A DNA stretch of 64,000 nucleotides from Roseobacter sp. MH60115 (GTDB lineage Bacteria > Pseudomonadota > Alphaproteobacteria > Rhodobacterales > Rhodobacteraceae), in assembly GCF_015644665.1 (NCBI RefSeq), contig NZ_JADOBQ010000002.1, forward strand, positions 1-64,000. The letters are read 5' to 3'. The first letter of the stretch is position 1, and each line of letters begins with the position of its first letter. Below the pieces are notes generated by a model. That model did not search any database, was not told the DNA's origin, and saw nothing but the letters and a program-made list of their open reading frames with translations. This document shows positions 1-64,000 of the stretch, one piece after another. The position numbers were made by a program, and so were the translations under genes.

Positions 1-101
1 CATCAATGTCTAGCTCAGACAATACAACCAAATCCGGCCACATCACGCGCTTGGCATGCGCCCTCCTGTGCCTGAAACCTTATTAGAGAAACGCCAAATT
101 A

Positions 102-332
102 GTGGTACTGAAACTGGGGGCTAGACAGTTTACCTCACGCTTTGACGATTTTGTGGACGGAATACAAGATCGCCCCCTATTGTTGGACCACTTTGCGGTT
201 TCGCCTGGTTTGTATGATGATGTTCAAGATGCGGGTATCGCGCATTCCGAATTTGAGAATGAGCTAGAAGGAAGCGGGGTCAGCCGCACCCAGAGGGCAA
301 GCGACCATCGTCCAATCTGGCTGGAGATATAA
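102..332 (+). pseudogene. C-terminal remnant of an endonuclease/exonuclease/phosphatase family protein
   Basis: The 76-codon frame ends with features typical of the C-terminus of EEP-fold phosphodiesterases: an LLLDHFAVSP-like strand and the terminal R-ASDHRP-W block, whose SDH motif holds the catalytic aspartate and histidine of the family. Complete members have roughly 250-350 residues, so most of the protein, including the N-terminal metal ligands, is missing. No ribosome binding site is evident at the first start codon. I read it as a decayed fragment and not a small gene. The family assignment rests on the motif block alone. Confidence 0.5.
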
Positions 333-769
333 CAAATAGGGCTTAGCCTAGCCCAGTTCGAAGTCACCAATTATATCAAGTGCCTTTCGCAGTGGCCAGA
401 GAGGTAGGTACGAGATGTACTACCACGTAGCAAAGCGTTTTGCGTTCGTGATGAATGTCCGGAAAGCGGGCTGCAAACGCAGCATTTGGAAGTACTCCCC
501 AGCGGCGGTTTTGGACCGGAAGTGGGCAGAATTGAGTTTTCGTATTGGCGCGTTGCGCTAATACAGGCCTTAGGTGCCCATGTCGGAAGATACCAAATTA
601 AGGGTCAGATCATCGCTTATGGCTTAGCTGAAGGAGACCTGATAGGTCGCGATCAGAACGGACTATCCTATTAGGCGCACGCCAAAACGATCATTGCTAA
701 ATGTCTCGACGACAGCGTCATCGTAGCGTCGTGCCATTGCAACAAGGCGTCCCAATGCGTTGCGTCTTT
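333..769. other. Stretch without a recognisable gene
   Basis: About 440 bases between the EEP remnant and the end of the ABC ATPase gene. A 62-codon open frame (486-674, plus strand) has no recognisable motif and no clear ribosome binding site. I see no RNA gene or strong terminator here. Confidence 0.4.
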
Positions 770-1507
770 CTAGTGGCTCAGCACCTGGTCGAGGAATAGT
801 TTTGTTCTTTCGCTTTTCGGCGCGCCAAAGAAGCTCTCTGGATCGCCTTCTTCGATGATCTCTCCGGCGTCCATAAAAATCACGCGATCCGCAACTTTGC
901 GCGCAAAGCCCATTTCATGTGTGACGCAGATCATTGTCATGCCTTCCTGAGCAAGCGTCACCATTACGTCGAGCACCTCGCCAATCATTTCGGGATCTAG
1001 TGCGGACGTCGGCTCATCGAACAGCAGGATTTCAGGCTTCATACAGAGCGCGCGGGCAATGGCAACGCGCTGCTGCTGCCCGCCGGACAACTGCCCCGGA
1101 TACTTATCGGCTTGGTTGGCGATCTGGACCTTGGCAAGATATCCCATAGCCGTCTTTTCCGCCTCTTCGCGCGGAAGCTTACGCGCCAACATCGGCGCCA
1201 AGGTACAGTTTTCCAAGATGCTGAGATGTGGGAACAGGTTGAAGTGCTGAAAGCACATACCAACTTCGCGCCGCATTTCTTCAATATTGGGTGCATCAGC
1301 GCTGATTTCTTCCCCGTTGATGAGAATCTCGCCGGATTGATGTTCTTCCAACTGATTGATTGTGCGGATCATCGTTGATTTACCCGACCCGGACGGGCCA
1401 CAAACGACAAGCACCTCGCCTTTGGCGACGGACAGGTCAACGTCGCGCAGTGCATGATAGGTTCCGTACCACTTGTTGATTTGTTTCATTTCAACGGCAG
1501 GCTGCAT
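770..1507 (-). CDS. Amino-acid ABC transporter ATP-binding protein (AapP/GlnQ type)
   Basis: This is the ATPase subunit of a polar amino-acid importer. It hydrolyses ATP on the cytoplasmic face to drive uptake through a pair of permeases. The 245 residues hold Walker [10 protein letters not shown] (37-45), Q-loop Q87, signature LSGGQQQ (140-146), Walker B LLFDEP (161-166) and H-loop H197, which is complete for the GlnQ/AapP family. The start is preceded by GGGAGA. It is the last gene of a seven-gene leftward operon, 10 bases after RidA. The binding protein and both permeases at 15.2-18.5 kb lack an ATPase of their own, so this protein most likely serves that transporter despite the 14-kb separation. 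Substrate is unknown. Confidence 0.9.
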
Positions 1508-1517
1508 GATAGTCTCC

Positions 1518-1868
1518 CTAGTGCTTTTCTTTGATTGCGGCGGTTACGATGATTTCAACTTTCAGGACGTCTCTGGCGAGTTTTGCCTCCCCGCAGGCCC
1601 GCGCAGGCGCGTGTCCCTCAGGCACCCAAGCATCCCAGACGGCATTCATGTCTGCAAAATCGGCCATGTCGGATAGCCAGATGATAGCCTGCAAAATATG
1701 TTCGCGGTCTGATCCGGCTTCTGTCAGCAGCGCATCCACGCGCGCCAGACAGTCCTTGGTCTGATCCGCAACCGACGTCCCGGCGCCGACCTGACCGCAC
1801 AGGTATGCGACACCGTTGTGTTTGACGATCTTGCTCATGCAGTCGGAGGTGTGAAGGCGTTCAATCAT
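1518..1868 (-). CDS. RidA family (YjgF/YER057c/UK114) protein
   Basis: The 116-residue protein matches the RidA family in length and pattern, with a [10 protein letters not shown]-terminal strand and a C-terminal PARAC-E-KLA...KVEI block containing the arginine that binds the carboxylate of imine substrates in RidA. Family members hydrolyse reactive enamine/imine intermediates released by PLP or flavin enzymes. In this operon it would fit clean-up of imines made by the FAD oxidase encoded at the operon head or by the PLP lyase at 13.3 kb. It starts 3 bases after the prpE-like gene, so the two are translated together. Confidence 0.85.
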
Positions 1869-1871
1869 GGC

Positions 1872-3779
1872 TTATCCAATCAGACTGCGCGCCGCGAGCG
1901 CGTCGGTTACTTCCGTAAGGATGGCAGGGTCATCAATGGCCGCAGGCATCTTGTAGTCAGCACCATCTGCAATCTTTTGTATCGTCCCGCGCAAGACTTT
2001 GCCTGATCTGGTTTTCGGCAGCCGTTGCACCGGGAGGGCGGTCTTGAATGCTGCGACGGCCCCGATCCTGGCGCGCACCAATTGCACCAACTCTTTCTCA
2101 AGCTCTGCACCGTCACGCGCGACCCCGTCATTGGTCACGTAAAATCCCAGTGGCATCTGACCCTTAAGAGCATCTGCTTTACCCACCACTGCACATTCGG
2201 CGATATCGGGATGACTTGCGATGACTTCTTCCATGGCACCCGTCGACAAGCGATGGCCCGCGACATTGATGATGTCATCGGTGCGCGCCATGATATAAAC
2301 GTATCCGTCCTCATCGATAATGCCTGCGTCCGACGTGGCATAGTATCCGGGAAACTCGTTCATATAGGAGGACAGGAACCGCTCCGGTGCGTTCCAGAGC
2401 GTCGGGAATCCGGAGGGCGGCAGCGGCAGTTTGCACACGATGTTACCAAGTGTGCCAGGGGGCACCGGGTTGCCGTCATCGTCGAGCACATGAATGTCGT
2501 AGCCCGGCATCGGTTTACCCGGTGACCCAAGCTTGATCCGAAACGCGCCGAGCCCCACGGGATTTCCGGACATCGCCCAGCCCGTTTCGGTTTGCCACCA
2601 GTGATCAATGACCGGCCGGTCCAGCTTTTCCTGCGCCCATTCAATAGTCGCCGGGTCGGAGCGTTCACCTGCAAGGAACAGAGTTCGAAAGTGGCTTAGG
2701 TCATAGGTATCGATCAGCTTGCCCTGCGGGTCTTCCTTTTTGATCGCCCGGAACGCCGTTGGTGCGGTGAAGAGGGCCGCCACCTTGTGGTCCTGAATAA
2801 CCCGCCAGAATGCACCGGCATCGGGTGTGCCTACCGGTTTGCCTTCGTAGACCACGGTCCCGCAGCCATGGAGCAATGGCCCGTAGCAGATATAGGAATG
2901 ACCGACGACCCAGCCGACATCTGATGCAGCCCAGAACACCTCGCCGGGTTGCAGGCCATAGTGGTGCTCCATCGTCCATTTCAACGCGACCATGTGACCG
3001 CCGGTGTCACGTACGACACCCTTGGGCTGGCCGGTCGTCCCGGAGGTATAGAGGATGTAGGCAGGATCTGTGGCGGCGACGGCCACGCATTCCGTGCCCT
3101 GTCCCGAGGCTACAGCGGCCTCGACGGCGTCTGCGTAATCGACATCGCGTTCGGGGATCAACTCACACGCCAGCGCTTCCCTTTGCAGGACCAGGCACCC
3201 CTCGGGCTTGACGGAAGCCACTTCAATGGCTTCATCCAGCAACGGCTTGTAGGCCACGATCCGCCCCGGCTCGATCCCGCAAGAGGCCGAGATAATGACC
3301 TTGGGCCCTGCGTCTTCAATGCGCGTTGCCAACTCACCGGCGGCAAACCCGCCAAAAACCACCGAATGTATCGCGCCCAGGCGTGTACAGGCCAGCATCG
3401 CAAACACCGCCTCGGGCACCATCGGCATGTAGATGATGACGCGGTCGCCCTTTGCAACGCCCATACCCCGCAATACATGCGCCAGCGCGCTGACCTGCGC
3501 CGTCGCTTCGGCAAAGGTGAAACGCGAGACAGTATCGGTCACCGGGCTGTCATAGATCAGCGCGATGCAGTCGCCATGACCTGCCTCCACGTGCCGATCC
3601 AGACAGTTGTAGCAGGTGTTGCAGGTCGCCCCATCAAACCACCGCCCATAGACACCCATGTCAGGGTTAAAGACAGAAGTTGCGGATGTGAACCAGTCGA
3701 TTTGTTCCGCAGCCGTTCCCCAGAATCCTTCCGGGTCTGCTTTCCAGGCGGCATAGGTTTGTTCGTAGGCAGATGACAT
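1872..3779 (-). CDS. prpE: Propionyl-CoA synthetase (PrpE-like acyl-CoA synthetase)
   Basis: An acyl-adenylate-forming enzyme of 635 residues that would convert propionate, or another short acid, plus CoA and ATP to the acyl-CoA in the cytoplasm. It shows the ACS N-terminal domain, the AMP-binding loop YILYTSGTTGQPKG, a WWQTETGW substrate block and the C-terminal TRSGKVLRG with the catalytic lysine. Length and WWQTETG match PrpE better than Acs. I place the start at the ATG at 3779, because homologous sequence begins at MSSAYEQ; an in-frame upstream start at 3872 would overlap the SDR gene. It lies in the operon between the SDR and RidA genes, implying that the pathway releases propionate or a similar acid. 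Confidence 0.88.
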   Translation of the reverse strand: MSSAYEQTYAAWKADPEGFWGTAAEQIDWFTSATSVFNPDMGVYGRWFDGATCNTCYNCLDRHVEAGHGDCIALIYDSPVTDTVSRFTFAEATAQVSALAHVLRGMGVAKGDRVIIYMPMVPEAVFAMLACTRLGAIHSVVFGGFAAGELATRIEDAGPKVIISASCGIEPGRIVAYKPLLDEAIEVASVKPEGCLVLQREALACELIPERDVDYADAVEAAVASGQGTECVAVAATDPAYILYTSGTTGQPKGVVRDTGGHMVALKWTMEHHYGLQPGEVFWAASDVGWVVGHSYICYGPLLHGCGTVVYEGKPVGTPDAGAFWRVIQDHKVAALFTAPTAFRAIKKEDPQGKLIDTYDLSHFRTLFLAGERSDPATIEWAQEKLDRPVIDHWWQTETGWAMSGNPVGLGAFRIKLGSPGKPMPGYDIHVLDDDGNPVPPGTLGNIVCKLPLPPSGFPTLWNAPERFLSSYMNEFPGYYATSDAGIIDEDGYVYIMARTDDIINVAGHRLSTGAMEEVIASHPDIAECAVVGKADALKGQMPLGFYVTNDGVARDGAELEKELVQLVRARIGAVAAFKTALPVQRLPKTRSGKVLRGTIQKIADGADYKMPAAIDDPAILTEVTDALAARSLIG

Positions 3780-3790
3780 AAAAATGGGCC

Positions 3791-4555
3791 TTAGCAGGTG
3801 TAATTCAGTCCAAGGCGCCCGCCATCCACGTAGATGGTTTCGCCTGTGACATAGCTTGATTTTGGAGAGCACAAAAACGCGACCACATCACCGATCTCGC
3901 GCGCGGTGCCGGCACGTCCCAACGGTGTCCGTGACATCGCCGTTTTGAATGCCTCCGGGTTGGCATTGACGCCCGCCATCATCTCTGTGTCGATGGAGCC
4001 CGGACCAACCGCGTTCACGCGAATGTTGTTCTTGGCAAGGGCAAGCGCCGCAACCTTCGTCAGCTGCATCACGCCGCCCTTGGACGCGCAATAGGCCGGG
4101 ATCGCGGGGATCGCGACCTGAGCGTTGATCGAGGACATATTAACGATTGCGCCCTCAATCCCCTTCTCGACCATCGTGCGTGCGGCTCTCTGCGTGGCCA
4201 CAAACACGCCACGCAGGTTCACGCCGATCACTGTATCGAACGCCGCAAGGTCATAGCTGAGAAAGTCGCCCGGCATGGCGATCCCGGCGTTGTTGACCAG
4301 CGCGCTGACCGGCCCATGCTCGGCCTCGATCGTGTCAAAGAGTGCAGCGATGGCACCCACATCCCCGAAATCACAGATGTAGCCCGCACCACCCAAGCGC
4401 GCGCCCTGGGCGACAACGTCGTCCTTGATGTCAGCGAGGATCACTTTGAACCCATCCTCGGCAAGCGCTTCTGCGCAGGCAAGTCCAATTCCTTGGGCTG
4501 CGCCCGAGATCAGGGCAATAGGTGTGTCAGTCATTGTCGGTGTCCTGTCTTTCAT
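3791..4555 (-). CDS. Short-chain dehydrogenase/reductase (SDR)
   Basis: A classical SDR of up to 254 residues. It has the cofactor loop SGAAQGIG (17-24), NNAG (88-91), catalytic Ser at 141/142, and Tyr155 and Lys159 in YCASK. The acidic residue after the second strand (LADIKD) favours NAD over NADP. Two starts are possible. The ATG at 4555 overlaps the upstream stop as ATGA, giving translational coupling. An ATG at 4534 has AGGACA about 8 bases upstream and gives the more typical family N-terminus. The substrate cannot be told; it probably oxidises a hydroxy intermediate downstream of the HyuAB step. Confidence 0.88.
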   Translation of the reverse strand: MKDRTPTMTDTPIALISGAAQGIGLACAEALAEDGFKVILADIKDDVVAQGARLGGAGYICDFGDVGAIAALFDTIEAEHGPVSALVNNAGIAMPGDFLSYDLAAFDTVIGVNLRGVFVATQRAARTMVEKGIEGAIVNMSSINAQVAIPAIPAYCASKGGVMQLTKVAALALAKNNIRVNAVGPGSIDTEMMAGVNANPEAFKTAMSRTPLGRAGTAREIGDVVAFLCSPKSSYVTGETIYVDGGRLGLNYTC

Positions 4556-6198
4556 TCATATCCGTAGTCAGACTTCGCCTGTTCCGGCGTGATGAAGCCT
4601 GCCGAGAGGTCCGCAGCCACGTCGTCTTTCGATCTTGCAGAGGCCGGCCCGTAGCCCCCCCCGCCGGGCAAGCTCAGGCGCAAGCGCTGACCATTCTTGA
4701 CCAACTGTCGCCCTTTTGCGCGCAACGTCGTTCCATCAGCCAGTTCAACGCGCCCCGCCGCACCCGGCGCACCTCCATCACGCCCGCGGGCGGCGTTTTT
4801 CACGCGATCAAACATGGCGTTGAAGTAGATGTCATAGCCGTCGCGCGGTTCGATCTCGATTATCTGCCCCAGCCCACCGCGCTGTGCACCTGCGCCGCCG
4901 GACCCTGCCCGTAAGTCCTTGCGCCATACGGTGATCGGGCCGACGTGTTCTGTCGCTTCCACGCTCATGGTGGACACTCCGGAGGGGAACGCCGTCGCAG
5001 ACAGCCCATCATGTGCGGGCCGGGCGCCCGTGCCGCCAGAGTTGAACATCAGAACTTCGCGGTTCGGCAGATCGCCTGCCGGGTCGCTGGGCCGCGCGGA
5101 GATCTGAATGTTCCAAAGCGCTGATGCGCCTTCGGCAGGCACCGTATCCGGCAACGCCTTGTGCAACGCGCCCAAAACCACGTCCGGCACCAGATGCCCC
5201 ATCACATGGCGCACAGACACAGGGGCCGGGCGCTTTGCCGCCAAGATGCACCCCTCAGGCGCTGTGATTTGAAACGGTTCCAGCGAGCCGGTGTTGTTCG
5301 GCACCTGCGGGGCGATCGCACACTTCAGCCCGTAGCAGGCATAGGCGCGGGTATAGACCTCGGGGCAGTTGACCCCGAACTTGCTCATGCCCGAGGTTCC
5401 GGCGAAATCCGCAATCAGGCTATTCCCGTCGATGGTCAATTGCACCTGCATGTGCACGGGCGCATCGTATCCATCGACCTGCATCATGTGCTGGAATGTT
5501 CCGTCCGGCACCTCGGCAATCGCTTCCAAAGTGGCCTTGCGGCTTGTCTCGATGATAAAGTCTGCCAGTGCATCAATGTCATCGCTGTCGAATTCGTCCA
5601 GCATCGCCTGCAGCCGACGATCCCCAGCCTCGTTGCACGCGGCCAGAGAATAGATGTCACCGACGGTTTGATCGGGTGTCCGCACGTTAGACCGGATCAT
5701 GCGCACAAGGTCCTTGGAGACCTGACCCCGTTCGGCAAACTTCATGATCGGTATCAACAGTCCTTCTTCAAAAACCTCATGCCCGTCTGGCCCAAAGCCG
5801 CGCCCGCCGATGTCCACCACATGGGCGGTGCAGGCGAAGTAACCGATGTGCGTTTCGTTGCGGAACACCGGCGAAACGATGGTAATGTCGTGCAGGTGCC
5901 CGGTTCCCATCCAGGGATCATTGGTGATCAGGACATCCCCTTCAAAGATATCCTGAACCCCGATTTCGCGCACAAAATGCGTCACACTTTCGGCCATCGC
6001 ATTCACATGCCCCGGCGTGCCGGTCACCGCTTGCGCGATCATCTGGCCATGTCGGTCAAAGAGACCAGCGGAGAGGTCTCCTGCTTCTCGAACGGACGTC
6101 GAAAAGGCTGTGCGAATAAGCGTTGTGGCCTGTTCTTCGACGACGGCGATCAGCCGGTTCCACATGATTTGCAGGTCAATACTGCTCAGCTTGCTCAT
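4552..6198 (-). CDS. hyuB: Hydantoinase B/oxoprolinase subunit
   Basis: A 548-residue HyuB-family protein, the second subunit of ATP-dependent hydantoinases, 5-oxoprolinases and related enzymes such as acetone carboxylase. It opens with the family start (IDLQIMWNRL then SVREAGDLSAGLFD) and carries the NDPWMGTGHL-D motif and the glycine-rich C-terminal LPGGGGYG. It overlaps hyuA by 4 bases (ATGA) and is followed by the SDR gene with another 4-base overlap. The two subunits together would open a five-membered lactam or hydantoin ring using ATP. Which ring cannot be decided from sequence. Confidence 0.9.
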   Translation of the reverse strand: MSKLSSIDLQIMWNRLIAVVEEQATTLIRTAFSTSVREAGDLSAGLFDRHGQMIAQAVTGTPGHVNAMAESVTHFVREIGVQDIFEGDVLITNDPWMGTGHLHDITIVSPVFRNETHIGYFACTAHVVDIGGRGFGPDGHEVFEEGLLIPIMKFAERGQVSKDLVRMIRSNVRTPDQTVGDIYSLAACNEAGDRRLQAMLDEFDSDDIDALADFIIETSRKATLEAIAEVPDGTFQHMMQVDGYDAPVHMQVQLTIDGNSLIADFAGTSGMSKFGVNCPEVYTRAYACYGLKCAIAPQVPNNTGSLEPFQITAPEGCILAAKRPAPVSVRHVMGHLVPDVVLGALHKALPDTVPAEGASALWNIQISARPSDPAGDLPNREVLMFNSGGTGARPAHDGLSATAFPSGVSTMSVEATEHVGPITVWRKDLRAGSGGAGAQRGGLGQIIEIEPRDGYDIYFNAMFDRVKNAARGRDGGAPGAAGRVELADGTTLRAKGRQLVKNGQRLRLSLPGGGGYGPASARSKDDVAADLSAGFITPEQAKSDYGYE

Positions 6199-8282
6199 GC
6201 TGTGCCCTCCTTGCGGAGCAGCAGCAAACTGCCGTCTCCCTGACCGACAACTTTAAACGCCGAAGTCACAATTGTTGTGGTTTCGCGTTCAACAACAATT
6301 GCGGGGCCGCTCACTTCGGTTCCTGGTGTTAGTGCCTCCCGCGCAACTTCCCGTGCTGTCACAGTCTTGCGCAAGGCGGCGTCAAAGAATTCGCGGTCCC
6401 GCAAGATCGCGGCGGTGCTCCCGTTTTGGTGGCGTTCCGCAGGCGATACGTCTTCCAGCACGGTGGATACAATCAACGACCAATTCGTCACCTCGCAAGC
6501 CAATCCGTCGATGATACGGCCAAAGAGGGCGCGGTAGGCTTGTTCAAAGGCATCGACAATCGATGCGCCATCACCATCTGCAAAAACCTTGTGCGGCAGC
6601 GAAACCGGTATCTCCCATCCTTGGCCGGAATAACGCATGAACGCCGTCAGCTTGATCTCGGTCGCTTGGCCTTTGGCGCCTCCGTCTACAAACGCCCGCG
6701 CTTCGGCTTCCAGCTCGGAGAGCATTGCGTTGACAGTCTCGGCATCGAATTCAGCCAGCCGCTGGAACAGTCCCCGGGATGCTTCATAGCTGAACGGCGC
6801 CTTGAGAAACCCGATGGCAGAGCCAACGCCTGCACCCGGCGGGATCAGCAAGGCATTGATCCCGAGTTTCTCGCACAGGCGGCAGGCATGCAGCGGTGCG
6901 CCGCCGCCAAACCCGACCATCGTAAAATGCTCGATATCGCGACCGTTCTCGACCGTGTGCACGCGGGCCGCATTGGCCATGTTCTCATCCACCATTTCGG
7001 TCACCCCAAAGGCGGCGTCTTCAACACTCAGCCCGGTGCTACCGGTCAACCGCGCTGTCACGGCAGCATCCGAGGCTGCGGGATGCAATGGGATCGCCCC
7101 ACCGGCAAAGTTCTTCGGATCAAGTCGCCCGAGCAGCAAGTTCGAATCCGTAACCGTCGGCTCCTGACCGCCACGTCCGTAACAGGCGGGCCCCGGTTCA
7201 GAGGCCGCTGATTTTGGCCCAACCTGGATGCGGCCCATGGCATCAATCGACGCGATTGAACCGCCTCCGGCGCCGATCTCCACCATTTCGACAACCGGAG
7301 TCGACACAGTCATGCCGGAGCCTTTCTTGAACCGATAGGTGCGGGCGACCTCAAAGGTATTCGCGGTCTTGGGTGCGCCGTCTTCGATCAAACAGATCTT
7401 CGCCGTTGTGCCGCCCATGTCAAAGCTCAGCACCTTGTCCAAACCGTGCGCCCGCGCAAAGTCAGCGGCAAAGATCGCACCACCGGCGGGACCGGATTCG
7501 AGCAACCGCACAGGCTGCTCTGCCGCATCGTCGACCGACATCAACCCACCGCCCGAGTGCAGCATGAAGACCGGTGCATCCACGTCAGCCTCGCGCAGAC
7601 GACTGACGAGGCGGCCGAGGTAATCCGCGACTTGCGGCTGAACATAAGCATTCGCGATGACTGTATTGAACCGCGGCAATTCCCGCATCTGAGGTGAGAC
7701 CACGGAGGAGGTGGAAATCGACAGATCCGGTGCAGCCGTGCGAAGGGCTTCGGCCATCGCGACCTCATGTGCATCGTTGGCATAGGCATGCATCAGGCCG
7801 ATGGCGACAGCCTCATACCCGCCGCTCAATACCCGTTGGACCATCTGCTCAACTTCGGCCTTGTCAAGCGCCAGCAAGACTTCACCCGCTGGCCCCATGC
7901 GGCCATTCAGCGTGAACCGATCCTGGCGCGGCACCAGAGGCGTGGGCAGGGTCAGGTTCAGATCATACTGCTCAAACCGGTTCTCGGATCGCATTTCGAT
8001 GACATCGCGAAAGCCTTCGGTCGTGATGAAGGCAAGCTTGGCACCCCGCCGTTCGATCAAAGCATTGGTGACCAGTGTCGTCCCGTGAATGACCTGTTCG
8101 ATCTCTCTGAGCGCTATTCCAGCTTGGGACGCCGCAAGCGCGATCCCGTCCAGAATGGCTTGCTCGGGTTGGGCATAGTTGGTCAGCACTTTGCAGGTGA
8201 AAAGCCGCCCGCTGTGGTCAAGTGCCACATCGGTGAACGTTCCGCCGATGTCTACGCCAACACGCGTTTTGAAATTGGTCAT
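6195..8282 (-). CDS. hyuA: Hydantoinase A/oxoprolinase subunit
   Basis: A 695-residue HyuA-family protein, the ATP-binding subunit with an actin/Hsp70-like fold. Landmarks are GVDIGGTFTDV at the N-terminus, the HGTTLVTNALIERRGAK block, LSFDMGGTTAKICLI in the middle and VGFGGGAPLHA further on, all hallmarks of the family. Length is typical. It starts 3 bases after the FAD oxidoreductase stop and overlaps hyuB. HyuA/HyuB pairs act on N-methylhydantoin, 5-oxoproline or related rings. The neighbouring amine oxidase and amino-acid transporter support an amino-acid-derived ring. Confidence 0.92.
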   Translation of the reverse strand: MTNFKTRVGVDIGGTFTDVALDHSGRLFTCKVLTNYAQPEQAILDGIALAASQAGIALREIEQVIHGTTLVTNALIERRGAKLAFITTEGFRDVIEMRSENRFEQYDLNLTLPTPLVPRQDRFTLNGRMGPAGEVLLALDKAEVEQMVQRVLSGGYEAVAIGLMHAYANDAHEVAMAEALRTAAPDLSISTSSVVSPQMRELPRFNTVIANAYVQPQVADYLGRLVSRLREADVDAPVFMLHSGGGLMSVDDAAEQPVRLLESGPAGGAIFAADFARAHGLDKVLSFDMGGTTAKICLIEDGAPKTANTFEVARTYRFKKGSGMTVSTPVVEMVEIGAGGGSIASIDAMGRIQVGPKSAASEPGPACYGRGGQEPTVTDSNLLLGRLDPKNFAGGAIPLHPAASDAAVTARLTGSTGLSVEDAAFGVTEMVDENMANAARVHTVENGRDIEHFTMVGFGGGAPLHACRLCEKLGINALLIPPGAGVGSAIGFLKAPFSYEASRGLFQRLAEFDAETVNAMLSELEAEARAFVDGGAKGQATEIKLTAFMRYSGQGWEIPVSLPHKVFADGDGASIVDAFEQAYRALFGRIIDGLACEVTNWSLIVSTVLEDVSPAERHQNGSTAAILRDREFFDAALRKTVTAREVAREALTPGTEVSGPAIVVERETTTIVTSAFKVVGQGDGSLLLLRKEGTA

Positions 8283-8285
8283 ATC

Positions 8286-9560
8286 TTAGATGGCCTTGAG
8301 AACTTGGTTGGCTGTGAACGCGGATTGGTAGATGCGCGAGACAATGGGCGCACTGGGCACTGTCATCAGTTCGGTCATGGGGAGCGGCAGATCTGCGCGG
8401 TCCATCCCGGTGAGAAGCCCCGCCATGGTCTCGCCGAACATGGTTCCGGTGGTGATGCCGCGACCGTTGTAGCCGATTGGCGTGAAGAGGTTGGTGTCCA
8501 GCTCATAGATGCGCGGCAGGTGGTCCGGCGTCATGGCGATCTGGCCGTGCCAGGCTTCTTCGAACTCGACAGGGCCAAGGTCCGGAAATATGCCCGCGAT
8601 CTGCTTTTTGGCCCATCTGTGCGACAAGCCGCGATCCTTGCTACCCACCACCTTTCCCATGGAGCCGACCAAAAGCCGGTTGAAGGCATCGCGGCGGATG
8701 TTGAACATGATCTGACCGGTATCCCAAAGGCCTTGTTTCCCGGGCAGGATGTGATCTGCTTCCGCCCCCAAGGGGCCGGTTGCCAGTTGGAAGTAATGGA
8801 TCATTGTAAAAATGCGGCTCAGGTTGGGCCAGAGCGTATCGGTATAGGCGTTTGTACCCAGCACGACGGCCTTGGCTGTCACGGTTCCTCTATTGGTTTC
8901 AACTTTCCAAAGATCGCCGTCGCGCACCAGTTTCTTTGCGTGGGCGCCCGTGGTGATTTTTGCACCTGCGCCCATCGCTGCACGCGCCAAACCGCGACAA
9001 TACCCCATCGGGTTGATGGTCCCGCAGCGATGATCCAGCAAACCGCCGTGGAAATGTGCGGTGCCAATCATTTCTGACACCTCTTCGCGCGACATAAGAT
9101 CAACCGGTTCACCGAGGCGCATCCACTCCTCATGGCGCTCCTTTAGGTCTTTGAAGCCGCTTGGGCCGTGGGCGGCGTGGATTGTTCCGGTGCGCGTGAC
9201 CTCACAGCGAATCTGATGCTTCTCGATCAGGGAAAAAACGTATTCCGGGCCGCTGCCGAACTTCTTTATGAAGCGCGGGCCATAAGTGGTGCCCAGTTTT
9301 TCGCGGACCTTCTGCGGCGGGAGCCACAAAGCCGCGTTAACCAGGCCGCAATTTCTGCCGGACCCCCCAAACCCGATCTGTTTCGCTTCAAGGACATGTG
9401 CAGAAAGCCCCTTTTCAGCACAGTGCAAAGCGGTTGAGAGCCCGGTGAAGCCACCCCCGACAATTGCAACGTCAACAGACACGTCGCCCAGGGTTTCATT
9501 GGTATAGTCTTCCTCTGCGGCAGACGCATCCCATAAAGAAATCGCAGCTTCTTTCGACAT
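8286..9560 (-). CDS. FAD-dependent oxidoreductase, DAO/PuuB-like
   Basis: A 424-residue flavoprotein of the D-amino-acid oxidase/gamma-glutamylputrescine oxidase type. It has the N-terminal FAD loop VGGGFTGLS (34-42), an ELDTNLFTPIGYNGRGIT block near the C-terminus typical of the DAO fold, and a long N-terminal tail as in PuuB-like enzymes. It should oxidise a primary or secondary amine, or an amino acid, to an imine. The start at 9560 (MSKEA) is chosen because an upstream frame to 9620 adds an unconserved cysteine-rich stretch. It is the first gene of the operon; a TTGACA box and the predicted IclR-type site lie upstream. Confidence 0.88.
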   Translation of the reverse strand: MSKEAAISLWDASAAEEDYTNETLGDVSVDVAIVGGGFTGLSTALHCAEKGLSAHVLEAKQIGFGGSGRNCGLVNAALWLPPQKVREKLGTTYGPRFIKKFGSGPEYVFSLIEKHQIRCEVTRTGTIHAAHGPSGFKDLKERHEEWMRLGEPVDLMSREEVSEMIGTAHFHGGLLDHRCGTINPMGYCRGLARAAMGAGAKITTGAHAKKLVRDGDLWKVETNRGTVTAKAVVLGTNAYTDTLWPNLSRIFTMIHYFQLATGPLGAEADHILPGKQGLWDTGQIMFNIRRDAFNRLLVGSMGKVVGSKDRGLSHRWAKKQIAGIFPDLGPVEFEEAWHGQIAMTPDHLPRIYELDTNLFTPIGYNGRGITTGTMFGETMAGLLTGMDRADLPLPMTELMTVPSAPIVSRIYQSAFTANQVLKAI

Positions 9561-9633
9561 CAAAGAGACTCCATACTTTGGCGCTGAACAACAGACGAAG
9601 TGTTGCCAGCAAGGTTGCAACAGGAGTTACTTT

Positions 9634-10077
9634 GTGTCAATATATGAAATATATGTTCCGAATAATGGTACAACTATGGAAAAACTCAAAACCACTGCTG
9701 CGGACATGGTCAAGGCTGCCCGTAACCGCATCGAAGAGGTCGAAACTGCTGACTTGATCGCTATGATGGATGATCCTGACGTCGTTGTTGTCGACATTCG
9801 TGACGTTAGAGAGCGCCAGCGCACAGGTGCGATCCCGGGCTCGATCCATGCACCGCGCTGCATGATAGAGTTCTGGGTTGATCCGGACAGCCCCTATTAT
9901 AAGGACGCTTTTGGCCAGGAGGACAAAAGATATGTCTTCCACTGTGCGTCAGGGTGGCGGTCGGCGCTGACTGTCGCGACGCTGCAAGACATGGGGTTTG
10001 ACGCCGCCCATCTAAAAGAGGGGTTTTCGACCTGGGTGGAAAAGGGCGGCCCGGTGGAAACGATCGAGAAAAAGTAA
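9634..10077 (+). CDS. Rhodanese-like domain protein
   Basis: A single-domain rhodanese-like protein of 147 residues (133 if started at the ATG at 9676). It contains VVVVDIRDVRERQ and an active-site loop with cysteine, CASGWRSA, so it can plausibly carry a persulfide. Family members transfer sulfane sulfur. The GTG at 9634 has AGGAG seven bases upstream, whereas the ATG at 9676 has no Shine-Dalgarno sequence but gives the more usual N-terminus. The predicted operator at 9654-9672 falls between the two starts. It diverges from the FAD oxidase operon and converges on the iclR gene with a 3-base gap. It points to sulfur chemistry in this locus. Confidence 0.82.
   Translation: MSIYEIYVPNNGTTMEKLKTTAADMVKAARNRIEEVETADLIAMMDDPDVVVVDIRDVRERQRTGAIPGSIHAPRCMIEFWVDPDSPYYKDAFGQEDKRYVFHCASGWRSALTVATLQDMGFDAAHLKEGFSTWVEKGGPVETIEKK
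9635..9640 (-). promoter_or_regulatory. Putative -35 box of the FAD oxidase/hyu operon
   Basis: Read on the minus strand this is TTGACA, a perfect -35 hexamer, followed by CAA. It sits exactly 13 bases from the predicted operator at 9654-9672. The same operator-13 bp-TTGACACAA arrangement occurs on the plus strand before the PLP lyase gene (13200-13240). The -10 at 17 bp spacing is poor, which would suit an activated promoter. Confidence 0.45.
9654..9672. promoter_or_regulatory. Predicted IclR-family operator, site A
   Basis: TGTTCCGAATAATGGTACA is one of four related 19-bp degenerate palindromes in this locus. It has the same TGTTCCGA...ACA frame as site B at 13200. It lies between the FAD oxidase operon and the rhodanese gene. 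Assignment to the IclR regulator at 10081-10821 is inferred from proximity and from a similar site upstream of that gene. Confidence 0.55.
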
Positions 10078-10080
10078 CCC

Positions 10081-10821
10081 TCAGGTTTTTGCCACTTTCC
10101 CCGCAACGCTTGTGGCGGCATGCGCCACAAGCGATCCCAGCCAATCGATGCCTTTGTCCGGCATGTTAACATTCGGTAGCGACACCCCAAGGGCTGCAAT
10201 CGGTTTGCCGTTTGGCAGACATATGGCGGCACCCACACTCAGGATGCGATCCCGAAACTCGCCCTTGTCGTAGGCATATCCGCGGCGCAGGGTCTCTTGG
10301 ACGTCGGCGTCGAGATCCGTCAGATTTGTGATCGTCAGTTCGGTGTGTCGGGTCAACCCTCCGCTAACCTGCGAGCGCAGCTCGTCATATTGATGGGCCA
10401 GGATGGCCTTCCCGGTTCCGACGCAATGCAGGGGCGCCGACCCGCCCACCGGGTTCCACGACCGTATAGGCTTGGAGCTGTCTCGTTTGTCGATGTAGAT
10501 CACGGACAAGCCTTCCGGCACCGCAAGATAGATCGCTTCCCCTGTTTCTTTGGACAGATACTTCATCTCCGGGGCTGCCAGCTCGCGTAGATTCAAGTTG
10601 TCGAGAAGCATACGGCCAACCTGCCATGTCTTGAGAGTCGCAGCATAGGTCTTGTCCGGATTCTGCCGCACATAACCCAACACCGACAATGACTGCAGAA
10701 GCCTGAAGGTGTTCGATTTGGTGAGCTCCAACGACTTTGCGAGCTCGGTCACCCCCATACTTGATGGTGACCCTGCGAGGGTTTCCAGAATGGACAGACC
10801 TTTTGACAGTGTCGAATCCAC
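10081..10821 (-). CDS. IclR family transcriptional regulator
   Basis: A 246-residue IclR-type regulator. It has an N-terminal winged helix (GLSILETLA...GVTELAKSLELTKSNTFRLLQSL...GYV) and a C-terminal effector domain with RDSSKPIRSWNPVGGSAPLHCVGTGKA, the IclR ligand-pocket block. The start is GTG at 10821. Members bind a pathway metabolite and repress or activate catabolic operons, and commonly control their own gene. It sits amid the catabolic genes and shares the candidate 19-bp operator with them. It is therefore the most likely regulator of the hyu operon, the rhodanese, the molybdopterin enzyme, the PLP lyase and the transporter. Confidence 0.92.
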   Translation of the reverse strand: MDSTLSKGLSILETLAGSPSSMGVTELAKSLELTKSNTFRLLQSLSVLGYVRQNPDKTYAATLKTWQVGRMLLDNLNLRELAAPEMKYLSKETGEAIYLAVPEGLSVIYIDKRDSSKPIRSWNPVGGSAPLHCVGTGKAILAHQYDELRSQVSGGLTRHTELTITNLTDLDADVQETLRRGYAYDKGEFRDRILSVGAAICLPNGKPIAALGVSLPNVNMPDKGIDWLGSLVAHAATSVAGKVAKT

Positions 10822-10869
10822 TTTCGGCTCTTTTGCGTCTGCGATTGGAAAGCCCTCCCCACAGTGTTC

Positions 10870-13176
10870 CTAATCCGGGTCTGTATCACTATACAGAACG
10901 GGTGGTTGGTGAACAGTGATGTCTGGCGGCTCGCCGTCAAAGCGATGCAAGGAAACCCGCGCCGAATGCGATGCTGGAGATTGGGACAGGCTGGATGTCC
11001 GTTGATCGTGGGTCAGAGCATTTGGGTTTCCGTGCCGGTCGCGCGCCTGGGGTGCGGAAAAATCCGGATCCCACCACGCCCCGGTCCAAAGGAACACACA
11101 TCCTTCAAACACCTCATCCGTGATCCGGGCACCAGCAAGACAGCGCCCCCGGGAATTAGATAGCTCGACAATATCCCCATCCGAGATGCGCCGCCTTGCG
11201 GCATCATTCGTGTGAATCAGGACGGGTTCTCTCCCCCGCACCTTGTGGCTCAGACTGAAGGCACCATTGTCCAGCTGGCTGTGCAATCGGGTCTTGGGCT
11301 GCCCGGAGAGCAGGAACAAATCGCCTTCTCCCGCCTTGAAGTCACGCTGAGGAAAGAAACAGGCGTGGCCTTTGCAGTCAGGCAAATCGAACCCGGCCAG
11401 TGTGTCTGAGAAAACCTCGATCAAGCCGCTAGGCGTTGGCAAAGGATTTGACGCAGGGTCTGCACGAAACTCGGCCAGAAAGACCTGGTTCGGCGATGGG
11501 TCTGGCAGTTTGATCACATCGCCTACGTGGAACGTGTCCCAATCGGGCAAGGACACGCCGTGTTGGGCCCCTGCTGCACGCGTTTCTTCCCAAATGTGCC
11601 GCAGCCAGGCGTCGGGTGTTCGTCCTTCGGTGAACTGCTCTTCTGTTCCCAAGCGACTGGCGAGGTCTTTATACATCTCGTATTCGACACGGGCCTCGCC
11701 TGGCGGTGCGGCGAGTTTGTGCATGGGGATGAGGGCGTTGTCGGATTTCCCCGCTCCAAAGTCATCGCGTTCCTGAGCTGCCGCGACGGGGAGGACAATG
11801 TCTGCGTGCCGCGCCATCGCCGTCCAGTTGAGATCATTCACGATGACGGTTTCCGGAGTTTGAATCGCCTTGTGAAGCCGGAGCAAGTCCTGATGGTGGT
11901 GGAACGGGTTTCCGCCTGCCCACCAGACAAGCCGGGCGTCGGGGAATCGGCGTTCAGCGCCGTTGTAGGTGTAGGCGCCGCCCGGGTTCAGTAACATCTC
12001 GGAAATCATCGCGACGGGGATGAAATTGGTCACCGGGTTCGTGCCCTGTGGCAGGGTCCCCCACCGGAACAACCGCTCCATGTTGCCAACGTTTGCGTTC
12101 ACGCCGTAGCCAACGGTATAGCCGCCGCCGGGCAGTCCGATCTGCCCCAGCATCGCGGCCAGGGTGACCGCCATCCACAAGGCCTGCTCACCATAGTCGG
12201 CTCTTTGCACACCCGCAGCGACAGAGATCATGCACCTGTTCGACGCCATTTTCCGAGCAAGGTCTGTGATGTCTTGAGTGGACCATCCGGTATGTTCGGC
12301 CGCCCACTCTGCCGATTTTGGCACACCATCGGATGCGCCGGTTAGATACGCTTCGAATTGGTCATACCCCACACAATACCGGGCGAGAAACGCAAGATCG
12401 TGCAACCCTTCTGACATCAGCACATAGGCCAACCCAAGCATCAATGCCGTGTCAGTTCCGGGATGCACAGGCTTCCAGTCTGCATTCAAAAACGCGGCCG
12501 CATCCGTTCTCAACGGGCTGATGTTGACGAATTCGACACCCGCCTTTGCGCAGCTCCGCAGGTTATTGCTCATCCGGTGGATTGCGACACCTCCGTCGCT
12601 GACCTGGGTGTTGCGCATGGCCATGCCGCCAAACATCACCACAAGATCGGAATGTTTGGCGATCACGCTCCACCGGGTCGCTTCGGCCACATGCTTGCGA
12701 AAGGGTCCTACGATATAGGGCATCATCACAAGGGCGGCATTGTAGCTGTAATTTCCTTCGGAATACGAGAACCCGCCAACCGTGTTCAGAAACCGTTTGA
12801 GCTGACTTTGTGCGTGGTGAAAGCGCCCGGCGCTCGACCAACCGTAGGAGCCTGCGAAGATACTCTCGTTGCCGTGGTCTGTGCGCACGCGGTTGATTTC
12901 GCCCGCAATAAAATCCAGCGCGCGATCCCATGAAACCTCGACAAATGCATCGCGCCCGCGCGGCACAGGATCACGCGATTTGTCGAGCCAGCTTTTGCGG
13001 ATTGCCGGGCGCAAAATACGCGCCGCCCCGTTCAAGCTGCCCGGGATGTTCCCGTTGATTGGTGAAGGGTCCGGGTCTGCGGGATGTCCGTCCACAGATA
13101 CAATTCTCCCGGCCTCGACCCGGGCAATGCCGACACCCCAGTGGTTTGCAGTAAGTCTGGATGTTTTTGTCGCCAA
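10870..13176 (-). CDS. Molybdopterin-dependent oxidoreductase, BisC/DMSO-reductase family
   Basis: A 768-residue single-subunit enzyme resembling biotin/methionine/TMAO sulfoxide reductases. It begins with an AxHWGVGIARVEAGRIV strand (no Fe-S cysteine cluster motif), then SWDRALDFIAGEI, SYGWSSAGRFHHAQSQLKRFLN (the family serine-ligand region) and GGNPFHHHQDL, and ends with the cofactor-binding TSSLSQ-like segment. No twin-arginine signal is seen, so it should be cytoplasmic, like BisC. I place the start at TTG 13176, with GAGGTG 8 bases upstream; an ATG at 13221 would run through the predicted operator. A sulfoxide or N-oxide substrate is likely, though not proven. The gene's 3' end holds the operator upstream of iclR. 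Confidence 0.85.
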   Translation of the reverse strand: MATKTSRLTANHWGVGIARVEAGRIVSVDGHPADPDPSPINGNIPGSLNGAARILRPAIRKSWLDKSRDPVPRGRDAFVEVSWDRALDFIAGEINRVRTDHGNESIFAGSYGWSSAGRFHHAQSQLKRFLNTVGGFSYSEGNYSYNAALVMMPYIVGPFRKHVAEATRWSVIAKHSDLVVMFGGMAMRNTQVSDGGVAIHRMSNNLRSCAKAGVEFVNISPLRTDAAAFLNADWKPVHPGTDTALMLGLAYVLMSEGLHDLAFLARYCVGYDQFEAYLTGASDGVPKSAEWAAEHTGWSTQDITDLARKMASNRCMISVAAGVQRADYGEQALWMAVTLAAMLGQIGLPGGGYTVGYGVNANVGNMERLFRWGTLPQGTNPVTNFIPVAMISEMLLNPGGAYTYNGAERRFPDARLVWWAGGNPFHHHQDLLRLHKAIQTPETVIVNDLNWTAMARHADIVLPVAAAQERDDFGAGKSDNALIPMHKLAAPPGEARVEYEMYKDLASRLGTEEQFTEGRTPDAWLRHIWEETRAAGAQHGVSLPDWDTFHVGDVIKLPDPSPNQVFLAEFRADPASNPLPTPSGLIEVFSDTLAGFDLPDCKGHACFFPQRDFKAGEGDLFLLSGQPKTRLHSQLDNGAFSLSHKVRGREPVLIHTNDAARRRISDGDIVELSNSRGRCLAGARITDEVFEGCVFLWTGAWWDPDFSAPQARDRHGNPNALTHDQRTSSLSQSPASHSARVSLHRFDGEPPDITVHQPPVLYSDTDPD
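10882..10900. promoter_or_regulatory. Predicted IclR-family operator, site C
   Basis: TGTATCACTATACAGAACG matches the reverse of site A at 14 of 19 positions. It contains the perfect 16-bp palindrome CTGTATCACTATACAG (10881-10896). It is about 60 bases upstream of the iclR start, inside the last codons of the molybdopterin enzyme gene. This position suits autoregulation. Confidence 0.55.
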
Positions 13177-13199
13177 GACGGGTTCACCTCGATTGCAGA

Positions 13200-13218
13200 T
13201 GTTCCGATATAAAGAACA
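13200..13218. promoter_or_regulatory. Predicted IclR-family operator, site B
   Basis: TGTTCCGATATAAAGAACA is an inverted repeat (TGTTC-N9-GAACA), the most symmetric of the four sites. It lies in the divergent region between the molybdopterin enzyme and the PLP lyase. A TTGACA box follows after exactly 13 bases on the plus strand (13232-13237), as at site A. Confidence 0.6.
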
Positions 13219-13231
13219 CATTTGCCAAATA

Positions 13232-13260
13232 TTGACACAATATTGAAGAGGTGTCAGGAT
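13232..13260 (+). promoter_or_regulatory. Putative promoter of the PLP lyase gene
   Basis: TTGACA (13232-13237) is followed, after 17 bases, by CAGGAT, a weak -10 box. The perfect -35 with a weak -10 and an upstream palindrome fits activator-dependent transcription. Prediction by eye only. Confidence 0.4.
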
Positions 13261-13286
13261 AAAAGCAACATACGGAATCTACAATA

Positions 13287-14462
13287 ATGCCCTCACTTGC
13301 GAAACCTCTTGAGGACCTTCTGGTCCAGTCCGGTCGGCCTGCCAAAACAGACGGTCGCCATGTCAACCTGCCAATCGAACTCGGGTCTACCATTGTCTTT
13401 GACACATTGGCAGAGTTCGAGGCGGCTCGCGACAAGCGGTATGAAACCGGCACAATGTACTATGGTCGCTATGGGAACGAAGCCAGTTTTCAGCTCGAAC
13501 GTGCACTATCGCAGCTTGATCACGCCCATGGCACCACACTGACATCATCCGGCGTCGCGGCCATCTCGCTGACGTTGCTGACCTTTGCACGGCCCGGTAT
13601 GCATCTATTGGTGGCGGACAACGTCTATGCCAACACCCGCGCTTTCTGCGATAAGGTGCTGACAGGGCTGAGTGTTCGCGTTGAGTACTTCGATCCCATG
13701 GTGGGAGAGGGCGTTTCAGATCTGATAACACCGGAAACCTGCGCGATCATGTTCGAGGCCCCGGGGTCCGGCACGTTCGAAGTTCCTGACATCCCGGCAA
13801 TTGCAAGTGCAAGCAAGGCGGCCGGTATTCCCTCCATCATCGACAGCACCTGGGCAACGCCAGTGTTTTGCGCGCCTTTGACCTTGGGCGTTGACGTGGT
13901 TGTCGCGTCTTGCTCCAAGTATCTGAGCGGTCACTCCGATTGTATGTTGGGCATGATCGCCTGCACAGAGACCTACCACGATCAGATCCGCAGCACCGTC
14001 ATGGCTGTTGGCGACAAAACCGGAGGGCAGGAGGTTTTCCTGATGCTGCGCGGGCTGCGGACCCTCAAAGTACGCATGGACGCAATCGATGCAGCTGGCC
14101 GGGAGATCGCCACGTGGCTTGCCGAGCAACCTCAGGTCAAGCGGCTGCTGCATCCCGCCTTCGAGAGCTGTCCCGGGCATGCCCATTGGCGGCGCGATTT
14201 CTCCGGGGCAGCGGGCCTGTTTGGCGTTGTGTTTCACACGTGCTCGAACGATCAAATCCGCAGCTTTGTCGACGCGTTACAGCACTTCGGCATCGGAGTC
14301 AGCTGGGGAGGATATGAGAGCCTCGTTTTGCCTGTCACACCCACCCGCACAGGCACAGATTGGTCTGAAGATGGTCAATTGGTCCGTTTTAATATCGGGC
14401 TGGATGATCCCGAAACCCTCAAGGCTGATCTTGCTGCGGCGCTTCCCCTCTTAACTTCATGA
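13287..14462 (+). CDS. Cystathionine beta-lyase-like PLP enzyme (Cys/Met metabolism family)
   Basis: A 391-residue fold-type I PLP enzyme of the Cys/Met metabolism family. It shows YGRYGNEASFQLE, the TSSGVAAISL cofactor-phosphate region, IIDSTWATP with the aspartate that pairs with the PLP nitrogen, and the Schiff-base lysine in ASCSKYLSGHSD. The overall pattern is MetC-like (cleaves a C-S bond giving a thiol, pyruvate and ammonia), but methionine gamma-lyase activity cannot be excluded. It is first in a two-gene unit with the VOC protein. Together with the rhodanese and the BisC-like enzyme it points to a sulfur-containing substrate. Confidence 0.88.
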   Translation: MPSLAKPLEDLLVQSGRPAKTDGRHVNLPIELGSTIVFDTLAEFEAARDKRYETGTMYYGRYGNEASFQLERALSQLDHAHGTTLTSSGVAAISLTLLTFARPGMHLLVADNVYANTRAFCDKVLTGLSVRVEYFDPMVGEGVSDLITPETCAIMFEAPGSGTFEVPDIPAIASASKAAGIPSIIDSTWATPVFCAPLTLGVDVVVASCSKYLSGHSDCMLGMIACTETYHDQIRSTVMAVGDKTGGQEVFLMLRGLRTLKVRMDAIDAAGREIATWLAEQPQVKRLLHPAFESCPGHAHWRRDFSGAAGLFGVVFHTCSNDQIRSFVDALQHFGIGVSWGGYESLVLPVTPTRTGTDWSEDGQLVRFNIGLDDPETLKADLAAALPLLTS

Positions 14463-14477
14463 TCGGACGATTGCCCA

Positions 14478-15116
14478 ATGCCCAACAACAGAATTGATCA
14501 CTTCGCGATCGGCGCCCATTCTCTGGAACAAGGTGTGGCTGCAATGCAAAACGCCTTGGGTGTCGAAGTCCCACGCGGCGGCAAACATGAAGCGATGAGC
14601 ACCCACAACTGTGTCATGCAATCCGGGAACGAGAGCTTCTTTGAGTTGATCGCCATTGACCCGGACGCGCCAGACCCCGGGCGCGCACGTTGGTTCACTC
14701 TGGATGATCCGGCCACGCAAGAGCGGCTGTCAGAGCGTCCGCGTGCGCTGTGTTGGGTGGTTGGTACGGATGACTTGGACGCGGTGATCGCGGCGAGCCC
14801 CGTTGATCTGGGCGAAGTCGTCTTGTTTACACGCGGCGACCGATCCTGGCGCCTGACGGTGCCAAAAGACGGCAGTCTGCCAATGGGAGGGCTGCTCCCG
14901 GCTTTCATCGAATGGTCGCCCGGACCGCACCCGTCAACAGGGCAGCAGGATCTGCGTGTCACGCTCAAGTCCGTGCATTTGTACCATCCGGATCCCGATA
15001 ACCTGTCTGGTATTCTTCAGGCGCTTGGGGTGGATCACCTGGCTTCCGTTCATCAAGGCGCGACCGCTTTGTCTTTCGAGTTGGAAACTGCAAACGGGTC
15101 AGTCACCCTCGACTAG
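14478..15116 (+). CDS. VOC/glyoxalase-like domain protein
   Basis: A 212-residue protein starting with RIDHFAIGAHSLEQGVAAMQNALGVEVPRGGKHEAMSTHN, the hallmark of the Glyoxalase_3-like VOC family. Members bind a metal through His/Glu ligands and act as lyases, isomerases or dioxygenases. The specific reaction is unknown. It follows the PLP lyase by 15 bases and should be cotranscribed. A strong hairpin terminator follows. Confidence 0.78.
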   Translation: MPNNRIDHFAIGAHSLEQGVAAMQNALGVEVPRGGKHEAMSTHNCVMQSGNESFFELIAIDPDAPDPGRARWFTLDDPATQERLSERPRALCWVVGTDDLDAVIAASPVDLGEVVLFTRGDRSWRLTVPKDGSLPMGGLLPAFIEWSPGPHPSTGQQDLRVTLKSVHLYHPDPDNLSGILQALGVDHLASVHQGATALSFELETANGSVTLD

Positions 15117-15142
15117 CCACGCCTTGACGATGCGATTGCACG

Positions 15143-15180
15143 ACGGGAAAGGGGCTGCCCAAAGGCAGCCCCTTTCCCGT
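15143..15180. terminator. Strong bidirectional hairpin between convergent genes
   Basis: A perfect 17-bp stem (15143-15159 pairs with 15164-15180) closes a CAAA loop. It lies between the convergent VOC gene and the permease gene. T-runs are short, but the stem is very stable and can end transcription from both sides. Confidence 0.8.
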
Positions 15181-15207
15181 CTGGGGGAGACCGAAGGCTG
15201 GCGCAGG

Positions 15208-16296
15208 TTACCGCTCGGATATGGCCATGCGACCCTTGAGGTATTCGCCGTACTGACCCAAGGAGAAGATGAAGAGCCAGTAGATCAAGGCGACGAAGAC
15301 ATAGACTTCCAGATAGTAAGGCGCCCATTCACCCGTGCCAAAGGCCGCCTTTGCCGATGCCATGACGTCGAAGAAGCCGATGATGATCACCAGCGCCGTT
15401 TCCTTGAACGTGATGACCACCATGTTGATGGTGGATGGCAGTGCGTGGCGGAACACCTGTGGCAGGACAATACGACCCAGAGTCTGCCAATAAGTAAGCC
15501 CAAGCGCCTGGCCAGCCTCGAATTGTCCCTTTGGGATCGCTTGAAAGCCACCTCTGAAAACTTCGGCCTGATAGCAGGCGAAGAACAGAGCGAATGCGAC
15601 AATCACACGCCAGATTTTGTCACCTTCAAGCCAGCTCGGCAGGATGATCGGGATCACGACTGCTGCCGTAAACAGCGTGACAAGCAGGGGCAGCGACCGC
15701 ACGAAATCGATCAAAACAACTGCAAACCCCCTGACAAACGGCATCTCGGAGCGGCGCATGAGCGCGAGCCCGAGCCCCATCGGCATGCCCAGCAGCACCA
15801 CCGATGAGAACAGGAACAGTGTCAGGGACAGCCCGCCCCACCCATCTGTGGTGACCTGTTGCAGGCCAAGCAGGCTGCCTTCCATCAGCAGGTAGTAGGT
15901 CGCGAAACCAACAATCCACAGCGTCACGATGCGCTTGGCGCTCCACATCAGCGGGATGCAGGAGATCACGACGGTTGCGATGATGGCAACAGCGGCAAGC
16001 GTGGACCGCCAGTGCTGGTCGAAGGGGTAAAGGCCAAACAGGATCAGGCGGTGACGGGCGTCAATGACCGCCCAGCACGCCCCGGCGCCGGTACCTTTGC
16101 CGCATTGACCGACGTTCTCTGCCGACCAGATGGCGCGCAATATGGCCCAGTCAAACAAGGACCAGGCAAGCCATGCCAGCACACCAAAGACCAGGATTGA
16201 AAGAGCAGACTGCGTAGGTGTGGGAAACGCCCGCTTTTTCAGAACTTGCGTGATGGACTGAAATTTTGTCGGTGCTGTTACAGAGAGGTCAGACAT
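15208..16296 (-). CDS. Amino-acid ABC transporter permease (AapM type)
   Basis: A 362-residue inner-membrane permease of the polar amino-acid family. It is long, as AapM is, with an extended N-terminal half and extra membrane spans before the permease core. The core includes LGLTYWQTLGRIVLPQVFRHALPS, the EAA loop that docks the ATPase. It starts one base after the AapQ stop (TGATATG). It pairs with AapQ and, by inference, with the ATPase at 770-1507. Confidence 0.88.
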   Translation of the reverse strand: MSDLSVTAPTKFQSITQVLKKRAFPTPTQSALSILVFGVLAWLAWSLFDWAILRAIWSAENVGQCGKGTGAGACWAVIDARHRLILFGLYPFDQHWRSTLAAVAIIATVVISCIPLMWSAKRIVTLWIVGFATYYLLMEGSLLGLQQVTTDGWGGLSLTLFLFSSVVLLGMPMGLGLALMRRSEMPFVRGFAVVLIDFVRSLPLLVTLFTAAVVIPIILPSWLEGDKIWRVIVAFALFFACYQAEVFRGGFQAIPKGQFEAGQALGLTYWQTLGRIVLPQVFRHALPSTINMVVITFKETALVIIIGFFDVMASAKAAFGTGEWAPYYLEVYVFVALIYWLFIFSLGQYGEYLKGRMAISER

Positions 16297-16297
16297 A

Positions 16298-17434
16298 TCA
16301 GTGCGCTTTCAGTTTCATACGCGCATTCAGCCAGTTTGTGAAAACCGCGAGACCGCCGTTCACCAGTAGGAATGCGCCAGCCAGGATCGCAATCAGCTCA
16401 AGGGTTTGACCGGATTGGGTGATCGAGATGGACACGATGTAGAAGAGGTCGCTGAACCCGATGGCGACACCAATCGTGGTCGCCTTCATCATGAAAATCC
16501 ATTGATTGCCAAGCGGTGGAATAATCGAACGCAATGCCATCGGCATCTTGATGCGCGACCAGATGGCGCCTTTGCTCAGGCCAAGTGCCTGCCCTGCCTC
16601 TGTCAGGCCTTTGGGCACTTGTGCCAGGCCACCACGGACCACTTCCGCGATATAGGCGCTGCCATATAGGGTAATCGCAACAATCATCCCCACGAGCTCG
16701 ATGGGAATTGTGATGCCCCCACGGAACCGCAATCCTTTCAGTTCCGGTATCGTGACGAGGGTTGCACCTTCCGGGCGCATTGCGATGGCGGCCACGATGC
16801 ACATAAGGATTGACCCGCCGACCCAGCCCAGCACCCCGTGGATCAACGGAATTTTCCGCGATATCAAAACGACGCCGAGCGCTATGGAAGCAAGCAGCAG
16901 AGCGACGGCCACACCCGGCGTGACACTCAGCCCAGGCAGCATCAGACCACGGTTTGACAGGAATATCGTATCTGCCATTGACATCGCTTGGCGCGGGCCC
17001 GGCAAGTTGATCAAAACTGCGTAGAGGAAGACCAGTTGCAGGATCAGCGGGATGTTGCGGAAAATTTGGACATACACGGTGGCGGCGGTCTTAATCGCGA
17101 TGTTCGACGCATCACGGGCAGTTCCGATGATGAATCCAAACAGGGTCGTCAGGAAAATCGCGATGAAGCCGACAAAAAGCGTGTTCAGAAACCCGACGAA
17201 GAGCGTCTGTGAATAAGGGTCCATGATTGTTTTGGGCACAAGCGAGAAGCTGTAGTCCCACCCCGTGCTACGCTCTAAAAATCCAAAGCCGCTGGTCAGA
17301 CCCTGAGCTTCGAGGTTGGTGCGCGCGGTTGTAAAGGCACCCAGTATGACCAGAGCCGACAAGGCAATGAGGCCGGCTTGAATAGCGATTTTGCGCCGCT
17401 TTGCCCTTTGGCGCAACTCATCAGCTTTGGACAT
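16298..17434 (-). CDS. Amino-acid ABC transporter permease (AapQ type)
   Basis: A 378-residue inner-membrane permease. It has an N-terminal span, a long insert with extra hydrophobic segments as in AapQ, and an EAA loop, EAGQALGLSKGAIWSRIKMPMALRSIIPPLGNQW. GGGGGA lies before the start at 17434. It is the middle gene of the J-Q-M unit, 63 bases after the binding-protein gene, from which a hairpin separates it. Confidence 0.88.
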   Translation of the reverse strand: MSKADELRQRAKRRKIAIQAGLIALSALVILGAFTTARTNLEAQGLTSGFGFLERSTGWDYSFSLVPKTIMDPYSQTLFVGFLNTLFVGFIAIFLTTLFGFIIGTARDASNIAIKTAATVYVQIFRNIPLILQLVFLYAVLINLPGPRQAMSMADTIFLSNRGLMLPGLSVTPGVAVALLLASIALGVVLISRKIPLIHGVLGWVGGSILMCIVAAIAMRPEGATLVTIPELKGLRFRGGITIPIELVGMIVAITLYGSAYIAEVVRGGLAQVPKGLTEAGQALGLSKGAIWSRIKMPMALRSIIPPLGNQWIFMMKATTIGVAIGFSDLFYIVSISITQSGQTLELIAILAGAFLLVNGGLAVFTNWLNARMKLKAH

Positions 17435-17461
17435 CTCGTTCCCCCTACCCAGGTAAGCAAG

Positions 17462-17486
17462 ATGGGTCGGCAGTGGGCCGACCCAT
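17462..17486 (-). terminator. Hairpin between binding-protein and permease genes
   Basis: A 10-bp perfect stem (ATGGGTCGGC / GCCGACCCAT) with a 5-base loop lies just after the binding-protein stop codon and has no T-run. Such hairpins commonly protect the upstream message, so that more binding protein than permease is made. That role here is inference. Confidence 0.55.
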
Positions 17487-17497
17487 TGTTGGCCGGA

Positions 17498-18532
17498 TCA
17501 GTCCAGGATCGGTGCGTAGAGCACGCCGCCATGGCTCCACAGGTTGTTCAACCCGCGGTCCAGTTTATAGGGGCTGTTTGCACCAAGGTTACGGTCATAA
17601 ACCTCGCCAAAATTGCCGACCGCTGCGATCATCTCGCGCGCCCAAGTATCGCGAAGCCCAAGACGCTCCCCCATGCCGGGCTCGGACCCGAGCAGACGAG
17701 CAACCTTCGGGTTGGGTGGGTTGGCTGCCATGTCTTCGACATTGGCCATGGTCACGCCCTCTTCTTCGGCGATCAGCATGGCGGCCAGCATCCAGTTGAC
17801 GACGTCAACGAATTCCTCGTCACCCTGCCGCATTGCAGCGGAGATCGGTTCCGACGACAGCTGATCGTTCAGGATTACGTGGGCATCAGGATTGTCGATT
17901 TCCGTGGCGCGCAGAACAGCAAGGTTAGGACCCCAGCCTGCGAATGCATCGCAGCGATTGGCGACATACGCCGCGCGAAGTTCGGCCGCACTCTCGTATG
18001 ACACCATGGTATGTTCTACCCCAAGCGTTGACAGATAGTTCGCCGCGATCCGTTCGATCGTTGTTCCGGCTTCGACGCAAATTGTGCCGCCATCCAGGTC
18101 TTTGGCTTCCGTGATGCCCAAATCACCATGCGCCATGAACTGAGTGCCGCCGAAGAAATATGGCAGACTGAACTGCAAGCCGAGCTCGGTATCGCGACCC
18201 ATCGTCCAGCCGGTCGCCTTGATAATCAGATCGACGTCCCCGGACTGCAAAGCCGGAAACCGCTGTGCCCAGGACAAAGGCACAATCTGATTGGCGTTCG
18301 GGTCCCCGAGGATAGCGGTTGTCAACGCGCGGCAGAGGTCAATGTCGAGCCCCTTCCACTCGTTTTTGTCGTTGACCTCAACAAAACCAAAGTAACTGCC
18401 ATTGTGGCCTGAACACAGCAATGTGCCGCGCTCTTTGATTTGCTGAACCGTTGGGCTCTCGGCCACAGCCGTGACCGGAAGCAATGCAAGCGCAGCTGCC
18501 GCTACACTCTTGAGAGACATTTCCTTGAACAT
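17498..18532 (-). CDS. Amino-acid ABC transporter substrate-binding protein (AapJ type)
   Basis: A 344-residue periplasmic binding protein. A signal peptide of about 24 residues ends at AVAES. Next come the SBP family 3 landmarks: GTLLCSGHNGSYFGF, GLDIDLCRALTTAILGD, and the GTICVEAGTTIERIAANYL hinge region. Length and C-terminus fit AapJ. It binds a polar amino acid or a derivative; the substrate is not readable. It heads the transporter unit, with operator site D immediately upstream. Confidence 0.9.
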   Translation of the reverse strand: MFKEMSLKSVAAAALALLPVTAVAESPTVQQIKERGTLLCSGHNGSYFGFVEVNDKNEWKGLDIDLCRALTTAILGDPNANQIVPLSWAQRFPALQSGDVDLIIKATGWTMGRDTELGLQFSLPYFFGGTQFMAHGDLGITEAKDLDGGTICVEAGTTIERIAANYLSTLGVEHTMVSYESAAELRAAYVANRCDAFAGWGPNLAVLRATEIDNPDAHVILNDQLSSEPISAAMRQGDEEFVDVVNWMLAAMLIAEEEGVTMANVEDMAANPPNPKVARLLGSEPGMGERLGLRDTWAREMIAAVGNFGEVYDRNLGANSPYKLDRGLNNLWSHGGVLYAPILD

Positions 18533-18546
18533 CTTTTCTTCCCTGT

Positions 18547-18565
18547 TGTTCTATATAACGACACA
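18547..18565. promoter_or_regulatory. Predicted IclR-family operator, site D
   Basis: TGTTCTATATAACGACACA. Its reverse complement matches site B at 15 of 19 positions. It lies 14 bases upstream of the binding-protein start codon and contains a TTATAT that could be a -10 box, so binding here would block initiation. Confidence 0.5.
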
Positions 18566-18882
18566 TTTGTGCTGATATGTAGCATGTTTGGATGCATACG
18601 ATGAGTCAAGTGAAAATCGCGAAATGCAAGGAGAGCATCTGAGGAATGCGTACCAACTGGACGTTTGGTGCTGATTTCATATCGGAATAATGCTGGCACA
18701 TCGTAACCACCAAGGAGTGGAGGTGAGACAGAGTTGGAGGGGCCAGAAAAGGTCCCAGTGGAGCAGCGTCCCCGATTGGTGGAACACGACCAGCCACGTT
18801 GAGACGTTCACAAAGGACATCAGCCGTGGAAACGCGCAAAAATCATTGGATGAAGAGAATATCCGAATCTTTCTGCACGGCA
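18566..18882. other. Stretch without a recognisable gene
   Basis: About 315 bases upstream of the binding-protein gene. Short open frames on both strands show no family motif. It probably contains the promoter of the transporter unit; I cannot place it reliably. Confidence 0.4.
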
Positions 18883-19167
18883 TCAGGGCCGTTTCCGTAA
18901 CTCATGCGGAGTAAGATCAAACTCCGACTGGAAACAACGGAAAAAGTGACTGGGCGAGAGAAAGCCGGTCATGAGGCCGACTTTGGTAATCTCGAAAGGG
19001 GTCTGGATCAGCAACCGATAGGCTTCTTGCAGTTGAAGGCGCATGTAGTAGCGCTTTGGAGGTTGTCCGATATAGCGTTTGAACAGGCGTTCAAGTTGGC
19101 ATGTGGAAAAATCAAGACGAGAGGCTAAGGCACTTGAGGTGAACAGAAATTCCAGGTTCTTTTCCAT
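18883..19167 (-). pseudogene. C-terminal HTH of a GlxA-like AraC family regulator, N-terminus lost
   Basis: The frame encodes only the double helix-turn-helix of an AraC/GlxA-type regulator: LASRLDFSTCQLERLFKRYIG-PPKRYY, then ITKVGLMTGFLSPSHFFRCFQSEF. The usual 300-residue protein has an N-terminal amidase-like sensor domain. Here an in-frame TAA lies just before the HTH (about 19185) and nothing recognisable lies beyond it. Most likely a decayed regulator. A trimmed free-standing DNA-binding protein is less likely. Confidence 0.65.
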
Positions 19168-19489
19168 CTCTGAAACAGCTTTTTAAACCTGAGGATGCAA
19201 CACGCGCAAGCGATTGGGTGCACTGACATCTATCGCGGCCTAAAGCAGTCTGGGTCGCGGATAGCACCTGCTATCAGTAAACCAGACCGGCAAACTCTGC
19301 GCCATGATCCTGCTCAATGAAGTCGACAAATAGATCGATGCTCGATATGTCGCCTGATGCAGAGCAGCGCGGGCCTTTGCTGATATGAGTGCGCGACTGA
19401 GCGGCGCTTCGGGAAACCGTTCGGCAAAACTCACTCGGTAACACGGATGTACAGACGTCTCTGTCTCGCGCAGCAAGCGGAGCCGCAGG

Positions 19490-19806
19490 AGCCGGCGCAA
19501 GGAGATTGATCGTGCCATCGATCTGATCGAAACACGGCTCTGTGAGGCCGATTTGTCTATTGCCGAGCTCGCCGATGAGGCTTGCCTATCTTCCTCACAT
19601 TTCTCGGCTGTTTTTGATCGAAGATCAGCGAGACACCTTAAGCCTTCATTTTACGCCGTCGCGCGGAGTATGCCCGCGATCTCATCGTTGGCACCGCAGA
19701 CCCGCTTGCCGAGATCACCTTCACAGCAGGCTTCTCCAGTCAGGCTCACATGACGGTCGTGATGCGTAAGATCTTCCGTGCCACCCCTGCCGCCATGCGA
19801 AACTGA
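19490..19806 (+). pseudogene. Frameshifted AraC family HTH remnant
   Basis: Two plus-strand frames together spell an AraC HTH domain. IDLIETRLCEADLSIAELAD then ACLSSSHFSAVFDRR is in one frame up to about 19663. YARDLIVGTADPLAEITF and AGFSSQAHMTVVMRKIF then continue in the next frame to a TGA at 19804-19806. The join falls at the C-rich GTCGCGCGGAG stretch, so one base has been gained or lost. No N-terminal sensor domain is seen upstream. Confidence 0.65.
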
Positions 19807-20190
19807 GAGATAGCCGCTCAAGCCCCAGACCGCTATTGATTTGGCAAAAGTTGAATGGCGGCCCAGTCTCACGCGCCATAGTCTCGGATGTCAGTGTAAC
19901 AATCGAGCCGTACATTCGGACTTGACCATACAATCGAAGAACGTCGCAACACAGCCGAAGTTCGCGGCGCTGCAGCAGTTTGGTAAGTATGGGCTCCCAC
20001 AGCAGACATTGAGTCGGTTGGAGCACTACCGCCTGCCTTGTGCCGAGACGGTCTTCGACAACGGCCTAGTCCGGACCCAGGCCTTGACCGAGCTTGCTGC
20101 AGTGCAGCTTCCCCGAAGCGGACTTTGATCGAATACGTTCAATCTCCGATATGCGTAAACGGATGCTCAAAGAAGGACTGTTAAGATTGC
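19807..20190. other. Stretch without a recognisable gene
   Basis: About 380 bases between the AraC remnant and the last gene of the Dpp-type operon. A 95-codon plus-strand frame (19841-20128) shows no known motif. Probably remnant DNA. Confidence 0.35.
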
Positions 20191-20985
20191 TCATTCGGGG
20201 GCGTCCCGTTTGGCCACCGCATCGCGCAAAGCATCTCCGGTCAGGTTGATGGCCAGAACGCAGATGACCACGGCAAGACCAGGCCAGATCATTTGCAGAG
20301 GTGTTGAGCGCAGGTGAACGCGCGCATCCAACAGCATGGATCCCCATTCCGGGTTTGGGGGCTGCACTCCAAAACCGAGGAATCCGAGCGCCGAAATACC
20401 AAGGATCGCCCTGGCGAACATACCCGTCCAGATAACTGTGAGGGACGGGATAAGCGATGGTAAATAGTGCCACCGTGCAATCGACCAACCAGAGAGACCT
20501 GCCAGTTTTGCCTGCACCACATAGCCCCGGTTTCGTACCGACAGGCTGATACCACGCGCCACACGCGCGTACCGCATCCAGCCTGTAACGCTCAAGGCGA
20601 AAATCAGACTCCAGGTGCCCGCGCCCATTAGTCCTGCGATGACGATGGCCGCCACCAGCTCCGGAAAGGCAAGGAATGTGTCTGTTGTCCGCATCGCGGT
20701 CCAATCAGCGATTTTGCCGCCAAGTGCTGCGGACAGCCCGATTGTGGTGCCAATCACGAGGCTAATGACCGAAACCAGGAAGGCAAGTCCCAGCGACCAG
20801 CGCGCGCCGTGCAAGAGGCGGGACAAGATATCGCGCCCCAAAGCATCGGTGCCCAATAGAAACTCGGAACTCGGTGGAGACAAACGTTTCGGGATATTGA
20901 TGGCAGTCGGATCATATGGGGCAAGCATCGGCCCCAGACCAGCGAGGAGGACCAATAGGATGACAAGCACCCAAACGCTACGCAT
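20191..20985 (-). CDS. Dpp/Nik-type ABC transporter permease (DppC family)
   Basis: A 264-residue inner-membrane permease of the peptide/nickel/opine family. The start is set at the ATG at 20985 (MRSVWVLVILLVLLAG), which overlaps the preceding permease gene by 8 bases; a longer frame to 21051 is possible. It has the family PHPxGTD-like FLLGTDALGRDILSRLLHGAR block and the EAA loop KLAGLSGWSIARWHYLPSL. It is the last gene of the seven-gene operon. Confidence 0.88.
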   Translation of the reverse strand: MRSVWVLVILLVLLAGLGPMLAPYDPTAINIPKRLSPPSSEFLLGTDALGRDILSRLLHGARWSLGLAFLVSVISLVIGTTIGLSAALGGKIADWTAMRTTDTFLAFPELVAAIVIAGLMGAGTWSLIFALSVTGWMRYARVARGISLSVRNRGYVVQAKLAGLSGWSIARWHYLPSLIPSLTVIWTGMFARAILGISALGFLGFGVQPPNPEWGSMLLDARVHLRSTPLQMIWPGLAVVICVLAINLTGDALRDAVAKRDAPE

Positions 20986-21916
20986 TGTTCTGTCCAATCC
21001 GGGGATCAATGACGCGGTAAACAAGGTCGATTGCCAAGTTGACGGTGACAAAGACCAGTGCCGTCAGAACGACGACGGCTTGCACGTGCGAAAAGTCTCT
21101 TGCGAGGATGCCCTGCACCAGAAACGTCCCAAGCCCCGGCCGGCCAAAAATCACTTCGACCAAGACAAGCCCTTCCAAAAGAAATGCAAGCTCCAGCCCG
21201 AATACCGTGACGACTGGTATGGCGGCATGCGGGGCAATATGATCCCGACCAATCGACCGCTCATTTACGCCCCTGCGTCTGATTGCAGGAAGAAAAGGCT
21301 CGCCTCGCGCTTCGAGTATGCCGGAGCGAATGATCCGCGTCAGAGAGGCCGCGACACCGAGGCCTAGCGTCAGCGCCGGTAGAATGGCATGGGCAGGCGT
21401 CTGCGCGCCAAGGGCGGGCAGCCAAGCGAGTTTGACTGCAAAGATGAGTATCAAGATCAGACCAAGCCAATAAGCGGGGATCGCATTCCCTAGCGACGCG
21501 ATAGCAACCGCGAAACGATCCAAAAGGCCACCGGGGCGTTTCGTGGCGACAAGGGCGAGTGGAACAGACATGGCAAGACCAATACCAAGCGCCGCAAACG
21601 CAAGCGGGAAGGTATAGCCGATGGCGGTCCGCAGATCCGGCCAGACCGGACGGCCCGTCACCGCCGAATATCCTAAATCCAGTCGGAGCAGAGGGCCAAG
21701 CCAATCCCCAAAGGCTGGCCAAAAGGATTTGTTAAGGCCCACCTCTTCGCGGACCTGATCAATTACGTCTTCGGTCAAAAGCGCGTCGAACCGGGCCATC
21801 GCAATGGCTTGTGCGGGATCGCCGGGCGCGTTCCAGAGAAGTGCGAAGGTCAGGATTGCCGTGCCAACCAGAACCACGACGGCACGCAAGAGAAGGCCAC
21901 CAATGGTTTTGATCAT
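20978..21916 (-). CDS. Dpp/Nik-type ABC transporter permease (DppB family)
   Basis: A 312-residue permease with the DppB landmarks: an N-terminal span, GDPAQAIAMARF (family GDP motif), GLNKSFWPAFGDWL, LDLGYSA, and the C-terminal VEVIFGRPGLGTFLVQGILARDFSHVQAVV. The start at 21916 overlaps the stop of the ATPase gene as ATGA. It forms the membrane channel with the DppC-type partner. Confidence 0.9.
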   Translation of the reverse strand: MIKTIGGLLLRAVVVLVGTAILTFALLWNAPGDPAQAIAMARFDALLTEDVIDQVREEVGLNKSFWPAFGDWLGPLLRLDLGYSAVTGRPVWPDLRTAIGYTFPLAFAALGIGLAMSVPLALVATKRPGGLLDRFAVAIASLGNAIPAYWLGLILILIFAVKLAWLPALGAQTPAHAILPALTLGLGVAASLTRIIRSGILEARGEPFLPAIRRRGVNERSIGRDHIAPHAAIPVVTVFGLELAFLLEGLVLVEVIFGRPGLGTFLVQGILARDFSHVQAVVVLTALVFVTVNLAIDLVYRVIDPRIGQNNA

Positions 21917-22653
21917 ACAACAGACTCCAGCGCGCCAAGGGCAATTGCCGCGTCGCGCAAGGTGCGGCAATAGGCTGATCGCGGGTTCAAGGCGAAGGTT
22001 TCGGCGTCGGCGATCTCCTCCATACGCCCATCTTTCAGGACCGCGATCTGATCAGCATGTGCGACGGCGTAGCCAAGGTCATGGGTCACGATCAACGCGG
22101 CAAATCCTTCCTCTGCCTGCAATTCTGTGATCAACCGTGCTGTGTGTTTCTGGGTTACCGCATCAAGAGCTGAGAGCGGTTCATCGAACAGCACCAAGGG
22201 AGGCGATGCGATCAAGGCACGCAGAATGCCTGCCCGTTGTGCTTGCCCGATGGAGACTTGATCCGGGCAGCGGTCCAGCAGCTCAAGTGGCAATTCCAGT
22301 CCGGCACAAAGCCGCTCCAGTCGACCGTCCACCAATTTGATGCCCTGTGCCACAACAGGTTCCATGACCGAACGGCGAAGGCTGAGTATGGGATTGAAAG
22401 CTGCGCGTGGCTCTTGCATGACCAAGGCTGGTTGCGCCAAACCGACTGGCGCATCGCTCCAAGTAACTGCACCACAGTTTGGTTTCAGCAGGCCAAGAAT
22501 AGCGGCAATCAATGTAGATTTACCTGCGCCACTTTCGCCAACAACGGCAAGAGTTCCGCCCGCGGGGAGAGACAACGAGATGTCTTCCAACGTCACGCGC
22601 GCCCCGCGTTTCACAACAAGGTCAATCACTCTTAACACGGTAACGCCATCCAA
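21913..22653 (-). CDS. Dpp/Nik-type ABC transporter ATPase (DppF/NikE/CntF type)
   Basis: A 246-residue ATPase with Walker A GESGAGKST, a VSIGQAQRAGILRAL signature (SIGQAQR in place of SGGQ.QR, as seen in NikE/DppF relatives) and Walker B LVLFDEPLSALD. At about 240 residues it lacks the C-terminal oligopeptide domain of DppF and so resembles NikE/CntF. It overlaps the neighbouring genes on both sides, indicating coupled translation. Confidence 0.87.
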   Translation of the reverse strand: MDGVTVLRVIDLVVKRGARVTLEDISLSLPAGGTLAVVGESGAGKSTLIAAILGLLKPNCGAVTWSDAPVGLAQPALVMQEPRAAFNPILSLRRSVMEPVVAQGIKLVDGRLERLCAGLELPLELLDRCPDQVSIGQAQRAGILRALIASPPLVLFDEPLSALDAVTQKHTARLITELQAEEGFAALIVTHDLGYAVAHADQIAVLKDGRMEEIADAETFALNPRSAYCRTLRDAAIALGALESVV

Positions 22654-23315
22654 CTGCGGTGCGCTGACAATGCTTTGGCGGCCGCTGTCCGCGGTCTCTC
22701 CAGGATGTCCTTCGTACGGCCTTGTTCGACCAGGTTCCCCGCGTCCATCACAATCAGCGTGTCAACGCGTCTTGCGGCCAGACCAAGGTCATGAGTGATG
22801 AGGATCATCGCCGTTTCTTTGCCTTTGAGAAAGCTACTCAGCAGGTCCATCGTCGCCGCCGCCACCACCGGATCGAGCGCGGATGTGGGCTCATCCAGCA
22901 CAATCAGATCGGGTATGCCGATCAGCGCCATAGCGATCACAAACCGCTGCTGCATCCCTCGGCTCCAGCCCCAGGGGCGCTTGCGTAGATCAGCTCCTTC
23001 GATCCCGAGCGCTTTGAACAGCCCGGTCTGATCCGCTTCACCGGGCATCAAGCCCAATGCGACTTCTGCCTCGCGCCAATGAAAGGTCATGGACCGAAGC
23101 GGATCAAGCGCTTCATCCGGGCTTTGCGGCACATGTGCCACGCTAAGACCCTGCACGCGCAGGTCGTCGATCAGCGCGTGGCCCAGCGTGGATTTGCCGG
23201 ACCCAGACGCACCAACGACGCCAGTGCGGCCTCGCGGTTCGATCTCCAGCGATGTGGGGGAGAGAATGGTCCGGCCCGAGCGGATTGCGCTTAGGCCGGT
23301 TACTTTGAGTGTCAT
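22632..23315 (-). CDS. Dpp/Nik-type ABC transporter ATPase (DppD/NikD/CntD type)
   Basis: A 227-residue ATPase with Walker A GASGSGKST, a WSRGMQQRFVIAMAL signature region and Walker [13 protein letters not shown]. The short length again resembles metal- or metallophore-importing NikD/CntD ATPases more than peptide transporters. It works with the second ATPase as a heterodimer. It overlaps the binding-protein gene by 4 bases. Confidence 0.87.
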   Translation of the reverse strand: MTLKVTGLSAIRSGRTILSPTSLEIEPRGRTGVVGASGSGKSTLGHALIDDLRVQGLSVAHVPQSPDEALDPLRSMTFHWREAEVALGLMPGEADQTGLFKALGIEGADLRKRPWGWSRGMQQRFVIAMALIGIPDLIVLDEPTSALDPVVAAATMDLLSSFLKGKETAMILITHDLGLAARRVDTLIVMDAGNLVEQGRTKDILERPRTAAAKALSAHRSWMALPC

Positions 23316-24835
23316 TCGGTCAGCTTTGTCTCGTGGGTGATCCAGTAGGTTTCGGTCGGATGCACCTGATAGCCTGTTAGACCTGGCACGCCAACATTGG
23401 TCTGGCTGATGTGGAATACGGGGATCAATGCGGCTTCGTCAGCGATGATTTGCTGCGCCTCCTCATAGATCGCCTTGCGGGCGTCATGTTCAAAGGTCAG
23501 TCGGCCATTGTCCAACAAATCGTCCAGCTTTGCGTTGGCATACTGGCCGGAGTTGGAACCACCATCGGACCGTAGCAGTGTTTCAAGCACAGCGCCCGGA
23601 TCGCCCTGGGGAGCCGTGACCCAAGCCTGCAAGAACAGGTCGGCCTCACCGGCTGCAATCGCGTCATTGCTCGCACCCCATTCACCAACGGTGATGTTGG
23701 ATTGCACACCGATGGCAGACAGGAAGGCTTGCGTGAGTTCCGCTGTGGGCGGCAAGGCAGCACGTGAGGAATAGGTAACTATGTCGATTTCCAACGGCTC
23801 CCCGTTCAGCATCCATGTCCCGCCTTCTTTTACGGCACCTGCTTCAGCCAAGAGTGCCTCGGCGCGCGCGGGATCGTAGGTCGCAGGGATGTCGGCAGCC
23901 CAACCTATCCCCTCGGGATAGACTGTTCCAGCAGCTTCACCACCCACACCGGACAAGGCCGCTTCAACAATGCCCTCACGGTCGATGGCATAGGACACGG
24001 CTTTGCGGATCAGAGGATCAGCCATGGGGCCACTTGCCGCGTTCACAGTGTAGAAATACAGCCGCGCGGTTGGGGCCACGAACCCCTGCGCACCCGTTTC
24101 CTGAATGCGAGCGAAGTCAGTTTCTGGATAGTTGATGACCAAGTCAACGTCACCCGCTTCAAAAGCCAATGCAGCTGTGGCCGGGTTGGCCGAGGCGACG
24201 ACGCGGACTTCTTCAAGCCCCGGAGCACCGAGGCGATAATCGCTGTTGGCTTCAACAAGATAAAGCTGTTCAGGCACCGCTTCCTTGAAAACAAAGGGGC
24301 CGGTGGCGTTGATCGGGAACTCCTCCGATGCGGTGCCAAGGATCGCGATACCCGGCTCGGATAACGTCCAGGGGAAAGCTGCATTCGGGCTGTTTGTCTC
24401 GAAAACAACCACGCTGTCACCATCGGTGGATATGCCAGCAAGGTCGAGCAAGCTCGCAATACGGGCGTTGTGGCCTGGGTGCTCTTGGTCAGAAATTGGT
24501 TGAATTGCATCAATGACCGCCTGCGCTGTAACCGGAGAGCCATCATGGAAGGTCAGCCCCTCGCGAAGTGTTACGCGCCATTTTGTCGGGGAGGATTGCT
24601 CAATACGTTCCGCCAATCGCGGATACAGGTTCATCTCATAGTCTATTCCCATCAACGTCTCGGTCACGCCAGTCTGGTTCGACATCCATCCGTTGTAGCT
24701 GACGCGCGGGTCAGGGACTTCGGCGGTTGGGCCAAAACCAACTGAGATGGTGAGGCTACCCTCTTGGGCGATCGCAGGGAGGGCTGTGCCAAGTGTGAGC
24801 GCCGTAGCGCAAACCAACCGGGAAAAGAACGACAT
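23312..24835 (-). CDS. Dpp/Nik-type periplasmic substrate-binding protein
   Basis: A 507-residue SBP family 5 protein with a signal peptide (cut after AIAQ, about residue 24). It has the family motif WRVTLREGLTFHDGSPVTAQAVIDAI and VSYAIDREGIVEAALSG. The ligand might be a peptide, an opine-type metallophore, or nickel. The operon's metal-chaperone GTPase favours a metal complex, by inference only. AAGGA lies upstream of the start. Confidence 0.88.
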   Translation of the reverse strand: MSFFSRLVCATALTLGTALPAIAQEGSLTISVGFGPTAEVPDPRVSYNGWMSNQTGVTETLMGIDYEMNLYPRLAERIEQSSPTKWRVTLREGLTFHDGSPVTAQAVIDAIQPISDQEHPGHNARIASLLDLAGISTDGDSVVVFETNSPNAAFPWTLSEPGIAILGTASEEFPINATGPFVFKEAVPEQLYLVEANSDYRLGAPGLEEVRVVASANPATAALAFEAGDVDLVINYPETDFARIQETGAQGFVAPTARLYFYTVNAASGPMADPLIRKAVSYAIDREGIVEAALSGVGGEAAGTVYPEGIGWAADIPATYDPARAEALLAEAGAVKEGGTWMLNGEPLEIDIVTYSSRAALPPTAELTQAFLSAIGVQSNITVGEWGASNDAIAAGEADLFLQAWVTAPQGDPGAVLETLLRSDGGSNSGQYANAKLDDLLDNGRLTFEHDARKAIYEEAQQIIADEAALIPVFHISQTNVGVPGLTGYQVHPTETYWITHETKLTE

Positions 24836-24846
24836 GACTATTTCCT

Positions 24847-25119
24847 TCAGATCATTGAGTTGAATTTGAAAGCGGTAGATTGCTGATCTCGGGCAAGCGT
24901 GCGGGCCTCGGCCTGACTGAGCGACAATAGCGCCTCGTCATCCGATAACCCCTTGGCTCGCGATTTAGACCAGATGCGGCGAACTGAGGCTGGAGACCAT
25001 GGCAAAGCCGCCTGCGTGACCCATTGCCGAACCGGTGCAGGCAAGCCGTCGAAGGTTTCCATCGGATCACCGTCACGTCGCTTTCTACGCAGGCTGCACT
25101 GCCCCAGATTGCGGCTCAT
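24847..25119 (-). CDS. DUF6525-like small protein
   Basis: A 90-residue basic protein starting [20 protein letters not shown] and containing [26 protein letters not shown] recognise it as the small conserved alphaproteobacterial family annotated DUF6525. Its function is unknown. It overlaps the COG0523 gene by 4 bases and precedes the SBP gene by 11, so it is cotranscribed with both. The [13 protein letters not shown] segment may form a helix-turn-helix-like element, but I cannot show DNA binding. Confidence 0.7.
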
Positions 25120-26258
25120 GCGGCATCCTCAACACGCCGCCATCCAGAAAACGGATCTGGCATTTCCAATGGCAAGGCATCAGGTCTAGAAGCCATGACG
25201 GGTGGAATGAGGCAGATGTCGAGCTTCGCGTTCAGTCCCAGCCAGTCGATTTCGGACTCAATAAACATGAGTTCCAGTCGCCGGTCGCCCCATGGCTCCA
25301 CCCAATGCTGCTGCATGCAATCGTGTGCGGACGCGTGATCAGGCCAGGGGTCCTGTCGAATGGGAGCCCACCAGATCCCAATCGGTTTGATGCTGGACAG
25401 CGACCCTGCCAGCGAGAACTCAGCAACCCGTTCTGGCCGCGTTGCGATCCAGAAATGCCCCTTGGCACGGATTGCACCCGGCATATCGCCGTTCAGAACC
25501 GTTAGGGTTATTTCTGGGGTGAAGGGCTGGCGTGCACGATAGACGTATGACATCACACCATATTCTTCGGTCTCGGGCACATGATCAGCAAAGCCGTGGA
25601 GCTCTTTGGCCCACATCGGAAATTCGTGCGCTTTGTCGAAATCGATGAGGCCGGTGTCGAGGATTTTCTCGGCAGCAACCTTGGCATGGTTGGTTTCGAT
25701 GATCTCGGCATCCGCATTCAGGCTACGAATGATCTTGCAGGCTGCATCGACCTGTGCCTCTGTTGCATCCGCAACCTTGTTCAGGATAACGACATCCGCA
25801 AATTTCATCTGATTGCTCAGAAGATGAACAAGCGTGCGCTCGTCCTCTTCGCCTATGACCTCGTCCCGGTCACGCAGGAAATCGTAGCTGGAGAAGTCCT
25901 TGAGCAGGCTCACAGCATCAACCACCGTCACCGGCAGTGGCTCAGAAAGCCCTGTGCTTTCGACTAGCAGAAAATCAAACCGTTTTTCTGTCGCCAGTAG
26001 GCGCACTTCTTCTACAGGGTCGTCGTGCAACATGCACCAGATGCAACCGTTCGACATCTCAACAAGTGTTTCATCCGTTCGGGTCAGTTCGGTATCCGCA
26101 CAAACGAGGTCCGCATCGATGTTCACTTCGGACATATCACTCACGATGATGGCCACGCGCCGATCCTCGCGATTGTTGAGTGTGCGGTTCAGCAAGGTGG
26201 TTTTACCCGCGCCCAGGAAGCCGGATAAAACAGTGACGGAAAGTCGAGTATCCGGCAT
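25116..26258 (-). CDS. COG0523 GTPase, metal chaperone (CobW/ZigA/ZNG1 family)
   Basis: A 380-residue G3E-family GTPase with a Walker [14 protein letters not shown] at the N-terminus, an ESTGLSEP switch, VILNKVAD for guanine recognition (NKxD), and a C-terminal CobW domain ending in [11 protein letters not shown]. Members deliver zinc, cobalt or another metal to client proteins. The conserved metal-binding GCxCC motif is here GCIWC, so the middle cysteine is tryptophan. It heads the operon with the Dpp/Nik-type importer, divergent from an Rrf2 gene. The start at 26258 (MPDTRL) is preferred over 26294 because family homology begins there. Confidence 0.88.
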
Positions 26259-26314
26259 GCCTGATCTCCAACGTATGCAGCGACAATCACGCAACTTAGG
26301 CAGTTACTAGACGA

Positions 26315-26337
26315 ATGCAACTACAATTGTTACGTAT
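26315..26337. promoter_or_regulatory. Imperfect dyad in the divergent COG0523/rrf2 promoter region
   Basis: ATGCAAC TACAATT GTTACGTAT has inverted outer arms and a perfect inner palindrome, ACAATTGT. It is placed 57 bases from one start and 26 from the other. It could bind the adjacent Rrf2 protein or a metal regulator; it does not clearly match the Zur box pattern I know. Confidence 0.35.
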
Positions 26338-26362
26338 GGTCCGATCTGGAGAAGAATTGCGC

Positions 26363-26791
26363 ATGAAGCGAAATAGCCGCCTTTCACTTGCCCTACATAC
26401 GCTCAGTCACATGGCGGGCGACCCAGACCGCATGCGGACTTCTGCTGATATCGCGGATCATGCTGGAACAAACCCTGTCGTGGTGCGCAGAGTGCTTGGG
26501 AGGCTTCGCGAAGCGGGCCTGCTGTCTTCTGAAAAGGGACATGCTGGCGGTTGGCGGTTGGCCAAACCCGCTGAAAGCATCACCCTTGCTGATGTCTACC
26601 TCGCGCTGGATGAGCGACTTGTATCGGGCAGCGAGAACGCCACCGAGACGTTGCGCTGCAGTGTGGAGTCGAGCCTTCAAAAGCGCGTTGCAGCAGTCCT
26701 TGATGAAGTCGAAGAGAGTTTTGTGAAACGATTGCGTGAAACGTCGATTACCGACGTTCATCCTAGCTCTTGCAGCTACTGCACAAACTAA
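26363..26791 (+). CDS. Rrf2 family transcriptional regulator
   Basis: A 142-residue winged-helix protein with SLALHTLSHMA, then SADIADHAGTNPVVVRRVLGRLREAGLLSSEKGHAGGWRLA, the standard Rrf2 HTH and wing. The three cysteines that hold an Fe-S cluster in IscR are absent; the only clustered cysteines are in a C-terminal CSYC tail. The start at 26363 (MKRNSRL) fits the family. GGAG lies about 11 bases upstream. Its divergence from the metal-chaperone operon suggests control of that operon. Confidence 0.85.
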   Translation: MKRNSRLSLALHTLSHMAGDPDRMRTSADIADHAGTNPVVVRRVLGRLREAGLLSSEKGHAGGWRLAKPAESITLADVYLALDERLVSGSENATETLRCSVESSLQKRVAAVLDEVEESFVKRLRETSITDVHPSSCSYCTN

Positions 26792-26831
26792 GTTCTCGAA
26801 ACGACCCTTTCAAGGAAGCAAACATTGACAA

Positions 26832-27284
26832 GTGACGGCAACTCAACACTCCCATCCGACAAAAATCTGCCGGAACTGCAAGGACTTTGGTGCGCAGGTC
26901 AAAGCCGAGGCTGATGCAACTTGCCTATCAGAAACAATCGGTCAGCGTCGGTTTCGCAGCATCATCTTCCAGTTTCCAAATGTCGCATCGTGCGAGGCGC
27001 TCTACGGCCAAAATCCAAACACTGTTCTTGTTACACGCTTTCTGAAATGCAGCCGCGCCCGCCTAAAATCTGGTGGCCTTACCTTCATATCAACGGCGGA
27101 TAGCCCACTCCATGAGGGCGCGTTCAAGATGGATGATGCAGCCAGGACAGCTGGCTCTGCAGCCCGAGACGTCTATACATTCAGCCCCAAAGACTATCCG
27201 GTCTATTCATATCAGAACACGGCCGATGAGGAGTCGGCGATAAATGAGCACACAGCCTTCGCAATTTTCGTTTTTTCAGCCTGA
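26832..27284 (+). pseudogene. N-truncated DUF2431 (BMT5-like) protein
   Basis: The 150-residue frame matches the middle and end of the DUF2431/BMT5-like Rossmann domain: a TAT then ...ADAT-L block, FRSIIFQFPNV (family FD.I.FNFPH, with Asp changed to Arg and His to Val), and a YPVYSYQNT ending. The N-terminal nucleotide-binding GEGNFSF-like loop is missing, and the GTG start has no close ribosome binding site. It is probably inactive. It overlaps the AlkB gene by 41 bases. Confidence 0.5.
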
Positions 27285-27840
27285 TCTACCTTCGAGCCTG
27301 AGTTATCAGCCGGATTTCATTTCGGCCGAAGAGGCCGACTGTTTGGCGCACAAAATTGATGCGCAATCGTGGCGCAACGATCTGAAACGGCGTGTGCAGC
27401 ACTACGGCTATCGCTACGATTACAAATCAAGGCAGGCTCGAAAAGAAGACTATATCGGTCCGCTTCCCCCGTTCTTGCAGGTTTTGGCAGAACGGCTAAC
27501 CCATTCTGGCCATTTCGACTCCGTTCCTGATCAGGTCATTGTGAATGAGTACATGCCGGGTCAGGGAATATCTGCGCATGTGGATTGCAGGCCCTGTTTT
27601 GGCGATGTTATCGCGTCTTTGAGCCTGCTGTCGTCATGTGTGATGCGCTTAGAAAACCGGGAGGCCAGCCAAAAAGTCGATCTGGTACTTGAGCCTGGGA
27701 GCCTGTTGGTGCTTTCAGACGACGCACGTCATGTTTGGACCCACGCCATTCCAGCACGCAAAAGCGATATCGTGAATGGTCAGAAACAACCCCGATCCCG
27801 GCGTTTGTCGCTCACGTTTAGAGAAATGCGTTTCGCATAG
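27244..27840 (+). CDS. AlkB family 2-oxoglutarate/Fe(II) dioxygenase
   Basis: A 198-residue oxidative demethylase of the AlkB family. It shows YGYRYDYKSR (nucleotide-recognition lid), the VNEYMPGQGISAHVD block with the iron ligands His and Asp, the third iron ligand His in VWTHAIPAR, and the 2-oxoglutarate-binding arginines in RRLSLTFR. It resembles ALKBH-type or bacterial type 2 enzymes that repair alkylated DNA or RNA bases or act on tRNA. All catalytic residues are present. It lies just left of the mobile element. Confidence 0.9.
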   Translation: MSTQPSQFSFFQPDLPSSLSYQPDFISAEEADCLAHKIDAQSWRNDLKRRVQHYGYRYDYKSRQARKEDYIGPLPPFLQVLAERLTHSGHFDSVPDQVIVNEYMPGQGISAHVDCRPCFGDVIASLSLLSSCVMRLENREASQKVDLVLEPGSLLVLSDDARHVWTHAIPARKSDIVNGQKQPRSRRLSLTFREMRFA

Positions 27841-28035
27841 TTTTTCACGTCCAGTCAGACTGTCGTTGGTCGCTGCATAGTTCCTCAAACCAACCCTGAC
27901 ACGTGGATTCTGGGTGTTTTACGTTGTCTGCATGAAACAGACGCTGACAACCACATCACTCGACACCATCAAGGGGAGTCGACAACATCCTGAACCTGTC
28001 GCCTCCAATCAACACCTTTCGCGCTTGTTCATCTG

Positions 28036-28356
28036 TTAATGCACGCAGATCGGGTGCTCCAGTGCGCGCAACAAAGGCACCTGTGACAATCGTCTGATGA
28101 TCAGTCGAAACTACTTGGAAGAGGATATCTTGAGTGCACTACAAGTCCAGCTGGTGCCCCCCGACCTCTAAGCCCTATTCTGCAAAAAATATACTGATCA
28201 CCTCAACCGCCTGCGTAAGAACCGCAATGATACCGCTGCAGCCAACGTACGTGATGCTTGCTCAGATGTTGATATGGCGTTTGTTTTTGCTATCTACCGA
28301 CTCCCTGAGCAAGGTGCTAAGGGGGTGGTAGGTAAAGTTGGTTGCGGGAGCTCGCC
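28036..28356 (+). pseudogene. Decayed 3' end of a second serine recombinase gene
   Basis: DNA from about 28036 to 28250 aligns with 59645-59860 of the intact recombinase. It keeps recognisable GCSSARNKGTC..., ISRNYLEEDIL and DHLNRLR coding, interrupted by stops. After an internal deletion, 28265-28350 aligns with the recombinase 3' end (60250-60344), including the final TGGTTGCGGGAG att sequence. It is a relic of a related element that used the same tRNA site. Confidence 0.75.
28339..28350. repeat. Left attachment repeat (attL)
   Basis: TGGTTGCGGGAG is identical to the last 12 bases of the tRNA-fMet gene (antisense) at 60333-60344. It marks the left border of the integrated element. Homology stops immediately to the right. 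Confidence 0.7.
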
Positions 28357-28536
28357 TTCGTCTAATCCTCAAAATCGCACCACATCTGATTCATGCGGCT
28401 TTAAAGGGCTACATCATCTGTTCAACGCATACGACGTCTGCGGTTGGAGATACAGCGAGACCAAGACTAACAAAAAATCACATGCTTTGGACGATGATAG
28501 GTTAGGTCAACCAGCATCAGATCGCGAGCCGTCGCC

Positions 28537-28998
28537 ATGAGTGTCCCTCCGCAAGCGGATGCAAGGGTCACGCCAGCGTTCAAGGCGGCGGCAGGCCCAG
28601 CAAACAAAAAACGCACGACCTTGTCGCCTTTGACACTACGCCTGACACCGGAAGAACGTGCGCGGTTAGAAAGACTGTCGGCAGATATGTCGCTCAGCGC
28701 CTATGTTCGCGCCTGTGTTTTCGAGGAAGATGCAAAGGTGCGCAAGACACGTCCGAAAGACATCATCGAAGATAAGAAAGCGGCGGCAGAAGTGCTGGCC
28801 TTGCTCGGACAGTCACGGATCGCCAGCAATCTCAATCAACTTGCCTACCACGCCAACATCGGCGCATTGATCTTTGGTGAGGCGGAGAAAGAGCAGATTA
28901 CAGAGGCGAATGCGCATCTCGCGGCTATTCGCACCCTGTTGATGCAGGCACTGGGAAAGCAGCAGCGAAGTGTTAAAGCCGAGGGCGATAAAAGGTGA
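28537..28998 (+). CDS. MobC-like relaxosome protein
   Basis: A 153-residue basic protein. It has a ribbon-helix-helix-like N-terminus (LTLRLTPEERARLERLSADMSLSAYVR) and the C-terminal MobC block ASNLNQLAYHANIG. MobC proteins bind oriT and help the relaxase to nick. The gene ends overlapping the relaxase start by 4 bases, the usual mobC-relaxase order. The transfer origin is probably in the 180 bases upstream or at this junction, but I could not identify it. Confidence 0.82.
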   Translation: MSVPPQADARVTPAFKAAAGPANKKRTTLSPLTLRLTPEERARLERLSADMSLSAYVRACVFEEDAKVRKTRPKDIIEDKKAAAEVLALLGQSRIASNLNQLAYHANIGALIFGEAEKEQITEANAHLAAIRTLLMQALGKQQRSVKAEGDKR

Positions 28999-31706
28999 TA
29001 CTCGAAGGCAACGAACGCGGTTATAGCGCCGAGCTGGCGCGACACTTGCTGAATCCGCGCGACAACGATCATGTCACAGTGCATGCACTAGACGGATTCG
29101 TTGCCGATGACCTCCATGGAGCCCTCGCCGAGGCCGAAGCGATCTCCGGTGCTACGCGCTGCCGCAAATACCTGTTCTCCCTGTCGCTGAACCCACCGGC
29201 CAATGAAGATGTCTCGGTCGAGACTTTCGAGGAGACGATCAGGCAGGTTGAGGCGCGGTTGGGTTTGGCGGGCCAGCCCCGCGCCATTGTATTTCATGAA
29301 AAAAACGGGCGGCGGCATGCGCATGCAGTTTGGTCGCGCATCGACGTGCAGGAATTGAAGGCGATCAATATAGCGCATTACAAGCGCAAGCTCTGTAGCC
29401 TGTCGCAGGAACTCTATCAGTTGCATGAATGGGATATGCCTGCCGGATTCCGCGATGCGGGCAAACGCGATCCGCTGAATTACACGCGGCAGGAAGCTGC
29501 TCAAGCCAAACAGACGCAGCGCGATTCCAAGGCGCAAAAAGCGATGTTCCAAGCGTGTTGGGCGGCCTCGGACTCCCGAGCCGGATTTGAAGCCGCTCTC
29601 AAAGAGCAAGGATTTGCTCTGGCGCGGGGCGACCGGCGCGGCTTTGTTGCCATCGATGCCGCAGGCAAGGTTTGGTCACTATCACGCTGGTGCGGTGTCA
29701 AGCCAAGGGAGATGCGGGCGCGTCTGGGGTCTGAGCAAGACCTGCCATCGGTGGTGGATTTAACAGCAGACCTACATCAGCTTCCAGAACAGCCTACCAA
29801 TCCGCGCAATGAGGCGTTTGAGGCAAGACGCTTGAAACTGGTCGCCGCCCAACGTGAAGAGCGTGCGGCTTTGCTCAAAGCGCAGGAAGACCAGCGGCTG
29901 TTAGACCGCCAGGCACGGCAGGCGCAATTGCCGACGGGCTTGCGCGGTGCGCTGGCACGCGTGACCGGACAAGACCAGAGAACGCTAGCCCGCCTAGAAG
30001 AGGAAGCACGCACAGCTGCGATGCGTGACCGCGCTGCGCAACACGCGCTTGTCACAAAGCATCTCTCAGAACGACGCGCCCTCACACGGGATGGTCAGCA
30101 GCAAGGTCTGTCGAAAGCCTTTCACAGTCAGAGCCAGTGCGATCCGAAGCAGGCACTGGTCCTGCGCGACGACGGCTTGCCGCATTCACGAGATCAGTTG
30201 CTGGCGTCCCCAGAACTAGCTCTGGCGCATCTCTCTCAGACCAAGGCTGTGTTCAAACGTGTGGATGTGTTGCGCACCCTGGCTAAGCGTATCGACGATC
30301 CGTTGGCGCTGCAAAGAGCAGCTGATCAAGCGTTGAAGTCACCTGAGCTAGTCCGCCTTCCGTCTGACGACATGACGCCCGTCTTTACCACGCAGGATTA
30401 TCAAAGAGCCGAGCAAAAACTGGATCACGCTGCACGTGCATTATCCGACACCAGCGGCTTCGCCGTCGATCAGCTGCATATCAAACATGCTGTCAGAACT
30501 CAGAACAGGCAGATGCGCCGCGCATTTGGTGGCGAACTCAGCCGTGAGCAAAGGGCAGCGCTGTACCATGTTCTCGGCGACAAACAGCTATCATCCGTGG
30601 TCGGTCTCGCGGGCGCGGGAAAAAGCACATTGCTTGCGACCGCGCGAGACGCATGGGCGCGGCAGGGCGTGACGATACATGGCGCGGCGCTGGCCGGAAA
30701 AGCCGCCGAAGAATTAGAGAACGCCTCGGGGATCACCAGCCGCACACTGGCGTCATTGGAACTATCCTGGAAGAATGGATATGCTCCGATTGCCAAGGGT
30801 GATGTCCTCATTGTCGACGAAGCTGGCATGGTCGGCACACGACAACTGGCGCGTGTCACGGCAAAGATGCAAGACATCGGGGCGAAGCTGGTTCTGGTCG
30901 GCGACCCGGATCAGTTGCAACCGATTGAAGCAGGGACGCCCTTCCGACGCGTGGTAGGTGCGCATGGTGCAGCGCACCTTACAGAAATCCACCGTCAGTC
31001 GGCTGACTGGCAAAAGCAAGCCTCACGCGATCTGGCTGCTGGCGATGTATCGAAAGCCGTCGATGCTTATCACAAACGCGATGCCGTCACGCAAACCGAT
31101 CAACGCCAGGCCGCTATCGATGCACTGGTCGAAAGTTACGCGATGGATGTCGTTGCACATGGCAAGGGTAAGTCCCGCCTTGCCTTCGCCCACAAGCGCA
31201 AAGATGTGCATGCACTGAACCAGGCTATTCGAGCGGCACTGCGAACCGGCGATGATGCCCGGCCAGAGGTGATGTTCAAAACAGAAACAGGGCAGCGCGC
31301 CTTCGGCGCAGAAGACCGCCTTGTCTTCACCCGCAACGACAAGGACATTGGCGTTAAGAACGGCATGCTGGGAACCGTTGTTGAAGCGAAGGCAGGCGAG
31401 ATAACCGTCGCGCTTGATGGCGATAAAGACAGGCTGGTCCGCTTTGATCCGCGTGCCTTCAAGACCTTCGATCACGGCTACGCTGTCACGATCCACAAAT
31501 CCCAAGGCGCGACTATCGACAATGCCTACGTTTTAGCGTCAAGCTCGATGGGTCGGCATCTTGCATACGTAGCCATGACAAGGCATCGGGACGACATGCG
31601 CCTTTTTATCAACAACCGCGACCGACCGAATTGGGCGATGCATCAAAAGTATCGGCACCGCCAGCAAAGACAAACCCGATCACGCGACGGGCCATCAATA
31701 GGTTAA
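28995..31706 (+). CDS. Relaxase-helicase (MobA/TraA type)
   Basis: A 903-residue conjugation protein. The N-terminal relaxase domain has a tyrosine in NERGYSAEL and the HEKNGRRHAHAVWSRID triple-histidine metal motif (residues ~95-115). The C-terminal superfamily I helicase domain has Walker A GLAGAGKST, Walker B VLIVDEAGM, and a YAVTIHKSQGATID motif as in TraA/RecD2. It would nick oriT, bind the 5' end and unwind the strand for transfer. The fused helicase is usual for alphaproteobacterial TraA; a middle glutamine-rich linker joins the parts. Confidence 0.87.
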   Translation: MILEGNERGYSAELARHLLNPRDNDHVTVHALDGFVADDLHGALAEAEAISGATRCRKYLFSLSLNPPANEDVSVETFEETIRQVEARLGLAGQPRAIVFHEKNGRRHAHAVWSRIDVQELKAINIAHYKRKLCSLSQELYQLHEWDMPAGFRDAGKRDPLNYTRQEAAQAKQTQRDSKAQKAMFQACWAASDSRAGFEAALKEQGFALARGDRRGFVAIDAAGKVWSLSRWCGVKPREMRARLGSEQDLPSVVDLTADLHQLPEQPTNPRNEAFEARRLKLVAAQREERAALLKAQEDQRLLDRQARQAQLPTGLRGALARVTGQDQRTLARLEEEARTAAMRDRAAQHALVTKHLSERRALTRDGQQQGLSKAFHSQSQCDPKQALVLRDDGLPHSRDQLLASPELALAHLSQTKAVFKRVDVLRTLAKRIDDPLALQRAADQALKSPELVRLPSDDMTPVFTTQDYQRAEQKLDHAARALSDTSGFAVDQLHIKHAVRTQNRQMRRAFGGELSREQRAALYHVLGDKQLSSVVGLAGAGKSTLLATARDAWARQGVTIHGAALAGKAAEELENASGITSRTLASLELSWKNGYAPIAKGDVLIVDEAGMVGTRQLARVTAKMQDIGAKLVLVGDPDQLQPIEAGTPFRRVVGAHGAAHLTEIHRQSADWQKQASRDLAAGDVSKAVDAYHKRDAVTQTDQRQAAIDALVESYAMDVVAHGKGKSRLAFAHKRKDVHALNQAIRAALRTGDDARPEVMFKTETGQRAFGAEDRLVFTRNDKDIGVKNGMLGTVVEAKAGEITVALDGDKDRLVRFDPRAFKTFDHGYAVTIHKSQGATIDNAYVLASSSMGRHLAYVAMTRHRDDMRLFINNRDRPNWAMHQKYRHRQQRQTRSRDGPSIG

Positions 31707-31963
31707 CCGCCTCCCGGACGCCGCAGCGGACCTTCGCTCAATGTGCAAAGCAGGTCTCTTGAGAGCCCAGAGTGACGGATACTGCACTGTGCATCAATGT
31801 CCGGTTTTGGTTAGCTGGCCGAGAAAATGATAGACTCAAACAACTTTTTTCCAGATGTTGCAGCGTGGAGCATACAAGATTTTTTCCGTAGGCTAAGATG
31901 ACCGTTCGAGACCTGTTGCTGCTCTGACCTATATTCCGGTCATAATTTATGGAGGATTTTTAT

Positions 31964-32650
31964 ATGGCAGAACCTGTTGGAATTGGAAGAATTGTAACAG
32001 AGACTTTCGATATCTGCGACGTTGATCTTGGCAGCAGAAGCAGAGATCGTTCAGGAGAAGCTAAGTTTTCAGCTCCACTTGGTTATCGCATACTAGGTCA
32101 CGAAATATACCGCAAAGGCCATCATTCGGGTACCGAATGGAACGGAACTGATCAAGCCGGTGAACTATCTTACGATACTGGTGTAATGACGGAACTAAAC
32201 CGATCAGTTAGGGAGGGATTCCTTACAGGGATTTTCTCCTTTGGAGATGACAAAGGTGACGCTAGTGCAGCCGCAGCTTTTGCGAAATTTATGAAGGCGT
32301 TCAAAGGGCACTACCGGTTTTATGCCCGCACGAACTCGACAATCAGATTTAAATGGTGGGCCGACAGCGAGAGCTATGATCATGGTTCAGTCAACGTGTC
32401 TCATGCAGAAATCCGAATGGAACAGGTGCCAACGGAAGACGAAGCTGCAGTTGCGACAGAGGTGATCAAATTTGCAATCGAAAAGGGCGAGAAGTCCGAT
32501 ATCGTTGAGTTGTTGAAGTTGGCACTTGGGGAAGATTTCAAGCAGTTAGAAGTCCCTGATCTAAAAGATCCTGAGGAGCAGAAAAAAAATCTTGAAGAGC
32601 CAGTTAAGGACAAACCAAAGGATGACCCGAAGTTAGAGGAGAAAAATTAA
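31964..32650 (+). CDS. Hypothetical protein with charged C-terminal tail
   Basis: A 228-residue protein I do not recognise. The first ~150 residues are rich in aromatic and glycine residues and predicted beta strands (GYRILGHEIYRKGHH, FRWW-like RFKWWADSESYDHGSVNVSHAEIRME). The last 40 are K/E/D/P-rich, ending EEKN, and likely disordered. No signal peptide or membrane segment is seen. GGAGG eight bases upstream selects the ATG at 31964. The stop overlaps the next start (TAATG), so the pair are coupled. The base composition is A+T-rich relative to the element backbone. Confidence 0.7.
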   Translation: MAEPVGIGRIVTETFDICDVDLGSRSRDRSGEAKFSAPLGYRILGHEIYRKGHHSGTEWNGTDQAGELSYDTGVMTELNRSVREGFLTGIFSFGDDKGDASAAAAFAKFMKAFKGHYRFYARTNSTIRFKWWADSESYDHGSVNVSHAEIRMEQVPTEDEAAVATEVIKFAIEKGEKSDIVELLKLALGEDFKQLEVPDLKDPEEQKKNLEEPVKDKPKDDPKLEEKN

Positions 32651-32889
32651 TGTCGTTCTCCGCGCGTTTTCAGTGCCCTAGCGATGCGGAATACTGTGAT
32701 TTCATTATTATCCAGTATTCCAATGGTCGCGATATCGGAAGCTCTGGTTTACATCTGGGAGGCGGAGAAACGGCCGAACGCAATGCGGATAGTGAGACAC
32801 GATATGTAGGCGTCAAAAACGGGTCAGCTCGGGGGCTTGAGCATGAATCAAGGCGAGTAAGTGGTGGCGTAAACAGTACCTTTCTATGA
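32650..32889 (+). CDS. Small hypothetical protein coupled to the preceding gene
   Basis: A 79-residue frame starting in the stop codon of the previous gene (TAATG). It begins MSFSARFQCPSDAEYCDFIIIQYSNG, includes a Gly-rich middle, and has no recognised motif. The coupling argues it is real; whether the full length is kept cannot be judged. Confidence 0.5.
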   Translation: MSFSARFQCPSDAEYCDFIIIQYSNGRDIGSSGLHLGGGETAERNADSETRYVGVKNGSARGLEHESRRVSGGVNSTFL

Positions 32890-33309
32890 TCGTTAAGCCT
32901 GTTCTTCTGTTCGACAGGTTCGCGCAGATCAATCGCTTCTCAACTGTTGCTTAGTCTGCAAAGGCGACGCCTTTATCTAGTCTATTTCTGAAGTCGACGT
33001 TCGGGCAAGCGCCGCGAATGGCAGTAAGTCCGCACTTTTCTTGTTGCCCTTCGAGCAGTGCAATGGTCGGTCTGGGTCAGAAGTGCTTGACGTTCCGATC
33101 AATCGATAATGCGTGACACGGCGTGATGATGGAGTTCACAACATTGTCTGCGTCGTGTCAAAGATTTGGGATGTTCACTATTCGCGCGGCTGTCGAACGT
33201 CAGATGACTTTTGATCCAACTACCTAATCGGCGCTGTTGAGAGGGGCTTAGTTTGGCTAGGAAGCAGGAAGCCAATTGGGTGCCCATGCGGCGGAATTCG
33301 CTACAATGC
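32890..33309. other. Stretch without a recognisable gene
   Basis: About 420 bases between convergent genes. No open frame with a family motif, RNA gene or clear terminator was found. Confidence 0.4.
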
Positions 33310-34725
33310 CTAAGAATGTAGCCGGAAAAGATTTAGCCAATCGTCGTACACTTTCTGGGGGATTTTTTTCACGTCATCTGGTGATCTGAAGCGGTCAAGG
33401 CTCTCACCAAGAGCATTCATAACGCGCCTGTCTTCTTCATTTGGCGACTCATTGTCGCCCAATACACCGTCGTTACAAAAGAATTGCCATGCCCTATACC
33501 TCCAGTAGACGTCGTGATCGAAAGACCTGCTGCGTCTTGCGTCGTCGTCGCGTCCAATTCTATCATCGGTAGCGCCAAAATACTCGACTAATTCAAAGTC
33601 CGAGCAGGATGAAGTAAGCATCTTAGGAAACAAGTCTGGCTTGATGACCTGGGCAATCACGAGGTCGATCATGGCGTCAAGCCAACCCGGTAGAAAACGC
33701 TCATTCGTGAGAACGTCGTTATTGGCCAGCATCAAGGAAGAGACGATTTTGCCGACATCTCTCATCGAGACGCGATTATTGTACGCGACGACGGCCAACT
33801 GGTTCTTTAAGCGCTCAGCCAGATGCTGCGGTACCTCCATTTGCTCGATCAAGTGTTTCGCATATTCCATGATCGCTGGTGTCCGTTGATAGCGGTCTCC
33901 GATCTCGTTTGGTAAAGCCAGTCTTATCTGGATGAACTTCTGTAGGTAAGCAGCGGCATCCAATTTGTCGCCATAACGCGCGGCCACGCTCAACTGTAAC
34001 GCTTCCAGATTTACGCCCAAAACGAAGTGTACTCGCGGGATTGAGAAGAAGTGCTTGATGATCTCAAGTACTTCCAGCGCATAATCCGGTCTGCACCGGT
34101 CAAGTTCGTCAACAACGAAGATCAATGACGCTCCTGACGCCTCATCGACCGCGCTTTCCGCCAACGCTTCAATAGCTGAACGGAACTGTGACATCGCCGT
34201 TTGTCGGTGCGCCTGCTCTTCCCAGTACGTGTCGATGCCTCTGGCTGCTTCGCCGCTAACCGCTTCAGCAACCGCGTCGCCAACATCATCTAAAGCCTGC
34301 ATCGCACCAAAAGTAGCTAAAGAAAGCCCGATGCGGCTGATCGGCCTGACAAGTTTAAAGGCTGCTTCTTTTGCCGCTTGCAATTTACTTCTTTGCTCAG
34401 CTGGAACTCTTGCTTCAAGTGCAGCGAGTAGCGCTGGGAGTGGATCACTTACGAAGTCTTGAGCGAAAGCATCGAAGTAAACGGTAACTGAGGATGCTTC
34501 ATTCTCTAGAGTATGCGCCCCTACCCAGCGTTTTAAAAAATATGACTTTCCGCTACCCCACTTGCCATCTATGGCGATGACGAGCGGATCGTTGATACGA
34601 TTGGTCAGTGCCGATAGCGCCTCGCTCACCGGCTTTCGCTTGAGGATGTCCGGCTCCTCAAAGCCCTCATTGTACAGGTCGACAATTGGCTCTGGCGGCA
34701 AAAATCGCACTGGCTCTCCTTCCAC
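33310..34725 (-). CDS. KAP family P-loop NTPase
   Basis: A 471-residue protein of the KAP NTPase family (named for Kidins220/ARMS and PifA). It has Walker A GKWGSGKS (54-61), Walker B LIFVVDELDR (201-210) followed by the KAP hallmark CRPDYALEVLEIIKHFF, and an insert between the motifs with a hydrophobic segment (about 130-145) too short for a confident membrane span. GTG start with AAGGA upstream. PifA, a family member, blocks phage T7 growth, so a phage-exclusion role is plausible for this solitary cargo gene. Not shown by sequence. Confidence 0.85.
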   Translation of the reverse strand: MEGEPVRFLPPEPIVDLYNEGFEEPDILKRKPVSEALSALTNRINDPLVIAIDGKWGSGKSYFLKRWVGAHTLENEASSVTVYFDAFAQDFVSDPLPALLAALEARVPAEQRSKLQAAKEAAFKLVRPISRIGLSLATFGAMQALDDVGDAVAEAVSGEAARGIDTYWEEQAHRQTAMSQFRSAIEALAESAVDEASGASLIFVVDELDRCRPDYALEVLEIIKHFFSIPRVHFVLGVNLEALQLSVAARYGDKLDAAAYLQKFIQIRLALPNEIGDRYQRTPAIMEYAKHLIEQMEVPQHLAERLKNQLAVVAYNNRVSMRDVGKIVSSLMLANNDVLTNERFLPGWLDAMIDLVIAQVIKPDLFPKMLTSSCSDFELVEYFGATDDRIGRDDDARRSRSFDHDVYWRYRAWQFFCNDGVLGDNESPNEEDRRVMNALGESLDRFRSPDDVKKIPQKVYDDWLNLFRLHS

Positions 34726-35040
34726 TATTCCTTCGGCGTTACTTTATCTGGACAGCCTTCCTTGTCTGAATGAATGGCTTTGTCCAGTCAATCAAGGCTG
34801 ACAAGCGTACCAGATTTGCTTGTGGGATAACTTCAGTGCTTGGCGTGAGGGTTTGTTGAGTTTTTACCGTAATTTACCGCGTCAACCCGGGCGAAAGTGT
34901 TAAGCACCAGATGGCGGGACGACCACGGATTGCCCGACTGCGCCGTCGGTTCTTTTAACTGCGGCTCTAATGGCATCGGCTCCAAAGCGACGTTGAACGT
35001 GCTGCGCCAGCAGCATCTGCGACTGTGAAAGGCGGGTTCG
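34726..35040. other. Stretch without a recognisable gene
   Basis: About 315 bases between the KAP gene start and the ParE gene end. A 91-codon minus-strand frame (34833-35108) overlaps the toxin gene and shows no motif. It should hold the KAP promoter. Confidence 0.35.
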
Positions 35041-35337
35041 TCACGCTGAGCGACTATCGACATCCTGATACTTGACCACGGCGCGTACCTCGACGGCCTC
35101 GCCATCAATCACGTAGTAGATCGCGTGTTTTTCGTAGACGGAGCGGCGATATCCCGCGCGGATGTCATCGACGGCGGGGTACGTTTTCGGGTTTTCGCAA
35201 ATCCGCTCGAACCGCTCCAGCAAGCCATCGTAGTAACGGTCAGCCTGCGCCTCTCCCCAAGTCGTAAAGCCTTCGGTGTAGAGATCGTCGAGGTCCTGAT
35301 CCGCGACTTTTGTAATGCGGAGGGACAGTTTCTTCAT
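35041..35337 (-). CDS. parE: ParE/RelE superfamily toxin
   Basis: A 98-residue toxin of the ParE branch: LRITKVADQDLDDLYTEGFTTWGEAQADRYYDGL, then GYRRSVYEKHAIYYVIDGEAVEVRAVV. ParE toxins poison DNA gyrase. The start overlaps the antitoxin stop by 4 bases. As a toxin-antitoxin pair it would stabilise the element. Confidence 0.88.
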   Translation of the reverse strand: MKKLSLRITKVADQDLDDLYTEGFTTWGEAQADRYYDGLLERFERICENPKTYPAVDDIRAGYRRSVYEKHAIYYVIDGEAVEVRAVVKYQDVDSRSA

Positions 35338-35585
35338 CGGGCGGTTTTCAGGCGCTCCTTCGCGGCGGCGCGGATGTCGCTAGGCGTACGGCTACTGATG
35401 CCACTGGCCTCAGAGGCGACGAGTTTAGCCCGCAGTGCATCGATCTCGGCGATGCGTAACTGCTTTTCACGCAGCGCTTCGCGGATCACCTCGCTGTCGG
35501 AGGCATAGTGCCCAGAGGCGATCTGCGCCTGAATAAAGGCGTCCTGACTGTCAGTGACGGTGATGCTCTTTTTGACCATAGACAT
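35334..35585 (-). CDS. parD: ParD/CopG-type antitoxin
   Basis: An 83-residue ribbon-helix-helix antitoxin: KKSITVTDSQDAFIQAQIASGHYASDSEVIREALR is the ParD DNA-binding domain, and the C-terminal helix would wrap the toxin. AGGT lies before the ATG at 35585 (a second ATG two codons later is possible). The A+T-rich stretch upstream (35586-35640) contains GGTATGGTAGTATA-like sequence, a likely self-regulatory site. Confidence 0.87.
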   Translation of the reverse strand: MSMVKKSITVTDSQDAFIQAQIASGHYASDSEVIREALREKQLRIAEIDALRAKLVASEASGISSRTPSDIRAAAKERLKTAR

Positions 35586-35650
35586 GGGTGACCTGTTCTT
35601 TGTTATCCTACTTTATACTACCATACCTCATCCTTAAAAATCAAATGCGG

Positions 35651-35685
35651 GCGGACAGACCGTCTGGGCTGTCCGCGCCTTTTTT
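35651..35685 (+). terminator. Hairpin with T-run near the end of the parB gene
   Basis: The stem GCGGACAG / CTGTCCGC (35651-35658 and 35669-35676) is followed by GCC and six T on the plus strand. It lies between parD's promoter and the 3' end of parB and can insulate the two. Confidence 0.55.
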
Positions 35686-35730
35686 GTGGGGGTCTGGGAA
35701 CACGACACGTGCTCCCAGAAGGTCGGTTTG

Positions 35731-37428
35731 TCATTCCGCCGCAATAGCGATGTCCTCGATCCCTTGAACAGGGTCTGGGAACCCGCTGCGGTCGGTGTAG
35801 CCCTGCTGCGGCACCTGCATGTAACGCGGTGTCCAGTTCTCGACCTGCGGGGTACGGGTGCCGTCAAGGCAGGCCTTGATGATGGATTTCTGCACCTTGG
35901 CGGTGGCGGTGATGTGCTCCTTGGCGGCATTGTCGCCTGCGATCTCGGCAACCATGCCGTTGATCGCCTGCTTGTCGCGCATCAGGTCAAAGAAGGTGTC
36001 ATCAATTGTCCACGCGGCTGCGATATCCGTTTCAAAGCTCTGCGCCAGCACCTCGACCAGCTCGGTGCCCACGGCAAGGCTGTCTGCCATCAGGAACGAC
36101 AGCACGCGCAACACGTCACTTTCATCAAGTTCAACCAGCTTGGCAAAAACCACTGTGATGCATGGGCGTGCGTAATAGCTGTCTGGCTTGTCGAGCAACG
36201 CCATATCCTCCATGCCCAACAGGGTTTTGATGGCTTGACGTTCATCCTCAAACGCCTGTTGCGCTGTGTTGGTCTCAAGGCTTTCCGCAATCTCTGGCTT
36301 TGAAGCCTTTTGCGGATCGGCCTTCACCGCCCAGAGCGATGATCCCGCAATCATGTGCGCCGCAATGAGACGCAGGGCGGTGTCACTGTGCTTGAGCAAG
36401 TCGCCCCGCACGGCAGCATGGCGGTGCAGATCAACATAGTTCTGTCCAGCCTTGGTCAGTTCGGGCTTTGGCGCGGCGGGTGTTCCAGCCTCCACTTTGT
36501 CCAACCGTCTGGCCTCGGCACTGGTGAGATAGCCTTCGTGGAAATCGACCTCGCCTTGCGCGGTGCAGGTGACAAAGACCTTGCCGCCTTTGGTTTTGGA
36601 GGTGCTGCGATAGTCCCAGCTTGCAAAATACGCGCCCACATCCATGACAACCACATCCGCCCAGCCCTCGGTACGGCAGGCATCAACCCGTTCCGCGATG
36701 GCGGCATTCTGCAATGGCCAGAACGCTTCACTGTCGGCAAAGTAAGCTTCATCCCCAAAGAGATCAGACACAACTGTCAGCCCTGACTGCTCAACATCAA
36801 AGAGCGCATTTGCGGTAGAGATATGCGCCCCGCCAAACAGCCAGTCTTTCAAACGTTGGCCTGTGGGCGCATAGCTGTCGTCATCTTTGACCAAAGCCCA
36901 CCATGCCTTTTGCTGTTTGGGCGCTGCCATGGTGAGATTGCGGATGTCACGGGCGTGAATCTCATCCTTGCGATAGGCGGTCAGGATCGGGGCATAAAGC
37001 CGCCCTAAGGCCAGCCGCTGGGACACCATGCGGGTGGTGATGCCAAAGGCGGTGGCGATGTCTTCTGCGCTGCGGCCTTCCTTGATGAGTTTGGCAAAGG
37101 CCTTGTACTGATCGACCTCATCCATCGGCAGACGTTCGATGTTCTCAGCCAAACTGGCCTCAATGGCAGCGGCATCATCATCCTGCGCCATCACCAGACA
37201 GGGCAGCGGATCAACCGTGCTGTCTTCTGCAATGATCTGGCAGGCGTTAAAGCGGCGCTGGCCTGCGATGATTTCAAAGGCGGTGTCTGTCTCACGCACC
37301 AGCAAGGGCTGCAAGAGACCAAGGGCGCGGATGCTGGTGACGAGGTCATCACAGTCTTTCGCGCCGTATTTGCGCACGTTCAGCGGGGAGACGGTGAGGT
37401 TTTCAAGTTCAATATATTGTAAAGTCAT
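35731..37428 (-). CDS. ParB/Spo0J family protein of mobile elements
   Basis: A 565-residue protein with an N-terminal ParB domain (LNVRKYG, GLLQPLLVR, IAGQRRFNACQ, SLAENIERLPMDEVDQYKAF), a helix-turn-helix (EDIATAFGITTRMVSQRLALGRL) and a long C-terminal region without known motif. It resembles the large ParB-like proteins of alphaproteobacterial plasmids and genomic islands. No ParA partner is seen, so it may act in regulation or replication more than segregation. The start at 37428, with AGGAA upstream, is chosen over 37518 on family N-terminus. It is downstream of ardA in the same direction. Confidence 0.85.
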   Translation of the reverse strand: MTLQYIELENLTVSPLNVRKYGAKDCDDLVTSIRALGLLQPLLVRETDTAFEIIAGQRRFNACQIIAEDSTVDPLPCLVMAQDDDAAAIEASLAENIERLPMDEVDQYKAFAKLIKEGRSAEDIATAFGITTRMVSQRLALGRLYAPILTAYRKDEIHARDIRNLTMAAPKQQKAWWALVKDDDSYAPTGQRLKDWLFGGAHISTANALFDVEQSGLTVVSDLFGDEAYFADSEAFWPLQNAAIAERVDACRTEGWADVVVMDVGAYFASWDYRSTSKTKGGKVFVTCTAQGEVDFHEGYLTSAEARRLDKVEAGTPAAPKPELTKAGQNYVDLHRHAAVRGDLLKHSDTALRLIAAHMIAGSSLWAVKADPQKASKPEIAESLETNTAQQAFEDERQAIKTLLGMEDMALLDKPDSYYARPCITVVFAKLVELDESDVLRVLSFLMADSLAVGTELVEVLAQSFETDIAAAWTIDDTFFDLMRDKQAINGMVAEIAGDNAAKEHITATAKVQKSIIKACLDGTRTPQVENWTPRYMQVPQQGYTDRSGFPDPVQGIEDIAIAAE

Positions 37429-37510
37429 GGGTTTGTTTCCTTCTTTGTAGTCGGCACAAGATTGCACCCTGAAACCTCCCGCGCGGGAGAGGCTTGGGGC
37501 TGCATTCCTC

Positions 37511-38017
37511 TCAAGCACAGCGGTAAATCAGGGATTGGCCTGCGACTCGCGCCTCGCTGTAGTCGTGCTCCAGATCACGGGCGATGGCGTCATAATCGAG
37601 ATAGAATTGCAGCTGTTCGGGGATGTCACCAAACAAGCCTTCCTCCACGAAGTGAACGGCAAGCTCGCGCATCGTGTCAAAATGGTAGATATCGACCTCA
37701 AACTCGCTAGGCTGGGTGTCTGCATCAAATGAATTGCCACATTCCCCCACCGCGAGGATCACGCGGGTCTTGTCATCATCATCCCAATCCCCAACCGCGT
37801 CGAAGAACTGTTTGAGATTGGCTTGATTGATGCCAATTGCATGGACGAGATCGCAATCAATCGCTTCACCATCAATGAACTGGATTTCGAATTCCTCGAC
37901 GGGATCGCCATAGTCGTTGCGCAAAGCTGCGGCTTTCTCCGCATAGTCGTCATAGCTGTCAAAATAAAAGCCTGCGGCTGAAATATCGTAAGGCTGGGCA
38001 TGCAATTGAACTGTCAT
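37511..38017 (-). CDS. ardA: Antirestriction protein ArdA
   Basis: A 168-residue very acidic protein of the ArdA family. ArdA mimics B-form DNA and inhibits type I restriction enzymes during conjugative entry. It has GFYFDSYDDYAEKAAAL and EEFEIQFIDGEAIDCDL, and ends with GDIPEQLQFYLDYDAIARDLEHDYSE. AGGAAAAGAAAG precedes the start at 38017; longer frames upstream run through a hairpin region and are unlikely. It suits a transferred element. Confidence 0.9.
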   Translation of the reverse strand: MTVQLHAQPYDISAAGFYFDSYDDYAEKAAALRNDYGDPVEEFEIQFIDGEAIDCDLVHAIGINQANLKQFFDAVGDWDDDDKTRVILAVGECGNSFDADTQPSEFEVDIYHFDTMRELAVHFVEEGLFGDIPEQLQFYLDYDAIARDLEHDYSEARVAGQSLIYRCA

Positions 38018-38586
38018 CTTTCTTTTCCTTCCTTGGATCAGGGGTTGCGCCTGCAACCCTTGGCCCTCGCCGAGAGTGGGGGTGCAAATGGAAGGAAAAA
38101 TCTGCGAAAGGCTCTTTTCGTTGTTGGAGGGGCCTCTGGAGGAGCCGACAACGAAAGAGCCTCTTCGATCTATTTTTGCTGAAATGCGCCCGGGGCGAAG
38201 CCCCAAGCCGCGCAAGGGATGGAAGCCGACTGGCTGAGACTGCACTGCAGGCTCGGTTCACGACAGCCCGCCCCGGCATGGCCGGATGCGCCCTAAATCA
38301 AAACACTGGGTCGTTGCAGCAACTGCGAGGCCTGTCGGAGGCTGAAGTGACACAGAGCGCTCGTTGTGTTCAACAAGATCAAACAAATCTTCGTTAAACG
38401 CAGTGAATGCGTTTTGACTATAGAACCCTATCGCGACTGCTTTTAGGGTTCGTCAAGTGTTGAAACCCTTGAATTTGGCGAAATCAGATGCAAACTCTAC
38501 GCATGAACACGCTGGTTATGCGCGACACACTTGACCCGATCCGCTGCAGCGGTTAACTCATAATATATAGTTAAAAATTGGTTAAT
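38018..38586. other. ardA leader and intergenic region with a long hairpin
   Basis: 570 bases between divergent genes. A long imperfect hairpin (38110-38161), with arms that include GGCTCTTT and AAAGAGCC, lies about 95 bases upstream of ardA. No motif of a known RNA family is recognised. The A+T-rich end at 38540-38586 should hold the promoter of the rightward operon. Confidence 0.5.
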
Positions 38587-39216
38587 ATGCCGACTCAAGA
38601 TACTTATGTTGTTCTCACAGCGCCAGCTGACCGAAGCAGGATAGGTCAGGTTGTGGATCGCGAGCTCGCGTCTCGCGTGCTATCAGAGATTTTACCTGAA
38701 GCCATAGCCACCTACACAGAGGAGCGTGTACTGAAGTTTGCATTGGACCATCGTCCGATGAATAGAACTCGGCGGATTTTGGTTCCAGTAACCCTTGACA
38801 ATCAAACACGAGCACGACTGGCGGGCTTGGCGGAAGAACTTCATGCGCATCATGTGCCACGCCCGATGGAACGCGTGCTACTGGCAACAGTTGTAAATTA
38901 TTTCTTAAGGCGTTACAATTACGACGTTAAATCAATCCTCCGACGTGGTTACATCGCGCCGGAAGCAGTCAATCATATTGTTGCTTTGAGGCGGGAGAGC
39001 TCTGCGATGGAAGAGGAAGATAGTAATTTTGCGAGTTCGGAGTTTTTTTTGAAGAGTAATCCAGTTTTAAGTGTAAGCAAACTGCGCCCAAACAGTGAAC
39101 TGTCGAGGGCATTTGAAAAGGTGCATAAGCGGGAGCGGTTAAAACCACTTTCTGATAAGGAAATGATGGTGAAATGGACCGAGATAAAAGAAGAGGTTGG
39201 CGAGCTTAAACGCTGA
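38587..39216 (+). CDS. Hypothetical protein, first of a three-gene unit
   Basis: A 209-residue protein with no family I recognise. It contains VPVTLDNQTRARLAGLAEELHAHHVPRPMERVLLATVVNYFLRRYN, a helical block, and a basic C-terminal half with long charged helices ending EIKEEVGELKR. No membrane segment. The ATG at 38587 is preferred over the TTG at 38578. The upstream region is A+T-rich. The next gene starts about 19 bases after its stop. Confidence 0.65.
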   Translation: MPTQDTYVVLTAPADRSRIGQVVDRELASRVLSEILPEAIATYTEERVLKFALDHRPMNRTRRILVPVTLDNQTRARLAGLAEELHAHHVPRPMERVLLATVVNYFLRRYNYDVKSILRRGYIAPEAVNHIVALRRESSAMEEEDSNFASSEFFLKSNPVLSVSKLRPNSELSRAFEKVHKRERLKPLSDKEMMVKWTEIKEEVGELKR

Positions 39217-39235
39217 TCGAAGTTGGGGTGGGGAT

Positions 39236-39592
39236 ATGGCTGGCATTCCGCAGGGCGTGACGCTCAGCTTTAGTGCGGAGGTTCTTGAGGATGCAAAGCA
39301 ACGCCTTAAGCTTTACCACCAAGAAGCATTAAAAGCAGATCCTAAGCTACTTCGTACAGACAAACCTGACAACTTCACCGACCTTATGGACTTAGTGGAC
39401 AGTTTGGTGAGGTATGTGTCTAGTGGCGAGAGTTCGCTAGTAAAGCATCTCAATTTTTTGCCAACAGACTCCAATCCGGTTAGAAGCCTCCTCGCGTCCT
39501 CCGAACTGTTCGGGGTGGTCTTCGTCGAAACCGAACCAAATGTATTCGTTGCAGAAGACATCGCATCAATGGAAGGGCTCTCTAGCAGCTGA
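39236..39592 (+). CDS. Hypothetical protein, second of the three-gene unit
   Basis: A 118-residue acidic protein (VTLSFSAEVLEDAKQRLKLYHQEAL, then FTDLMDLVDSLVRYVSSGE). GGTGGGG lies before the ATG at 39236. No known family. A compact helical domain is likely. It ends 10 bases before the membrane protein gene. Confidence 0.65.
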   Translation: MAGIPQGVTLSFSAEVLEDAKQRLKLYHQEALKADPKLLRTDKPDNFTDLMDLVDSLVRYVSSGESSLVKHLNFLPTDSNPVRSLLASSELFGVVFVETEPNVFVAEDIASMEGLSSS

Positions 39593-39602
39593 TAGGATTA
39601 CG

Positions 39603-40052
39603 ATGCTGAGCAAGATTTGGTCATCGGAACTAAGTAGGTTTTGGCTGCTACTCGGCGGGGTGCTAATAGTATGTTTGATGTTTGTAGCTTTGGGCGCCTT
39701 TTATGACGATGAGGTGTTAGGGCAACGTGGCGGCGCCCTCGGTGTCGCGATTTCCTTCTTAGCTCTATTCCTCTCAAAGGACTATGGCTCCATGGTTCAA
39801 AAGCGGCTCGGAACACAGTATAATCAATTGCTTGCGCGCCTAGACAAAATCGAAGGACAGGAAGAGAACCCAGTCGCATCGCAGATCGCAGCTGTAAAAT
39901 CTGAAATGGAAGCACTGTCCATGGCGATTTCTGTGGATAAAGCGGGGGAACGCAGACAGAATTATTTCATCGCGGCCTCGGCGAGTACAGCGACAATATT
40001 CTGGGGCTTCGGTGATTGGTTTGTTTTATTACTTCGTTCCTTAGCATTTTGA
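39603..40052 (+). CDS. Small membrane protein, third of the three-gene unit
   Basis: A 149-residue protein with two N-terminal membrane spans (about residues 14-37 and 44-60), a charged/coiled stretch (KRLGTQYNQLLARLDKIEGQ) and a C-terminal span. Start at 39603. No known family. Membrane anchors beside soluble partners are common in abortive-infection modules; here that is speculation. Confidence 0.65.
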   Translation: MLSKIWSSELSRFWLLLGGVLIVCLMFVALGAFYDDEVLGQRGGALGVAISFLALFLSKDYGSMVQKRLGTQYNQLLARLDKIEGQEENPVASQIAAVKSEMEALSMAISVDKAGERRQNYFIAASASTATIFWGFGDWFVLLLRSLAF

Positions 40053-40213
40053 GCAATAGTTGTAATATGGTATGTGCTGTCGCACCTTACTTTAGGGAAC
40101 TAGGGTAAAATCAGATACTTGCTTTGCCAAGATGCTCTCGTGATCAGATATCTATATTGGCCAGATAATTTGAATTGACGCGAGTTTGCATCCATTCACC
40201 CCTGCCAATGTTT

Positions 40214-40247
40214 AAAAAAAAAGAGGGTGAGCACGCTGCTCACCCCT
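40214..40247 (-). terminator. Rho-independent terminator
   Basis: Read leftward: a perfect 9-bp stem GGGTGAGCA / TGCTCACCC with a CGC loop, followed by nine T (the A-run 40214-40222). It ends the small gene 40274-40528. Confidence 0.85.
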
Positions 40248-40273
40248 CTCCCCACGTCAACTCGCTGTTCTTG

Positions 40274-40528
40274 TTATTTCGGGTCGTGCACCAAGTCATC
40301 ATCTTGTCTGTCATCGCTGGCGGCACGCAGTACCAGCCGACCATCGACAGGCATCGCATCCATGCGTATCTCAAAGCCCTTACCATCCTTGTGCGCCCAA
40401 GCGGCGGCAACCTTACTCCAGCTTGATCGCTTCCCATCGCCGAACTCTTTAACGGTATCGCCCAGCATGTCGGGGCGGCGGCTTCGGGTTGGGCTTAATC
40501 GGTCATCGTTTCTATCATTGTTACTCAT
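40274..40528 (-). CDS. Small conserved mobile-element protein
   Basis: An 84-residue hydrophilic protein with SSWSKVAAAWAHKDGKGFEIRMDAMPVDGRLVLR. I recognise this block from short hypothetical proteins of alphaproteobacterial conjugative elements; its function is unknown. AAGGAG lies 5 bases before the ATG and a terminator follows, so it is a single-gene transcript. Confidence 0.75.
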   Translation of the reverse strand: MSNNDRNDDRLSPTRSRRPDMLGDTVKEFGDGKRSSWSKVAAAWAHKDGKGFEIRMDAMPVDGRLVLRAASDDRQDDDLVHDPK

Positions 40529-40654
40529 AAAATCTCCTTACGCAGTATTGGTTCACTCAATGAGAACGCACCATGAACAATTACAGCCCATGGTTGCAAG
40601 AAAATTCAGCAAAATCATACTATTGTATTCATCCATACTTGAGATGGAGATGTA

Positions 40655-41671
40655 TCAGAGCTCCCAAAACGCATTTGCATCAGGCAATGACCGCCATCGT
40701 CCAAGCACTGCCTCATAGTGGTCTTTGCGCGCTGATAGGGTTTTGCCAGTGATCCAATTGCTGATTGTGGGAGACTTTGGCGGCAGCGACCCACCATCAG
40801 CCCTCATAACCGCAACCAGCGTTTTTTCAGAAACGCCGGTGCGCGACTTTTCGCACCTCAAGGCATCGCGCATCTCGTCGGTTAATGTGACCCGTTCCGT
40901 GCCCTGCCAGCTCTGGCGACCTGTCTTCGGGGCTTTAGCGTCCGGCAAAGCATTGAGCACGAAGACAACGTAATCATAGTGCCGTTGTCTGATCGTCTTT
41001 GTCGTGCCGCCGAGTACAGATTTGAAGACGCCGATTGTCAGCCCCTCCGGCACATCGTCCAGCCCCTGAAATAGTGCACGATGCGTGATCCCTGTTCGCT
41101 CAAGCTCGGCCCTGAGATGCGCTCTATGCTCGTCCAGCATCAACATAAGATTTTCGTCGCAATCTGGCAAAGAGCGCCATCGCTCCAATGCCAAGTCCAC
41201 TTTATGTTTTTCCGCGCTGCGTATCTTGCCGGACATCCACGCAGCAACGGTATTCGATGTCAGGCCATCAATCTGGCTGGGGCGCACGCCACGCAGCATA
41301 GCGACTGGGCCTTTGCCTGTGCGCTCGGCTTCTTTGCGCAATTGTACGCGTAACTGCGGGGTGATTTTGATGACCGCGGTGTCCGGCAAAGACCGCCAGA
41401 GCTGCAGAATATAGTCGAAATAATCCTTGCGTGCTGTCCTCACGTCTCTCCGAAGCCAGGATTGTACAATCTGTATGCTCAGCCCGCTCGGCACCTGTTC
41501 ATCGACAAATTCCCTGAATAAGCGATATGTCCCAACGCCTGATCTGTCCTTTTCATGCCGTAAGGCGTCTACGAGATCGGCAGAAAGCGTCACACGGACA
41601 TTTCCCGCGCTATCCTTTTGTGACTGTGACTTCGAAGGAGGTTTACTCTTGCTGGTATCGTAGGTTTGCAC
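40655..41671 (-). CDS. Protein of four tandem HTH-like repeats
   Basis: A 338-residue protein. Apart from a short S/K-rich N-terminal tail it consists of four ~75-80-residue repeats. Each has a VTLS/D-ADL-DALR-EK-RTG start, a middle resembling an XRE helix-turn-helix (PSQIDGLTSNTVAAWMSGK type), an ARKDHY segment and a terminal W-RSLPD (third copy NALPD). Repeats run about 25-97, 98-170, 171-245 and 265-335. No named family is recognised. An array of sequence-specific DNA-binding modules is a reasonable guess. GTG start; ribosome site weak. Divergent from the coiled-coil gene at 41828. Confidence 0.75.
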   Translation of the reverse strand: MQTYDTSKSKPPSKSQSQKDSAGNVRVTLSADLVDALRHEKDRSGVGTYRLFREFVDEQVPSGLSIQIVQSWLRRDVRTARKDYFDYILQLWRSLPDTAVIKITPQLRVQLRKEAERTGKGPVAMLRGVRPSQIDGLTSNTVAAWMSGKIRSAEKHKVDLALERWRSLPDCDENLMLMLDEHRAHLRAELERTGITHRALFQGLDDVPEGLTIGVFKSVLGGTTKTIRQRHYDYVVFVLNALPDAKAPKTGRQSWQGTERVTLTDEMRDALRCEKSRTGVSEKTLVAVMRADGGSLPPKSPTISNWITGKTLSARKDHYEAVLGRWRSLPDANAFWEL

Positions 41672-41711
41672 ATACCATCATACCAATAAGCGCATGATTT
41701 ATATACAATTT

Positions 41712-41741
41712 TAGACAAATTGCATTAATTTTACATAAAAT
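41712..41741 (+). promoter_or_regulatory. Putative promoter of the coiled-coil gene
   Basis: TAGACA (41712-41717), an 18-base spacer and TAAAAT (41736-41741), in a strongly A+T-rich divergent region. Predicted by eye. Confidence 0.35.
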
Positions 41742-41827
41742 ATTAAGCATTTACCGCCATACTTTGTGGGTACGCACCAAATGTGCCCGCTCGAATGAGG
41801 CGCAGGGATGTGACGGGATTAAAGACA

Positions 41828-42805
41828 ATGAGTAGTTTGAATGAGCAAGGGGTGCTCACACGACAATTCGAAATAGCACGTATTCTTGATGTATCTGGGA
41901 AGGATGCAGAGTTACCGCTCGACAACGATGCCAATTCACCGAAGAGCCAGATTGCAGAAGGCTTGCTGCGCGGAATTCAGGTGCAGATGGACAATGGCTC
42001 GATCCAGGAGCTTGGCGGCGCGTTACGCGGTGCAGACAGCGTGACCGCGACGAAGGTGCAGGAAGATCAACGAAGGCAGAAAGAGAAGAAAGACCGCGAA
42101 GCGAGACGGCTACAAGCGCTTCTCGACGAGCTGGCGGCTATCGACACTGAAATCGCTGCGTTGGAAGGTCAGATCAACGAGCTGAATGAACGCATTGATA
42201 CGGTCGATAGCCTGATTGAAGGGCTGCAAGATGGTTCTATTTCAGTCGAAGAGGCGCTGCAAAACCCTGAGGTGATTGAAGCGCTCCGCAATAGCGGCAA
42301 AACAATCGATCCCAATGATCCCGATGCTGCAGACGCTCTGGCTGCTGTCCTTGGTACACATCGTGTGTCTCTGGCAGGTGAACGTGACGGTCTACAAGGG
42401 CAGTTAGACGGTCTAAATCGTCGCCGCGACGACATCGTGAATGACGTCAAGGAAATCGACAATGATCTTGGCCTGAGTATCGAGGATAAGCGAGCCAGTG
42501 CCGCTAAGATATCGCGTGAGGGATACGGACAAGCAAACGTGGTTGCAAAGTCTACTCAGACGGAAGAGATTGAAGCGGACGCTTTAAATTTCCAAGATGC
42601 CTCTAGCGATAGTAACGTTGCGTCCGATCACGATATCGAACAGTCAAACGCAGCCTTAGATGATTTGTTTTCAAGTGAAAGCGCATTGGACTTTGCAAGC
42701 GCTGACTTTGGTAAGCAATTTGCTGCGGTCACACCACCCGTGACTGACAATCAAGTTGAATTGGCAAAAAACAGTGATCTAAAGTTAGAAAATGGAATGA
42801 CTTAG
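41828..42805 (+). CDS. Hypothetical coiled-coil protein
   Basis: A 325-residue acidic protein. Residues ~90-140 and ~180-225 are heptad-rich coiled coils (RLQALLDELAAIDTEIAALEGQINELNERID; ERDGLQGQLDGLNRRRDDIVNDVKEID). No membrane span or signal. No family recognised. The start at 41828 is taken from MSSLNEQ; 41783 is possible. It overlaps the 3' end of the next, convergent gene by 4 bases. Confidence 0.6.
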   Translation: MSSLNEQGVLTRQFEIARILDVSGKDAELPLDNDANSPKSQIAEGLLRGIQVQMDNGSIQELGGALRGADSVTATKVQEDQRRQKEKKDREARRLQALLDELAAIDTEIAALEGQINELNERIDTVDSLIEGLQDGSISVEEALQNPEVIEALRNSGKTIDPNDPDAADALAAVLGTHRVSLAGERDGLQGQLDGLNRRRDDIVNDVKEIDNDLGLSIEDKRASAAKISREGYGQANVVAKSTQTEEIEADALNFQDASSDSNVASDHDIEQSNAALDDLFSSESALDFASADFGKQFAAVTPPVTDNQVELAKNSDLKLENGMT

Positions 42806-43407
42806 CCGCCTAGGCCAGGGGCAGGCTCATCAACTTTTAGCGAAGCGCGTTGGTTCAAATAGGAAACAGCTTCCGCTACGCGCGGTATCTCGGCATTGGC
42901 TTCCCCCAGGTTCAAGACAGCATTGCCAGTTCTATCTTCATACACCATCGATGTGATTTCGTTTTCACTATTGATCGTTCTGACGATGTAAGTAAGACCG
43001 CTTGCTTGAGCGTTCAAATTGGTTCGCGCAAACATTTCGGCGTCAAGTCCATGCTGAGCAAACTTCTGAGCGTAATCCTCTGCAAGTCGGCTTAGCATGA
43101 CTTGCAGAGCGTGCTCTACAGGTACACCGTGCTTGTCCGCCGCTGCCTGTGCGCGTTCACGAAGATCATCTCCAGCGTGAAACACTATCCCAACTGCATT
43201 TTCTGTCGTTTCGACATGCGCATGAGCTGCATTGTTTGCTTGACGCAGTTCCCACGTCTCTTGCGTCCACAAAGACTCGTCAAGTGGCTGTGCCACAGGA
43301 GTGGTTTCCTGCGCGAAGGATGCTGTGGGGGAAAGCACCGTGGCGACCGTCAGCACTGCGCCCGTCACCGCACCAAAAATCGCACTTGTCTGTTTGGCTT
43401 TTGCCAT
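42802..43407 (-). CDS. Secreted or periplasmic protein of unknown function
   Basis: A 201-residue protein with a clear signal peptide (MAKAKQTSAIFGAVTGAVLTVATVL, cut after SFAQ). The mature part has no cysteines. It has a helix-rich centre (DDLRERAQAAADKHGVPVEHALQVMLSRLAEDYAQKF). Start at 43407 with GAGGACACAA upstream. No family recognised; it may act at the cell envelope. Confidence 0.65.
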   Translation of the reverse strand: MAKAKQTSAIFGAVTGAVLTVATVLSPTASFAQETTPVAQPLDESLWTQETWELRQANNAAHAHVETTENAVGIVFHAGDDLRERAQAAADKHGVPVEHALQVMLSRLAEDYAQKFAQHGLDAEMFARTNLNAQASGLTYIVRTINSENEITSMVYEDRTGNAVLNLGEANAEIPRVAEAVSYLNQRASLKVDEPAPGLGG

Positions 43408-43865
43408 TTGTGTCCTCGAATTCTTGTTCGTTTCGGACACACACCTCTGCAACATCTTGTTGTTCTTATGCGTTGCAACACAAAATATAGACAAATTCTT
43501 GCGTTTTTGCAAGCTTTTTGAAACTATCTTTCGTGTCAAGCCATCAATCGTGCATTTTTGTCTATCAAAAATAGCATATCGAAACGCCGCGATCCGTTTA
43601 GGGGCAAAGACCCATGCCCGACTCGCAATTTCCAGTGGAAAAACAGCGCCGAGGACGCCGCCGCTATTGGCAAGCTCCTGCGGATTTGTTCCAATCAAAA
43701 CCGTTGGTTAGTGACTATGGTGCATATGAGAGATGTTATGAAAATTTGTAAGATGCGTCGATCCTTGAAGATCAAGGCGTTAGGACAAAACCGAGCACAG
43801 CGGAGGGTACGAAATGCGTGGCGGTCACAATGGAACGTTTTTGCTAGCCCTGAAAGGACGGTCTT
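43408..43865. other. Intergenic region upstream of the resolvase
   Basis: About 460 bases between the secreted protein and the resolvase. Overlapping open frames are unsupported. If the resolvase is active, its crossover (res) sites should be here; I could not identify them. Confidence 0.35.
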
Positions 43866-44489
43866 ATGAAGTCTTGGCCGAAACCGCTGCCGCCCGCACA
43901 GCCGCATGGTCGATTGCTCGGCTATGCACGCGTCTCGACGCAGGATCAGTGCATCAATCTTCAACTGGATGCCCTGAAACATGCCAACTGCGATAAGATC
44001 TACCACGACCATGGCGTCTCCGGGTCGAAGGCCGAGCGGCCCGGTCTAGAGGAAATGCTGCGAGAGATGGTCGAGGGCGATACCTTAGTGGTCTACAAGC
44101 TGGATCGGTTGGGAAGATCGGTGCAACATCTCTCTGACCTGCTGGTTCGGCTCGACAATGACGGCATTCAGTTCTGCGCCCTGAGCGAGGGAATCAACAC
44201 CAACACCTATGGCGGCAAACTGATCTTCCATGTGTTTGCGGCCATCGCCGAGTTCGAACGCGCCATGATCCGCGAGCGGACCTGCGCAGGTCTGACAGCA
44301 GCAAAGCAGCGCGGCGCAAAGTTCGGGCGACCTTTCCTGCTCAGCGAAGACGATATCATTGAAGCGCATCGCTACATGAATCAAGACGGCAAGACATACT
44401 CACAAGCCGCCAGCCGGTTCGGCGTATCGGAAAGCACGTTACAACGCGGAGTACGCCGCCTTGGGCTGACCTGCGCGGAATTCGCTTGA
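43866..44489 (+). CDS. Small serine resolvase/invertase
   Basis: A 207-residue recombinase of the Tn3-resolvase/Hin type. The catalytic serine is S24 in YARVSTQDQ; DHGVSGSKAERPGLEEML, LVVYKLDRLGRSVQHL and the E-helix region follow, with a C-terminal helix-turn-helix (YSQAASRFGVSESTLQRGVRRLG). AAGGAC lies upstream. No transposase gene is nearby, so it is a transposon remnant or a stability/inversion enzyme of the element. Confidence 0.88.
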   Translation: MKSWPKPLPPAQPHGRLLGYARVSTQDQCINLQLDALKHANCDKIYHDHGVSGSKAERPGLEEMLREMVEGDTLVVYKLDRLGRSVQHLSDLLVRLDNDGIQFCALSEGINTNTYGGKLIFHVFAAIAEFERAMIRERTCAGLTAAKQRGAKFGRPFLLSEDDIIEAHRYMNQDGKTYSQAASRFGVSESTLQRGVRRLGLTCAEFA

Positions 44490-44583
44490 GGGTGAACGAT
44501 TCATTCTGGAAGAACATCGACCACCTGCCTGGCCACGGTGGACGCTGCCCTCTGCTTCATCCTCACAGCGCGATAACATTCTA

Positions 44584-47500
44584 TTATTGTCGAAACTCAG
44601 CTTCCCGGTTGGCGTCCCTTCGTCGTTCCGCAGAAATCTGATCTTCAAAGCGTATCAAAGTTTGATCTGCCCACCTAAGGACGACTGGATTGACGACAGC
44701 AGTCTTGAGGGCATTCAGTTCTTGTCCGACCTTTTCCAGCTTGTTTGCGTATGATCCAGACCACACGCCACTGGTGAGCCGCGACAACACCGGACCCAGC
44801 GAATTGGCATCGTCGATATGTTCTTCAATGAAGTCGATGAAGGTGCTCGACCATTCTCGGTTTTCCGCCCCACTTTTGAACAACTCAATCCAATTGAGTA
44901 TGAAACTTATACGGCCCTGCTTGTCTTCGAGCATCCAAGAAATACAAATTTCGTTGGGAATATCATTTAGGACACCAGCTTGCTCTGGGTTGCCAACGCC
45001 GGCGTCGAACAGACCATCCAGGCGACGTTTTTCCCTTGAGTCAATGTTTGCACGCTTGTCATGAAATTTGCTCCAAACCAGTTCTGGTTGGACCGTAATC
45101 ATACGCCGTAGGGCTTTTTGTGCGTAGTCGTCAAAAGCTAACTGGACGCTGTAATCCTCTATATCTGTGACGTGGAGAATGAACTGCAGAAGGTCTTCAT
45201 GACCACCTCTGTTCAGCGATCCGGCATCAAACAGCTTTTCTACAAGATTGCACCAATGATACCAATCCATATTGGAGTATTGAGATCGTTCGAAGAGCTG
45301 GCGATTGAGAGAAGATTGCATTACCGCTCTGACTATGCGGTCATCTTCGAGAGGTATCCCATGCAAGGCATAGCACAAAAAATCTATCGCCGCCCAAGCA
45401 CCGGCCTCCTGTCGGTCACACAGCTTGGAAACCAGCTGCTCGATAAGTTCTGGCGCTATCCCGTTTAGAGTGTCGCCAAAGGCAATAGACTGTGTTTTAC
45501 GTGGCTCAACCGCTCCCCGTTCAACATACTCGATCACCCTTTTCATTAGCGAATTGTCTAAGCCCGCGGCACCAATCAGTTCGATTGCATGAGGTTCGAG
45601 TTGCGGAACGCTAAGCGCTTGCTCTAAGCAATCCACTGCTATAGCACTGTCGATTTGGCGGGCACCTGCGATAGTATTGCTGACAAAATTTGGCAACCGC
45701 AGCAATTCGGGATCATTTCCTAGTTGGCTAAGGATGTAGTCTAACAGCACTCTTGGGTCGCTGACATGCGCTGAAATTTTCTGCACCGTTATCCACGCCG
45801 AATTGAGCTCGCTAGTGATGAATACGTCGATTAGTGGAAAGAAAAACTCTGAATCTTTGGTATTGCGCTCGATAATAGCATCAACCTGTCGACTTGCATA
45901 TTCGAAATCCGTATCACCATCTCGGTCATACATCACATCAGGATCGTATATGTCTGTCGCCCAACCCGAACTATAGAAAATAAGTAGATCTATATCTGAC
46001 TCTGGTAAAAGTTCGTCATAGTAGGCGCGAAGCGCAGTTTGGTGTGCCTCTGAGGCGTCCTCACGATCAAAAAAAAGCCAATCATTCACGCCCATTAATG
46101 GTTTTGGCCATTTGGGGAAGTGATCGCGCAACCTTGCAACTACGGCTTTTATCTCATCCAGTAATGGCTCGATACGGAACAAACCCCTGAGGTGCGAGCC
46201 AATGCTATTTAGAGCGCGTCGAGAGTGTTGCGCGTTGTCACTTAATGCAATGGCTTCAAGTCGCTTGAGTGCCTCACGGTAGTAATTGAAAATATCTTCG
46301 TATGTCTCAGGCTCCCAATCATCAAGTGCCTCATCCGCACCTATGACTTCTTGCCCTGCTGATCTGGAAAACTGACCTGTGTCGAGCATCCTGTCCAATG
46401 CTTCCAAGCATATTTTTGTCACACGATCATCTGCCATCGACAAGCCTTGATCTAAAACAAGGAGCTTCTCTTGCGGCGTTGCCTCAGTTCCTGAGAGATG
46501 CAGCTGATACAGCCCCTCAAACTGTCCCGTCGCATTGTTGCCCCAATGTTCATTTTCCGCAGCGCCAAGTTTGAGCAAAAGTGTTGCGGCTGGAGCGAAA
46601 GTTTGCCTTCTGAACACAAGCTTTTCCAACGCCCAAACAGTGTGTCGTCGCCCCGTTTCGAAAAGAAGCAAATCGTCAATAGTCTTATGGCCAATTAGCT
46701 GTTCCAGATGCTCCATGGTGGTATCAGGAGCGAGGTGAACAAAACGGTCCAGTAATTTCGATCCGAACTCCGTATCAAGCGCGGCTTCATCTGGGAGCGC
46801 TTCATTTATCAGGGCTCTGGCGAAATCTTTAACTTTGCTTGACCATGACATCCAACGGAGGCGGCCAACCATGCGTAGTTTCATCGGTTCGCTTAGATGC
46901 CTGAACAGCCGAGCTAGTGTCCCGCTGGGGTTGCTTTCAAGCCACATATTCGTCAATCTCATTGCGAGGGGCACAGGCTGAACCTCCGCATAATCCCCTT
47001 TACGAACGACCACACCACGGTCGACGAAACCCATCAAATCTCCAAATATTGTTGATGCCTCACGTCCGGCAAAAGCAGCTAATTCAGCAAGTTCACTTTC
47101 AAATTCTTCTTCCAAGCCAACAAGTGTAAAAAGACTTAAGAGTTGTAAGCTCTCAAAGGCCGCCGAGTTTTCTTCTTTGTCGCCCCACACAATGCGGGAA
47201 ACAAGTGCTTCAACAGAACTAAGCCCAGCATCACCATCTTCCAAAGCTCTTGCTGCATGTACGGCCATCCGCGGAAAACCTTGTGCAAGATCTCGTACAA
47301 GAGAAGCGTTCGAACCTTTCGCTTTTTCATGAACTGCGCCAGCGATATCGCATATGAGTTGGTCAGATGCGGGATTCAATTGAACAATCAAGTTTCTGCG
47401 TGCAGCTACAGCTTTTGTTTCTACCCCTATTGTTATCGCTAAGCACTTGGACTCCTGACGATGGACCATCTCACTCAATCGCGTATGAATTGAATCTGGG

Positions 47501-48468
47501 CAGTCGTCCACAATAAGTAAGGCACGCGACCCACTATCTGCCATCTCACGCGCAATATTCAAAACAAGTTCTTTTACATCGTCATAGTGGCAAAAAACGA
47601 TCTGGTTTACGTCAAGAGCGTCGTGAATTCCGTGATCCCGGTTTATAAGTTCAAAAGCAAATCTAGTTTTGCCAAAACCAGAGGGACCAATGATACGAAC
47701 CGCCTGTCCCTTACTTTCGAAAAAATCGGCAATAAGCTGCCTCATACCCTGCAGGTTTTTTTCTTCACCGACGTCGGGTTTCTCGTTCTTCCAAGTCCGT
47801 ACTTCGGATCCCTTGGCGACAAATCTCGTGCCTTCAGCATCTTGATAAGGGATATCGACAATATCTGGCGCTTTGGACCAATCCTCATGTGTTTGAAATC
47901 CGCCGAGAAAGGCCTCTCTTAGAAGTGAGTTTAACCAAAGAGCTATTGATGGATGTGTATTCACCCATTCTGCAAGCTTATTGCAGTCGTAAATATCAAT
48001 TTCTGCTAAGCGTGCTGGATCATTCCCGGCTTCTTCAATTCCTTGACGGATTGCGTTGATGCGATCATCGCGTTTAGTACCAACAACTGCGGTTGCTGTT
48101 ACGACGATGTAAGAACCACTATTCTCAATAGCCTGTGAGAGTGCTTCGTTGAGTACGCGAGTCTCGCCCGCTTTCTGTGAGGCCTTTGTCCAAGTTTCCT
48201 TTTTCAGGACGCTCGGTGTGATCGCGCCTCGCTTGCTCTGAAAAATCGTATATCGGCACGGCAACCAATCAGTCTGGTTCGTGCCACCAGACCATGTTAC
48301 GCGACCGTCCTCACCTCCATCCGCAATCGTGATTTGCGCAGGGACACTTCCGGAGCGCAGTGGTATGTGGTGCTTAAGGAGCTCAGCATGAACCAGCCGA
48401 CGAAGAAGTGAGACAATCTGGTTGGCGTCTAGCCTCTCAACTTGGCTTGCGCTGACTTCAAAAATCAT
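44584..48468 (-). CDS. Mrr-like nuclease / P-loop NTPase / helical-repeat protein, candidate antiviral
   Basis: A 1294-residue protein. The N-terminus has a likely PD-(D/E)xK (Mrr-like) nuclease: IADGGEDGRVTW (49-59) and IFQSKRG (75-81), with a QxK in the usual ExK place. IYDCNKLAEWVNTHPSI follows at ~159. Then comes a P-loop NTPase with Walker A GPSGFGKTR (261-269) and Walker B ALLIVDDCPD (316-325). The remaining ~900 residues are helical, TPR/ARM-like repeats. Nuclease + NTPase + repeat sensor is the layout of antiviral STAND (Avs) proteins. Exact family is not known to me. It stands alone, convergent with the resolvase, in an A+T-rich block. Confidence 0.75.
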   Translation of the reverse strand: MIFEVSASQVERLDANQIVSLLRRLVHAELLKHHIPLRSGSVPAQITIADGGEDGRVTWSGGTNQTDWLPCRYTIFQSKRGAITPSVLKKETWTKASQKAGETRVLNEALSQAIENSGSYIVVTATAVVGTKRDDRINAIRQGIEEAGNDPARLAEIDIYDCNKLAEWVNTHPSIALWLNSLLREAFLGGFQTHEDWSKAPDIVDIPYQDAEGTRFVAKGSEVRTWKNEKPDVGEEKNLQGMRQLIADFFESKGQAVRIIGPSGFGKTRFAFELINRDHGIHDALDVNQIVFCHYDDVKELVLNIAREMADSGSRALLIVDDCPDSIHTRLSEMVHRQESKCLAITIGVETKAVAARRNLIVQLNPASDQLICDIAGAVHEKAKGSNASLVRDLAQGFPRMAVHAARALEDGDAGLSSVEALVSRIVWGDKEENSAAFESLQLLSLFTLVGLEEEFESELAELAAFAGREASTIFGDLMGFVDRGVVVRKGDYAEVQPVPLAMRLTNMWLESNPSGTLARLFRHLSEPMKLRMVGRLRWMSWSSKVKDFARALINEALPDEAALDTEFGSKLLDRFVHLAPDTTMEHLEQLIGHKTIDDLLLFETGRRHTVWALEKLVFRRQTFAPAATLLLKLGAAENEHWGNNATGQFEGLYQLHLSGTEATPQEKLLVLDQGLSMADDRVTKICLEALDRMLDTGQFSRSAGQEVIGADEALDDWEPETYEDIFNYYREALKRLEAIALSDNAQHSRRALNSIGSHLRGLFRIEPLLDEIKAVVARLRDHFPKWPKPLMGVNDWLFFDREDASEAHQTALRAYYDELLPESDIDLLIFYSSGWATDIYDPDVMYDRDGDTDFEYASRQVDAIIERNTKDSEFFFPLIDVFITSELNSAWITVQKISAHVSDPRVLLDYILSQLGNDPELLRLPNFVSNTIAGARQIDSAIAVDCLEQALSVPQLEPHAIELIGAAGLDNSLMKRVIEYVERGAVEPRKTQSIAFGDTLNGIAPELIEQLVSKLCDRQEAGAWAAIDFLCYALHGIPLEDDRIVRAVMQSSLNRQLFERSQYSNMDWYHWCNLVEKLFDAGSLNRGGHEDLLQFILHVTDIEDYSVQLAFDDYAQKALRRMITVQPELVWSKFHDKRANIDSREKRRLDGLFDAGVGNPEQAGVLNDIPNEICISWMLEDKQGRISFILNWIELFKSGAENREWSSTFIDFIEEHIDDANSLGPVLSRLTSGVWSGSYANKLEKVGQELNALKTAVVNPVVLRWADQTLIRFEDQISAERRRDANREAEFRQ

Positions 48469-48511
48469 AGGTGTTGCTCACTTCTACGCTCGTTTTGGAT
48501 TCCGACATATA

Positions 48512-48524
48512 GGCTCTGTTGCAA
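48512..48524. repeat. IS6-family-like terminal repeat, solo
   Basis: GGCTCTGTTGCAA matches the outer end I know for IS6-family elements (IS6100-like). No transposase remains nearby and no second end was found within the window. It may be a leftover of a deleted copy or coincidence. Confidence 0.35.
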
Positions 48525-48767
48525 GAACCACTCGAAAAATGTGCAGGGGGAATATCCTGCCACCAAATGTGATTTTGGACAACCTTTTGTAATTGATGTC
48601 CAAAAGGCTCCGCTCATTGCTGCTTCGGGGCTTCAGCCGAATCAGATCTTATGAACAATGGTACACATCGCTCTACTGAATCGGTGTGGGGAGCACCTCC
48701 AAAGCAGGGACACAAGAACCAGCAATTCATCAGCGGGATGAAACGGGGCGCAGCTCCTTTCCAAGAT

Positions 48768-48788
48768 GTATGGCGTATTACGCCATAC
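48768..48788. repeat. Perfect 21-bp palindrome
   Basis: GTATGGCGTA and TACGCCATAC are 10-bp perfect arms around a single T. It could be an operator for a dimeric regulator or a recombination site. No T-run follows. Confidence 0.6.
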
Positions 48789-48793
48789 ACAGC

Positions 48794-48828
48794 TTGCCTA
48801 AAGCACCTTTTGCCTAAAGCACCTTTTG
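48794..48828. repeat. 16-bp tandem direct repeat, two copies
   Basis: TTGCCTAAAGCACCTT occurs twice in a row, followed by a short third start (TTGG). Only two units, six bases after the palindrome; not a CRISPR array. Confidence 0.7.
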
Positions 48829-49071
48829 GCAGGATCGCCACGCACTATCCCGATGGCGTCACCAGCCCGTCATCGTGACAGAGCCGGAAAAATCCAGCTT
48901 CCGACGGTCCGGCAGTGGAGAGCAGTGCACACTTGTTCGGGTGTGGTAGCGCCCAACTCGCCTAAAATGCACTTGGTACAGATCTCGCCAGTCTCAGACT
49001 CAAAGACCAACAAGAAAGCGAACTCTACTTCAGATTAGCAAATTTGTCCGCTTCCGAAACGGCGCGACGTA

Positions 49072-52000
49072 TTAGGGATAGGGATACAGAGCTTTAAATG
49101 GTGCCGCTCTAAATAGTAGTTCATCCTGTCCTAACCCAGGTTGGAAAACAGAAGCATGCGTGATCGGATAAGCACGTCTTACGCCATTGCACCTTTGATT
49201 CATCGAGTAACTATCCAAGTCTAGCTCTAAGAAGTTACCTGAGCCTAAGATATCAAAAAAGACAGTTGTTGTTACTTCGAACAACCCGTCTTTAGGAGCG
49301 GCTCCATCTGCACGAAGCAGTAAGCTCAATGCCACAACAACTTTTCTGCGCAAACCAGATCGCCGAATATTCGAGACTAGCTCGACCACTTCATTGAGAT
49401 CAACCTCACGATGGCAGCCTTCCGATAAGACGCGTGCCAGCCGAATTTTTGCATCGTCTCGCACAGAAGCAGCTTTTCTGTACCATGACTCAGCTTCTGT
49501 AAGATCTTTACCAACTCCGTCAACACCGTAATCAAATGACAAACCCAAGATGTAACTAATTGTTGGATTTGATTGTATTCTTGATTTTCGTTTCAGCTCA
49601 TCTGCCCAGTCCCGCGTCGGTGGGGCGCTGGAAGAATGCTGGTGCAAGTATTTCCAAGCCTCGAGAGAGCCTTGGCTGGTTGCTCGGCGCAACCAATTCA
49701 CCCTTTCTACAATTGGCAGTTCAAACTGCTTGTCTATTTCGCTGTTTCCAAAAAGACCGCGCCCGAGCTTGATCATTGCATCAAGTGATCCGGCTTCGGC
49801 AGCAATTACGTGCAAGTCGCGATATTCCACGGGGTTTTCAAGCGCTCGCACAGTTTCTCCTGCAAAAACAGATGAGCGAAGCCGCCGAAGATGCTCGATA
49901 GCGTCACTGTTGCCAGTCTCTATGTAGCGGAGAAGCACTTTTTCTAGATGGCTATAGCTCTTCCCCCAAGACTCGAGGCGCTCCAGATCAGAGAACAAAA
50001 GCGTGAGGCACCTTGGTGCGTGAACACTCAACCCAGCGGCCAATAGTTCATCGAAATCACTCAAGTGGGCGGCCCCATCAAGCTCTAGCTGAGCAGCTAC
50101 ATAATTGCATGCAGCCCGGTTGTATCCCTCACGCTCGAAGGCTTCCAGATACCAGTGGGCTGCCTCGCTCACATCGCGCTCAACCAGTCGACCTTGCCCA
50201 AAGCGTGATCCGTCAAAGACACTACCAACGTTGTTGGTGACCCAAAAGTCGCCCCGCTCACCTGCCGTTCTGAGCATTTCCATTCCACGTACAGGATCTG
50301 TTGGGGTTTCGTTCTGATCCAAAAGGATCAGAGAAAATCTCCATTGCGCATATGGGTCGCCTCGAGCGACCCCACGCCGAAGCAGTTCAATTGCTTCTGT
50401 TTTTGTTCGATCGGCCAGGCGACCGTCCAAAATCATAGCAGCTAGCCGGTATGCAGCTCTCCCATGACCGCGATCAGAGGCAATTTGATAGTGCCTAGCG
50501 GCGATCTGTGTTCTCGACGGCAAATTTGGATCGTGTTCAGCACGAAATGCCAACTGAGCCTGCGTCCAACTGCCACCGGTATCGGCGGCTAGGGCAAAAA
50601 GCCTATCAAGCTCTGACTGCACTTCGCCGCTATTTAACTTCTCCAGCAACTCGGCGAGTTCAAAAGCAGCATCTCCATTGCCTTGAGCTACCGCGTCTTC
50701 GAGCAATTCACGGGCCCGGGTGGTGTTTATTTCTAGGTATTCTCCGGATATCAAGTGTTCGGCAAAGCGGATCATCACAACTGTTTGCTTGTCTTTGACA
50801 CCTTCCTCCAAGAGAGACAAACCCTCTGCAACTCTTCCGTTTTCGAAGTACAAAAGAGCTAAGTTTGTCCGACCGGCTGCGACGCCACCCAACAAGGCCT
50901 GCTCATATGCTTGCTCCGCCTTGATCGTGTCGACTTCGACGTGCCCAAATGCCCCGTGGTGATATAGATTTCCAAGATTGTTTGTCGCGTGCGCATTTCC
51001 AAGGTCACTGGCCTCTTGATAGTAGCGAAGTGCGAGCATTGGGTTGTATGGCTTCAGAAAGCCATGCTCATACATTTGGCCGATAGAGTTTAACGCACCC
51101 GCATTCTTATTGGCGGCGAGTGCCTCATATATTGAAAGTGCCTCATCAGGATCGAACACTGATCCAACGCCTTCACTGAGCGCAAAGGCGTAGGCTTGCG
51201 AGGCAAGCTCGTAGCCCTGATCGTGTGATTGGGCGAGCAAAGCCAGACCTTTGTCTTGATCCTTCTGAACGTTGACACCCAGAAGATGCGCCATACCGAG
51301 GGCATATTGCGCTCGTGCGCCTCCTTTGACAGCCTCCCGCGTTAGCATCAAAAACCCTGACTGTACGGTCAAATCACCAATGAAAGTCCGATCTGGTTCA
51401 TCAAATCTGGCGTGTATTGTGACTCCTGGTGGCAGATCGGTTCCTGACAATCGCTCTGCGAGAGAAACTCGGGGACTTGCGAATGCAGGGAAGCTTACAA
51501 AAGCAAATGCTCCGATGCCGAGCGCACAGAGACTAATAGCGCAAGAAGCCCAAAGCCACCGCTTGCGCGAATTTTTTGCCTCAGTGTCGCCTGCATGATG
51601 ATCATCGTGATGCGGCAGATTAAATGGCGACGTGGTTTCGACACCATCCGCTCTCTTGCCAGATGAGATCGCTTCGTTTGCTACACTTTTGCCGCCGATA
51701 CTCGGTACGTCCAAAGACTCGCCAACCTTGGTTGGCAAGCCTAAAAGCTTCAAAAACTCCTTGGCTATTTGCGGCATATCAATTGGAGCTACACGCCCAA
51801 GGCTTCTCGAAGTTTCTAAAAACTCGAAGGCTCTCTCAAACTCAGCGATCTGATCATTCCTCTTTACGAGGGATTCTTCATCGCGGCACACTATTTCAGC
51901 GATCCGCTTAACTCTTTTAGGAATGATCGGTGCATCGCCTCTGAGCCACCTACTGATGGTTGCAGGTACGACGTCTAGATACTCCTCGTCCCCGAACGTC

Positions 52001-52113
52001 TGCTGTTGGGATGCCTTTGTCGCAACGGCTAAGTGGAAACAGACAAATTTGCCTTCTAGCACGAACTCTGGCTTGAAAGCCCAATTGTATCGCCTCGCCA
52101 ATTCTCTCTGCAT
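49072..52113 (-). CDS. Membrane-tethered HTH protein with periplasmic Sel1 repeats
   Basis: A 1013-residue protein. Residues ~45-77 (VVPATISRWLRGDAPIIPKRVKRIAEIVC) look like a helix-turn-helix. A single membrane span lies at ~186-212 after a positive RKRW, putting the N-terminus in the cytoplasm. From about residue 265 to 900 follow many ~36-residue Sel1/TPR-like repeats (A-Y-LG-MY-G-GV--D---A--W---AA--G pattern), in the periplasm. The layout recalls ToxR/CadC-like one-component regulators, with Sel1 repeats as sensor. No family name is known to me. It is divergent from no gene and follows the small gene at 52171 in the same direction. Confidence 0.65.
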   Translation of the reverse strand: MQRELARRYNWAFKPEFVLEGKFVCFHLAVATKASQQQTFGDEEYLDVVPATISRWLRGDAPIIPKRVKRIAEIVCRDEESLVKRNDQIAEFERAFEFLETSRSLGRVAPIDMPQIAKEFLKLLGLPTKVGESLDVPSIGGKSVANEAISSGKRADGVETTSPFNLPHHDDHHAGDTEAKNSRKRWLWASCAISLCALGIGAFAFVSFPAFASPRVSLAERLSGTDLPPGVTIHARFDEPDRTFIGDLTVQSGFLMLTREAVKGGARAQYALGMAHLLGVNVQKDQDKGLALLAQSHDQGYELASQAYAFALSEGVGSVFDPDEALSIYEALAANKNAGALNSIGQMYEHGFLKPYNPMLALRYYQEASDLGNAHATNNLGNLYHHGAFGHVEVDTIKAEQAYEQALLGGVAAGRTNLALLYFENGRVAEGLSLLEEGVKDKQTVVMIRFAEHLISGEYLEINTTRARELLEDAVAQGNGDAAFELAELLEKLNSGEVQSELDRLFALAADTGGSWTQAQLAFRAEHDPNLPSRTQIAARHYQIASDRGHGRAAYRLAAMILDGRLADRTKTEAIELLRRGVARGDPYAQWRFSLILLDQNETPTDPVRGMEMLRTAGERGDFWVTNNVGSVFDGSRFGQGRLVERDVSEAAHWYLEAFEREGYNRAACNYVAAQLELDGAAHLSDFDELLAAGLSVHAPRCLTLLFSDLERLESWGKSYSHLEKVLLRYIETGNSDAIEHLRRLRSSVFAGETVRALENPVEYRDLHVIAAEAGSLDAMIKLGRGLFGNSEIDKQFELPIVERVNWLRRATSQGSLEAWKYLHQHSSSAPPTRDWADELKRKSRIQSNPTISYILGLSFDYGVDGVGKDLTEAESWYRKAASVRDDAKIRLARVLSEGCHREVDLNEVVELVSNIRRSGLRRKVVVALSLLLRADGAAPKDGLFEVTTTVFFDILGSGNFLELDLDSYSMNQRCNGVRRAYPITHASVFQPGLGQDELLFRAAPFKALYPYP

Positions 52114-52170
52114 GCAACAACCAAGATAAAAAAACTCTGATGATCCAAGCTAAAAAGCGGCACGGACCAC

Positions 52171-52449
52171 TTAGTTATCGCCAAAATCTCGCCGAGGGTC
52201 GAGTCCTGCCTTTGGTTCTGCCTCCAGGCTAGAGTGAACATCACGCTTGCCGCGCTGATAGCCGTGTTCGAAGTCTTCACTGAAGCTCGCTAGACCACCC
52301 GATGTGAAGTTTCGATAAGCTTCAGATATGAACCGAATCTTTTCCATTATCTCTAAATTATCCGGATCTTCGGTAAGATCATGCTCAAATAGTGCCAGGT
52401 GCGTTCCGAGCACTTCACCAATACTGTCTCTTCGCTCAAACCTTGCCAT
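52171..52449 (-). CDS. Small hypothetical protein
   Basis: A 92-residue hydrophilic, acidic protein (RRDSIGEVLGTHLALFEHDLTEDPDNLEIMEKIRFISEAYRNF). No family recognised. It lies 57 bases upstream of, and in the same direction as, the Sel1-repeat gene and may be cotranscribed with it. The A+T-rich region upstream carries repeated AAATTTC sequences. Confidence 0.55.
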   Translation of the reverse strand: MARFERRDSIGEVLGTHLALFEHDLTEDPDNLEIMEKIRFISEAYRNFTSGGLASFSEDFEHGYQRGKRDVHSSLEAEPKAGLDPRRDFGDN

Positions 52450-52504
52450 ATACCTCCATGCTGTTAGTTAGCTTTAATTATCGCATAACATACTGAAAAT
52501 AGTC

Positions 52505-52580
52505 AAATTTCATCTTTTGAAATTTCATGAAACGATAGGGAAATTTCATAGAATGACCGAGGAGGTGCTATGAAATTTCC
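52505..52580. repeat. Four AAATTTC repeats in a divergent promoter region
   Basis: AAATTTC starts at 52505, 52520, 52541 and 52573. Two of the copies are the 10-mer GAAATTTCAT; GAAATTTC is itself palindromic. The spacings are 15, 21 and 32 bases. The cluster sits between the divergent genes 52171-52449 and 52570/52644 and resembles an operator cluster more than plasmid iterons. Confidence 0.5.
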
Positions 52581-52680
52581 TTTGTGGGACAATCCCGAGA
52601 TCGGCTGCCAACGTGGGTTCACCAACAACCGATGGAGGCCCAAATGCCCAATAATACGAAAGAGTTTTTGCTCGAGCTAA
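52570..52680 (+). CDS. Possible 36-codon upstream reading frame
   Basis: ATG at 52570 has an excellent GAGGAGG five bases upstream. The frame (MKFPLWDNPEIGCQRGFTNN...) ends at a TAA in 52678-52680, overlapping the first codons of the gene at 52644 in another frame. It could be a leader peptide controlling that gene. Only the start context supports it. Confidence 0.4.
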   Translation: MKFPLWDNPEIGCQRGFTNNRWRPKCPIIRKSFCSS

Positions 52681-52991
52681 CCGAGGTCGTAGCAAACGAT
52701 GTAATCTTCAAACGTGCGCAGTTGATCTTTCGCAACTTACCGATAACCGACCGCGCCCTTCCTGATTTGATCCAGGACTTGTTACGTGATCTTGACGGTG
52801 ATGGCGTCGAGCTCTGGAAACCGAAAGAGTTCGTGCCGTATCCGCTTATTGATAATGTCTGGGCTGGTGACGAACGTTACTTACGCAAGTTCCTTGCTCT
52901 CGATCGGTGCAAATATCCTGAACGGGACAAATTTTTGTTCCTGTTCCTGAAAATTCGCTACCCAAACCTCTACCGACATCTCATCCGGTAA
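52644..52991 (+). CDS. Small hypothetical protein
   Basis: A 115-residue protein (TKEFLLELTEVVANDVIFKRAQLIF, then WKPKEFVPYPLIDNVWAGDERYLRKFLALDRC). No known family. GGAGG lies 7 bases before the ATG at 52644. A preceding 36-codon frame overlaps its start. It lies ~190 bases before the membrane protein of the mobilization group. Confidence 0.6.
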   Translation: MPNNTKEFLLELTEVVANDVIFKRAQLIFRNLPITDRALPDLIQDLLRDLDGDGVELWKPKEFVPYPLIDNVWAGDERYLRKFLALDRCKYPERDKFLFLFLKIRYPNLYRHLIR

Positions 52992-53181
52992 CCTCTCCAC
53001 GCCGCTGTCCAATTGGGCAGCGGCGCGGCCATCCCACCTTGGCTCTAATAACGCGCTAAGCTGAGTCTCAGGTCTGACGCTCAGACAAATCGGCGGCGTC
53101 TTCGGCCCATCCACCCAATCCATCTCACGGAGTTCTCTCCACGCGGCTTTGCCGCGCCAACAGACATGGGAGTCTACCATA

Positions 53182-54519
53182 ATGAACAATACTGAATTCT
53201 CGCAACTTTGGGGGTCCTTGTGGCTCTACCGATTGGCGGTCTGGTTCGACTCAGTCGCCAAGCCCGGCCTTGCTGGTCTGGCAATCATATCGGCAGGCAC
53301 AGCCGTCATTGGATTTGCCAGTCAGTTCGACAATCCCGACCTCGGGATCTACCTCCGCTGCACTGCCATTGGCTTTGCGTTGTGGCTCATCGCCCGCACC
53401 TTCTGGGCAGGGGCATGGATGTTGCCCGCGTTTGAGACGAAGCAACCGTTGCTCATCTACGCAGGTGTTACGGCGGTTGGTTTTTTGATGTTTGCCACAG
53501 TCTCGGTGCTGGGCAGCCTGAGCGCCACAGGCGGCGACATCAGCCGGGGGCTGACGCAGAAGCAAACGATCAATCAACTGGAGAGCAGAGGGCAGCAATT
53601 TGTCCTCTACGTCGGCGAGATTGCGGTCCCGCAGGCCAGTCTTCTGGATCGCGCAGAACAGGCCTTCGACTTCGAGCGCGCCGAAATCGCGGGACAAGGC
53701 CCGACAGGTGTGCCGGGGACAGGATCAGTTTCGAACTCCTTTGGGGCGTCTGGACGGGCCTACGTGCAGGCGGCGCAGCTTCTAGGCACGACACTGACGC
53801 ACGCAGAAGGCAATGTTGTCAACTTTGAAAGCGCCATCGCTGATGCCCGCGCCGTTCAGATTGATGCATCCCTGTCATCGTCCGAACGCGACGCACAGCT
53901 CCAGACCCTAGCAGGCCGCGCGATCTCCGAGATGCGCGCACTGCTGGCACTGAACCCGGCCCGTTCCATCCGTGCAGCGGCAACCAAAATTGCTCAGGGT
54001 GTCCCGCAGCAAAGCCGCGCCAATACGCAATCGCAGGCACGGCTTGACGAGATCTCAGCCTCCATGCGGGCCTTCGCGCGGGTTCTCGATGGTGAGGCGG
54101 ATCGGATCACAGCACTCACGCCAGAACTGCCGGAACAGACGTCTCTCAGCCCAGCAGAGCGGCTGATCCAGACCATGTGGCGCATGCCGGGCTTCACGAT
54201 GGCTGCGATCCTCTTGGACGCCTGCGGGTTTATCGCCATCGGCTTTCGGATTGCGATTTACCGCACTCTGAAGGTCAAAATCGAAGAAGAGAATGCGCGT
54301 CCGGTTCCGGCTTACGTGACACTGGAGGACTTCTGGCGCGTCGAAGAGTTCGTCAAGCGCGCCGAGGAAGCCAAGAAGGCAATCGAATCTGCAAAAGGGA
54401 CTGCGAAGCGCGGTCGTCCGCGTGTGACGCAGCAAAAAGCCCTCCCGAAGGCGGCGAGTCCAAAGGCGTCCAATACAAACCGCAAGCCTGTCAAGCGCGG
54501 AGGTGTGTCCAATGGCTAA
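53182..54519 (+). CDS. Membrane protein at the head of the mobilization group
   Basis: A 445-residue protein with membrane spans at about residues 22-42, 55-75 and 85-105 and a fourth at about 340-360, a long alanine-rich helical extracytoplasmic region between, and a basic K/R/P/A-rich cytoplasmic tail. No family recognised. The following four genes overlap or abut, and the coupling protein among them lacks its own spans, so this protein may help anchor it. Start at 53182; upstream frames give an unconserved tail. Confidence 0.65.
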   Translation: MNNTEFSQLWGSLWLYRLAVWFDSVAKPGLAGLAIISAGTAVIGFASQFDNPDLGIYLRCTAIGFALWLIARTFWAGAWMLPAFETKQPLLIYAGVTAVGFLMFATVSVLGSLSATGGDISRGLTQKQTINQLESRGQQFVLYVGEIAVPQASLLDRAEQAFDFERAEIAGQGPTGVPGTGSVSNSFGASGRAYVQAAQLLGTTLTHAEGNVVNFESAIADARAVQIDASLSSSERDAQLQTLAGRAISEMRALLALNPARSIRAAATKIAQGVPQQSRANTQSQARLDEISASMRAFARVLDGEADRITALTPELPEQTSLSPAERLIQTMWRMPGFTMAAILLDACGFIAIGFRIAIYRTLKVKIEEENARPVPAYVTLEDFWRVEEFVKRAEEAKKAIESAKGTAKRGRPRVTQQKALPKAASPKASNTNRKPVKRGGVSNG

Positions 54520-55684
54520 GCTGTTCTCTATTCTGAACGCATGGCCTGCACTGATCGCTTCGGCGATCAGTGCAGCTATGATCTTCAGCACCGCTGCGGA
54601 ACAGGTAGTTTTGCCGGATTGGCTGATCGACACATTTGCCCAAGGTCCTACGCTAACGGACGATCCGGTGCCACCTGCGCCAGAACCAGAACGCAAGCAT
54701 GCGGTGCCCTACGCGCCCGCGCCCGGTCGGGATGATCGTACGCCGATTGAGTTTATCAGCCATGTGTTTGAGCTGTACGACCCCAAGCTGACGTCAAAGC
54801 TGTCGGGTGTCGGGCCAGTCTATTGGGATCACGCTACGCGTGGGACAGGAGCGCTTATCGCGCGGGATTTGGTGCTCACCACTGGTCACCTGTTTGCTGA
54901 GGACGGTAAATGGGACGGGCCATTTGGCCCGACCAACAAACCGCCCGCTCCGTCGGACGGGCGCATCTACATCGCGGCGTGCGAACGCACCTATGATTTT
55001 AGGTCCATTCACCTCGGCAGCCTTGCCCCACGCAAAAGGCTAGGACTGGACTACGCAATCGCAGAATTGAGCGAGCCCGCCTGCGCCGCAGCAACACCAC
55101 TTCCGCTCGCGCATACACCGGATGATTTGGTCGGTGCCGAGGAGCAAATTTTATTTAACATGGGTGCTTACCCAATCGAAGAAGTGGAGCGCTATGCCAC
55201 GCACCCGCTCTTTGCGGAGCGTCTGAAGGAAAGCAGTCAGTTTAGTCGCCAAACGGTCTTCGGAGTTAGCTGTACTGCGGCGGGCCGTCGTGACACCGGA
55301 GACGTGGCGGAAGGATCAACTGCGGTCATCGAGACAGAAGGCTGTGACGGTGTGCCCGGCGGATCGGGGGGGCCTCTTCTGGTCTCGCGCGATGGCGGGG
55401 CGGGATACAGCATCATCGGTGTTGCCAACAGCTATCGCCCGGACACCGAGTACAACAATTACACCCGCATCGAAGGCGCGTTTGCCAAACACCTCGGCGC
55501 GTTTGTCGAACTGGCGGAGCTGCCTGCGGCCATCGGATCGTCTGCAATTGCCTCCACATCAGACATCGCTGGGCCTTGGTTGCCGATGGCCTCGGACGGC
55601 CCCGTCGCCGTTCCATCCCACATCGCAAAACCGAATCCTCTAGTGCTGGAGACGGTGTTGCAATCAGGGGAGACGCATCAATGA
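54512..55684 (+). CDS. Periplasmic trypsin-like serine protease
   Basis: A 390-residue chymotrypsin-fold protease. It has an N-terminal signal/anchor segment (about 8-30), a proline-rich linker, His126 in VLTTGH, Asp180 in GLDYAIAEL and Ser285 in GVPGGSGGPLL, a complete catalytic triad. It starts inside the end of the preceding membrane protein gene (8-base overlap) and overlaps the next start as ATGA. A protease inside a mobilization operon is unusual. It might process an envelope protein to allow transfer; this is inference. Confidence 0.82.
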   Translation: MAKLFSILNAWPALIASAISAAMIFSTAAEQVVLPDWLIDTFAQGPTLTDDPVPPAPEPERKHAVPYAPAPGRDDRTPIEFISHVFELYDPKLTSKLSGVGPVYWDHATRGTGALIARDLVLTTGHLFAEDGKWDGPFGPTNKPPAPSDGRIYIAACERTYDFRSIHLGSLAPRKRLGLDYAIAELSEPACAAATPLPLAHTPDDLVGAEEQILFNMGAYPIEEVERYATHPLFAERLKESSQFSRQTVFGVSCTAAGRRDTGDVAEGSTAVIETEGCDGVPGGSGGPLLVSRDGGAGYSIIGVANSYRPDTEYNNYTRIEGAFAKHLGAFVELAELPAAIGSSAIASTSDIAGPWLPMASDGPVAVPSHIAKPNPLVLETVLQSGETHQ

Positions 55685-56001
55685 ACTTTTTTGGAGGTAT
55701 GTTTGGCGGGGGCGGCAAGCCCCCAAGCCCATTGATCGCGAGCAGTGGCAAGTGGCTGGCGACCTGCATCGGCATCTATGCGGCGATCTTCTGGGTCCCG
55801 GATGTCTGGATGGCCTGGGAGGACACAATCGTGCGGGCCATCCTTGCGCGGTACGAGGGGACAGCGGCGGCGATTATTTACTGGCTGCTGAAGATCGCGG
55901 CCTATCCGCTGATGTTCTTTGCCGTAAAGATGGCCCTCGGCATCGGGTTCCTGTCCTTTGTCATGAGCATCATGCTGAACCTCTTTGGTGGTAAACGGTG
56001 A
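55681..56001 (+). CDS. Small inner-membrane protein of the mobilization group
   Basis: A 106-residue protein with a glycine-rich N-terminus (MNFFGGMFGGGGKPP) and two or three spans (KWLATCIGIYAAIFWVP; AAAIIYWLLKIAAYPLMFFAVKMALGIGFLSFVMSIM). No family known. It starts in the protease stop and overlaps the coupling protein start (TGATG). It may supply the membrane part that the coupling protein lacks. Confidence 0.7.
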   Translation: MNFFGGMFGGGGKPPSPLIASSGKWLATCIGIYAAIFWVPDVWMAWEDTIVRAILARYEGTAAAIIYWLLKIAAYPLMFFAVKMALGIGFLSFVMSIMLNLFGGKR

Positions 56002-57614
56002 TGCGCGGGAACAATGCTGATGATCGCTTCGGCTCCAGCAATTGGGCGCGCGGGCATCATTTGGCGTCGGCGGGACTGTTCGACCAGCACCAAACGTCAA
56101 TCTTCGTGGGCTATTTCAAAGGGCGGCGGGTCTACTTCCATGGACCCGCCGGAATGACCATAACGGCAGGCGCGCGGGCGGGTAAAATGCGGGATGTGAT
56201 TGCCCGCAACCTACTGTCCGGCACCTGCCAGCATTCGATCATCTTTCTCGATCTGAAGGGCGAAGGGGCTTACATCTCGCAGGACCAGACCCGCGACGGA
56301 AAGTATCTGGGCTTTTGGAACCCGGCGGGTCTGCACGGCTTGCCGCAGGACCGGATCAACTTTCTCGCCCACATGCATATCGACAGCCCGACACTGGTGT
56401 CGGACGTGAAGGTCTTCTGGGAGAACCTGATCGCGCCCGGAAATAACTTTGGTTCCTCATACTTCAAAGACCGCGCGCGCGAGTTCGGTGAAGCATTGTC
56501 CCTTGCGATCTGCGAATGCGGTGAGGAGCTAAGCTTCCCACGGCTCTATGAAGCGATCAATCTCATTCCCGGTGGGGGCGACCGGTGGCAGGACTTTGCC
56601 TTCCACATGTCTAAATCCCGTTTTCCTAATGTGCGCAGCATCGAAGAAGAGATCGCCGAAGGGCGTGGCCAGAGCGGTGATGGCTTTCGTGGTATTTTAG
56701 GGGAGCTTTTCCGAGCAACCGCCTGCCTCTCTGATCCTATTCTGATGGCGTCCGTCTCGCCGCCTTACACCCTCGCGATGCAGGATATCGTGACCGGCGA
56801 ACAGCCATGGCAGTTCTACCTGATGCCCCCCGCCGAGTTCGTGCAGTCTTGGTCACCCGTCATCAAATCTGCCTTCGTCTCTGCGATGCTGCTCAAAAGT
56901 CGCGCGCCAACCGCCCGCCGTATCACCTTCTTTCTGGACGAATGCGGCCAGTTAGGGGGCGAGAATGGATTTCCACTTGTGCCGCGTCTGTTCACATACG
57001 GCGCAGGGATCGGCATCCAGCCGGTCGCGGTGTTCCAGTCCAACGGTCAGATGAAAGGCCTTGGTCCGGGTGCGAAAGAGCTGATCCAATCCAGCAGTGC
57101 GGCCACCCTTATGTTCGCAATGCGCGGCGATGTCGAAAGCTGTCAGGACTGCGTTGCCCGTCTCGGGACCCAAACGCTCAAATACGATGACACGCTGGCC
57201 CAGCAACGCGCCGCACACCAGCGCAATCAAGCCCTGCAATCGCTGATCCAGGGCGGCGATCCGCTGCAAGCCGCCTTCACCATGGCGCAAAGCGGTTTTG
57301 AAGAGACGCATCAGACGAAACAGGGACGCCCTCTCCGCACCATGGACGAGGCTATGAACATGCCGAGCGACCGGGCATACTTCTTCCACGAAGACGTGCC
57401 GTTTCCGATTGAGCTGGAGCGGAGCCCTTATTGGCAATCCCGCGATCTCGCCGGGCTGTACCATCCCAATCCATACCACCCTCCGATTGACCGCGTGAAC
57501 GTGCAAACCCGTTGGGGGCAGCGCATGCGCCGCGTCATCACCGAACCCGTGCCGGATTACTACGCCCACCTGCCGCAGTATCGGTGCGGTACGTGGTCCT
57601 ACGTGGAGATGTAG
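56001..57614 (+). CDS. Type IV coupling protein, TraG/VirD4-like, without membrane spans
   Basis: A 537-residue ATPase of the VirD4/TraG family. It has a degenerate Walker A, GARAGK (57-62), then FLDLKGEGAY, Walker B FFLDECGQLG, and the C-terminal ERSPYWQSRDLAGLYHPNP block. TraG/VirD4 usually has two N-terminal spans; none are seen here, so it should bind the membrane through partners such as the preceding small membrane protein. It would pump the relaxase-DNA complex into a helper conjugation pore. TGATG start overlap with the preceding gene. Confidence 0.82.
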   Translation: MRGNNADDRFGSSNWARGHHLASAGLFDQHQTSIFVGYFKGRRVYFHGPAGMTITAGARAGKMRDVIARNLLSGTCQHSIIFLDLKGEGAYISQDQTRDGKYLGFWNPAGLHGLPQDRINFLAHMHIDSPTLVSDVKVFWENLIAPGNNFGSSYFKDRAREFGEALSLAICECGEELSFPRLYEAINLIPGGGDRWQDFAFHMSKSRFPNVRSIEEEIAEGRGQSGDGFRGILGELFRATACLSDPILMASVSPPYTLAMQDIVTGEQPWQFYLMPPAEFVQSWSPVIKSAFVSAMLLKSRAPTARRITFFLDECGQLGGENGFPLVPRLFTYGAGIGIQPVAVFQSNGQMKGLGPGAKELIQSSSAATLMFAMRGDVESCQDCVARLGTQTLKYDDTLAQQRAAHQRNQALQSLIQGGDPLQAAFTMAQSGFEETHQTKQGRPLRTMDEAMNMPSDRAYFFHEDVPFPIELERSPYWQSRDLAGLYHPNPYHPPIDRVNVQTRWGQRMRRVITEPVPDYYAHLPQYRCGTWSYVEM

Positions 57615-57617
57615 CCA

Positions 57618-58262
57618 ATGACCAAACGTGAACCCATCACCTACGCGGATTCTGTGCCGGACTTGCCGGAGAGCGGTTTTGCCAAGCGCATGAAAGAAAT
57701 GCGGATCGCGCGTCTCTTTGCTGAACGGAGTGCGGCGAACCAAAACGCCCAGGGAAAAACCCAGCAACGGGGGCCATCCCACACGCCTGAAAAATCGATG
57801 GTAGAGAAAGACCGTCCCCATCCTGCACCGCGTCCGTCACCGGGTCTCGCCGCTGAGGTCGATGCCGCGAGCTTTGACGCGCGGTGGGAGGCCGAGCGCC
57901 AGCGCCACACACAATCGTATTCACCCCAACCTCAAACAGGAGAAACTGCCATGTCTGACGACACAGAAAGCACCCGCCGCCCGGAAGAGACCCTTCGTGA
58001 GGGTTCGTTGAAAGCCGCCATCTGGCGCAACGAAGGCGAACACGGGGCCTATCATTCCGTCATTGTCGCCCGCACCTACAAGGACCGCGAGGGCAATCTG
58101 CAGGATACGCAAAGCTTCCGCGCCAAGGATATGCTGGGGCTGTCCGAGCTTGCTCGGCAAACCCACCACACCGTCCAAGATCGTGACCGCGAACTCTTCA
58201 AGGAACGTCGCCAGAGCCAGCAAGCGCAGGCTCAATCGCGTGGTCGAGGCCACAGCCGGTAA
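57618..58262 (+). CDS. Mobile-element hypothetical protein
   Basis: A 214-residue protein in two parts: a basic, disordered N-terminal ~120 residues, and a C-terminal domain (LREGSLKAAIWRNEGEHG-YHSVIVARTYKD..., FRAKDMLGLSELARQ) that I recognise from short hypothetical proteins of alphaproteobacterial plasmids and islands. Function unknown. It follows the coupling protein by 3 bases. A Met at about residue 110 could be a second start. Confidence 0.7.
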   Translation: MTKREPITYADSVPDLPESGFAKRMKEMRIARLFAERSAANQNAQGKTQQRGPSHTPEKSMVEKDRPHPAPRPSPGLAAEVDAASFDARWEAERQRHTQSYSPQPQTGETAMSDDTESTRRPEETLREGSLKAAIWRNEGEHGAYHSVIVARTYKDREGNLQDTQSFRAKDMLGLSELARQTHHTVQDRDRELFKERRQSQQAQAQSRGRGHSR

Positions 58263-58401
58263 GCACCAGCATGGGCGCGATACGCGTCCATGCGCCACAG
58301 AAATAGGAAAATAATCCTTGCCAGATAACAACTTACGTGTTTTTATGTTCCTCTTTTGTTCTCAAGCAATAGGAGCAAACAACCGACTAGAAAGGACCAA
58401 T

Positions 58402-58500
58402 ATGCCCACAACACCACCCACCCCACCGCCAAAGGATACATTACTGCACTCAAGCCTCCAATCGCTTGTGGATAAATCCGCATCCGGCCAAATTGTTTGA
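58402..58500 (+). CDS. 32-residue small ORF
   Basis: MPTTPPTPPPKDTLLHSSLQ... has GAAAGGA six bases before its ATG, and lies just upstream of another small gene and the recombinase. Proline-rich, no known family. Support comes only from the ribosome site and position. Confidence 0.45.
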   Translation: MPTTPPTPPPKDTLLHSSLQSLVDKSASGQIV

Positions 58501-58510
58501 GGTGCTGAGT

Positions 58511-58702
58511 ATGAACAATGATGTAAAATGGGATAATCAGAATAGAAAACTGGCTCCAAGATTGGGCAAAAAGCGCGGTGACCTGCGCGGCATTGTACGC
58601 TTCCTTGCACACCGTGCCGCCGAGCGGACTTGGAAGTCCATGCAGCAATCAGAGAACGGGCCGCAACAAAAGCAAGGAGAAAGCCAAGGATGCGAGCAGT
58701 AA
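58511..58702 (+). CDS. 63-residue basic protein upstream of the recombinase
   Basis: A small basic protein (NRKLAPRLGKKRGDLRGIVRFLAHRAAERTWKSMQQ) with GAGGTG before its ATG at 58511. It overlaps the recombinase start by 13 bases. It is a candidate recombination directionality factor (excisionase) because of its size, charge and place, but no known motif is seen. Confidence 0.55.
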   Translation: MNNDVKWDNQNRKLAPRLGKKRGDLRGIVRFLAHRAAERTWKSMQQSENGPQQKQGESQGCEQ

Positions 58703-60332
58703 TTTATGCACGGTATTCGAGTGACATGCAGTCTGAGGCATCTATCGAGGACCAAGTACGCCTGTGTGAATTGCGCGCCAAAGCAGCAGGGCATCTCACC
58801 ATTGAGACATATGCGGATCACGGTATTTCTGGTGCGTCCACCCTCCTGCGGCCAGGCGTGCAAAGGTTAATGCAAGATGCCATGGCCGGAAAATTCGATT
58901 TTGTTTACGCAGAAGCGCTGGACCGCATGAGCCGTGATCAGGAAGATATTGCCGCGATCTATAAGCGGCTATCGTTCGCGGATGTTCAGATCATTACCCT
59001 TTCAGAAGGCGAGATTTCAGAGCTTCATATCGGCTTGAAAGGCACGATGAATGCTCTCTTCCTAAAAGACCTTGCCCAAAAGACCCATCGCGGATTGCGC
59101 GGGCGGGTCGAAGCTGGACGGTCGGGCGGCGGGAACGCCTTTGGCTATGATGTCGTCAAGAATGAAGAGGATAAAGGTCAGCGCGTGATCAACGGCACCG
59201 AGGCTGCCGTCGTTCAGCGCATCTTTGATGACTATCTCGCCGGGATATCACCGAAGAAGATTGCCTTTGCGCTCAATAGCGAAGGTATTGCAGCCCCGAC
59301 TGCCCGCCATTGGGGCCCAAGCACAATCTATGGTAACCGCGAACGTGGCACCGGCATTCTCAATAATGAACTCTACAACGGACGGATGGTGTGGAACCGT
59401 CTGCGCTATGCAAAGAATCCAGAGACGGGGAAACGCGTCTCGCGGCTCAACCCGGAATCCGAGTGGATCGTGAAAGACGTGCCCGATCTGCGGATTATTG
59501 ATCAGGCGACCTGGGACGCCGTCAAACAAAAGCAGGGGGGTATCAATAAGAAGGCGCAGTCCGGTTTTTGGAACGCGCGTCGTCCCAAAAACCTGTTCTC
59601 CTACCTGATCAAATGCGGTGAGTGCGGCGGTGGGTGTTCCTCCGTCAATGCCACACAAATCGGGTGTTCCAGTGCCCGCAACAAAGGCACGTGTGGCAAC
59701 AAGCTGACAATCAGCCGCAACTACCTTGAAGAAGATATCCTTGGCGCACTGCAGGGCCAGCTAATGGACCCGGAGCTCTGCGCCCTGTTCTGCAAAGAGT
59801 ACACCGACCATCTGAACCGGCTGCGGCGTACGCGCATCGATGCCACCGCAACCCACCGTAAAGAGCTCGCCAAGCTGGAACGTGAACGCGTTCGCATTGT
59901 CGATGCCATCAAGGACGGTCTTCCGGCTGACATGGTTCGTGACGATGCACAGCGGATTTCGACGCGTATGGAGGTCTTGAAGCGGGAACTTGAGAGCGAA
60001 AGCGCCCCAGCTCCAATTCTACATCCCGCGATGGCAGACATGTACACACGTGAAGTTCAAAAACTGATCAAGACACTGAACGAGGGCGAGCACCGCGAGG
60101 AGGCTGCAGGATTGATTCGTAAACTTATCGATAAGATAGTGCTGACACCTGATGCGACAGGGTCGCGGCTCACGGTCAACTTAGAAGGCGATTTGGCAGG
60201 TATCTTGGCGATGTCAGTAGGCGAACAACCTGCAGAACGCTCTATCCACGCTGATTTGGATGTTCTGAAGGTTTTGGCGGAATCTAACCACCAGCACCCT
60301 GAGCTAGCTGCTCAAGGGGTAGTAGGAATAAG

Positions 60333-60354
<22 letters not shown>
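58690..60354 (+). CDS. Large serine recombinase/integrase
   Basis: A 554-residue site-specific recombinase. The catalytic Ser10 is in YARYSSDMQ, the resolvase-fold core ends with ...LRGRVEAGRSGGGNAFGYDV, then comes a recombinase domain (RIFDDYLAGISPKKIAFALNSEGI), a zinc ribbon (CGECGGGC...C...C), and a coiled-coil (HRKELAKLERERVRIV). It would integrate and excise the element. The last seven codons and the stop lie in antisense tRNA-fMet sequence, so the C-terminal tail is made by the insertion. AAGGAGAAAGCCAAGG precedes the ATG at 58690. Confidence 0.9.
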
Positions 60355-60409
<55 letters not shown>

Positions 60410-60484
60410 ACAGTTTCCGTTCGCATCTATTATGGCTCGCACGTAGGGAGTTCAAGCGGATTCATGGAATTTTTTAAGGTTTTC

Positions 60485-61450
60485 TTACTTGTTTGTTACA
60501 TCAAGCAGGTAGGCAATCACATTGTTCAGGTCTTCTTCCGTTTTCAGACCGGAAAAGGCCATAGAAGTCCCTTTCAAATAGTCTTTGGGTTTCGCGAGGA
60601 AGCCCATAAGTGTCTCTGCGTCCCAGACGATGCCGGAAGCGGCCATCGCTTCGGAGTAGGCAAAACCATCCAGATCTCCTGCTTTACGGCCCATCACGCG
60701 ATGGAGGCTTGGGCCCGCGCCGTTTCTGTCTTCTTTCAAGCTGTGGCATGCCTTGCATTTGCGAAATACTTTCTCGCCTGCCTCTACATCGCCAGCGACC
60801 TGCGTCGTCAGTATAGGGGCAGGGGCGGCAGGTGCCGCCTCTGCTTTTTGGTTGTCCGCGTTGAAAATCAGGCGTAGGGTCACTGGTGATGTGCGTGTAA
60901 TGCCGGGCAGATCCGCCAATTCCATCAACTTGGTGACACCGGCGTCGATGCCTGCATCTTTGGTACTCAGAAACAACATGTCATTGGTTGTCACCATGAC
61001 CGCGGCTTCCGAAAGGCGAGCAACGAACATCTCCGTCTCGATGTCGACATTGATCCCAACCAGAGAGAGGACGCCCTGGACGTCAATGACCGTTGTCTCA
61101 CCAATGGCCAGCCCGCCGACTTCGCTCATGTCGATCATCGCGTCCAGAGTTGCCGTCGGAGCGTTTTGAAAAACATGCTCAACCATCCGTTCATTGCGAA
61201 TATCGATATTGGTCTGAACAGAGTTCAACGCGATCTCGATGCTTGCTGCCCCGTCGGGCATCACGGTGCCGGACAGTGTCTCGAAACTGTGCACCTCCCC
61301 AACAGTGTCCTTCTTGATGGATCCAAATGCGACTTTCGATGTCGTGCCATCCAATGTCCACGACGTTGCGGTGTGCCCATCGGCAAGTGCAGTCGTCGCA
61401 AGACCAAGCGAGCAAAGACCGATCAGCGCATTTTTAATTGTATAGATCAT
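60485..61450 (-). CDS. YceI-like domain fused to a class I cytochrome c
   Basis: A 321-residue periplasmic protein. A signal peptide (IYTIKNALIGLCSLGLATTALA) is followed by a YceI-like beta-barrel domain (about 25-205, starting TATSWTLDGTTSKVAFGSIKKDT) and an alanine/proline linker. A cytochrome c domain follows, with one CKACH haem site and a distal Met in LKGTSMAFSGL. YceI proteins bind isoprenoid quinone-like lipids; fused to cytochrome c, they may transfer electrons from a lipid carrier. Start at 61450; 61492 is an alternative. It lies right beside tRNA-fMet, outside the element. Confidence 0.85.
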   Translation of the reverse strand: MIYTIKNALIGLCSLGLATTALADGHTATSWTLDGTTSKVAFGSIKKDTVGEVHSFETLSGTVMPDGAASIEIALNSVQTNIDIRNERMVEHVFQNAPTATLDAMIDMSEVGGLAIGETTVIDVQGVLSLVGINVDIETEMFVARLSEAAVMVTTNDMLFLSTKDAGIDAGVTKLMELADLPGITRTSPVTLRLIFNADNQKAEAAPAAPAPILTTQVAGDVEAGEKVFRKCKACHSLKEDRNGAGPSLHRVMGRKAGDLDGFAYSEAMAASGIVWDAETLMGFLAKPKDYLKGTSMAFSGLKTEEDLNNVIAYLLDVTNK

Positions 61451-61844
61451 AAATTCTCCTCCTGTTGACGGTCGCAACCAAGGCAACCGCATATCGAGAG
61501 AACACGCAGTGACGGAGAATTATTCAGATATGGCCTACCACCGAGGGTGAGCGCCCGGAGAACCGCTGCATCAAAGGCTGTCTAAAATATCCAGGGCGGT
61601 ACATTTGATCATTGGACGTGCTTGGCGCGCGTCAAAACCCTGCGAGGATCGCGAGGCTGTCTTGCCGGTGCCTGAGCCTCCGGGCAAGCAGCGTTTGCGG
61701 GGCAAACTTATTCATGCCCGTAGCGGACCTTTGGGGCAGAAACAGGTTGGAAACGGACTAAGCGTGTAGATCCGTGTGGAAAGAAAGCGATTTTGTGACC
61801 GGTGGAAAATGGAGCCTGCCCGAGCACTGCCGCACGGTCTTCTA
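61451..61844. other. Stretch without a recognisable gene
   Basis: About 390 bases between the YceI-cytochrome gene and the 3' end of the surface protein gene. Open frames here are unsupported. Likely holds the promoter of the YceI-cytochrome gene. Confidence 0.35.
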
Positions 61845-64000
61845 CTACCAATCCTGCCGTTCGTATGTTTCGTTCATTTCTGCCCCTTGCTCTGCCCCCT
61901 GATTGTCCACAACCTCCTCCGACATCGGGTTATCAGCTTGTTCCTCCCCGTTTTCGTCATCGTCTGCAGTATCAACCCAAGAGGGTGAAGACTCGTTATT
62001 GTCATACGACGACCATTCATCGGATGCCTGAGCGTTTCCGTTTTGATCCTGCTGGTTTTCGACATCACCAACGTCGATGGAAAATGTATCGCTCCCGGTC
62101 ATCGTCTGACCGTTGAAAGCAGTATCCGTCGTTGTGATTTCACCCGTGATCACCCCCTCGAAGTTCGGTGGGGGTGCCAGTTCGAGCAGGGACAGGTCCC
62201 ACCCGGACAGATCGATCTCCCCACCGTCTGCAACTGCGACGTTGTCATCGCTGATGAGGATCGTATCCGCCGGCAGGCCCGATATCTTAACCGTCGCGGC
62301 ATCGGACAAGGAGTCGTCGTCAATGCCGAGAGCAAGCATGCCATTTTGAGGCACCGCCATTTCATCGTTTGCGGTTACAAGTTCCCGACCGTCGGTGCCC
62401 GGGCCTTCCCACTCCAGTTTAAGACCGGCATGGCCGTAGTTTTCGAAGTATCGCACTTCAATCTCATGAGTGCCGGGCTCCAACTCTATTTCGCCCGTGC
62501 GTGTCCGGTAGCCGTGCAGACCATCGTTGTCGATGACTTCCTCACCATTGATGAGTAGAATGGCGCCATCATCGCCGCCCAGAAAGAAGTCGAACGACCC
62601 ACTTTCCGTCACTTCAATGCTGCCGGTGATTTGCACGCCGAATGTGTCCTTTGACCCATCTTCCCAGAAGGACTCGCGGCTATTGGTATAGTTGATCTCG
62701 CCCACGACCTCCTCATGCGTGGCCTCGCTGGACCAATCGATCTGGTCGAGCTTCGACAGGCTGTGATCCACGTCGAAATAGCTGGCCCTGAAACCGGTTT
62801 CCAACTGCGCAGAGGGCGGGGTGATATCGGCCTGATTGACCGCGAAATTCAGATCGTTGATCACGGATACCGCGCCCTCATCGCCGATCTGCGTCGTTGT
62901 CACCACCTGTGCGGATACTTGCCCGATGAATTCAATCGGTGTCGCCACGGTTAGCAACGACAAATCCATGCCCGAGATATCGGCAGTACCATCTGCGTCC
63001 GCCTCGACGTTCACGTCACCGGCTGTCAATATCGTGCCGGGCGGAAGGCCCTCAATATGATGAGACACCTGGTCCGCCGTCGCAGTTTCCGGCACCGCCA
63101 CGTCGATTTCCAGGGCAATCGGCATGCCGTTCACGGTTTGCAGGTCCTCTGTCCCCGGCGCGGTCACCAACTCGCGCCCGTCCGTTCCGGGGCCTTCCCA
63201 TTCCAGTTTCAGGCCCGCATGCCCGTAGTTCTCAAAGTAGCGCACCTCAATGCTGTGGGTGCCCGGCTCCAACTCGATCTCGCCACTTCGCGTACGGAAA
63301 CCATGCAGCCCGTCGTTGTCGATGACCTCTTCGCCATTGATTAACAGGACCACGCCATCATCACCGCCGATGAAGAAGTCGAAAATGCCACCTTCTTCCA
63401 CTTCGATGTTGCCGGTAATCTTTGCGCCGAACGTGTCCTTTGACCCGCCTTCCCAGAAGGAGTCGCGGCTGTTGGTGTAGTTGATCTCACCCACGACTTC
63501 TTCGTGCGTGGCTTCGCCGGACCAGTCGATTTGATCCAGTTTGGACAGGCGATGATCCACGTCGTAGTAGCTGGCATGAAAGCCGGAGGTCATTGTCGCG
63601 CTGGCTGGCTCCACCACGCTGAACTCAAGTGTCTGAGTGATTGTTTCGCCACCCTGATCGGTGACGGTCACGTCAATGGCGAGCGCTCCGGCGTCGTCGG
63701 GGTCCAGGGAAATGCCATCCCGCAGCTTCAACTGGCCCTGCGATACCTCAAACCTGTCGTCAGAAACGGCGAATTCGTAGCTTCCCTCTTCATCGGGATC
63801 GATCACGTTCACCTGCCCGACGACGGCACCAGGCTGGTTTGCGGCAATCAGGCTCTGATCGATGGAGGCGCTTGTCGGCGCTTCGTTCACATCACCGACG
63901 ACGACCTCAAATGTTTCGGTCAGGCTTGCGCCATCGGCATCGGTGGCCGTCACGTCAAAGCGCAGCGAAGACTGTTCCTCGTGGTCCAGGGAAACGCCGG
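61845..64000 (-). CDS. Large surface protein with cadherin-like and PA14 domains (3' part)
   Basis: The frame runs off the right edge. The visible ~715 residues hold a cadherin-like stretch (VNEAPTSASIDQSLIAANQPGAVVGQVNVIDPDE), two nearly identical ~140-residue PA14 domains (coding about 63165-63590 and 62370-62790), each followed by a short immunoglobulin-like linker domain. The acidic C-terminus ends NETYERQDW. PA14 domains usually bind sugars; the cadherin-like domain binds calcium. A surface or secreted adhesin is likely. No RTX nonapeptide or anchor motif is visible in this part. Confidence 0.8.
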   Translation of the reverse strand, partial: GVSLDHEEQSSLRFDVTATDADGASLTETFEVVVGDVNEAPTSASIDQSLIAANQPGAVVGQVNVIDPDEEGSYEFAVSDDRFEVSQGQLKLRDGISLDPDDAGALAIDVTVTDQGGETITQTLEFSVVEPASATMTSGFHASYYDVDHRLSKLDQIDWSGEATHEEVVGEINYTNSRDSFWEGGSKDTFGAKITGNIEVEEGGIFDFFIGGDDGVVLLINGEEVIDNDGLHGFRTRSGEIELEPGTHSIEVRYFENYGHAGLKLEWEGPGTDGRELVTAPGTEDLQTVNGMPIALEIDVAVPETATADQVSHHIEGLPPGTILTAGDVNVEADADGTADISGMDLSLLTVATPIEFIGQVSAQVVTTTQIGDEGAVSVINDLNFAVNQADITPPSAQLETGFRASYFDVDHSLSKLDQIDWSSEATHEEVVGEINYTNSRESFWEDGSKDTFGVQITGSIEVTESGSFDFFLGGDDGAILLINGEEVIDNDGLHGYRTRTGEIELEPGTHEIEVRYFENYGHAGLKLEWEGPGTDGRELVTANDEMAVPQNGMLALGIDDDSLSDAATVKISGLPADTILISDDNVAVADGGEIDLSGWDLSLLELAPPPNFEGVITGEITTTDTAFNGQTMTGSDTFSIDVGDVENQQDQNGNAQASDEWSSYDNNESSPSWVDTADDDENGEEQADNPMSEEVVDNQGAEQGAEMNETYERQDW

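Follow-up and report, generated by a model that had tools for sequence, protein, structure and literature searches.

Tandem palindromes at three promoter regions of a Roseobacter sp. MH60115 locus point to an IclR-family regulon

TtgV, an IclR-family regulator whose function is efflux pump control, unlike that of the cluster described here, is reportedly a tetramer on one long operator, an arrangement like the one proposed below. BlcR, the repressor of blcABC (PDB 3mq0), is an IclR-family relative of the regulator considered here by sequence (E=4.6e-18) and regulates different genes. According to a survey of the family, the group 1 motif is the palindrome GKTYCRYW3-4RYGRAMC, tandem palindromes spaced 18–22 nt centre to centre occur in 94 orthologous groups and are tied to tetramer binding, and site centres mostly lie between -20 and -80 relative to the start of the gene (Suvorova and Gelfand, 2021; PMC8222616).

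We analysed a 64,000-nucleotide stretch of contig NZ_JADOBQ010000002.1 (the window), in which the initial annotation had described four copies of a 19-bp degenerate palindrome at promoter regions around an iclR gene (Table 1). All four 19-mers (4/4) were found, at 9654, 10882, 13200 and 18547. In best orientation the pairs match at 13, 13, 13, 14, 14 and 15 of 19 bases, and the 14–15 first given for pairs in general holds for three of them only. Palindromy is seen in the 9654, 13200 and 18547 sites (8–10 of 19 positions self-complementary) and hardly in the 10882 site (4 of 19). The description as a single 19-bp unit fails at three of the places, where the unit is a tandem 40-bp predicted operator; the companion sites at 9633, 13221 and 18568 were absent from the original observation.

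Table 1. Genes, predicted promoters and predicted operators of the locus, in window coordinates
Feature	Position	Strand	Remarks
Polar amino-acid-type ABC transporter ATPase	770..1507	-	
Acetate/propionate-CoA ligase-like protein	1872..3872	-	
SDR oxidoreductase	3791..4555	-	Downstream in DAO-hyuAB series
hyuB, partner subunit	4552..6198	-	
hyuA, hydantoinase/oxoprolinase-type subunit	6195..8282	-	
FAD-dependent amine/imino-acid oxidase (DAO)	8286..9560	-	Pfam DAO 6.1e-60; NCBIfam L-pipecolate oxidase AmaA 446.6 bits, under 600 cut-off
Predicted companion operator of site 1	9633..9651	.	Pitch 21 bp; 14.8 bits; outer half holds predicted FAD-oxidase promoter -35
Predicted -35 TTGACA of DAO-hyuA-hyuB promoter	9635..9640	-	Predicted -10 CAACCT 9612-9617, spacer 17 bp
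Predicted primary operator, reported site 1	9654..9672	.	Rhodanese/FAD-oxidase intergenic; 19.9 bits, rank 3 in window, matrix untrained on it
Rhodanese-domain protein, ATG 9676	9676..10077	+	Pfam Rhodanese 2.5e-17
iclR-family regulator, 246 aa, GTG start	10081..10821	-	Pfam HTH_IclR 4.8e-17, IclR_C 1.2e-32
BisC-type S/N-oxide reductase (molybdoenzyme)	10870..13173	-	NCBIfam bisC_fam 872.9 bits, under 1017.55 cut-off; Pfam molybdopterin domains
Single operator-like site, reported site 2	10882..10900	.	16.0 bits, rank 6, without partner
Predicted primary operator, reported site 3	13200..13218	.	Molybdoenzyme/PLP-lyase intergenic; 20.3 bits, rank 2
Predicted companion operator of site 3	13221..13239	.	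Pitch 21 bp; 16.3 bits; outer half holds predicted PLP-lyase promoter -35
Predicted PLP-lyase promoter			-35 TTGACA 13232-13237, -10 CAGGAT 13255-13260
PLP C-S lyase, cystathionine beta-lyase type	13287..14462	+	TIGR01324 381.7 bits, over 365.9 cut-off
Glyoxalase-like (VOC) protein	14478..15116	+	Pfam Glyoxalase_3 2.4e-36; no NCBIfam match
ABC permease 2	15208..16296	-	
ABC permease 1	16298..17434	-	
Family 3 solute-binding protein	17498..18532	-	Pfam SBP_bac_3 1.5e-14
Predicted primary operator, reported site 4	18547..18565	.	5' of solute-binding protein gene; 21.3 bits, rank 1
Predicted companion operator of site 4	18568..18586	.	Pitch 21 bp; 16.4 bits; outer end holds predicted binding-protein promoter -10
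Predicted binding-protein promoter			-10 CATGCT 18581-18586 (outer end of companion), -35 TTGACT 18604-18609

A palindromic motif (consensus TGTTCTGnaatnCAGAACA) was learned blind from the promoter regions of ten distant relatives' loci alone, with the window left out of training; 400 seeds were tried, the best 8 were refined, and the five listed all converged on one motif. The resulting matrix ranks the reported sites 1, 2, 3 and 6 in the window. The remaining three of its top seven (9633, 13221 and 18568) are each offset by exactly 21 bp from one of the reported sites, which makes three of the four reported sites tandems of two 19-bp palindromes. All seven window matches of at least 14.7 bits fall at these four places; 60 dinucleotide shuffles averaged 0.25 such matches, and 13 of the 60 had any. 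The bare palindrome TGTTC-N9-GAACA with at most one mismatch occurs 143 times genome-wide, against 108 for the reversed control, and was dropped as evidence because it is common across the genome. A 19-bp degenerate IUPAC scan was dropped as proof (139 places with at most two mismatches versus 122 for the control); at 0–1 mismatch, 5 of the 13 distinct places among the matches listed fall in this locus. The evidence for operators is carried by the A/T core, the 21-bp companion and conservation.

The pitch is close to invariant among relatives. In 20 sequences, 24 of 25 site pairs 10–100 bp apart are spaced at 21 bp, where 100 permuted matrices give a mean of 0.04, and ten sequences outside training have all their close site pairs (15/15) at this distance. 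Across 36 sites, a set that leaves out single iclR-proximal sites and locus L057, companion scores average 10.35 bits at offset -21, against -27 bits (sd 4.4) at other offsets within 70 bp; a companion of at least 5 bits is present at 30 of the 36, and on the opposite side at none (0/36). Locus L111 (G308), a near copy of L052 (G203) with 77 of 98 consecutive 200-bp pieces identical, was excluded from the pitch statistics, and L009 and G063, which are the same contig, were counted once.

The companions also coincide with promoter boxes. Of 29 promoters, 28 carry TTGACA (at least five of six bases) at a constant distance from the operator. In six of seven binding-protein promoters the companion lies over the predicted -10 with constant spacing; five of these were identified by script and L110 by eye, because the script had taken another TTGAC there. 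The spacing differs by one base in the remaining binding-protein promoter (L060) and in the torC promoter of L057. The outer half of the companion is predicted mostly to double as the -35 (FAD oxidase, PLP lyase) or the -10 (binding protein). The constant TTGACA, 23 bp away from the centre of the site, had been considered as an activator position; that reading was dropped, since this TTGACA belongs to the second palindrome. The inner companion halves, which are clear of the boxes, score at least 4 bits in 22 of 37 cases versus less than 1% of background. FAD-oxidase promoter companions are weak in several relatives: 8 of 17 inner halves stay below 4 bits, and those of L114, L104, L056 and L060 have negative scores.

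The 40-bp composite of the two palindromes occurs in its own genome solely at these three promoters (150 of the 380 first-look candidates were scored): all five matches at E<=10 belong to the three predicted operators, of which two were matched on both strands. The own-genome scan gave E=2.0e-7 for the composite at 9633–9672, 8.0e-7 at the PLP-lyase promoter (13200 and 13221 sites) and only 0.049 at the binding-protein promoter (18547 and 18568 sites). The predicted operator is kept at orthologous promoters of genomes that carry this IclR protein. In the first draw, the composite reached E<=1e-4 in 10 of 12 genomes with an orthologue (at least 58% identity), the same ten that supplied the training sequences, versus 0 of 283 without one, of which seven have weak matches at E<=0.01 where about three would be expected. 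Held-out genomes had it in 5 of 5 with this IclR versus 1 of 75 without. None of eight genomes with a 36–39% homologue as best match had a composite at E<=0.01; five of nine loci from one homologue set (30–43% identity) were left unused. G269 has a predicted operator, outside training, at a cluster that is unlinked to iclR and some 559 kb away from it. As for the other two first-draw genomes, G007 has an operator that was missed by the composite model and found by the 19-bp matrix, and in G110 neither method finds one (the highest score, 5.4 bits, lies upstream of the molybdoenzyme gene), although the helix of its IclR is the same but for Val. That the composite motif is absent elsewhere in the genome among the candidates scored, and is conserved at orthologous promoters of genomes with this IclR, supports the initial reading of an IclR regulon, in which binding is predicted.

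The regulator belongs to the IclR family, with both the N-terminal HTH_IclR and the C-terminal IclR_C domain; its best NCBIfam match is BhcR (NF045644), at 152.4 bits under the 350 cut-off of that model. The helix TKSN(T/V)FRLLQ is identical save Thr/Val in all 20 listed orthologous IclR sequences, the window included, and differs in L061, a 46% homologue used only as an outlier, whose locus has no operator. The reported site at 10882 falls within the final ~10 codons of the molybdoenzyme gene, and the start of iclR is 61 bp downstream of it (70 bp from the site centre). A clear iclR-proximal site is found in the window, L008, L009, L056 and L112, and a weaker one in L054 (191 bp upstream), with no clear site in the other loci with iclR; the single site may well contribute autoregulation here and in certain relatives. 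L008 is Tateyamaria omphalii, whose locus has the complete cluster and three tandem predicted operators. Regarding the neighbouring genes, several rhodanese orthologues align from the residue of ATG 9676, and the longer GTG 9634 frame would enclose the operator. The BisC-type reductase likely starts at TTG 13173, and no Tat signal was seen in it by eye. The VOC gene is a conserved neighbour of the PLP lyase gene.

Taken together, the sites are very probably operators of the IclR-family protein encoded at 10081–10821, and, if they are, this protein would be expected to act by repression. Three promoter regions would be controlled, namely rhodanese with the divergent FAD oxidase-hyuAB-SDR-CoA ligase-ATPase series, the BisC-type reductase (and possibly iclR) with the divergent PLP lyase-VOC pair, and the binding protein with the permeases, the operon extents being predictions. 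Each region would have an operator of two 19-bp palindromes at a pitch of 21 bp, or two DNA turns, which would suit a dimer of dimers, a putative tetramer, on one DNA face. Because the outer half of the companion is a predicted -35 or -10 box, the bound regulator would cover the promoter and repress it, and a pathway metabolite, the presumed inducer, would release it from the operator.

The sign of regulation is uncertain because BhcR, the closest regulator by name, is described as an activator of the bhc genes, its predicted palindrome being located before the -35 (PMC11323563). The IclR protein might in the same way bind as an activator, or activate one side and repress the other side of each divergent pair, and at the divergent promoters the primary palindrome does sit upstream of the -35 boxes of FAD oxidase and PLP lyase. 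We nevertheless consider this unlikely, given that the companion overlaps the predicted -35 itself, or the predicted binding-protein -10, in nearly all of the promoters counted above. It is very improbable that the resemblance reflects only shared promoter elements (TTGACA and an A/T-rich -10) in a conserved layout with no operator. The outer companion halves are indeed promoter-like boxes, yet the primary palindromes, at 10 to 24 bits, do not coincide with the -35 position, and the inner companion halves fit the motif. Moreover, of six related clusters that lack this IclR, five show neither an operator nor a palindrome ahead of the oxidase, where the best scores run from -3.3 to -9.6 bits, yet four of these five keep TTGAC there (read by eye).

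The sites could also be true operators of another regulator, such as another IclR paralogue in the genome. IclR motifs are alike across the family, and weak look-alikes lie near other IclR genes, one with two mismatches at C1:839939, some 0.2 kb upstream of the gene at C1:840137, and one at C1:759301 (one mismatch) 0.3 kb past the 3' end of the gene at C1:759599-760312. In G174, a weak site is kept at a cluster adjoined by a different IclR-type regulator (22% identity). The co-occurrence of composite and orthologue in both the first draw and the held-out genomes, together with its absence where only the 36–39% homologue is present, speaks against this explanation, which we regard as improbable.

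The cluster perhaps serves amino-acid and sulfoxide breakdown, with an S- or N-oxide amino or imino acid as substrate. More tentatively, and with doubt prevailing, the regulon may serve an unrecognised catabolic pathway of a marine-origin S-oxide (or N-oxide) amino or imino acid, with the operator doubling as core promoter. Such a pathway would consist of import, oxide reduction by the BisC-type molybdoenzyme, ring or amine oxidation by the pipecolate-oxidase-like enzyme, lactam opening by HyuAB, C-S cleavage by the cystathionine-lyase-type enzyme and sulfur handling by the rhodanese. G007 has such a tandem operator in front of a TorC-TorD-TorA-type S/N-oxide reductase operon adjoining the iclR orthologue, which favours the S/N-oxide pathway reading. 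Chondrine, a cyclic sulfoxide, would presumably fit as substrate; a literature search on it and related compounds gave no relevant lead. The prediction unites 14 genes without established common function in one regulon with a sharply defined 40-bp operator, and offers a direct handle on the substrate, via its inducer. As the pitch and the overlap with promoters hardly vary across genera, the operator would also offer a clean bench test of whether both palindromes are required by IclR tetramers.

Compared with the described systems, the motif is by eye a close, inexact fit to IclR group 1 as given in the main text of PMC8222616, the nearest subgroup being GTT-11-AAC; position 3 is often G instead of the T of the family, and position 5 can be either C or T. 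That main text contains no mention of sulfoxide, BisC, TorA, COG0243, hydantoin or Roseo-, and its supplementary regulon lists could include this regulon. BhcR of Paracoccus denitrificans is similar in being the closest named IclR model and in acting at a divergent promoter, and differs in that it controls the beta-hydroxyaspartate cycle, with one predicted palindrome upstream of bhcA, as an activator (PMC11323563). The overlap of outer half-sites with promoter boxes is a feature here that the parts of PMC8222616 consulted do not mention. The 21-bp pitch falls inside its 18–22 nt tandem spacing. The tandem IclR operator is already known in kind from that work, and the regulon described here is a new example of it.

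All four 19-bp sites from which the initial annotation proposed an IclR regulon are present (4/4), although their pairwise agreement, put at 14-15 of 19 bases, proved slightly lower at 13 to 15 of 19 (six pairs, best orientation). Their description as palindromes holds partially for three (8-10/19 positions self-complementary) and fails for the iclR-proximal site (4/19). Four hand-picked sites are indecisive alone, because the bare palindrome is common across this genome. Loci carrying IclR orthologues were collected in two sets: four at 81-91% identity (L006, Tateyamaria sp.; L007, Roseobacter sp.; L008, Tateyamaria omphalii; L009, Actibacterium sp.), kept from nine in one contig scan with the other five, at 30-43%, left out; and ten from genomes of the same family at 58-67% identity. 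A blind palindromic motif search on 35 regions upstream of mapped genes, using the ten distant loci only and excluding the window, converged on TGTTCTGnaatnCAGAACA. The resulting matrix ranked the reported sites 1, 2, 3 and 6 in the 64-kb window. Ranks 4, 5 and 7 are palindromes missed initially, and every one of them is offset from a reported site by exactly 21 bp. Seven window matches score at least 14.7 bits, whereas 60 dinucleotide shuffles averaged 0.25 such matches; the next best window match scores 12.1 bits.

At three of the four places the predicted operator is a tandem of a primary site and a companion palindrome. Across 20 sequences (the first 22 kb of the window, the ten trained loci and nine further ones), the 21-bp pitch held for 24 of 25 match pairs spaced 10-100 bp apart (15/15 in the ten untrained sequences, 9/10 in the trained ones); 100 permuted matrices gave a mean of 0.04 such pairs and a maximum of 4. 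Over 36 primary sites the mean score was 10.35 bits at the companion position and -27 (sd 4.4) at the remaining non-zero offsets up to 70 bp. The rhodanese, molybdoenzyme or binding-protein gene is on one side of the primary site and the companion on the other, where it reaches at least 5 bits at 30/36 sites; none did so on the gene side (0/36).

Predicted operators and other features of the window, its genome and related loci (L, fetched locus; G, genome)
Sequence	Position	Feature	Primary site	Companion (window rank)	Score
Window	9633-9672	Composite operator, FAD oxidase/rhodanese	9654	9633 (7)	E=2.0e-7
Window	10882	iclR-proximal site, single, without partner palindrome	10882		
Window	13200-13239	Composite operator, molybdoenzyme/PLP lyase	13200	13221 (5)	E=8.0e-7
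Window	18547-18585	Composite operator, binding protein	18547	18568 (4)	E=0.049
Window	18533-19720	No open frame of at least 100 aa lying within			
Window	18880-19800	Looks like remains of AraC-type regulator genes (read by eye)			
G000:C12 (own genome)	830377-832449	Second hyuA-like gene, one in-frame TGA reported			55% identity
L057 (G007)	10589-10628	Tandem site upstream of TorC/TorD/TorA-type S/N-oxide reductase operon			19.0 and 12.3 bits
L113 (G342)	10127-13209	Molybdoenzyme and PLP-lyase matches truncated against each other; permease match fragmented			
L125 (G174)	13241-14074	Different IclR-type regulator beside related oxidase-hyuAB cluster			22% identity
L125 (G174)	13024-13063	Palindromes 21 bp apart upstream of that regulator			20.9 and 9.2 bits

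A composite model of 40 positions, built from 28 sequences, was used to ask whether the motif is as common elsewhere in the genome as at these promoters. Among the 150 candidates scored, out of 380 from the first look, it matched nothing beyond the three operators, the first two of which were also picked up on the opposite strand. In a first draw of 295 family genomes, searched under tighter filters and scoring 22 candidates per genome, the composite occurred at E<=1e-4 in 10. Each of these belongs to the set of 12 genomes whose IclR orthologue has at least 58% identity; the remaining two, G007 and G110, show no composite at that threshold. The 283 genomes without the orthologue gave seven weak matches (0.0016 to 0.0084), and G266, the sole other genome of the genus in the draw, lacks the orthologue and shows no composite better than these. 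Because the ten positive genomes had supplied training sequences, a second draw was added (80 of 99 new genomes used). Here the co-conservation with the IclR protein, proposed initially as a check, was seen: the composite was found in 5/5 genomes with the orthologue (four at E<=5.3e-5, G313 at 0.0046; one of the five, G308, nearly duplicates G203, a training genome) versus 1/75 without (E=0.0044, about chance expectation). Overall, 17 of 394 family genomes carry the orthologue at E<=1e-80.

For the reverse comparison, the genomes chosen had a close hyuA (69-78%) and no IclR orthologue; there were six. In five, the best score upstream of the oxidase was -3.3 to -9.6 bits, so no site is present there, and nothing in the 16-20 kb fetched reached 9 bits. 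The sixth, G174, also the source of one of the seven weak matches, has a degraded site at the related oxidase promoter and a different IclR-type regulator close by. The model also located an untrained operator in G269. It sits ~559 kb away from iclR in a detached cluster, flanked by the rhodanese and FAD-oxidase genes.

The syntenic group comprises a transport part (binding protein, two permeases, ABC ATPase) and genes for a glyoxalase-like (VOC) protein, PLP lyase, BisC-type molybdoenzyme, IclR, rhodanese, FAD oxidase, HyuA, HyuB, SDR and CoA ligase. It is complete in L008, L051, L052, L110, L111 and L114, and also in L009, whose contig breaks off within the binding-protein gene; in L006, where the contig begins inside permease 1, the PLP lyase is missing. 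Oxidase, hyuAB and SDR are present and the PLP lyase absent in L055, L056 and L112. The cluster in L113 looks eroded, with its oxidase/rhodanese operator intact. In profile searches the cystathionine beta-lyase model matched above cut-off, and the bisC_fam, pipecolate oxidase AmaA and caprolactamase models below it. S/N-oxide reduction is a recurring target, since the L057 tandem site, outside the motif training regions, precedes TorC, TorD and TorA-type genes; it adjoins the iclR orthologue, and no oxidase-hyuAB cluster matched in that 20-kb stretch. The oxide-reductase step is not universal, as L056 and L112 also lack the molybdoenzyme.

The sign of regulation was considered from predicted promoters. 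With promoters read in the direction of the FAD-oxidase or PLP-lyase gene (three of the 29 have another or no mapped gene downstream), TTGACA (at least 5/6) occupies one fixed place within the companion in 28/29; L053, the 29th, has it displaced by one base. After a further 17 bp comes a hexamer that starts with CA in 26/29 and reads CAnnnT in 20/29 (counted by hand). At the binding-protein promoter the arrangement is reversed, TTGACT/A and a 17-bp spacer placing the predicted -10 on the companion's first six bases in 6/7 (L110 judged visually); L060, the seventh, and the L057 torC promoter deviate by one base. Protein on the operator would cover the predicted -35 or -10, which makes repression the first choice over activation; the regulator probably represses, and activation seems unlikely. 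Companions are more than promoter boxes, because their inner halves, which lie outside the boxes, retain the motif: they score at least 4 bits in 22/37, trained loci included (oxidase 9/17, lyase 6/12, binding-protein or torC 7/8), versus 0.6-0.8% of background positions. Companions are weak at the oxidase promoter in some relatives. Just 3 bases separate the end of the primary operator from the rhodanese ATG at 9676 (3-5 in L006-L009), too few to hold a ribosome-binding site; the rhodanese transcript may be nearly leaderless.

Literature listings and a term search of the main text of Suvorova and Gelfand (PMC8222616) showed no account of the present regulon. Those authors describe the IclR group 1 palindromes and, for 94 orthologous groups, tandem IclR sites spaced 18-22 nt; the operator studied here agrees with that palindrome and with that spacing. 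The sites are real, and the predicted regulon appears to be new, of a kind already known.
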